The notes under the pieces were generated by a model. The model worked only from the letters and a program-made list of their open reading frames with translations. It did no database searches and was not told the origin of the DNA. This document shows positions 1 through 26,179 of a DNA stretch of 26,179 nucleotides, piece by piece. Origin of the DNA: a virus; IMG/VR virus record IMGVR_UViG_3300032579_001180, positions 1-26,179 of that record; one strand, 5' to 3'. Position 1 is the first letter of the stretch, and each line of letters opens with the position of its first letter. A program made the translations under genes and the position numbers.

Positions 1-339
1 ACGCTCGTCGCTCATCGCCGCCGCCGCCGCTTGCGGCCCCCCGGATAACGTCTGCGCCACGTGCGCTTCAATTTCGGCTTCGTCGGGAACGTCCATTTCG
101 CCCTCGCCAGTTAACAACCAGTCAACGCAAACGCGCAAAGCCACCGAGATTCCATGCACGACTTCTTGTGAAGGATTTTTTCTCCTGCCGGACTTGAGAA
201 GGCTTATGTAGCCTCGATCTACACCGATTTTTCCTGCGAGTTCAGACCCGCTCATTCCTCTCAATTTCATTGCGTGCGTGAGGCGGCCCGAAAAATATTT
301 TTCGGCAGATAACAATTTATGTTGACCAGTCGCGCTCAT
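1..339 (-). CDS. XRE-family phage repressor, C-terminus cut by window edge
   Basis: Read leftward from ATG at 339, the frame stays open for 113 codons to the window edge, so the protein is incomplete. Residues about 20-75 form a classical helix-turn-helix: the pattern SGSELAGKIGVDRGYIS followed by LLKSGRRKNPS fits the recognition-helix region of XRE/CI repressors, followed by a VDWLLTGEGEM stretch often seen in phage CI-like proteins before the linker. The Ala-rich tail looks like an inter-domain linker; any peptidase or oligomerisation domain would lie outside the window. It is divergent from the small HTH gene at 357 and separated from it by only 17 bases, the usual immunity-switch layout of a temperate phage. 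It probably represses the rightward early operon. Family assignment is strong; the Mu c-like role is inferred from position. Confidence 0.85.
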   Translation of the reverse strand, partial: MSATGQHKLLSAEKYFSGRLTHAMKLRGMSGSELAGKIGVDRGYISLLKSGRRKNPSQEVVHGISVALRVCVDWLLTGEGEMDVPDEAEIEAHVAQTLSGGPQAAAAAMSDER

Positions 340-367
340 ATGTTATCCAGTCAACTATGAAGTTGAC
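321..367. promoter_or_regulatory. Candidate operator/promoter region of the immunity switch
   Basis: Three copies of the hexamer GTTGAC lie between and over the starts of the divergent repressor and Cro/Ner-like genes: plus strand at 321-326, minus strand at 350-355 (seen as GTCAAC) and plus strand at 362-367. The first two form an inverted pair, GTTGACCAGT facing ATCCAGTCAAC. Such repeated sites in the divergent gap are typical repressor operators. The copies overlap both start codons, so bound repressor could block both genes. Clear -35/-10 pairs are not obvious. Function is inferred from placement. Confidence 0.5.
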
Positions 368-527
368 GGGACAACCAAAGCCAACACCCAAGCGGGCAGT
401 CAGTCAAGTGGAAGCCGCCCGCATACTTGGCGTCACTCGCTTCCATCTAAACCACGTTCTTCGTGGGCGTCGCGTCAGCCGCAGTCTGACCGCCCGGTGG
501 AACCAACTCCAGTCATCCGTGAAGTGA
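357..527 (+). CDS. Small HTH protein, Cro/Ner-like
   Basis: A 56-residue basic protein starting 17 bases from the repressor start on the opposite strand. Residues 15-40 (VSQVEAARILGVTRFHLNHV, then LRGRR) make a compact helix-turn-helix like those of Cro, Ner or DNA-binding adaptor proteins. It is the first gene of the rightward early operon, where Mu has Ner and lambdoid phages have Cro, so it probably acts as the antirepressor/early regulator that binds the GTTGAC sites. There is no other domain. The start codon overlaps the operator cluster. The HTH call is good; the exact role is inferred from its position. Confidence 0.7.
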   Translation: MKLTGQPKPTPKRAVSQVEAARILGVTRFHLNHVLRGRRVSRSLTARWNQLQSSVK

Positions 528-552
528 AACCGAACCAAGAAAGAAAAATGAA

Positions 553-1206
553 ATGAAGAACCAGCTCGCACTCACAAAAAAAGAGATCAACCGAAAAGTC
601 GAACTTGAAACCATCGTCCGGCGTGGCGCACAAACATTCGTCGAAGTCGGCGATGCCTTGCTCGAAATTCGCGATTCCCGACTCTACCGCGCCGACTTCG
701 GCACATTCGAAGATTACTGCCGGAATGTTTTGGGGTGGAGTCGCCGTCACGCGAACCGGCTCATTGCTGGCGCGAAGGTCGTCCACAACCTTGAAGCGCA
801 CGGGAATGGGACATCGATGTCCCAAAATCCGGAAACTTCCGAAACGGCCCGGCCGCTGACGAAGCTCCCCGCCGAGCGGCAACCCGCGGCCTGGGCGCGC
901 GCCGTCGAGTCCGCCGGAGGCGGGCAGCCGACCGCGGCGCAGGTCGGGGCGGTGGTCGAGGAAGTGCTCGGCGAGGACGAGGCATCGCACGTCCGCTGCC
1001 CGGTGACGCTGGCGAGGATCACGGCGAGCAACGACGCGCACATGCTGGCCTCGCTGAAGAGCCAGTTCACGCGCTCGCTGCGCGGCGGGCTGGTCGCCTC
1101 GTCGCCCGCGACGCGGCTCGCGTTCTTCGAGTGGGTGCTCGCGCAGGCCCCGAAAGCTCTCTGTCTCCCCGGACAACAACACCAAACCAAGAAAGAAAAG
1201 AAATGA
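553..1206 (+). CDS. Early DNA-binding protein with DUF3102/ParB-type N-terminus
   Basis: A 217-residue protein. The N-terminal 80 residues carry the pattern 'F-x-x-V-G-x-A-L-x-E-I-R-D-x-R-L-Y' followed by 'TFEDYCRNVLGWSRRHANRLI', a helical arrangement common in phage and plasmid DNA-binding or partition-like proteins. Residues 85-91 are encoded by a perfect 18-bp palindrome (807-824), which lies in the linker before the segment LTKLPAERQPAAW. The C-terminal half is Ala-rich helix. The ATG at 553 is preceded by the A-rich leader AACCAAGAAAGAAAA, which recurs exactly at 1185-1199 before the next gene. Its stop overlaps the next start (ATGA at 1203). I cannot name a precise function; a role in phage DNA replication or segregation is plausible. 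Confidence 0.7.
   Translation: MKNQLALTKKEINRKVELETIVRRGAQTFVEVGDALLEIRDSRLYRADFGTFEDYCRNVLGWSRRHANRLIAGAKVVHNLEAHGNGTSMSQNPETSETARPLTKLPAERQPAAWARAVESAGGGQPTAAQVGAVVEEVLGEDEASHVRCPVTLARITASNDAHMLASLKSQFTRSLRGGLVASSPATRLAFFEWVLAQAPKALCLPGQQHQTKKEKK
807..824. repeat. Perfect 18-bp palindrome inside an early gene
   Basis: TGGGACATCGATGTCCCA is exactly self-complementary with its centre between 815 and 816. It is coding sequence in the linker of the early DNA-binding protein, not in the conserved HTH part. It could be a protein-binding site (a parS-like or operator-like target) carried in a gene. The symmetry is certain; any function is inferred. Confidence 0.7.
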
Positions 1207-2075
1207 AGACCACCGTAGAACACATCACGCCGGCGCGCGCGCTGGCATACCTGGAAAAAAACCTGAAGAGCAACCGGACGCTGTCGGCCTCGACCGTGAA
1301 GAGATACGCGGCCGAGATGCAGCACGGCCACTGGATGCTCACGCACCAAGGCATCGCCTTCGACGACAAGGGCAACCTCATCGACGGCCAGCACCGGCTG
1401 CACGGCGTCGCGAAAAGCGGCGTGACCGTGGACATGCTGGTCACGCGCGACGTGCCCGCCGAGCAGACGCGGAACGGCATCACGCAAAGCACGTTCGCGG
1501 CCATCGACCGGCTCAAGCTGCGCAACGTCGGCCAGGTGCTCCAGCTCAGCCACGGGCGGGCGCAAGGCACGCGGCTCGCGAGCTGCGCGAACACCATCCT
1601 CCGCATCGCCGACCGCGGGGCGCTGCCCGCGTCCGTGCCAACCGCGCTCAAAGTGCTCGACATTTACGAGCCCCACATCCTCGCGCTCCTGCCGCTCTCC
1701 AACGCCGCGTGGCCGAAGCAACTGCGCGTGGCCGCGATCCTCGCGACGCTCGCATTCGCCCGCTTCCACCAGCCCAAGCGCGTCGATGCCTTCGCGAAAA
1801 TGGTGTTCAGCGGAGACGGGCTGGAGCCTGGGCACCCGGCGAAGCTCCTGCGGAAGTTCGCGACCAGCAAAGTGAAAGACACGAAGCAGGGCGCGGGATT
1901 TTCCCTGCGCATGGCCCGCGCCACCGCCGCCGCCTACCTCGCCTACGCCGACATGCGCCAGCTCGGGCGGATCCCCGAGAACGACAGCGCCCTCTCCGCA
2001 CTCGCCAGCGACCAGCCCGAGAACGTCGAGACGCTCGCCGCCCTCTCCACCTTCCGCCTGGAGGGCGACCGATGA
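1203..2075 (+). CDS. ParB-like phage protein with DGQHR motif
   Basis: A 290-residue protein starting at an ATG that overlaps the upstream stop (ATGA). Residues 22-72 follow the pattern of ParB/Srx-fold phage proteins: a helix (STVKRYAAEMQHGHW), then GIAFDDKGNLIDGQHRLHG, whose D-G-Q-H-R core matches the nucleotide-binding or nuclease loop of the ParB fold. The remaining 200 residues are helical and not familiar. A longer frame starts upstream at 1131 but would overlap the previous gene by 70 bases; the coupled ATG is the better choice. ParB-fold CTPase, nuclease and regulatory members cannot be told apart from sequence alone. Confidence 0.75.
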   Translation: MKTTVEHITPARALAYLEKNLKSNRTLSASTVKRYAAEMQHGHWMLTHQGIAFDDKGNLIDGQHRLHGVAKSGVTVDMLVTRDVPAEQTRNGITQSTFAAIDRLKLRNVGQVLQLSHGRAQGTRLASCANTILRIADRGALPASVPTALKVLDIYEPHILALLPLSNAAWPKQLRVAAILATLAFARFHQPKRVDAFAKMVFSGDGLEPGHPAKLLRKFATSKVKDTKQGAGFSLRMARATAAAYLAYADMRQLGRIPENDSALSALASDQPENVETLAALSTFRLEGDR

Positions 2076-2269
2076 ACGGCCAAACCCCGCCCTCGCCGAT
2101 CACCTTGCTCAAGAACGCGGACGCTTGCCTTGAGCTCCTGCACCACCACCCCGAGCAGGTCCAGCCGCTGCGGTTTACGGACATGCGGACATACCGGGAG
2201 CTGCTTTTCCGGATCGCCGCGCGGGTGGAAGACCTGCGCGGCGACCTCGACGGAGGACGCGGAGAATGA
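2072..2269 (+). CDS. Small hypothetical early protein
   Basis: A 65-residue protein whose ATG overlaps the stop of the ParB-like gene (ATGA) and whose stop overlaps the next start in the same way. Predicted mostly helical, with the segment 'LKNADACLELLHHHPEQVQPLRF' and an acidic C-terminus. No recognisable domain or membrane segment. The translational coupling on both sides and third positions rich in G and C support a real gene. No function is proposed. Confidence 0.6.
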   Translation: MNGQTPPSPITLLKNADACLELLHHHPEQVQPLRFTDMRTYRELLFRIAARVEDLRGDLDGGRGE

Positions 2270-2463
2270 ATCCCTCCGAAGCCTGCGGATATTTTCTTTT
2301 GTTCTGCGTGTTCTTCACGGTGGTGCCGGGATTCCTTACCGGACTCCGGCACGGCCTTCTGGTGCTTGCCGCATGGGCGTTTTTATTCGCCTGGGCCGCA
2401 GCCGAGGCATCACGCAAATCCGCGAATCAACCACCGGCAACCGAAGCCCTGAAAAACCAATGA
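2266..2463 (+). CDS. Small predicted membrane protein
   Basis: A 65-residue protein with one or two hydrophobic helices: residues 8-24 (YFLLFCVFFTVVPGFL) and 30-48 (GLLVLAAWAFLFAWAAAEA), joined by a short Gly-Leu-Arg turn and followed by a polar tail. It lies in a chain of ATGA-coupled early genes. Small membrane proteins in phage early regions may act in exclusion or host takeover, but nothing here identifies the job. Confidence 0.6.
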   Translation: MNPSEACGYFLLFCVFFTVVPGFLTGLRHGLLVLAAWAFLFAWAAAEASRKSANQPPATEALKNQ

Positions 2464-2651
2464 GCGCCGTCGCCGCCAGCCTGCTGAAAACCGAGGCATG
2501 GATCGCGGAGGCGATCCACCGGCTCCATGCCGCCCACCCCGAGTTGCTCATCGACGGGGTGTATGTGATCCCCGCCGAAGAAGCCGCCGACCTTCCCGAA
2601 GTCCGCGTCACCATCTCCCTACGCGAAGCCCGCTTTCCAAAAAGATCATGA
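2460..2651 (+). CDS. Small hypothetical early protein
   Basis: A 63-residue protein beginning at the ATG that overlaps the previous stop and ending with TGA overlapping the next ATG at 2648. The N-terminus is helical (LLKTEAWIAEAIHRLHAAHPE), and the C-terminal half looks like beta strands (LIDGVYVIPAEEAADLPEVRVTISL, written here only as a description of the region around residues 30-55). It belongs to no family I recognise. Coupling and codon use support it. Confidence 0.6.
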   Translation: MSAVAASLLKTEAWIAEAIHRLHAAHPELLIDGVYVIPAEEAADLPEVRVTISLREARFPKRS

Positions 2652-3487
2652 AAAAAACCTCAGAAACAATTCCCGGGGTCCCGCTACGCCGCGAGATGCG
2701 GCGCCTCGACTCCCTCACGATTCACCCGCTGGCGGCCCGGCTGCCCATGGTTCCCACAGAGCACCTGGCCGAGATGCAGCGGCACATCTACGACACGCAC
2801 ATGCTGGGCGAGGTGCTCGCCATCAACGAGGAGGGCGAGGTCATCGACGGTCGGCACCGGCTCAGTTTCGGGCTCTCCATCGGCATCGAAGAGGCCGAGT
2901 GCGACGTGTTCGCCGAGAGCGACGCCGAGGCGCTCATCCTTTCGCGCGGCCTCGGCCGCAACCACCTCGACAAGGGCGCTCGCGCTTACTGGTATTGGCC
3001 CATGTTCGCCGGACGGGCGAATGGTCGTGGGGGCGACCGCAAATCTGCGTCCAAAAAAATCAAAGTCGAATATTCGACTTTGATTTCAGACGGCCCGCTG
3101 ACCTTCGATGAGATCGGCAAAATCCTGGGGGTATCTCGGGAGATGGTGATGTGGGCGAAGGAGGCGCACGAGATCTTCGCGGCGAACCCGGACCTGCGGG
3201 AGGAGCACGAGCTGGACATCATCCGCGGCGACACGCCGCTAAACCGTCTCAAGAGCGCGATTGCCGGGAAAAAAGTGACCTCGCGGGCGGAGACGGTGTA
3301 TCTCGATATCGACGAGGTGAGCGGATTCCTCGACGGGATGCTTCCCAGGTCGCTGGCTTCGATGAAAAACGGGTTCGCGAAGTGGGAAGGGCTTCCGCAA
3401 GAAGCGCGGCTCGCCTTCCGCGCCCAGTGGCGGGAACTCATCGAGACCCTGCCCGCCGAGTTGCGGGTCTGGAGGGCCGGAAAGTGA
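2648..3487 (+). CDS. ParB/RepB-like DNA-binding protein
   Basis: A 279-residue protein. Residues 20-110 form a ParB N-terminal-like domain: VPTEHLAEMQRHIYDTHMLG, then EVIDGRHRL (D67-G-R-H-R71), then 'LSRGLGRNHLDKGARA', which is the usual ParB continuation. Residues 150-172 (LTFDEIGKILGVSREMV) form a helix-turn-helix. The linker between them (residues 137-147) is encoded by a perfect 30-bp palindrome, with lower GC than its surroundings. It is the second ParB-fold protein in the operon and lies two genes before the transposase. A role in phage DNA binding, partition-like looping or regulation is likely. It starts at the ATG overlapping the previous stop. Confidence 0.75.
   Translation: MKKTSETIPGVPLRREMRRLDSLTIHPLAARLPMVPTEHLAEMQRHIYDTHMLGEVLAINEEGEVIDGRHRLSFGLSIGIEEAECDVFAESDAEALILSRGLGRNHLDKGARAYWYWPMFAGRANGRGGDRKSASKKIKVEYSTLISDGPLTFDEIGKILGVSREMVMWAKEAHEIFAANPDLREEHELDIIRGDTPLNRLKSAIAGKKVTSRAETVYLDIDEVSGFLDGMLPRSLASMKNGFAKWEGLPQEARLAFRAQWRELIETLPAELRVWRAGK
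3057..3086. repeat. Perfect 30-bp palindrome inside the ParB/RepB-like gene
   Basis: The 15 bases on each side of the centre (between 3071 and 3072, core GTCGAATATTCGAC) are exactly complementary; the symmetry breaks at 3056/3087. It is AT-richer than the gene around it and encodes the interdomain linker just before the HTH. It may be a ParB-type binding site, an operator, or an inserted palindromic element kept in frame. The symmetry is certain; the function is inference. Confidence 0.75.
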
Positions 3488-3753
3488 AAAGCCACACCGC
3501 CGGGGAAAAAGCCGCCGCCGTGCGGCGCGTGAATGCTGCTGTCGCCAAAGCAAAGCGCCGGAAAATGATCCTGCCGCTGACAGTCGAGATCTGCGACGGC
3601 GAGGGGGACGTGATCGCCCGGGCGACCTACGAGCCAAAGAAGCCGCTCATTTGGATCGGGAGCAGCGAGGCGATCGAGCGGGTCACCGAGGCGGCGGGCA
3701 TCAACTATTTTTCGGCGAAAGCTTCCACCCGGAATTTCGAGACGGCTTTATGA
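3484..3753 (+). CDS. Small hypothetical early protein, GTG start
   Basis: An 89-residue basic protein that starts with GTG overlapping the previous stop (GTGA). Residues 5-28 are Ala/Lys/Arg-rich and helical; the rest looks like a small beta domain (LPLTVEICDGEGDVIARATY, then IWIGSSEAIERVTEAAG). Its last 49 bases overlap, tail to tail, the end of the predicted minus-strand gene at 3705-3980. An ATG at 3750 overlaps its stop and could start the transposase frame. No family recognised. Confidence 0.6.
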   Translation: MKSHTAGEKAAAVRRVNAAVAKAKRRKMILPLTVEICDGEGDVIARATYEPKKPLIWIGSSEAIERVTEAAGINYFSAKASTRNFETAL

Positions 3754-3980
3754 GCCCACAGGAGATCCACCTTCACCCGGTGCTCCAGCCCCGGAAAATC
3801 GATGTAGCACTGCCCGGCGGTGCTGGCCTGGCCTTCGACCATCACCTCCAAGGTGACATCCCGCCCGCAGTCCCGCCGGGAGACGACGACGCCCGGCAGC
3901 CGCTGGCCATCGGGGAACCGGATCGAGCAGGGGGATTCCATGCCGGGAAAAATGCCGGTTTCGGAGAAAAGGGTCAACAT
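3705..3980 (-). CDS. Probable minus-strand small protein hidden under the transposase 5' end
   Basis: A 91-residue frame from ATG at 3980 to TAG at 3705-3707. It reads like a folded beta-rich protein (SPCSIRFPDGQRLPGVVVS, DVTLEVMVEGQ, QCYIDFPGLEHRVKVDLLW). My hand count of position-specific GC over 3750-3980 gives roughly 64/49/82 % for this frame, the pattern of a real gene here, whereas the plus frame gives roughly 82/49/64 %, typical of a shadow. The plus frame there also reads as low-complexity His/Asp/Pro/Gly. If real, it is the only minus-strand gene besides the repressor, a possible moron, and the transposase would start near 3984-4026 instead of 3750. No family recognised. Confidence 0.5.
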   Translation of the reverse strand: MLTLFSETGIFPGMESPCSIRFPDGQRLPGVVVSRRDCGRDVTLEVMVEGQASTAGQCYIDFPGLEHRVKVDLLWAHKAVSKFRVEAFAEK

Positions 3981-5747
3981 TCGATTTCGCCCGCCGCGCA
4001 GGCGAGGCTGGCCGCGATCCGCGCCGTGGAATCGGCGGTTGCGCGGCGAGGGCTGAGCGTGGCGGCGGCGTGCAAGGTCAGCCATGTCCATCGGGCTAAC
4101 TTCGACCGGTGGTCGAAGCGTCTCCGGGAGCGCGGGCCAGAGGGGTTGGAGGACGACTATTCCGAGTGTGGACGGACCGCGCTGGCGATCCCGACCGAGG
4201 CGGAAGTCCAGTTTGCCAGGGAAAAAGTGCTCGTGCTCAACCGGGCGGATGGCGCCGGGAGCATCACGGCCGCCGCGCAGGCGCTGGCCGAGTGGGAGGG
4301 GTGCAGCGAGGAGACCCGCGCCGCGATCCTGAAGCCGAGGGCGAGCAGGCACACGCTCACGCCGACGCTCCGCCGGGCCTTCGCGGTGGAGGAGCAAGTG
4401 ATCCGATACCACCGGACACCCCGCGAGGTCGAGAACAGCCTGGCGAACCGCCGAGGCTGCATGCGGGCTGGCCGGGACGGTGCACGCCTGCGGGCAGGCT
4501 GGCGGCAGAGTTGGGACGACGGATCGATCAATTTTCTCGTGTGCGTGCCCTGGCAGTTGGCCGACGACGTGTGCTCGCGAAAGTTCGGCGTGAAGCTGGG
4601 CCGCTTCCAGCTCCTCATCGGTATCGATGATGCGGTGCCGTATTGCCCCGGATTCGACTTCACGATGCGCCCGCGCCAGAGTTACCGGAGCGAGGACGTG
4701 ATCCGCGCGATGGCGCGCACCTGGGCCGCCACCGGCAAACCCGCCGAGGTCGTGCTGGAGCGCGGCGTGTGGGAGAGCAAGCGGGTGCAGGAGTTCCTCG
4801 CCGCCGCCGGGGTAGCCGTGACCCGCGCCTACCGGCCAAACCACAAGCTCATCGAAAATTATTTCAACGGGCTCTGGACCGCGCTCGGCGACCTGCCCGG
4901 CCAGATCGGGCGGTTCCGCGGCGAGATGGAGGAAAACTCGAAAATCGCCGAGGCCTGCAAATCCGGGCACAAAGACCCGACCAAGTTTTTCCCCAGGCTC
5001 GACGAGGTGATGAACACGCTCGAACACGCGATCACCTTGCGCAACCGAACCCGCACGGAAAGCGACATCTACGGGCAGAGCATTCCGGCGGAGATCTGGG
5101 AAGAGGAAGCCGCAGCGCGCCCCCGCCTCGTCGGCGACTTCTCCCACCACTACCAGGGCGAGGCCAAGGAATGGACCGTTCTGCGCTGCGACAGCGTTGG
5201 CGGCTCAGTGATGAGCCCGTTCGGCGAGAGCATCAAATACTATTTCCAGAGCGAAGGGCTTTGGCGGCACCAGGGCGAGAAGGTGCGCGTGCATTTCGAC
5301 CCATTCGCCCCGGCGGAGGGCGCTACGATCGTCGCGCTCCAAAATTCGCGGCACGCCCGCATCGGCGAGGTCATCGCCCGCAAGGCCGACTGCATCAGCA
5401 ACGCGCCCTCGCTGGTCCGCGACATGAAGGGGTGGGAAATGGATTTCCGTCCCGAGGCCGCCGACCTCGCCCGCCGCCACCGCCGGACCACGGTGCAAGC
5501 GATCCGCTCCGAGACCCGGGCCATCGAGCCAAAAGGAATTGTAGCCCGCACCAGCACCGCCCGCGATGGCCTCGGCAACTTCACAGAAATTTCTCGTGGG
5601 GGGAAAGCAACCGGCGGCGAGGGGGCGGAGGTTTCCGCGCCCCGCCGTCCGGCCGCCGCGGAGCACGAGGGGAACGCGTTCGCGGCCCGCGTGGCCGCCG
5701 ACCCCCGCGCGGCAGACCTCGAAGAATGGGAGAAAGCACACTTTTGA
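3750..5747 (+). CDS. Mu-like phage transposase (A protein), start uncertain
   Basis: Carries out strand transfer in replicative transposition of phage DNA. A HTH near the N-terminus (about 4020-4120, LSVAAACKVSHVHRANFDRW) is followed by a helical DNA-binding region, an RNase H-fold integrase core (about 4500-4900) and a beta-barrel-like C-terminal part (about 5140-5350). Catalytic signature: Asp in the SWDDGSINF stretch (about 4515-4520), then LERGVWES with Glu (4758-4760) where most members have Asp-Asn-Gly, then Glu in KLIENYFNGLW (4854-4856); spacing about 80 and 32 residues fits DDE enzymes. The motif GQIGRFRGEMEE with SGHKDP is shared with the second transposase. ATG 3750 overlaps the previous stop, but the first 78 codons look non-coding, so the true start may be an unusual codon near 3984 or GTG 4026. 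The MuB-like ATPase follows 101 bases downstream. Confidence 0.88.
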   Translation: MSPQEIHLHPVLQPRKIDVALPGGAGLAFDHHLQGDIPPAVPPGDDDARQPLAIGEPDRAGGFHAGKNAGFGEKGQHSISPAAQARLAAIRAVESAVARRGLSVAAACKVSHVHRANFDRWSKRLRERGPEGLEDDYSECGRTALAIPTEAEVQFAREKVLVLNRADGAGSITAAAQALAEWEGCSEETRAAILKPRASRHTLTPTLRRAFAVEEQVIRYHRTPREVENSLANRRGCMRAGRDGARLRAGWRQSWDDGSINFLVCVPWQLADDVCSRKFGVKLGRFQLLIGIDDAVPYCPGFDFTMRPRQSYRSEDVIRAMARTWAATGKPAEVVLERGVWESKRVQEFLAAAGVAVTRAYRPNHKLIENYFNGLWTALGDLPGQIGRFRGEMEENSKIAEACKSGHKDPTKFFPRLDEVMNTLEHAITLRNRTRTESDIYGQSIPAEIWEEEAAARPRLVGDFSHHYQGEAKEWTVLRCDSVGGSVMSPFGESIKYYFQSEGLWRHQGEKVRVHFDPFAPAEGATIVALQNSRHARIGEVIARKADCISNAPSLVRDMKGWEMDFRPEAADLARRHRRTTVQAIRSETRAIEPKGIVARTSTARDGLGNFTEISRGGKATGGEGAEVSAPRRPAAAEHEGNAFAARVAADPRAADLEEWEKAHF

Positions 5748-5783
5748 AAAACCAACCCGCCGCCGCCAAGGCCAGCACCACCA

Positions 5784-5806
5784 CCCTCTCCCCCGCTGGG
5801 AGAGGG
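5784..5806. repeat. REP-like hairpin between transposase and ATPase genes
   Basis: CCCTCTCCC (5784-5792) and GGGAGAGGG (5798-5806) are a perfect 9-bp inverted repeat with loop CCGCT, followed by GGGGTGAGGG. This resembles repetitive extragenic palindromes found in many bacterial chromosomes. It fills most of the 101-base gap (5748-5848) between the A and B genes. It lacks a T-tract, so it is not a typical terminator; it could affect mRNA stability. Confidence 0.65.
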
Positions 5807-5848
5807 CAGGGGTGAGGGTTTTGCCGGAGGCAAATTAGAAAGAACCAA

Positions 5849-6844
5849 ATGAAAGAAGAAGAAAACGAAGACCTCTTCCGCGAGGAAGTGGCGGCGCTGC
5901 GCGAAGCGGCGATCAGGATCGAAACTTACCGCTCGGCCCAGGGGCTGAGCTTCGGCCAGCTCCGCTCCCGCTACAGCGGGGTCGGCAGCGACCGGCAATA
6001 CAAGCGCATCCTGGCGGGCGAGGCCCCGGCGGGGAGCGCCCCGCACTGGCTGGCGGAATACCAGGCGGTCTGCCGGCTCATCGAGCAGGCCGAGAGCATC
6101 CTGGGCACCGATGACCCCATATACGAGGATTTGAGCCTGCCGCACGCCGCGCGGCTCGCGGTCCGCGACGCGATGAGCACGGACACGCTTCGGCGCCTCG
6201 TCATCATCCAGGCGCCGAGCGGCCAGGGCAAGAGCAGCATCGGCAAGCTGCTCGTCGCGCAATACGGCTCCCGCGTCGTGACGCTGGAGTGCAACGAGAC
6301 CCACAAGGGGAGCGTCTGCGCGTTCCTCGCGGGCCTGCTCGCCGCGCTCGGCGGCACCGCCGACCGCGCCGGGGCCGCCGCCGCGCTCGACCGGGTCATC
6401 GCCCGGCTGCGCGAGAGCCGCCGCACGGTCGTCCTCGACGAGGGCCACCACCTCGGGCCGCAGACGCTCAACATCTTAAAGACGCTCATCAACCGGACCC
6501 CCGGAGAGTTCATCCTCCTCACGATCCCGAGCCTCTGGCGCAAACTCGAACGCGAGACCGCCTACGAGGAGTGCCGCCAGCTCAACAGCAACCGCATGGG
6601 CGAGCGCGTGTGGATGAGCACGCTTCCCGACAGCGACGCGGCCCTCTTCCTGCGACGCCGCCTCGGCTGGGACGCGGCGGCGGCCGCACCGGCCGTGAAG
6701 GCCCTCTCCTCGCTTCCGCCCGACACCCGCACGCTCTCCGCCCTCGCCCTCATGGTCCGCCGCGCGACCCAGCTCTCCCGCGGCGAGCCCGTCACACCGG
6801 AAACATTCGACCAAGCCCGCGAGGCCATCGCCCGCACCCGGTAA
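5849..6844 (+). CDS. MuB-like AAA+ ATPase, transposition target protein
   Basis: A 331-residue protein. Residues 1-75 hold a helical HTH-like N-terminal region (LSFGQLRSRYSGVGSDRQYKRI). The ATPase core has Walker A APSGQGKS (residues 122-129, K128) and Walker B TVVLDEGHH (193-201, D197 and E198), followed by LLTIPSLWRKLE, a sensor-like strand, and a C-terminal helical domain. MuB proteins bind DNA in an ATP-dependent way, pick the target and activate the transposase. It lies directly downstream of the transposase, as B follows A in Mu. The ATG is preceded by the leader AGAAAGAACCAA rather than a strong ribosome-binding site. It is distinct in sequence and length from the second ATPase at 24839. 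Confidence 0.88.
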   Translation: MKEEENEDLFREEVAALREAAIRIETYRSAQGLSFGQLRSRYSGVGSDRQYKRILAGEAPAGSAPHWLAEYQAVCRLIEQAESILGTDDPIYEDLSLPHAARLAVRDAMSTDTLRRLVIIQAPSGQGKSSIGKLLVAQYGSRVVTLECNETHKGSVCAFLAGLLAALGGTADRAGAAAALDRVIARLRESRRTVVLDEGHHLGPQTLNILKTLINRTPGEFILLTIPSLWRKLERETAYEECRQLNSNRMGERVWMSTLPDSDAALFLRRRLGWDAAAAAPAVKALSSLPPDTRTLSALALMVRRATQLSRGEPVTPETFDQAREAIARTR

Positions 6845-6867
6845 TCCCACATTTCACATTCCAAATT

Positions 6868-7422
6868 ATGACAAAAAAACCCCGCATCCGTTCCACCGAA
6901 CAAATCATCGTCACCCGCGAGGAGGCCGAGCTCCTCGTCAACGACATCGCCCTTGCCGAAAACCGCCGCCGCGCCCTGAACGCGGAGATGGATGAAAAAA
7001 TCCTCGCGATCCGCGAGTCCTACACCCCGGCGCTCGACCAGTGCTCCTCAGACATCAAAGCCAAAAGCGTGATCGTCCAGGCGTGGGCCGAGTCCGCTCC
7101 GGAAGAGTTCTCCAAGAAGAAGCACGTCAAATTTTACGCCGGCGCAGTCGGGTTCCGCACCGGGACGCCCAAGCTGAAAACCCTAAGCGGCTGGACCTTC
7201 GCCCGCGTGCTGGAAAAACTCCAGAGCCTCGCCTGGGGAGCGGCATTCGTCCGCGTGAAGAGCGAGGTGGACAAGGAAGGGCTCATCGCCCAGGTCAGCC
7301 AGGGCATCCTCCAGCCGGCCGAGCTCCGCGAGATCGGCGTCAAGGTCGAACAGGATGAAGCATTCTACATCGAGCCCGACCTCACGGTCATCCAGGACAG
7401 GCTCAGCCAGGAGGCCGCATGA
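6868..7422 (+). CDS. gam: Gam-like host-nuclease inhibitor
   Basis: A 184-residue protein with the features of the Mu Gam family: an N-terminal helix (REEAELLVNDIALAENRRR), a coiled-coil-like region to about residue 55, then a beta-rich part (KFYAGAVGFRTGTPKLKTL) and the C-terminal run 'GILQPAELREIGVKVEQDEAFYIEPD' (within residues 150-175). Gam binds double-stranded DNA ends and shields transposing phage DNA from exonucleases, and is related to Ku. It follows the A and B genes, as expected in Mu-like phages. The ATG lies after the leader ACATTTCACATTCCAAATT; its stop overlaps the next start. Confidence 0.85.
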   Translation: MTKKPRIRSTEQIIVTREEAELLVNDIALAENRRRALNAEMDEKILAIRESYTPALDQCSSDIKAKSVIVQAWAESAPEEFSKKKHVKFYAGAVGFRTGTPKLKTLSGWTFARVLEKLQSLAWGAAFVRVKSEVDKEGLIAQVSQGILQPAELREIGVKVEQDEAFYIEPDLTVIQDRLSQEAA

Positions 7423-7514
7423 TCTACACGCCGATCACCGGAGCAGAGATCATCGCCCGGCGCAGCGCGTTGCCGGCCATCGTCGCCTGGCTCCGCGCGA
7501 GGGAGGGGAAATGA
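7419..7514 (+). CDS. Very small ORF coupled to Gam gene
   Basis: A 31-residue ORF that starts with ATG overlapping the Gam stop and ends with TGA overlapping the next ATG at 7511. The peptide (starting MIYTPITGAEIIARRSALPA) is amphipathic and has no known domain. Double coupling argues that it is translated; its size makes function, or even conservation, uncertain. Confidence 0.4.
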   Translation: MIYTPITGAEIIARRSALPAIVAWLRAREGK

Positions 7515-7708
7515 TCGCCTCCTTCCTCAACGCCCCGGCGCCGCTCACTGCTGCAGATGCCCTGACCATGTGCCTGGTGTCTGCGGCCGTTGGCGCCGCC
7601 CTGGTCGTCATTGTCCTGATCCTCTGGATTAAGGTCCGCATCTGGATCGACGCGCGGCAGGCAGAGGAAGAACGCATCGCGGGCCGCACTGTCCTCAAAC
7701 GGGTCTGA
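7511..7708 (+). CDS. Small membrane protein
   Basis: A 65-residue protein with one clear membrane helix: residues 17-42 (ALTMCLVSAAVGAALVVIVL, then ILWIKV), followed by a charged cytoplasmic-type tail (DARQAEEERIAGRTVLKRV). The starting ATG overlaps the stop of the preceding small ORF. A holin-like or exclusion role is possible but nothing specific supports it. Confidence 0.6.
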   Translation: MIASFLNAPAPLTAADALTMCLVSAAVGAALVVIVLILWIKVRIWIDARQAEEERIAGRTVLKRV

Positions 7709-7720
7709 GCAGCAAAGAAT

Positions 7721-7939
7721 ATGAAAGCCCACCTTATCGCAGCAGAAGTCGCCAGAGCTCTGGGACTCCAACCGCTCACGACCGGATATTTACCTTCCGA
7801 ACATTCGATGCTGGAAAACGTCATCCGCGACATGAGCCGGTCCGGCCGGAAATGGGCGCTTGTCCTAGATCACAATGGACTGGTGGAGGTCTGGGTCCGG
7901 AGCCTTGGCCCGCAACCATTGGAGGCTTCCTATGTCTGA
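7721..7939 (+). CDS. Small hypothetical protein
   Basis: A 72-residue protein. It starts with an amphipathic helix (KAHLIAAEVARALGLQPL) and ends in a short beta region (KWALVLDHNGLVEVWVRSL). Its stop overlaps the following gene start by 8 bases (7932-7939), which supports both starts. No family recognised. Confidence 0.6.
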   Translation: MKAHLIAAEVARALGLQPLTTGYLPSEHSMLENVIRDMSRSGRKWALVLDHNGLVEVWVRSLGPQPLEASYV

Positions 7940-8423
7940 GACATTCATCGAGCAGGCCGAACGGCTCAAAAAACTGGTCTCCGCCCTGCATGCCCACTTC
8001 GAGAGCCTCACACAACAGCGCCTCACGCTCAGCTACCAGCGCATGCGCGCCTGGGACGAGCTCATCAAGCGCGGCTACACGGCCGCGGACGTGGCGCTCG
8101 CGATCCGCTGGATCAAGGCCCAGATGGGACGACCCGGATCCGGCTATTCGCCCAGCTCGCTCCAGTTCTCCCGGCTCATCCAGGATGCCGACCTCTTCGA
8201 AGACCGGCTCAACCTCGCCCGGAAGGCCTTTTGCCGCCGGGAGGGCGAGGCTCCGTCCGAACCCTATAATTACGGCTCACACGGAGCCTCGCCCTCCCCT
8301 GCACCGAAAGGCTGGGTTGCCTGGATCACCGAAAACTATCCCAATGCCTCAATCCCGAAATTCTTCTGCGATCTCCCGGAGTCTGTTCGGGAGGAATGCA
8401 GAGCATCCCTGCAAAAGCCATGA
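7932..8423 (+). CDS. Phage protein with replication-accessory-like helical domain, interrupted by REP-like insert
   Basis: A 163-residue protein. Residues 1-95 are helical, with the pattern RMRAWDELIKRGYTAADVAL and 'IRWIKAQMGRPGSGYSPSSLQFSRLI' (residues 56-83), similar to small phage replication-accessory domains, though I cannot name the family. Residues about 102-122 (REGEAPSEPYNYGSHGASPS) are the translation of a perfect 18-bp inverted repeat and look like an in-frame REP insertion. Beyond it the original protein seems to resume (GWVAWITENYPNASIPKFF). Its stop overlaps the next ATG. Confidence 0.65.
   Translation: MSETFIEQAERLKKLVSALHAHFESLTQQRLTLSYQRMRAWDELIKRGYTAADVALAIRWIKAQMGRPGSGYSPSSLQFSRLIQDADLFEDRLNLARKAFCRREGEAPSEPYNYGSHGASPSPAPKGWVAWITENYPNASIPKFFCDLPESVREECRASLQKP
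8239..8298. repeat. REP-like inverted repeat inserted in a coding region
   Basis: GGGAGGGCGAGGCTCCGT (8239-8256) is exactly complementary to ACGGAGCCTCGCCCTCCC (8281-8298), with a 24-base loop. It encodes the peptide EGEAPSEP...GASPSP, a signature of translated repetitive palindromes that I associate with Verrucomicrobiota-like genomes. The reading frame is preserved across it. Confidence 0.75.
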
Positions 8424-8659
8424 GCGCACGCACTGGACGCGACCGTGTAGCCATCGAGCGGTTGAGGTGGATCGCCGGCAGGATCCGCGACCGGCTCCCG
8501 CTCAACGCCAGGATCGTTGCCAGCGAGTTCCAGATCAGCTCGAAGACCGGGATCCGCGACATCAATTACATGCGCCGAAACCTCGGCTGGCAGCTCCGCT
8601 GGAACGGTCCGGCCCACTCCTTTGTTTCATCAGGCCAGCAACCCGAAGCCCTCCTATGA
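8420..8659 (+). CDS. Small HTH protein (DeoR/WYL-type HTH)
   Basis: A 79-residue protein starting at the ATG that overlaps the previous stop. Residues 10-60 carry a winged-helix-like pattern: RLRWIAGRIRDRLPLNARIV, then ASEFQISSKTGIRDINYMRR, where the SSKTGIRDI stretch fits a recognition helix as in DeoR- or WYL-type regulators. A wing (LGWQLRWN) follows. It is probably a phage regulator of middle or late genes; the target is unknown. Confidence 0.6.
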   Translation: MSARTGRDRVAIERLRWIAGRIRDRLPLNARIVASEFQISSKTGIRDINYMRRNLGWQLRWNGPAHSFVSSGQQPEALL

Positions 8660-9171
8660 GCATTCCAAATTCCACATTGCCCATTTCGCATTCGCGGCAA
8701 AGCCGCGCAAACTACGCTCCCGACATGGCTTGGGCTCCGCTCGATCGCGAGCAGCGCCAGAGCCTCGCCATGCTTTCGCGTAAAGCCTGGCTAAAATGGG
8801 GCCGTGGCGAGGCGTTCGACCCATGGCGCCATGCGCAGTGCATCAAGGCGGTGGGACGCCGGATCACCGAGGCCGGCCAGCGCGACTTCCTACCGCTCCG
8901 CGCCCACTTCCTCGACCTGGCCGGTCGGCCCGAGGTCGCCATGAACGTCCTTCTCCAGGCCGAAAGCGAGCCATACCGCATCGCGCTCCACCGGCTCCAG
9001 ATCGAATGCAACAAGCGCCGGCTCCCGCTCGCCTATCCCGAGGCCATCTGCCGCCGGCAATACCGCTGCGGCCTATCCGAGGCCTCCGCACAACAGGTCT
9101 GGCGGCTCGTCTTCACCGTCCGCAACCGCAGATCAGAATCCAATAAACCAGCCTTTGGCTTCAAGATATGA
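8656..9171 (+). CDS. Conserved-looking phage protein, function unknown
   Basis: A 171-residue basic, helical protein. The ATG at 8656 overlaps the previous stop, but the first 22 residues are encoded by the 'CATTCCAAATTCC' type leader repeat and a GCGGC-AAA-GCCGC hairpin, so ATG 8725 (MAWAPLDREQRQSL) may be the true start. The body contains WLKWGRGEAFDPWRHAQCIK and a C-terminal part with YRIALHRLQIECNKRRLPL. It lies where Mu has its small middle genes. Function not recognised. Confidence 0.6.
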   Translation: MSIPNSTLPISHSRQSRANYAPDMAWAPLDREQRQSLAMLSRKAWLKWGRGEAFDPWRHAQCIKAVGRRITEAGQRDFLPLRAHFLDLAGRPEVAMNVLLQAESEPYRIALHRLQIECNKRRLPLAYPEAICRRQYRCGLSEASAQQVWRLVFTVRNRRSESNKPAFGFKI

Positions 9172-9488
9172 GCCCCATCGATTACCGCAACGCCACCTGG
9201 GACGGCATCCAGAACAAGATCGTCGGAAACCGCCGCGCCGTTCTGGACGCGCTCCGCGAGCATGGCCCATGCACCACGCGGGAGCTCGCAGCCGCCATGG
9301 ACTGGGACATCCTCAACGTCCGCCCCCGTGTCACAGAACTCGTCCAGATCGGATTCGTTGTGGACGCGACATCCGACGAGACCCCGGCCCGCGAAGGGAC
9401 TTACATGGCCTTCACCGACACCGAGGCCTTCGACTTTTTCCGCCGCCAGAAATTCCAATCCACCAACCCGCAGCTCCAGCTCCTATGA
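9168..9488 (+). CDS. Winged-helix DNA-binding protein
   Basis: A 106-residue protein. Residues 20-75 are a winged helix: NRRAVLDALREHGPCTTREL, then AAAMDWDILNVRPRVTELV, then the wing strand IGFVVDATSDE. The pattern resembles MarR- or DprA-type HTH modules. It starts at an ATG overlapping the previous stop and is followed by another coupled gene. It is probably a phage regulator. Confidence 0.65.
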   Translation: MSPIDYRNATWDGIQNKIVGNRRAVLDALREHGPCTTRELAAAMDWDILNVRPRVTELVQIGFVVDATSDETPAREGTYMAFTDTEAFDFFRRQKFQSTNPQLQLL

Positions 9489-9940
9489 TGACCGCAGAAC
9501 ACCCGGCACAACGCCCCACCCGCGCAAACCTCTTTTCCAAGTGCAAAGAGTTCCCGAACGGCCGCCAGATCGAAGTCGCCCCGGGCAAGACCGTCTTCCC
9601 GGCGCCGGACGACATCGATCTCCCGAAGGTCGCCCTGGTCTCCTGGCAAAAGATCGGCCCGAGCGAATACCGGCCGGTCGTCCGGATCCACGAGCGCTGG
9701 GTCCGGCTCACCGGCGCTCTACCCGAGCACCTCGGCATGGGGATCGACTACAACACGCTCATGCGCCTCATCAAGGCCGGGTTCGTCGCATCCCGCCGTC
9801 CGGCGCCGAATACCACCGTCATCGATGTGGAGTCCTGGTTCGAGCACTTGCACGCATCTTCCGATCCGGAGTTCTGGGATCTCCGTTCCGACCCCTCCAC
9901 CCGCCTCACCAACCGCGAGCGATACAGCGCCGTCATCTGA
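9485..9940 (+). CDS. Phage protein with excisionase-like HTH
   Basis: A 151-residue protein starting at ATG 9485 (overlaps the previous stop; a second ATG follows at 9488). The middle part holds beta strands (VALVSWQKIGPSEYRPVVRI). The region DYNTLMRLIKAGFVASRRPA with 'TTVIDVESWFEHL' is like the MerR/Xis-type HTH of excisionases and AlpA-like regulators. It is the last gene of the colinear early/middle operon before the compositionally different block at 9941. No exact family. Confidence 0.6.
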   Translation: MMTAEHPAQRPTRANLFSKCKEFPNGRQIEVAPGKTVFPAPDDIDLPKVALVSWQKIGPSEYRPVVRIHERWVRLTGALPEHLGMGIDYNTLMRLIKAGFVASRRPAPNTTVIDVESWFEHLHASSDPEFWDLRSDPSTRLTNRERYSAVI

Positions 9941-9956
9941 ATCGCCAAAAATCGCC

Positions 9957-10055
9957 ATGAAACCGCCCTGCATGCGCCATGAGTCGGAAAACCGGGAGAA
10001 ACCCGTTCTAGGCCACGGCGAAGCGCGGCGAAGGGGCAGCCTGAAAACTTTATGA
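9957..10055 (+). CDS. Very small ORF with GHGEARRR motif
   Basis: A 32-residue basic ORF. It contains GHGEARRR, encoded by a 22-bp repeat found again at 21832-21853 in another small ORF (34 residues, same motif). Its stop overlaps an ATG at 10052. It may be translated, or the motif may reflect a DNA repeat. It starts the block with different composition. Confidence 0.3.
   Translation: MKPPCMRHESENREKPVLGHGEARRRGSLKTL
10009..10030. repeat. 22-bp repeat, copy 1
   Basis: TAGGCCACGGCGAAGCGCGG plus CG. A second copy at 21832-21853 differs at one base (A to G at the fourteenth position). Each copy lies about 20 bases before an ATG (10052 and 21872) at a boundary between modules. Confidence 0.6.
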
Positions 10056-10186
10056 GCGCCACATTCAACGCGCTGGTCAGCGATCCTGAGCCATCGGTGT
10101 CCGCCTCGAAAGTTGCGAATCCGAAGGATTCGCTGGACCAGCCTGTTGTGCTGTGGATGGGCTCGAAAAACCAACCGCCGCGATAG
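10052..10186 (+). CDS. Doubtful small ORF overlapping attC-like site
   Basis: A 44-residue ORF that starts with ATG overlapping the previous stop and is almost entirely made of the attC-like folded site at 10063-10151. Its peptide (starting MSATFNALVSDPEPSVSASK) has no family. It is listed because of the ATGA coupling; it may be an accident of the recombination site. Confidence 0.25.
   Translation: MSATFNALVSDPEPSVSASKVANPKDSLDQPVVLWMGSKNQPPR
10063..10151 (-). other. attC-like recombination site 1
   Basis: Read on the minus strand: simple site GCACAAC, arm GGCTGGTCCAGCGAATCC, variable stem, arm GGATCGCTGACCAGC, simple site GTTGAAT (plus-strand ATTCAAC, 10063-10069), which fits the GTTRRRY consensus exactly. 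The arms (10066-10086 and 10126-10148) pair almost throughout, and the first arm carries two extra unpaired bases, as the longer L'' arm of real attC sites does. A perfect 8-bp hairpin (10115-10133) lies inside. The orientation points away from the IntI-like gene at 11346, as in a true integron. Confidence 0.6.
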
Positions 10187-10200
10187 CGGCCTAAAATATA

Positions 10201-10559
10201 TGAATCCAATCGAACTAATCAAAGCCGAGCGCGAGCGGCAGACCCTCGCGCACGGATACAACTCAACCCACGACGACGAGCACACAGACGGGGAACTCTC
10301 GGCAGCCGCTGCCAGCTATGCCCTCTTCGAGGCTTATCAGGTAGTGGCAGAACGATACACTCCGACGAGGACGATAGATAAAGAAGCGCCGAAACATTGG
10401 CCGTGGACTGCGGAATGCTGGCGACCAGCGGACGACAAAATCAGAAATCTCGTCAAGGCCGGGGCGCTGATCGTGGCGGAGATACATCGCCTTCAACGCG
10501 CCGGAGCGGAAGCTCCAGCCCATCCACAGCACAACGATCAAGAGGAGCCACGGCCATGA
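10201..10559 (+). CDS. Conserved phage protein of unknown function
   Basis: A 119-residue protein with a pattern I recognise from many phages: ERERQTLAHGYNSTHDDEH, 'DGELSAAAASYALFEAYQ', then PKHWPWTAECWRPADDKIRN and 'LVKAGALIVAEIHRL'. The HDDEH and WPW-W-P-DD-R-LVKAGALI elements are the family's conserved points. Function is not known; the Asp/His-rich N-terminus could bind metal. GC content is lower than that of neighbouring early genes. Its stop overlaps the next ATG. Confidence 0.7.
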
Positions 10560-10915
10560 CTAAAGAGCAGGAAGACAATCTCCTAGACGATTCGCGTCAC
10601 GAAGACCCGCCGTTGGCTCGCTCGGCTGGTTCGACAATTCTTATGGAAAACAAAACACACATCGAAATGCTGGCCGCTGATAACGCGAGAATGCGGTCCG
10701 CGCTTCGCCTCATCACAGATACCCGGTGGGGCTATGACTGCGCGGTTCAAATGGCAAAGACAGCACTCGCCAACGAATCTTCATACGCGCAACTGCGGGA
10801 CATGGTGCAACGCGCTCGCGGGCTGATCGAAAACGGGAAATTCGATTCTCCATCCGAGGCCGATGACTGGATCACCGACGCCGTGGTAATTCTGTCCAAG
10901 GAGAGCAAGCCATGA
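10556..10915 (+). CDS. Small hypothetical coiled-coil-like protein
   Basis: A 119-residue acidic protein starting at an ATG that overlaps the previous stop. The first 29 residues are low in structure; from residue 30 (MENKTHIEMLAADNARMRSA) it looks helical, perhaps coiled coil, and a second start at ATG 10643 is possible. Ends DDWITDAVVILSKESKP and overlaps the zinc-ribbon ORF by ATGA. No family. Confidence 0.55.
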   Translation: MTKEQEDNLLDDSRHEDPPLARSAGSTILMENKTHIEMLAADNARMRSALRLITDTRWGYDCAVQMAKTALANESSYAQLRDMVQRARGLIENGKFDSPSEADDWITDAVVILSKESKP

Positions 10916-11055
10916 TCTGCGAGAAATGCGGAGAGGAATACAAGGCTGCGTATTTCGAGCGGTGCCCCGTTTGCGGTCACGAGGAGATCAGCGAACCCGA
11001 TGATATTTTGTCGAACGCAAAGATCAGCGGCCCCGCGACGAAAACCACTCTATGA
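10912..11055 (+). CDS. Small zinc-ribbon protein
   Basis: A 47-residue protein with two Cys pairs, CEKC near the start (C3, C6) and CPVC (C18, C21), followed by His, the layout of a zinc ribbon. Overlaps the previous stop. Such small ribbons are common in phages and may bind nucleic acid or protein. Its stop overlaps ATG 11052, just before the second attC-like site. Confidence 0.6.
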   Translation: MICEKCGEEYKAAYFERCPVCGHEEISEPDDILSNAKISGPATKTTL

Positions 11056-11342
11056 AAACCGTTACGAAATGCGCGGCAGCGAAAGTGAACCCCGGTAGGG
11101 GTTCGCTGGAGCGCCTTGTTGGGCGGATATTGCACAGGATCAAAAACCCGTTTTGGAGGTATCGCATCGCGGCGGATCACTGGCGATCCGTCTGGATAGC
11201 GTGGGGATGGCAGCCGCTCGGCCTGCATCGCATCCAGTGTGAGGGATGGCACTGGTGGTTGTCTCTCGGACTCGTCTCCGTAGTCCACTCGCACAATCTG
11301 GGCCAGCCCAACAGTGTAATCAACAAACCAGGTTCGGATTAA
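11052..11342 (+). CDS. Doubtful ORF running through attC-like site 2
   Basis: A 96-residue ORF coupled to the zinc-ribbon gene by ATGA. Its first 25 codons are the attC-like site at 11061-11124; the remainder is Trp-rich (DHWRSVWIAWGWQPLG and 'CEGWHWWLSLGLV') and could be a real small membrane-like protein. It ends three bases before the integrase ATG. In a true integron this stretch (11125-11345) would hold attI; I see no defined attI structure by eye. Confidence 0.3.
   Translation: MKTVTKCAAAKVNPGRGSLERLVGRILHRIKNPFWRYRIAADHWRSVWIAWGWQPLGLHRIQCEGWHWWLSLGLVSVVHSHNLGQPNSVINKPGSD
11061..11124 (-). other. attC-like recombination site 2
   Basis: On the minus strand: simple site GCCCAAC (plus GTTGGGC, 11118-11124, exact GTTRRRY), then AAGGCGCTCCAGCG, a perfect 7-bp stem GAACCCC/GGGGTTC with 4-base loop (11087-11104), then TTTCGCTGCCGCGC. 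This start translates as PNKALQRT, a peptide I associate with translated attC sites. The far simple site is degenerate (around 11061-11067), so the site may be decayed. The layout is like site 1 and has the same orientation. Confidence 0.55.
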
Positions 11343-11345
11343 TTT

Positions 11346-12323
11346 ATGGGACTCATTGACCAATTCCGTGTCCAGGCGAGCTGCCGGGATCTCCAGAAGC
11401 GCACGATTGCCACTTACGAATTTTGGCTTCGGAAGTTTTACAATGAGTCTGGCCGCCAACCGGCATCTGCATGGAACGGGGAAATGGTCTCGCGGTGGCT
11501 GCATGAGCTGGATCGCAACAACTATTCCTTTGTCTCCAGAAAGCAGGCGCTGTGCGCATTGGTCTTTGTTTTCAAGCACGTCCTCAAAGCGGACCTTCCG
11601 AACCTAGGACTTCCGAAGCCGCCTCGGGAAAAGTTCCATCTGCGCACGATTCCCAGCCGAGAAGAGCTCGCACGGATCTTCGCGGGCCTCAAAGGCCAGC
11701 CCCGGCTAATGGCCGCGCTCATGTATGGGGCAGGGCTCCGCGTCGAGGAAACGTGCAAGCTGCGCGTTCAAGATCTCGACTTCGACGCGCAGACAATCCG
11801 CATCCACGGTGGAAAGGGCGACAAAGATCGCCTGTGCCTCCTGCCCGCATTGATCGCGCCGCACCTCCGCCGCCAGATCGCCTGGCGTGCCGCCTTGCAC
11901 GATCAAGACCTGGCCGCCGGCGCGGGCATCGTGGAACTGCCCGGCCGCCTCGCGCAGAAATATCGCAACGCCGCCCGCGAGCTCCGCTGGCAGTTCCTTT
12001 TTCCGAGCCAGTGCATCCGCGACCAGCGCCGCTGGCATGCGGTCCCCGAGGGTGTCCAAAAATCCATGCGGGCGGCCGTTCGCGCAGCTGGTGTCACCAA
12101 GCGCGTAACGCCACACACGCTCCGCCATGCCTTCGCGACCCACGCGCTCCACGCCGGCAACGACATCCGCACAATCCAGGATCTCATGGGGCACGAGCAT
12201 GTGGAGACCACGATGATCTACCTCCACGCCGACTTCGCCCGAGGAGTGTCCCCGCTGGATCTCGCGCCGCCGACGAGATCGAGGCCACTCCTCAATTCCG
12301 CATTACAAATTCAGCATTCCTAA
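11346..12323 (+). CDS. Integron-integrase-like tyrosine recombinase (IntI family)
   Basis: A 325-residue site-specific recombinase. N-terminal SAM-like DNA-binding domain (about residues 1-90), then a catalytic domain with the full set R132 (GAGLRVEE), K157 (HGGKGDKDR), H257 and R260 (HTLRH), H283 (LMGHEH) and Y292 (TTMIYLH). Residues about 182-222 (LHDQDLAAGAGIVELPGRLA, then QKYRNAARELRWQFLFPS) match the extra segment that separates IntI from XerC/XerD and phage integrases. It should act on folded attC sites, and two attC-like sites lie to its left in the orientation expected of an integron. It ends 8 bases before the MuF gene, in a position where Mu-like phages carry terminase and portal. 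Its last 10 residues are encoded by the ATTCCGCATTACAAATT leader. Confidence 0.88.
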   Translation: MGLIDQFRVQASCRDLQKRTIATYEFWLRKFYNESGRQPASAWNGEMVSRWLHELDRNNYSFVSRKQALCALVFVFKHVLKADLPNLGLPKPPREKFHLRTIPSREELARIFAGLKGQPRLMAALMYGAGLRVEETCKLRVQDLDFDAQTIRIHGGKGDKDRLCLLPALIAPHLRRQIAWRAALHDQDLAAGAGIVELPGRLAQKYRNAARELRWQFLFPSQCIRDQRRWHAVPEGVQKSMRAAVRAAGVTKRVTPHTLRHAFATHALHAGNDIRTIQDLMGHEHVETTMIYLHADFARGVSPLDLAPPTRSRPLLNSALQIQHS

Positions 12324-12331
12324 TTTTCCCA
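12293..12331 (+). repeat. Degenerate CATTCC/AAATT leader repeat before head gene
   Basis: Sequence AATTCCGCATTACAAATTC followed by AGCATTCCTAATTTTCCCA sits just before the MuF start. Similar leaders occur at 6846-6867 (before Gam), 8660-8695, 15666-15699 and 16262-16301 (before capsid genes). None has a clear Shine-Dalgarno sequence. They may be a shared translation leader or an intergenic repeat family. Confidence 0.45.
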
Positions 12332-13873
12332 ATGAAATACCTTCTCGAACCAACTCCCCACGAAGAGGCCATTGACTTCATCGCCTCGAAGCCTGTCGTT
12401 TCACGCGAGGTGTTCCAGGAACTGCTCCCCGAGCTGAAGGCCCGGGCGTTCACGATCAGCGGGGTCACGGCTTTCGATGTCCTCCAGCGCGTGCGGGACG
12501 AGGTGGCGACCGTTCCCGCCGGCGCTCGGTGGGACGACGCGAAGAAGAAGATCGTCGAGGAAATCCACCCGTTCCTCGCCGACCCGGAGGATCCGGACAA
12601 CACCGATGCGGCCGAGCGCCGGGCGGAGACGCTGCTCAGGACCCATGGCTTCCAGGCTTACGGTGCGGCCCGCTACCGGAACCAGGCCGCGCAGAAGGAC
12701 ATCTTCCCGTATTGCCAGTATGTCCACAACTACGATGCCCAGCCGCGCCCCTCGCACGTCGCGCTTCACGGGCTGATCTTCCCCTTCGACAGCGAATTTG
12801 TTCAAACCCACCAGTGCCCATGGGACTGGAATTGCAAATGCGGATGGACTCCGCTCAGCGAAGATGACGCGCGGGAGTTCCGCGAGAAGGACGCGGACCG
12901 GGAGCCGGACCACCGCGAGGTCATCGAGGGGGCGCAGCTCAAGCACGTCGAGACAACCGGCCACCTCGTGCGCGGGGTGAACCAGATATTCGATGTCCGC
13001 ACCCCGGCAGAAAAAGGCGAGCCGGGAGCCTTTACCTGGGACCCGCGCGACCTGCGCATCCCGCTCGACAAGCTCAAGGAACGCTACGAGCCACACGTCT
13101 GGGCAGCGTTCGAGAAATGGGCGCGGAACAACCAGATCCCGGAGACCGGCACCTCGATCTTCGGCTGGCTCAGCGGCGAGAAACTTGTCGCGGAGACCCT
13201 GGCTTCGACCGCCCGGGCGGCGTCGAGGCTCCCCGGCGTGATGACGCCGGTGCCCGTGCCGCCTCGGGTTGACCCGGTGGGCGGAAAACTCCGGATCCCC
13301 GAGTCTCATCCCGATGCCGCCGCGCTCTCCGCCACGATGACCGTGGTGGACAGCGTGCATGACGATGGTGGCCTCAACTCCATCCCGCTCCTCGCCAGCC
13401 GTGGCACGCGTGTTGTCGGGGAGTTCATCTGGAACGAAATCACCGGCAAGGCCACCAGCATCACGATCAGCAGCAAGGGGCCTCACCCGGAGCTGACCTT
13501 GCTCCACGAGATCGGCCACTGGGTCGAACTCGGGATAATGAGTCCAGGCGATAGCGCCCGCATCACCGCCGCACTGGAAAAAACCGTTACGGCCAAAAAG
13601 ATACGCAGCATGATCCGCACGGGGAAATCTCGTCCGGGGATCAGGAGCGACCTTTTTGCAGGCGACATTGCCGACCTGCGCGACATGATTAAGCCAGGCG
13701 AAATGCTGGCCCGCGCCTACGCCCAGTGGATCGCCCGCAAAAGCGGCCACTCGAGGCTGCTCGCCCAGATCGCCGCAGAAAACCCAAAATATCACGGCGT
13801 GCGTTTTTTCAGCGAGCAAGAAGCCGCGCAAATTGATAAGCTGTTCAGCGAAGCATTGGGGGGAAAGCCATGA
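12332..13873 (+). CDS. MuF-type head morphogenesis protein fused to HExxH peptidase-like domain
   Basis: A 513-residue protein. Residues 1-250 match the Mu gpF/phage head morphogenesis family: HEEAIDFIASKPVVSREVFQ, then 'AERRAETLLRTHGFQAYGAARY', 'RPSHVALHGLIFP' and CPWDWNCKCGW (from C162). gpF is a minor capsid protein beside the portal. Residues about 320-513 form a second domain with SITISSKGPHPELTLLHEIG, where HEIGH (392-396) is a zincin metallopeptidase motif, and a later E-x-x-A-R-A-Y-A-Q-W-I helix that may supply the third metal ligand. MuF proteins are known carriers of C-terminal toxin/effector domains. The small gene at 13870 may be its partner. Start ATG 12332 follows the leader repeat. 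Confidence 0.82.
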   Translation: MKYLLEPTPHEEAIDFIASKPVVSREVFQELLPELKARAFTISGVTAFDVLQRVRDEVATVPAGARWDDAKKKIVEEIHPFLADPEDPDNTDAAERRAETLLRTHGFQAYGAARYRNQAAQKDIFPYCQYVHNYDAQPRPSHVALHGLIFPFDSEFVQTHQCPWDWNCKCGWTPLSEDDAREFREKDADREPDHREVIEGAQLKHVETTGHLVRGVNQIFDVRTPAEKGEPGAFTWDPRDLRIPLDKLKERYEPHVWAAFEKWARNNQIPETGTSIFGWLSGEKLVAETLASTARAASRLPGVMTPVPVPPRVDPVGGKLRIPESHPDAAALSATMTVVDSVHDDGGLNSIPLLASRGTRVVGEFIWNEITGKATSITISSKGPHPELTLLHEIGHWVELGIMSPGDSARITAALEKTVTAKKIRSMIRTGKSRPGIRSDLFAGDIADLRDMIKPGEMLARAYAQWIARKSGHSRLLAQIAAENPKYHGVRFFSEQEAAQIDKLFSEALGGKP

Positions 13874-14046
13874 AACAACACCGCGAACTCACCGAGGAAG
13901 AAGCCGAGGAACTGGAGCGCCTCTGCCTCGAATCCCGAACGCGCAAACTCACACGCGAAGAGACCGTCCGGGGCCGCATGCTCCAAGGATTCGACCAAGA
14001 AGAAGCCGAATGGCTTGCCGATGCCGGAGGGCTTCCCCGAGAATGA
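13870..14046 (+). CDS. Small acidic protein after MuF-peptidase, possible immunity protein
   Basis: A 58-residue, Glu-rich helical protein (starting MKQHRELTEEEAEELERLCL) whose ATG overlaps the MuF stop and whose stop overlaps the gpG-like ATG. Standard Mu-like phages have no gene at this place that I know of. Its size, charge and exact linkage to the MuF gene carrying the peptidase-like domain suggest an inhibitor or immunity partner. That role is inference. Confidence 0.5.
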   Translation: MKQHRELTEEEAEELERLCLESRTRKLTREETVRGRMLQGFDQEEAEWLADAGGLPRE

Positions 14047-14501
14047 GCGCGTCGATCCACGTCTCCATCGACAACATCTCTCCGCGCCTGGAGAAGCTCA
14101 TGCGGCAGGGACGGGATGTCCGGCCAGTCTTGCTGGCGATGGGCACCCAGGTCGAGAGCATCGCCCAGCGGGCCTTCGACGACCCCGGCATGCGCATCGC
14201 CGCCTGGCAGGCCCGCAAGAAGAGCAAGAAAGGCGACGATGCGCGCCCACTCCTCATCAAGACCACCGCCTTGCGGAAATCCTTTTTCGTGAAGGTTAAT
14301 GGAGATTCCGTCGAGATCGGGAACCCGATGCCTTACGCCGCGATCCACCAGTTTGGAGGAAAGACCGGACGGGGCCACAAGGTCACCATCCCGGCGCGGC
14401 CGTTCTTCCCGTTCAATAAAAGCGGGGCGATGGCTCCATGGGCGATGGAGAAAGTCGCCAAGGCAGCGGAGGCGGCCATGCGGAAGAAGCTGGAGCTATG
14501 A
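14043..14501 (+). CDS. Phage virion morphogenesis protein, Mu gpG-like
   Basis: A 152-residue basic protein of the phage virion morphogenesis family: N-terminal helix (SPRLEKLMRQGRDVRPVLLA), central LIKTTALRKSFFVKVNGDSV with the strand 'VEIGNPMPYAAIHQFGGKTG', then IPARPFFPF, the conserved P-A-R-P-F signature of the group. It acts in head or head-tail joining. Follows the MuF gene as G follows F in Mu. Starts at an ATG overlapping the upstream stop. Confidence 0.85.
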   Translation: MSASIHVSIDNISPRLEKLMRQGRDVRPVLLAMGTQVESIAQRAFDDPGMRIAAWQARKKSKKGDDARPLLIKTTALRKSFFVKVNGDSVEIGNPMPYAAIHQFGGKTGRGHKVTIPARPFFPFNKSGAMAPWAMEKVAKAAEAAMRKKLEL

Positions 14502-14503
14502 GT

Positions 14504-14580
14504 GGCGGGTAGCGGGTGACGGGTGGCGAGTAAAGAGTGTCAACCACCCGCCACGCGCCACTCTTAACCCGCCACTTCTC
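14504..14580. repeat. GTGGCGGGT-type repeat hairpin region
   Basis: The gap 14502-14643 has no gene. It starts with imperfect copies of GTGGCGGGT, AGCGGGTGACGGGTGGCGAG, and then complementary copies CCACCCGCCACGCGCCACTC and ACCCGCCACTT, so the RNA could form a long imperfect hairpin. No T-tract follows. It looks like an intergenic repeat of host type rather than a standard terminator. Confidence 0.5.
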
Positions 14581-14643
14581 TTTCCGCCCCACCGTCCCCA
14601 GAGCGCCCAGCATCCTTAGCGGGCATGCCAGACATCAGGCATC

Positions 14644-15654
14644 GTGCGCCCCGTGCCACGCAATGCCGCCCTTATTCCCGGTGATCTGATCGCCCTCCAC
14701 GCCAACTCGCGGATCGGGCAGATCGAGGATCCCGCGAAGCTCCCGACGCGGATGGTCGTTTTTCCCTGGGGCGAGCACAAGACGGCAAAAGGGTCTTTCA
14801 ATGTCAATGAGGTGACGCTCTCCGCGCTGCCCGCCAATCAAGCACTTTCCAATTTTGATCGCGTCGTCCTCGATTTCGATCACAACACCGTCCCCGGCTC
14901 CGCCACCTACAAAGGCGAGCCCGCCGCGATCGCCGCCACCGCACGGGTCGTCTGCCTTTCCGGTGAAGGCATCGTCTATGAGGACATCGAGTGGACAGCC
15001 GAAGGCCGGCAGTTCATCGGAGGCGGCCACTACCGCGACCTCTCGCCCGCCGTGAAGCGCGACGACAAAAACAACGTCATCTTCCTCCACTCCGCAGCCG
15101 CCTGCCGCCAGGGGGCTGTGCCGGGGCTCATCCTTTTCTCAGCCGATCAAACCAATCCAACCAAAACCAACACCATGCCCGACTTCAAAAAGCTCCTCTG
15201 CGCCATCCTCGACCTCGACCCGGAAAAAGCCACCGACGAGGAAATCCAAACAGCCGCTGAAAAAGCTGCCAATGAGGAGGAGGCGGCCGAGGTCGCACCC
15301 GATGGCGACGAAAAGCCGACCGTCGAATCCCTCTCCGCCAAGATCGTCACCCTCGAAGGGAACGTGAGCAAAGTCCTCGGGGCCTCGACGGCCACCGAGC
15401 GTCAATCGATCATTACCCTGGCCTCGCACGAGGGCAAGGTCATCCCCGCCGCCGCGCTGAAGCTCGGCAACGAAGATCTCCGCGCCCTGGTCTCCGATCT
15501 TCCGGTCACCGTGCCGCTCGAAAAGCGCACCTCGGCCGCCGCGAGCGTCGTCGCCCTTTCCGCCTCAGGAGCCACCGGAGCGGATTCGATCCAGGCCGAA
15601 GTCAACAGCAAGCTCGGCCTCTCGAAGGCCACCTACGACAAGCACAACTCCTGA
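14644..15654 (+). CDS. Mu gpI-like head protease/scaffold precursor
   Basis: A 336-residue protein with GTG start (the frame has a stop at 14617-14619 and no ATG before the conserved part). Residues 1-170 fit the Mu I prophage protein family: LDFDHNTVPGSATY (from residue 76), 'IVYEDIEWTAEGRQFIGGGHYRDLSP' (about 113-138), the catalytic part of the head maturation protease. Residues 178-336 are acidic, helical, coiled-coil-like and act as scaffold. It precedes the decoration and major capsid genes, as in Mu. Mu makes its scaffold Z from an internal start in I; the same seems true here. Confidence 0.85.
   Translation: MRPVPRNAALIPGDLIALHANSRIGQIEDPAKLPTRMVVFPWGEHKTAKGSFNVNEVTLSALPANQALSNFDRVVLDFDHNTVPGSATYKGEPAAIAATARVVCLSGEGIVYEDIEWTAEGRQFIGGGHYRDLSPAVKRDDKNNVIFLHSAAACRQGAVPGLILFSADQTNPTKTNTMPDFKKLLCAILDLDPEKATDEEIQTAAEKAANEEEAAEVAPDGDEKPTVESLSAKIVTLEGNVSKVLGASTATERQSIITLASHEGKVIPAAALKLGNEDLRALVSDLPVTVPLEKRTSAAASVVALSASGATGADSIQAEVNSKLGLSKATYDKHNS
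15175..15654 (+). CDS. Internal in-frame scaffold protein (Mu gpZ-like)
   Basis: ATG 15175 (peptide MPDFKKLLCAILDLDPEKAT) is in frame with the gpI-like gene and is preceded by AACCAATCCAACCAAAACCA, a leader like the one (AACCAAAACC) before the capsid gene at 16302. It would make a 159-residue acidic scaffold with no protease domain, as gpZ does in Mu. Confidence 0.55.
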   Translation: MPDFKKLLCAILDLDPEKATDEEIQTAAEKAANEEEAAEVAPDGDEKPTVESLSAKIVTLEGNVSKVLGASTATERQSIITLASHEGKVIPAAALKLGNEDLRALVSDLPVTVPLEKRTSAAASVVALSASGATGADSIQAEVNSKLGLSKATYDKHNS

Positions 15655-15665
15655 TCCGCTCATCA

Positions 15666-15699
15666 AAATCCCACATCCAACATTCAAAATTAACTAACC
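15666..15699 (+). repeat. A-rich leader before decoration gene
   Basis: AATCCCACATCCAACATTC followed by AAAATTAACTAACC directly before ATG 15700. It belongs to the same leader family as 12293-12331 and 16262-16301, with no ribosome-binding site visible. Confidence 0.4.
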
Positions 15700-16260
15700 A
15701 TGTCCGCCACCGCACCCGTCAACACTCCCGAGCGCTCCGGCCTCTTCATTGAAAAGGCCCCCGTCGCTGCCACCACCACACTTTTCGCCGGCGCTCTCGC
15801 CGCCGTGAACTCCTCCGGCTACATCGTGCCGGCAGCGGACACCGCGGGCCTGCGCGTCCTCGGCCGCATCGAGCCCCAGCCGAACCTGAGCGTCATCGAC
15901 AACTCGGCCGGCGAAGCTGGCGACCTGAGCGTCACCGTCAAGCGCGGGATCTTCCAGCTCACCAACGATGGAACGAATCCAGTGACGGCCGCCTACCTGG
16001 GCAAGCCGGTCTACGTGAAGGACGACTCCACCGTGTGCGTCACCTCGACGAACAAGGTGATCGCCGGCCTCTTCCTCGGGTTCCTGGACGGCGACACGAG
16101 CAAGCCGCTCGTGGACACCACGCACATGAGCTCGGTCGTTCCGAGCACCGACACGCTTACCGCGTTGACCTTCACCACCGGCGGAGCCACAGGCCCCGAA
16201 GTCGCCGCCCTACGCGCCGCCGTGCTCGCAATCCTCCAAGCCCAAAACCTCGTCAAGTAG
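15700..16260 (+). CDS. Capsid decoration/cement-like protein
   Basis: A 186-residue protein between protease and major capsid protein. It is Ala/Thr/Val-rich and beta-like: FAGALAAVNSSGYIVPAADT, 'GLRVLGRIEPQPNLSVIDNSAGEAGD', VKRGIFQLTNDG, LGKPVYVKDDSTVCVTSTN. The pattern of a conditioned-value, head-decoration barrel (as in DUF2190-type proteins) and the position support a capsid cement role. Confidence 0.7.
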   Translation: MSATAPVNTPERSGLFIEKAPVAATTTLFAGALAAVNSSGYIVPAADTAGLRVLGRIEPQPNLSVIDNSAGEAGDLSVTVKRGIFQLTNDGTNPVTAAYLGKPVYVKDDSTVCVTSTNKVIAGLFLGFLDGDTSKPLVDTTHMSSVVPSTDTLTALTFTTGGATGPEVAALRAAVLAILQAQNLVK

Positions 16261-16261
16261 T

Positions 16262-16301
16262 CCTCAAATTCCGCATTCCTAATTCCTAATTAACCAAAAC
16301 C
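16262..16301 (+). repeat. CATTCCTAATTCC-type leader before major capsid gene
   Basis: CTCAAATTCCGCATTCCTAA followed by TTCCTAATTAACCAAAACC lies in the 41-base gap before ATG 16302. It has tandem CATTCCTAATTCC units and an AACCAAAACC tail like that before the internal scaffold start at 15175. Confidence 0.45.
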
Positions 16302-17249
16302 ATGCAAATCAACCAATCCACACTCGCCGCCCTCTTCAAAGGCTACCGCACCCTGTTCCTGGAAGCCTACCAGGGCGCAAAGACCATCTGGGAGCAGATC
16401 GCCCTGCGCACTCCCTCCACCGCCGCCGAGGAGATCTACCACTGGCTGGGCAGCGTGCCCGGGATGCGCGAACTCGTGGGTGACATCGTCATCCAGAATC
16501 TCACGGCCGCCCGGTATTCGATCCTGAACAAGGAGTTCGAATCCACGGTCGCCGTCAAGCAGGCGGACATCGAGCGGGACACCTTCGGGATCTACAACCC
16601 GATCATGGAAAGCATGGGCCTGGCTGCGCGCCAGCACCAGGACCAGCTCGTCGCCACGCTCCTTTCCGGCGGGTTCGCCGCGAAGGATTACACCGGCAAG
16701 AATTTCTTCGACACCGACAAGCTCCACGAGCCGGACAACAGCAAGAGCGCGAAGTTCACCAACAAGCTCACGACCGTGCTGAGCGCCGACAGCTTCCAGG
16801 CGGCCCGCGCCCTCATCAAGAGCCGGCTGAACGCCCAGGGCCGCCCGATGGGCCTCGGCATCAAGCTCCAGCTCGTCGTCCCGCCCGCGCTGGAGGCCAT
16901 CGGCCGCCAGATCCTGCAAGCGGACTTCATCTCCCAGTTGGCCACGAACAAGGCCGGCTCCGAGATCGTCGCCGCAACGGCCGTCACCAACGTCAACAAA
17001 GGCACCGCCGATCTGATCGTGTGGCCGCAGCTCGCCGGCAACGACACCAACTGGTTCTTGCTGGAAACCGCGTTCCCGATCCGCCCGCTCATCCTCCAGG
17101 TGGAGAAAGAGCCGACGTTCGCGAGCCTCACGAACCCGGACAGCGATCACGTCTTCAAGCGCCACGAGTTCCTCTACCAGACCTATGGCCGCTACAATGG
17201 CGGCTACGGCCTGCCACAGCTCGCTGTCGGTTCCACCGGCGGAGCATAG
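16302..17249 (+). CDS. Major capsid protein, Mu gpT-like
   Basis: A 315-residue protein of the Mu major head subunit family (HK97 fold). Recognised by FKGYRTLFLEAYQGAKTIWE, then 'MRELVGDIVIQNLTAARYSI', 'ADIERDTFGIYNPIMESMG', KNFFDTDK and WFLLETAFPIRPLILQVEKE. The C-terminus has FKRHEFLYQTYGRYNGGYGL with the usual short tail. It follows the protease, scaffold and decoration genes, as expected. Length is normal for the family. Confidence 0.9.
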   Translation: MQINQSTLAALFKGYRTLFLEAYQGAKTIWEQIALRTPSTAAEEIYHWLGSVPGMRELVGDIVIQNLTAARYSILNKEFESTVAVKQADIERDTFGIYNPIMESMGLAARQHQDQLVATLLSGGFAAKDYTGKNFFDTDKLHEPDNSKSAKFTNKLTTVLSADSFQAARALIKSRLNAQGRPMGLGIKLQLVVPPALEAIGRQILQADFISQLATNKAGSEIVAATAVTNVNKGTADLIVWPQLAGNDTNWFLLETAFPIRPLILQVEKEPTFASLTNPDSDHVFKRHEFLYQTYGRYNGGYGLPQLAVGSTGGA

Positions 17250-17252
17250 GCC

Positions 17253-17666
17253 ATGGGGGCTCCCTACGTCATCATGGGCGACGTGGCCGGGCGCATTCCC
17301 GGCCCGTTCCTCATCCAGGCCCTCGACGATAACGCCGATGGCCTGGCGGACTCCGAGGTCTGGGACAAGGTCGCCGAGAATGTCGCCAAGGAAATCGATG
17401 GGGCGCTCGGCAAGCGCTACAGCGTCCCGTTTTCCAACCCGCTGCCAGCTTTCGTTTCTCGCGCCGCCGAGCTCATCGCCGTCGATCTCATCTACAAGCG
17501 CCGCGGTGAGGCAAAGAACCCCTTCTCCGAAGAGGTTTCCTCCGTGCGCAAGGAGATGGAATCGATCTCCAAAGGCGAGGAGCCGCTCGACCCCGAGCAG
17601 TCCCGCGCCAAACCCAGCGCCAGCGTGATCTCCGAACCCTCCCGCACGACGGGAAGCTCGATCTGA
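17253..17666 (+). CDS. Phage head-tail connector-like protein (DUF1320-like, Mu gp36 position)
   Basis: A 137-residue mostly helical protein that starts 3 bases after the capsid gene. The pattern DVAGRIPGPFLIQALDDNAD with WDKVAENVAKEIDGALGKRY and 'ELIAVDLIYKRRG' is that of the DUF1320 head-completion family. Its C-terminal 30 residues are Ser/Pro-rich and probably flexible. Confidence 0.75.
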   Translation: MGAPYVIMGDVAGRIPGPFLIQALDDNADGLADSEVWDKVAENVAKEIDGALGKRYSVPFSNPLPAFVSRAAELIAVDLIYKRRGEAKNPFSEEVSSVRKEMESISKGEEPLDPEQSRAKPSASVISEPSRTTGSSI

Positions 17667-17667
17667 A

Positions 17668-18156
17668 ATGAACACGGCACAGCTCATTCAAATCATCCAC
17701 GATGACCTCGTGCCTTTTGTCCAGGCACGCAAGGGCCAGCTCCGGATCGCACAGGATCCGGGCGATGTGCTGGACCAGCTCTTGGACAAACCGCTCTCGT
17801 TCCGCGTCGTTCTCCACTGGGCGGGAGACAAGGACCAGACCGACCAGCCGCAGGCCGCGATCGTCGATAACCAGATCGAGGTCTGGGTGATCAAGGCGAA
17901 GGGCCTCCTGCTCAACCCCGGCGATCTTCTCATCAAGCCGCAGGGAGACCAGCCGCCGTTCCTGGTGCTCCTGGACGACATCACAGCCCGCGTGCGTTCG
18001 AACGTCCTGCCCGACGAGGAAACCTCCCGGTTCCTTCACTACAAGGGCGCGGATCCGCTCGATGCCCTCCAGGCACCGAACCTCGAAACTACCGCTTTCA
18101 AACTCACCTTCACCATCACCACCGCGAAGCCACACGTCGAATACCGCAACCTCTAA
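17668..18156 (+). CDS. Tail completion/terminator-like protein
   Basis: A 162-residue protein starting one base after the previous stop. It starts with a helix (NTAQLIQIIHDDLVPFVQAR) and continues with beta strands (LSFRVVLHWAGDKDQTDQPQ, QIEVWVIKAKGLL). It has the size and place of tail terminators or gp37-like completion proteins in Mu-like phages. Assignment rests on position more than on motif. Confidence 0.55.
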   Translation: MNTAQLIQIIHDDLVPFVQARKGQLRIAQDPGDVLDQLLDKPLSFRVVLHWAGDKDQTDQPQAAIVDNQIEVWVIKAKGLLLNPGDLLIKPQGDQPPFLVLLDDITARVRSNVLPDEETSRFLHYKGADPLDALQAPNLETTAFKLTFTITTAKPHVEYRNL

Positions 18157-18159
18157 TTT

Positions 18160-18510
18160 ATGTCCGCACCAAATCCCGTCATCAAAGGCGACTCCACCAT
18201 CCTCTGGGGCACAGGCTCAGTCTACTCCGGCGGCCTCGTTGTTTCGGCAACTCTCACGAAAAATGCGGAAGCCCAGGAGGTCGCCGACACGAACGGCTTT
18301 GCCGCCGCGGTCGTGTTCTTCAACAACAAGCAGGACATCGAGTGCGAGATCATCATCCAGACCGCCGCCCCTTCGATCGAGATCGGCGATGCGGTTTCGA
18401 TTTGCGGCGTCACCGGCTGCATCGTCCAGCCCGGCGGATTCCAGCAAATGTGGGAGCAGAAGGGCGTGCGCAAGTGCCGCCTCAAAGCCACCAAATACAC
18501 CAACTTCTAA
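18160..18510 (+). CDS. Tail protein, probably tail tube-like
   Basis: A 116-residue beta-rich protein: STILWGTGSVYSGGLVVSAT, 'NAEAQEVADTNGFAAAVVFFNNKQDIECEIIIQ' (about residues 38-67), then GVTGCIVQPGGFQ. This alternating pattern and the position just before the tail chaperone pair suggest a tail tube subunit or a short relative. Confidence 0.6.
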   Translation: MSAPNPVIKGDSTILWGTGSVYSGGLVVSATLTKNAEAQEVADTNGFAAAVVFFNNKQDIECEIIIQTAAPSIEIGDAVSICGVTGCIVQPGGFQQMWEQKGVRKCRLKATKYTNF

Positions 18511-18515
18511 CGTGG

Positions 18516-18534
18516 GGCAGGCGTCTCGCCTGCC
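18516..18534. repeat. REP-like hairpin between tail genes
   Basis: GGCAGGCG (18516-18523) and CGCCTGCC (18527-18534) form a perfect 8-bp stem with loop TCT in the 36-base gap 18511-18546. No T-tract is present. It resembles host-type repetitive palindromes and could slow polymerase or protect mRNA. Confidence 0.6.
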
Positions 18535-18546
18535 ATGGAATAATTT

Positions 18547-19032
18547 ATGAAGAAGAAAATTCCAGGGCTCTCCGCCCTCCAAACTGCCAAGTCCCAGACC
18601 GGACATGGGACACCATCGGCGATCCTGTCCGCATTCATCCCCGCGTTCACCGAGGCCGGGGCCGTTGTGCTTTCTCCGCTCAACATGGGCAAAGTCCTTC
18701 TCTTGGAAAAAATCGGCTCTCCCTTCATCTCAAGAACCGACCGCCCGACGAAGATCGAGGATATCGTCCAGGCGATCTTCATCCTGGCGAATCCATCGAA
18801 CGACGAATGTCGCCGGCTTATCGGATCCGGAAAGTTCTCCGATGCCGTCACCGCATTTGCCGATGCTTTGCCAGCCCGCGCACTGAGCGGAGCAGCCGAC
18901 CAAATCAACGCCCATGTCGAAGCGGGCTTCTCTACCGCTGTCCCTTACGGAAAGGGCGAATCCGGCCCTTTAGCGGGGCACCCGAGCCCGGCAACGGCCT
19001 CGGGTGGTTCCTCACCCTCACAGATTGCCTAG
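18547..19032 (+). CDS. Tail assembly chaperone, short form (G-like)
   Basis: A 161-residue protein between the tail tube gene and the tape measure gene, the usual place of the chaperone pair. Helical core: GTPSAILSAFIPAFTEAGAV, 'DIVQAIFILANPSNDECRRLIGS'. The end from residue 143 (AGHPSPATASGGSSPSQIA) is read only if no shift occurs. Starts at ATG 18547 after a REP-like hairpin. Confidence 0.75.
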   Translation: MKKKIPGLSALQTAKSQTGHGTPSAILSAFIPAFTEAGAVVLSPLNMGKVLLLEKIGSPFISRTDRPTKIEDIVQAIFILANPSNDECRRLIGSGKFSDAVTAFADALPARALSGAADQINAHVEAGFSTAVPYGKGESGPLAGHPSPATASGGSSPSQIA

Positions 19033-19262
19033 CCCATGAATACGGCTGGGCTCTCTGCTTCATCCAGGACTCACTGCCGCTCGCCCAGGCCTGCGCACTC
19101 TACAGCGCGATCGCGGCCCGCTACGACCTTACCCCGCGCGGCCCTACATACTTCGATCAGGACTTCCTCAAGCGACTGGAGGCACTTCAGAAGGATGAAG
19201 GACGAAGTAAAAAGTATGAAGTGGGCCGCAAGGCGGCCAAATCCCGCGCGAAGCGCGGCTGA
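18547..19262 (+). CDS. Tail assembly chaperone, -1 frameshift long form (GT-like)
   Basis: A fusion of 142 codons of the short form with 96 residues of the -1 frame, by slippage at CCCTTTA (18966-18972). The second part reads FSGAPEPGNGLGWFLTLTDC, 'LAHEYGWALCFIQDSLPLAQACALYSAIAARYDL', a helical T domain, and ends in a basic tail (GRKAAKSRAKRG). In lambda and many other phages the G and GT forms help tape measure protein during tail assembly. The end is 39 bases before the tape measure ATG. The -1 frame has no good start of its own near the overlap, which supports shifting. Confidence 0.8.
18966..19006 (+). promoter_or_regulatory. Programmed -1 frameshift signal
   Basis: Slippery heptamer CCCTTTA (in phase C CCT TTA) at 18966-18972, a 6-base spacer, and a stem CACCCGAG (18979-18986) with CTCGGGTG (18999-19006). 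Inside the loop CCG-GCAA-CGG adds three pairs closed by a GNRA tetraloop. Phase, spacing and stem are all as in known -1 shift sites. Confidence 0.85.
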
Positions 19263-19301
19263 TCTCAACTTCATCCTTCATCCTTCATCCTTTTTTTTCC
19301 C

Positions 19302-21014
19302 ATGGATCTGAAATTCGTCTTCGGTCTCGACCACAAGCCGCTCACCACCGGGATCGAGCGCTGCAAGGGCGCCATCGGCGATTTCAAGCACGATGCCGCC
19401 CAGCTCGGCGAGCTCACAAAAGTCGGCGACGCGCTCAAGCTCCTGGGCGTTTCCTTTGCGGCATTCAAGTCCATCGAGGGGATCGGAGAGGGGCTCAAGT
19501 CCGTTTTTGAAAGCGGCAAGGCACTGCGCTCCGAATCCAAGGCAACAGGGGAATCCATCACATCCCTCGTCGCGCTCAAGAAAGCCTACCAGGAGGTCGG
19601 TATGGATGCCGGCAGCCTGCAACAGAACCTCGCCATGCTCCAAAGCGCCCTGGGCGGCGTGAACGCTGAAGGCGAGCCCACCAAGCACATCTTCGACCAG
19701 CTCGGCCTCTCGGTGGAAAATCTCAAGGGCCAGTCCGCCGTCGAACAGTTCCACGCCATCGGCACCGCGATCTCCGGGCTCGCTACCCAGGCGGACAAGA
19801 TGGCGGCCGTCAAGGCCATCTTCGGACGCCAGGGAGCACCCATGCTCAACATCCTGGCGGACCCCAAGGCCATCGACGAAGCCTCGAAGTCCACCGCCGA
19901 GAAGGCAGCTATCCTCGAACGCGACGCCGCCCTCTTCACCCGGGTCACCAACCAGTTCGAGGCCATCGGCGTTAAGACCCAGGGGATCTTCCTCGGCATG
20001 GCCGGCCCGGTCGCCTCTTCCCTGGAGCCTCTCCTGGACTCAATCAAAAAAATCGACACGATTGACATCGGAAAAAAGATCGGCTCCCAGGTTTCCGTCC
20101 TCACCGCCGCCATCGGCCAGGGGAAATTTTCCGACCTCATGCAGAAGGAGCTCGATGTCGTCGGAATGTATGGCTCCAACGTCATGGCCGGAATCGTCAA
20201 TTCGTTTGTGGATGAGTTCGCTGCGTCAGGCGACTCCATTACCGCCACCCTTCTCCGGGCTTTCGAGGGGCCGCTCAGTTATTTTCAGGCATGCATCGAG
20301 ACAGACATGGATCTGATGAAGCCAAAAAACCTCAAGGCGCAAGCTGAGCTTATCCATCTTGAAGGCCGCACGGGCCGCGACAATGAACAGCTCCAGATAT
20401 CAGCGAAAAGTCATGACCAGGTCGGAATCGAGTTTTACATAAAAGACCTCAACGAAGCCAGCGCCCGGGCCGCCCAGATCGAAAAGGAAAACCGCGTCAA
20501 ATCCCCACAGGAACGCATGACCGAGGGCGTGCGAAAGGCTTCTCTCTTCAATTTGGCTTCAGGGAAAGCGATGACGGCAGACGATTTTGACGCTGAGGCC
20601 GCCGCCCGCAGAAAACGCGGGAATAACACCTTCAGCCAGACCGCCACTGGAGGCGAGGGGGCTCCCTATCCATCTTCCGTAATTGCCAATGCAAAAAATA
20701 TTGCAGTTGCTGCCGGGGCGGCCATCACCGCCGGCATCAAGGCGGCTACTCCTGAAGAGTCTGCGACCCCAGGAACCAAGTCCCTCGAAGGATGGAAGGC
20801 CGAGAAGCAGGCAGCTATCAAACCCATGGACTCCGACCGTCTCGCCAAGATCGGCGGCTTCGTCGGCGGATCCGGCCCCGCCAACGATCACGCCAGGCGC
20901 ACGGCTGATGCTGCCGGAGCGATTTTGACCTGGGCGCAGCAGGTTTCTCAGCAGGGAATCAAAATCATGACCCAGCCAACACTCGGTAGCCAGGGAGGAG
21001 AAGCGTATGCCTAG
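19302..21014 (+). CDS. Tail tape measure protein
   Basis: A 570-residue, mainly helical protein right after the tail chaperones. N-terminal KFVFGLDHKPLTTGIERCKG, then hydrophobic helices (LKLLGVSFAAFKSIEGIGEG and 'TQGIFLGMAGPVASSLEPLLDSI') and a long central part with ALKKAYQEVGMDAGSLQQNL, a typical tape-measure element. The C-terminal third is charged and low in complexity. Its length would set a tail of about 80-90 nm by the usual 1.5 angstrom per residue rule. Preceded by CTTCATCCTTCATCC repeats (19268-19292). Confidence 0.82.
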   Translation: MDLKFVFGLDHKPLTTGIERCKGAIGDFKHDAAQLGELTKVGDALKLLGVSFAAFKSIEGIGEGLKSVFESGKALRSESKATGESITSLVALKKAYQEVGMDAGSLQQNLAMLQSALGGVNAEGEPTKHIFDQLGLSVENLKGQSAVEQFHAIGTAISGLATQADKMAAVKAIFGRQGAPMLNILADPKAIDEASKSTAEKAAILERDAALFTRVTNQFEAIGVKTQGIFLGMAGPVASSLEPLLDSIKKIDTIDIGKKIGSQVSVLTAAIGQGKFSDLMQKELDVVGMYGSNVMAGIVNSFVDEFAASGDSITATLLRAFEGPLSYFQACIETDMDLMKPKNLKAQAELIHLEGRTGRDNEQLQISAKSHDQVGIEFYIKDLNEASARAAQIEKENRVKSPQERMTEGVRKASLFNLASGKAMTADDFDAEAAARRKRGNNTFSQTATGGEGAPYPSSVIANAKNIAVAAGAAITAGIKAATPEESATPGTKSLEGWKAEKQAAIKPMDSDRLAKIGGFVGGSGPANDHARRTADAAGAILTWAQQVSQQGIKIMTQPTLGSQGGEAYA

Positions 21015-21762
21015 CATTCCTCGCTGGCGTGGCTCCTCTGACCTCACCGAAAGCCCGGAGTCCCCGGTCATCACCTACAACAAGGATGGCCTGGTCTACG
21101 TGAAGACATTCTCCGGCCCACACGCCGCCTGTGTCGCGGCGATGCCTAACCGGTTCTCCATGGCAGCCGGAGTTCCTTCGTCGCTGAAAGTCGACACCAT
21201 CGAGGTAAAAAAACTCCCCGGCGGAAAAGGCGTGCTCACGATCACATTCAACCCTTCCCCGATTCCGGACCCCAACATGTCGGAGAACAGCTCCATTCAC
21301 GAGATTGAATGGAGTGAGGTCCAGCGCCCTCTCGCCCAGCACGCACGCTACAACACAGGGGGATCAAAGGCTCTCAGCGATACAGACTGGACGCGCATCA
21401 AAGGCTGGCAGGCGGAGACGAGCGAATATTACCGGAGCGATTTCAAATTTTGGGACGAAAAAAGCAATTCAGTGCTTCAACTCAGCGATGATGCGAAGGA
21501 ATACTGCCAGAAGCTCCTCCGCGGACAGGAGAGCTATAACGAATATACACCGATTGCCCGGCTGACAACGTCCTCCATCGCCAAGCCCACTACCGGGGCC
21601 TGTGGAACCATCGCTACATCGCCTCCCGTGGATGGAATCCCGAGCGGATACAAATGGCTCAAAACCGCCGACCGTGCCTGCAAGCGCTCCTACAAATGGG
21701 AACGCGTCCAGGAATGGACGGGAACCTGGTGGTGGGACACCGATCTTTATGCAGAATTATAA
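21007..21762 (+). CDS. Late phage protein downstream of tape measure, function unknown
   Basis: A 251-residue protein whose ATG overlaps the tape measure stop by 8 bases. N-terminal beta region (VITYNKDGLVYVKTFSGPHA), then KKLPGGKGVLTITFNPSPIP with the later 'IHEIEWSEVQRPL', a helical part (LSDDAKEYCQKLLRGQESYN) and the end IPSGYKWLKTADRACKRSYK with a Trp-rich close. Probably a tail or adsorption-related protein. It is the last gene of the first phage in this window. Confidence 0.6.
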   Translation: MPSIPRWRGSSDLTESPESPVITYNKDGLVYVKTFSGPHAACVAAMPNRFSMAAGVPSSLKVDTIEVKKLPGGKGVLTITFNPSPIPDPNMSENSSIHEIEWSEVQRPLAQHARYNTGGSKALSDTDWTRIKGWQAETSEYYRSDFKFWDEKSNSVLQLSDDAKEYCQKLLRGQESYNEYTPIARLTTSSIAKPTTGACGTIATSPPVDGIPSGYKWLKTADRACKRSYKWERVQEWTGTWWWDTDLYAEL

Positions 21763-21785
21763 AAATGGCCAGGAATCGATTTTGA

Positions 21786-21890
21786 ATGGAAAACCGAAGC
21801 CTGATAGCGGAACGGCCCAACAGAGGACACGTAGGCCACGGCGAGGCGCGGCGGCGGGCCGTCCACATCGGATGCCAAAAGGAATTTTAA
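21786..21890 (+). CDS. Very small ORF with GHGEARRR motif, second copy
   Basis: A 34-residue ORF (starting MENRSLIAERPNRGHVGHGE) containing GHGEARRR, the same motif as the ORF at 9957. Ends 18 bases into the HTH gene that starts at 21872. Either a small coupled leader peptide or a translated DNA repeat. Confidence 0.3.
   Translation: MENRSLIAERPNRGHVGHGEARRRAVHIGCQKEF
21832..21853. repeat. 22-bp repeat, copy 2
   Basis: TAGGCCACGGCGAGGCGCGG plus CG; 21 of 22 bases match 10009-10030. It lies at the junction between the first phage's late genes and the second transposition module. Confidence 0.6.
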
Positions 21891-22381
21891 GCAAGTATTT
21901 CCGGAGATCCCTCGTTCTTCAGTGCGGAGACGACTCTAGGTTTTGGGAAACACTGCGGAGAGCCGATATCGTTTTTCGAGCAATTTCCCTTCAATACACA
22001 GGGGAGGCCAAGAGTGAATGGCTCGCCGCCAAGCTCCTTCAAACAAGCTCCTCAACTCTCAACCGATTCCACAATGCTTTTCTCAAGCATGGGATCGCTG
22101 GGCTTATCCATAAAGAGATGGGCTCCCCCGCAGTTTGCAAGAGGCTGAATATTTCTGATTCGCAACTCGCGGACATGGTTGCCGCAAGCGCGGATCGCTC
22201 GGGGCTGCGGAGAATCCGTGCATTTCTGGCATCTTCGGACTGTCCTCCAGAACTGCGCGAAAAACTCAAAGGCAAAAATCTCGCCCCGATTGCCAAGCGG
22301 GTAAATAGGATCATCCAGGCGCAAAAACTTCTATCGTCGGGATTGTCGATTGTCCCCACGCCTGCCGCAAACTTTTCCTGA
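21872..22381 (+). CDS. HTH protein opening the second transposition module
   Basis: A 169-residue basic protein. Residues 44-80 (EAKSEWLAAKLLQTSSSTLN, then RFHNAFLKHGIAGLIHK) are a helix-turn-helix like those at the N-terminus of Mu-like transposases; the first transposase has a similar W-x-K-R...G-x-x-GL element within its own chain. A helical C-terminal part follows. It lies one base upstream of the second transposase gene, so it may be a separate DNA-binding subunit of that transposase. Third-position GC is lower than in the phage genes before it. Confidence 0.65.
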   Translation: MPKGILSKYFRRSLVLQCGDDSRFWETLRRADIVFRAISLQYTGEAKSEWLAAKLLQTSSSTLNRFHNAFLKHGIAGLIHKEMGSPAVCKRLNISDSQLADMVAASADRSGLRRIRAFLASSDCPPELREKLKGKNLAPIAKRVNRIIQAQKLLSSGLSIVPTPAANFS

Positions 22382-22382
22382 G

Positions 22383-24842
22383 ATGCTTCCTTCCGTCGCG
22401 ACATTCACCGCTTTTGAGCTTTCCAATGCTCTCGGAACCTATCCGCAGGCGGTCCGCAATGCGCTCGCGAAGGTTCCGCATCAACTCCGCCTTGTTCGCG
22501 GAAAGGAATCGGCATCTTGGGCCCTGGATAGTCTGCCCTCCGCGATGAAGGCGAAGCTTGCGCGTTCCGCTTCCGATATGACGGGCTACCGTGGAATCCA
22601 TCACTTCATTCTGATTTGCCAGGCCAAGGAGAAATTTGCCCCCTCTATTCCTGTTGCGAATATGCCGGCTCCGGCGATTGAAAAAGCCGCGCATCTCAGA
22701 TCGTGCCTTGCACCGATCCTGAAACGGGCGGAGGAATTTTCCATCCGCGAGATGGCGAGGCAGGCCAATCTTCTCTTGGCCAATGACGGGCTTTTTTCTT
22801 TGGAGAGCAACCGAACCACGCGCCGTAGAATAGAGCGGATTCTTGCCCGCGACGGCGGCCATGCCGACTTTGACCGGCTCGAACTCTATGCGGAGGAGTT
22901 TTGCCAGCACCGCCAGGAGCGAAGTGTTCCCGAAAAATCCGACATTCATTGCCCGGCCGTGGAAATCACGCTTCAAACGCTCGACCCGAAAGACCCCAGT
23001 TTCAAAACGCGGGTGTTTGCCGCCGCTGTTGAGGATGTCAAATTGCTCGCCCAGACTCATGGCTCCCGCAAAGCAAAAGCGGCAGTCATGGATGCGCTTG
23101 AATCCAGCGGGATCAGACTTGCAGCAAGCCGCGATTGCCTTCGGAAGAAAATGGATGGCATCGCCGCGCGTGTCGTTGCCGGCGCGAGCGGAGAGCACTT
23201 GCTCGCTCACCATGGCCAGGGCAGATCCGGACGAAAACCAAAATTTTCCCTGTCTGAAGAAGAGCGGACACGTCTGACTTTTCACCGGCTACAACGCGGC
23301 GGCAGCCTTGCCAGGGGAATCGAAGACTTCGCCCGCGATCCGATCTGCCGGCCAGAAACACGGATGTTGATCCATGCTGAGATGGATACAGCCGCACGGG
23401 AACGCCGCATCCCAAGGTGGCCAAAGAATCTTCACCACCTTACCAGGCCATCAAATGAATTGGCCGCCCATTTCTTTGGGCCAAAGCACCGGGCCAAGTT
23501 GGAAATGACTTCACGTCGGGGGATGTTCCATATCGATGATCGAGGCCAGGAGTGCCCAACTCGCCCAAACGACATTTGGGAGTCCGACGATATGAGCCTC
23601 AATGAGCCTTTCCGATACACAGATCCGGAAACTGGAGAGTTCCGACCTGGCCGCCAGATATTGGCGACGCTCGACGTGGCCAGCGCGGCCTGGCTAGCCG
23701 CTCATCCTATCGGAAGAGATCGGGATGCATACCGGGCAGAGGACATCGCCGACCATATCAGGAACACCGTAATTCAACACGGCTTGCCGCTGTGCTGGAG
23801 GATAGAGCGCGGACGGTGGGACAATGACTTTATTTCAGGAACCAAACTGAAAGACGGTTCCCGGTGGGGCGGGTTGGATGAGATCATCAACATCCTATCC
23901 ATGAGCACGTCAAATGGAAAGGCGACGATCGAGACTCGCTTCAATCCCTTGCAGCGTGAAATCTCCACAATGAGCCTTTCGATTGGGCGGCATCGCGGCG
24001 AACGCGAGGCCGCAACGAAGCTTTTGACTTCTGCCCAAAATGGAAATTCTGATTCACAGAGAAAATTCTGGACAATCAAGGAAGCCGCAGAGGGCACAGC
24101 AAAAGCTATGGAGCGTCAGAACCAGCGGCCGGCCATGCGACGTGCTTGCGGGCGTCAGGCTCAGGTTCCCGCCGAGTTGTATCGGAACGCCGGGAAGCGT
24201 GAATGCCCGAAAGACCAACGCTGGAGGTTTCTGCCAATTAAGCGGGACGCTACCGTCCGAGGGGATTGCGTCGAGGTATCTGTGAAAAACTACCCCAGGA
24301 GTTTTCGTTTCCGCGTGAACGGGGTGAAAAATTCGATTTATCTGCATCGCGGGGAAACCGTGCTGATCGCATTTCACCCGGCCCGCCCAGAGGAGGGATG
24401 TTGGATTTTTGACGGAGAGCGAACACAAAGCCCGGCGAGGAATTTTGATTCCAAGTTTGGCCAATTTCTCCTCATGGCAGAATATGAGCCTGATGTTCCT
24501 CAGTTCAGCATGGATCGTGGCGCGGCAAGGCCCGAGGGAAGCTACGGCAAAAAGAAAGCCCGTGCTGCCATGGTTTCGCAGTTCCGGGGCATTACCCCAG
24601 CGGGAACCAGGTCTGTTTCAATTTCAGAATCGCGGGATGGTTTGGGTTCGTCGTTCCGCCATGCGGAAAATTCAGATCCGGCTTTTGAGGTCACAGGCAC
24701 TGAACGCCACCGCAGAGAGAGAGATGCCGACAGGTTGATTCAGAAGGCCAGGAGAGAACGCGAAGAATCTGCATTTGAGGGCATTGACGAAATGGAGCGC
24801 GAGTTTTTCAGAAACAATCCTTCGATGGCGATCCCAAGATGA
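22383..24842 (+). CDS. Second Mu-like transposase, divergent
   Basis: An 819-residue protein. N-terminal domain with HTH (FTAFELSNALGTYPQAVRNA, about residues 8-27) like MuA's DNA-binding end domain, then helical regions, then a catalytic core: Asp pair in WESDDMSLNEPF (402-403), RIERGRW with Glu475, and TIETRF with Glu517. The motif IGRHRGEREAATKLL parallels GRFRGE of the first transposase. Beta domain at about 600-700, then a charged C-terminal region likely to contact the ATPase. ATG 22383 is one base after the HTH gene; a TTG at 22350 is also in frame. Its stop overlaps the ATPase ATG. Codon use is less GC-rich than upstream phage genes, suggesting a different origin. Confidence 0.85.
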   Translation: MLPSVATFTAFELSNALGTYPQAVRNALAKVPHQLRLVRGKESASWALDSLPSAMKAKLARSASDMTGYRGIHHFILICQAKEKFAPSIPVANMPAPAIEKAAHLRSCLAPILKRAEEFSIREMARQANLLLANDGLFSLESNRTTRRRIERILARDGGHADFDRLELYAEEFCQHRQERSVPEKSDIHCPAVEITLQTLDPKDPSFKTRVFAAAVEDVKLLAQTHGSRKAKAAVMDALESSGIRLAASRDCLRKKMDGIAARVVAGASGEHLLAHHGQGRSGRKPKFSLSEEERTRLTFHRLQRGGSLARGIEDFARDPICRPETRMLIHAEMDTAARERRIPRWPKNLHHLTRPSNELAAHFFGPKHRAKLEMTSRRGMFHIDDRGQECPTRPNDIWESDDMSLNEPFRYTDPETGEFRPGRQILATLDVASAAWLAAHPIGRDRDAYRAEDIADHIRNTVIQHGLPLCWRIERGRWDNDFISGTKLKDGSRWGGLDEIINILSMSTSNGKATIETRFNPLQREISTMSLSIGRHRGEREAATKLLTSAQNGNSDSQRKFWTIKEAAEGTAKAMERQNQRPAMRRACGRQAQVPAELYRNAGKRECPKDQRWRFLPIKRDATVRGDCVEVSVKNYPRSFRFRVNGVKNSIYLHRGETVLIAFHPARPEEGCWIFDGERTQSPARNFDSKFGQFLLMAEYEPDVPQFSMDRGAARPEGSYGKKKARAAMVSQFRGITPAGTRSVSISESRDGLGSSFRHAENSDPAFEVTGTERHRRERDADRLIQKARREREESAFEGIDEMEREFFRNNPSMAIPR

Positions 24843-26179
24843 GTGCCACCCGCAGAGCATCCAAGGGCGGCGCACTTCGCCAGGAGAAGTTTGCAAGCAG
24901 CGTGGAACTGCGCGGCGATTACCTTTTGGGAAACCTGGTGGCAAAGCGGTGTAGCGTCTTGCGCGATCCGATTCTGAGAAAACTTGCCTGGATGATCCAG
25001 GATCTGAGCACGCGGGCCGGCCTCTTCACCCATCCGACATGCAATCAGTTCCCGAGCTGGTCGCTCCCGGTTGAGGCTGGGGACAATGCCACAGGGCTTG
25101 ATCGTCTCTGCATTGAAATGCTGAAAAGAGGAGGGCAGATCCAAGGAGCCACACAGATCCGGACGGTGAAGGATTTTCTTCTGCGGTTCGCACTCGACCC
25201 TGCTTTTGATTGCGCTGTCCAGGCTCAGGCGATCCTGCCTGGAGCTTTCAACATTCTCCTAGAGATCCATACAGATTTGACCATTGCGCCGATGGCACGT
25301 GTGGCCGCCACATCAACACAGAAAGCCATTTTCGACATGTTGGATTTCGGCCTTGCCTGCCGGGGCCTGACGCTCGCAGAGGGAACCTACAGAGTGGGAA
25401 AATCGTTTTCCTCGCAGGCTTGGGTTCAATCCCGGATTGGTGAGGCGCGTTATGTGCAGCTCGGATCTGCCAAGGATGACGAGTCTTTTTACCGGCACTT
25501 GTCCAAGGCGCTGGGATTGGCGGCATCCTCATGCCGGAGAACTCACGAGATGAGATCCCGGATTGAGGGGATGCTCAGGGAGCAGCAAATCATGCTCGTG
25601 ATCGATGAAGCCCAGTATATTTTGAGCCAGGCCGTTCAGCCAAGGGAAGTGCCTCAGCGGCTTTCTTGGATTCTGACTTCCCTGGTGAACTACGGCGTTC
25701 CGGTTGCCTTGATCGCCTCGCGGGACTTTACCCGGCTTGTGGAAAACATGAAGCGGAAGCTCCCGCTTTTCGGCTGGGAGCCTTTCTATGGCCGCCTTCG
25801 GCTCCGGATCGATCTTCCTGATGCCCTCTCTGAAAACGATCTGATTGCCGTTGCCAGAACGCTTGCCCCCGAGGCTGACGAGGCAACGGTTTTATTGCTC
25901 GCCGGCCTGGCCATGAAGAAGACCGGATTCATTTCCACAATCGAGGCGGCTGCATCGCGTGCCCGATTCCTTGCCAACAAGGCCGGGCAGGCTCTCGCAT
26001 TCGAGCACGTCGAATCGGCCGTCTGTGAGATTGACCCGGCGTATCGCAAGGCGGCTCCAGGCGGCCGGCCCGCAGACTACTCGCGGAGATCCGGCGGCAT
26101 CACCGCTGAACGTCCGCAGACCCATTTCAACCGAACAGGCCAACCAAAGGCAGAAGCACTCGTTCTTTCTCGGTCCTGA
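24839..26179 (+). CDS. Second transposition AAA+ ATPase (MuB/TniB-like)
   Basis: A 446-residue protein coupled to the transposase by an ATGA overlap. The first 160 residues are an N-terminal extension not seen in the first ATPase. Walker A GTYRVGKS (182-189) and Walker B IMLVIDEAQYI (251-261, D256 and E257), then LVNYGVPVALIASRDF (sensor region), then a helical lid with 'LAMKKTGFISTIEAAASRARFLA'. Such ATPases choose the target for MuA- or TniA-type transposases. Ends exactly at the window edge with TGA. The match to MuB versus TniB/TnsC cannot be settled here. Confidence 0.82.
   Translation: MSATRRASKGGALRQEKFASSVELRGDYLLGNLVAKRCSVLRDPILRKLAWMIQDLSTRAGLFTHPTCNQFPSWSLPVEAGDNATGLDRLCIEMLKRGGQIQGATQIRTVKDFLLRFALDPAFDCAVQAQAILPGAFNILLEIHTDLTIAPMARVAATSTQKAIFDMLDFGLACRGLTLAEGTYRVGKSFSSQAWVQSRIGEARYVQLGSAKDDESFYRHLSKALGLAASSCRRTHEMRSRIEGMLREQQIMLVIDEAQYILSQAVQPREVPQRLSWILTSLVNYGVPVALIASRDFTRLVENMKRKLPLFGWEPFYGRLRLRIDLPDALSENDLIAVARTLAPEADEATVLLLAGLAMKKTGFISTIEAAASRARFLANKAGQALAFEHVESAVCEIDPAYRKAAPGGRPADYSRRSGGITAERPQTHFNRTGQPKAEALVLSRS

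Follow-up and report, generated by a model that had tools for sequence, protein, structure and literature searches.

The window, the whole stretch of DNA analysed here, is a complete IMG/VR record of 26,179 bases. Its main genes are all on the plus strand and comprise, in order, a DDE transposase, an ATPase, small early genes, an integron integrase gene (intI), and the MuF, neck, protease, major head, connector and tape measure genes. The features referred to below are as follows.

3651..5747, plus strand: DDE transposase (phage A gene), matching phrog_310 (2.7e-8)
5849..6844, plus strand: transposition ATPase (phage B gene), matching phrog_296 (1.3e-13) and AAA_22 (1.4e-13)
10063..10151, plus strand: attC_a (ATTCAAC...GTTGTGC), left end of the array; arm energy -20 kcal/mol, the lowest in the contig; found by the chain walk and ranked 1 with model R1 (E 0.081)
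10200..10559, plus strand: cassette 1 ORF, ending ...HPQHNDQEEPRP and a stop inside attC_b, the stop overlapping the next ATG (ATGA)
10529..10635, plus strand: attC_b (GCACAAC...GTTCGAC), with an extrahelical T; found by the chain walk and with model R1 (10581-10635, E 2.6)
10556..10915, plus strand: cassette 2 ORF A, starting inside attC_b
10912..11055, plus strand: cassette 2 ORF B, small and zinc-ribbon-like (CxxC...CxxC), ending inside attC_c with an ATGA overlap
11010..11124, plus strand: attC_c (GTCGAAC...GTTGGGC); found by the chain walk and with model R1 (11078-11124, E 0.55, rank 3 in the window)
11052..11342, plus strand: cassette 3 ORF, starting inside attC_c and reading through attI (...GQPNSVINKPGSD and a stop)
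11306..11345, plus strand: attI, made up of the box GCCCAAC and about 33 nt that are conserved among 12 phage contigs (AACAGTGTAATCAACAAACCAGGTTCGGATTAA)
11346..12323, plus strand: intI, an integron integrase (tyrosine recombinase) of 325 aa, supported by TIGR02249, PDB 2A3V and a phage IntI clade with SH-aLRT 100
12332..13873, plus strand: MuF-like minor head protein, matching phrog_220 (8.5e-36)

With its DDE transposase, ATPase and MuF-type head genes, the contig qualifies as a transposable (Mu-like) phage, and it shares with such phages the order of DDE transposase, AAA ATPase, MuF, protease and major head protein. The protease, major head protein and tape measure were also confirmed. The original prediction of a "Mu-like transposable prophage" was right about the transposable phage, whereas prophage status is not shown, the contig coming from an uncultured virus and having no flanking host DNA. 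At the end of the contig lie the genes of another transposase, different from the first (22350-24842), and of a further AAA ATPase (24839-26179, phrog_296/TniB-like). The contig G001, 99.99% identical elsewhere, stops at window position 20864. The stretch from 22350 to 26179 is either a second transposable element adjoining the phage or the product of an assembly joining two.

The product of the ORF at 11346 to 12323, which was found as first described, is a genuine integron integrase. It scored 278.3 bits with the NCBIfam model TIGR02249 "integron integrase", above the cut-off of 265, and fell below the cut-offs of both the XerC and XerD models (122.7 vs 335.15 and 119.8 vs 329.6 bits), by which it is not a member of XerC/XerD. 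The closest solved structure was IntI4 of V. cholerae (PDB 2A3V, E 2.8e-51). The predicted catalytic residues R132, K157, H257, R260, H283 and Y292 are all present and unchanged across five phage homologues, and the predicted IntI-specific insert between patches II and III (LHDQDLAAGAGIVELPGRLAQKY...RELRWQFLFPS) is present as well and aligns with that of IntI4 in 2A3V. The protein has the three features by which IntI was judged, namely the catalytic set R-K-H-R-H-Y, the specific insert and placement with IntI in the tree. The 8-base gap to MuF was also confirmed, with the intI stop codon at 12321-12323 and the MuF ATG at 12332.

The attI abuts the intI start codon and also provides the stop codon of the last cassette ORF. 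A conserved element lies directly 5' of each phage intI and starts AACAG, after four variable bases; in G006 and G007 the box is GCCTAAC, the complement of which is the canonical GTTAGGC. An attI beside intI, as expected of an integron, is thus recognised by a crossover of the G/TTRRRY type at the start of intI, its attI function being inferred. The DNA similarity between the window and the related contigs G002 and G003 starts at 11308-11310, at the attI crossover, and stops with intI. A DNA pattern for the window-type attI found four contigs only in IMG/VR, every one with this intI. A second attI pattern returned four known contigs and 11 further matches, apparently by chance, and was discarded. 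G002 has attI and intI, but the region before its attI contained no reciprocal box and no intact array, and its array was treated as empty or decayed.

Upstream of attI, three cassettes were delimited by a chain walk, in which the start of each cassette is the exact complement of its end box (the 7-bp R-box) and the arms are complementary. GCCCAAC in attI (11306) pairs with GTTGGGC (11118), GTCGAAC (11010) with GTTCGAC (10629) and GCACAAC (10529) with GTTGTGC (10145), and the R-boxes are reciprocal in 3/3. Each partner box occurs once or twice on the plus strand in 26 kb, with one copy at the expected place. Since R-box reciprocity was a condition of the walk, its weight depends on the null rate; when about 6,200 other start boxes were tried, counting both strands, chains of at least three outside the arrays arose 4 times. 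The automatic walk recovered 3, 4, 3 and 3 attC sites in G000, G003, G004 and G006, five consecutive sites in G005 and 4 sites in L145. Other phage contigs have arrays or single sites, and the integron property of cassettes bounded by reciprocal R-boxes is met. The attC-like sites originally noted are accordingly real and belong to an array; the coordinates given for the feature hold for the gene itself, but the whole feature reaches upstream to about 10063. When RYYYAAC...GTTRRRY was searched for directly and the sites were folded over their full length, the criteria proved too strict and the arrays were recovered only partly, the remainder being recovered with relaxed arm pairing. The two ends of cassette 1 (10145-10166 and 10514-10535) are inverted over 22 nt (95%), far beyond the 7-bp R-box.

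A covariance model (R1) was built from 23 phage sites, with the sites of the window left out. Covariation was 0.332, compared with 0.157 +/- 0.017 in shuffles, and a T was invariant at the main bulge position. Because the training sites were picked by arm complementarity, the covariation inside them is partly circular. The model matched a held-out phage site before intI (L143 120-179, 5.7e-6) and 32 attC sites of Lacipirellula, Lysobacter, a gammaproteobacterium and Shewanella phage M16-3 (best, 7.5e-7), 31 of them on the same strand relative to intI as the phage sites, indicating that the orientation of the phage attC sites is standard. The sites have the paired arms, R-boxes and extrahelical bases required of attC, although those of the window are weak when scored one by one (E 0.081, 0.55 and 2.6), so that its array is supported chiefly by the reciprocal boxes and by its relatives. 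It is scarcely conceivable that the hairpins are only terminators or regulatory repeats followed by chance by an unrelated recombinase. Intergenic DNA often contains strong inverted repeats, and the window sites are individually weak, but terminators would have neither R-boxes pairing across the intervening gene nor bulges in constant places, and bacterial attC sites would not be matched by a model derived from terminators.

The attC orientation being standard, it is the ORFs that are inverted, and each cassette consists of attC first and ORF second. In 14 of 19 phage cassettes the longest ORF was on the plus strand, pointing toward attI and intI as the phage operon does, whereas in control integrons it was on the minus strand, away from attI, in 28 of 33 cassettes; the annotated cassette genes of M16-3 all point away from attI. 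The usual but non-defining trait of cassette ORFs directed away from attI and read from Pc is therefore not met in the phages. This reduces the likeness to ordinary integrons but not the membership, the defining parts being intI, attI and attC.

Many phage cassette ORFs start within their own attC and continue across the next R-box, and many end in an ATGA overlap with the next start. Across 29 boxes, AAC was a codon of the longest frame in 21 (one such ORF being doubtful), four had a stop (TAA) in the box, one was read by a short ORF in a different frame, and three had no long ORF. By simple arithmetic, the probability of 21 of 22 falling in one frame at random is near 1e-9. Long plus-strand ORFs crossing boxes in G003 (23057-23806) and G004 (37196-37366) are doubtful and were given no weight. 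The homologous methyltransferase cassettes of L141 and L145 (47% identical) have a common core up to the box and tails that differ, supplied either by attI (NSVLDKPGSH and a stop) or by the next attC (NAPAHRPAREQE and a stop). The inverted ORFs and the fixed frame through the R-boxes, the most surprising parts of the system, had not been foreseen.

All protein matches in the phage cassettes were on the strand of the inverted ORFs and included N6_N4 methyltransferases (1.3e-16 and 1.5e-17), HTH_3 (2.8e-8) and methyltransferase domains. In the window, the cassette 1 ORF had no match in Pfam, and ORF B of cassette 2 had weak, sub-threshold matches to DZR/HypA zinc domains. Overall, the phage cassettes carry DNA methyltransferases, HTH and zinc-ribbon proteins, a PAPS-reductase-like protein and many unknowns, a cargo which suggests exchangeable anti-host functions, the anti-host role itself being an inference. 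PAPS-reductase-like cassettes that are 26% identical occur in the arrays of two different phages (L030 5003-5578 and L145 8182-9063).

Relatives of the window IntI in viral contigs were the near-identical G001 and eleven further proteins with 53 to 84% identity. In a tree of 81 tyrosine recombinases, twelve distinct phage IntIs, including that of the window, formed one clade with SH-aLRT 100 and a stem length of 1.37, placed inside IntI with Xer separate and without a cellular member. Branching with XerC/D or with ordinary phage integrases would have refuted the original prediction and was not observed. This was a quick tree, and the exact sister group of the phage clade is uncertain. The best cellular IntIs were 41 to 47% identical to the phage IntIs (GTDB contigs), and none above 47% was found in the 84,980 genomes scanned; the patterns were derived from the phage proteins, and some cellular IntIs may have been missed. 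The 294 Planctomycetota genomes contained only ordinary IntIs, reaching at most 276 bits compared with 411 to 528 for the phage members, and no host was assigned. Within the collections searched, the IntI lineage is confined to phage contigs. IntI-like proteins of other viral contigs (L024-L028) had no convincing attI-linked array, apart from one site in L025. In one contig of the clade (G018, L143), a second tyrosine recombinase, about 28% identical, is encoded on the minus strand at 1503-1982, convergent to the phage intI.

In 11 further phage contigs the attI-intI module recurs, in most cases together with an attC array. Nine of the 12 phage IntI contigs encode the transposase and AAA ATPase, and no transposase was seen in G007, G018 and G020. 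In most of these nine, intI closes the early region several kilobases 3' of the A and B genes, with one or two small genes behind it; G006 has divergent head genes, and in L142 the transposase is downstream rather than upstream. Another transposable phage, G019, has an IntI only 53% identical to that of the window and MuF about 56 bp after intI, the same order as in the window. The claim that intI is built into the phage gene order is thus supported by its recurrence at the end of the early region, 3' of the transposase and ATPase, in further transposable phages, and absence of the gene from all related prophages, which would have refuted the original prediction, is contradicted by these phages, among them G019. 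An alternative is that IntI serves phage integration (e.g., at host attC sites) or genome resolution, with the arrays as by-products. Tyrosine recombinases are the usual phage integrases, and in several contigs intI lies within about 0.5 to 1.4 kb of a contig end. Such a role is nevertheless very improbable given the transposase and ATPase in nine of the contigs, the position of attI upstream of intI with an attached array, and the reciprocity of multiple cassettes. What is observed is a true IntI lineage, with attI at the start codon and attC-bounded cassettes upstream, located where the early region of a transposable phage has its distal end.

The IntI of the window shares 84% identity with the IntIs of G002 and G003, against only about 27 to 33% for the transposases, indicating that the intI module moves between phages. 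The sister IntI to the phage clade (support, 87) was found in two contractile-tailed phages, L030, which is part of a deltaproteobacterial MAG, and the viral contig L023, which both encode terminase, portal, major head/protease and tail sheath and have intI between terminase and portal. Their flanks are 73 to 76% identical, but the stretch from terminase to just before intI is unrelated, with non-homologous arrays. In L030, this stretch contains attC sites found both by the model and by the walk, and its cassette genes are in the direction of intI. This comparison is the best evidence of cassette exchange, although the recombination itself is inferred. The array of the window is represented by two assemblies, G000 and G001, which do not differ over its length. 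A search of other viral contigs for the MuF and cassette 2 of the window returned only the near-identical G001, and shuffling is therefore not demonstrated for this phage itself. In G003 (L004 10979-11220), about 240 nt between intI and the next gene are absent in G002 and have TGATATG at both ends.

Integrons are regarded as bacterial (and archaeal) platforms that are occasionally carried by phages. The window shares with bacterial chromosomal (sedentary) and mobile integrons an IntI with the insert, attI at the start of intI, attC sites with extrahelical bases, reciprocal R-boxes and the attC strand relative to intI. It differs in that the integron is set in the phage gene order, with phage ORFs directed toward intI, a fixed frame through the R-box and no need of an outward cassette promoter. 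As every defining part (intI, attI, attC and reciprocal cassettes) is integron-like, the system is classed within integrons and not as a separate kind. Integrons or CALINs have been reported in phages p16 and p42 of V. anguillarum, P1 L-II, Shewanella phage M16-3, TJE1, P12002L and PH101, the record comprising CALINs and integrons of host type or class 1 (Qi et al. 2023, PMC9892861). The integron parts in phage genomes and the DNA methyltransferase cassettes are common to those systems and the present one. Their IntIs are host-type (that of M16-3 is 95.3% identical to IntI of S. oneidensis, and its cassettes have the standard orientation), whereas the IntI of the window belongs to a separate phage clade recurring across phage types.

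That the window merely carries an ordinary chromosomal integron recently captured by the phage, as in the Vibrio, Shewanella and P1 cases, is disfavoured and considered unlikely. The integrase-bearing integrons described earlier in phages fit this picture (PMC9892861), and the mobility of the module would be compatible with capture. A captured integron would be expected to have an IntI near a cellular one, which, with patterns from phage proteins only, was not found; the twelve phage IntIs instead form one long-stemmed clade, the module has the same position in the gene order of divergent phages, and the cassette orientation is opposite to the bacterial one. A phage shuffling cassettes with its own IntI had been proposed as new. 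This does not apply to integron-carrying phages as such, which have been reported with host-derived passengers (PMC9892861), but it stands for a phage-owned lineage with inverted, phase-locked cassettes, which is undescribed as far as the searches go; the open-access literature that was searched yielded no transposable phage in which an integron is resident.

Virus Rctr41k (KX853513) is similar in having an IntI-like protein (34%), annotated xerD, in the phage early region, and five attC-like sites. It differs in that the array is downstream of intI, with the bulges on the other arm and hence an ordinary cassette orientation, and in that its protein falls outside the phage IntI clade. In this locus (L110, 4680-9434), the five reciprocal sites lie at 6641-9434 after the intI-like gene, apparently an unreported phage integron.

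Taken together, the window very likely represents a phage-resident integron by which early genes are swapped and expressed as a coupled operon, recombination being inferred. The order, orientation and frame of its parts are read directly from the DNA; the steps that follow are proposed. The early promoter would transcribe A, B, the cassettes and intI as a single message, a co-transcription inferred from layout alone. IntI would bind folded single-stranded attC, for which the plus strand here would be the recombinogenic "bottom" strand. Recombination of attC with attI between AA and C of the R-box would insert cassettes beside intI, and cassettes could be lost or swapped; such capture is likewise inferred. 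Replicative transposition, with many phage copies and branched DNA per cell, may be a good source of single-stranded attC and of partner copies. Each cassette would provide an attC, often with a start codon, and then an ORF, usually in a fixed frame through the R-box, with its stop in the next attC or in attI. Any cassette order could then give a translationally coupled operon read from the phage promoter, so that the usual Pc promoter would not be needed; this coupling, too, is deduced only from the arrangement of the genes.

A phage lineage thus appears to own an integron at a recurrent genome position, and the polarity and frame of its cassettes fit operon expression. It is probable, with less confidence than for the window itself, that phages have evolved their own type of integron and cassette pool, in which backwards, phase-locked cassettes gain an in-frame tail and form a coupled operon in any order, and that it serves for the exchange of early or anti-host genes in two or more phage types, namely transposable phages and those contractile-tailed phages whose array lies between terminase and portal. 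If this is true, it would be a dedicated phage system for the exchange of accessory genes, which would explain hypervariable early regions, and a way of expressing shuffled cassettes without a cassette promoter. There would also be a cassette pool specific to phages; many of its genes have no known function, and they may act against host defences.

The window also contains degenerate intergenic repeats of the form ATTCC..ATTC at 6843-6874, 8662-8693, 12287-12332, 15667-15692 and 16267-16298, of which the one at 12287-12332 takes in the last part of intI and the gap that separates it from MuF. A further repeat pair, built on CTTCATCC, lies at 19191-19292. The intergenic repeats raise no more than a suspicion that the host belongs to the Verrucomicrobiota.
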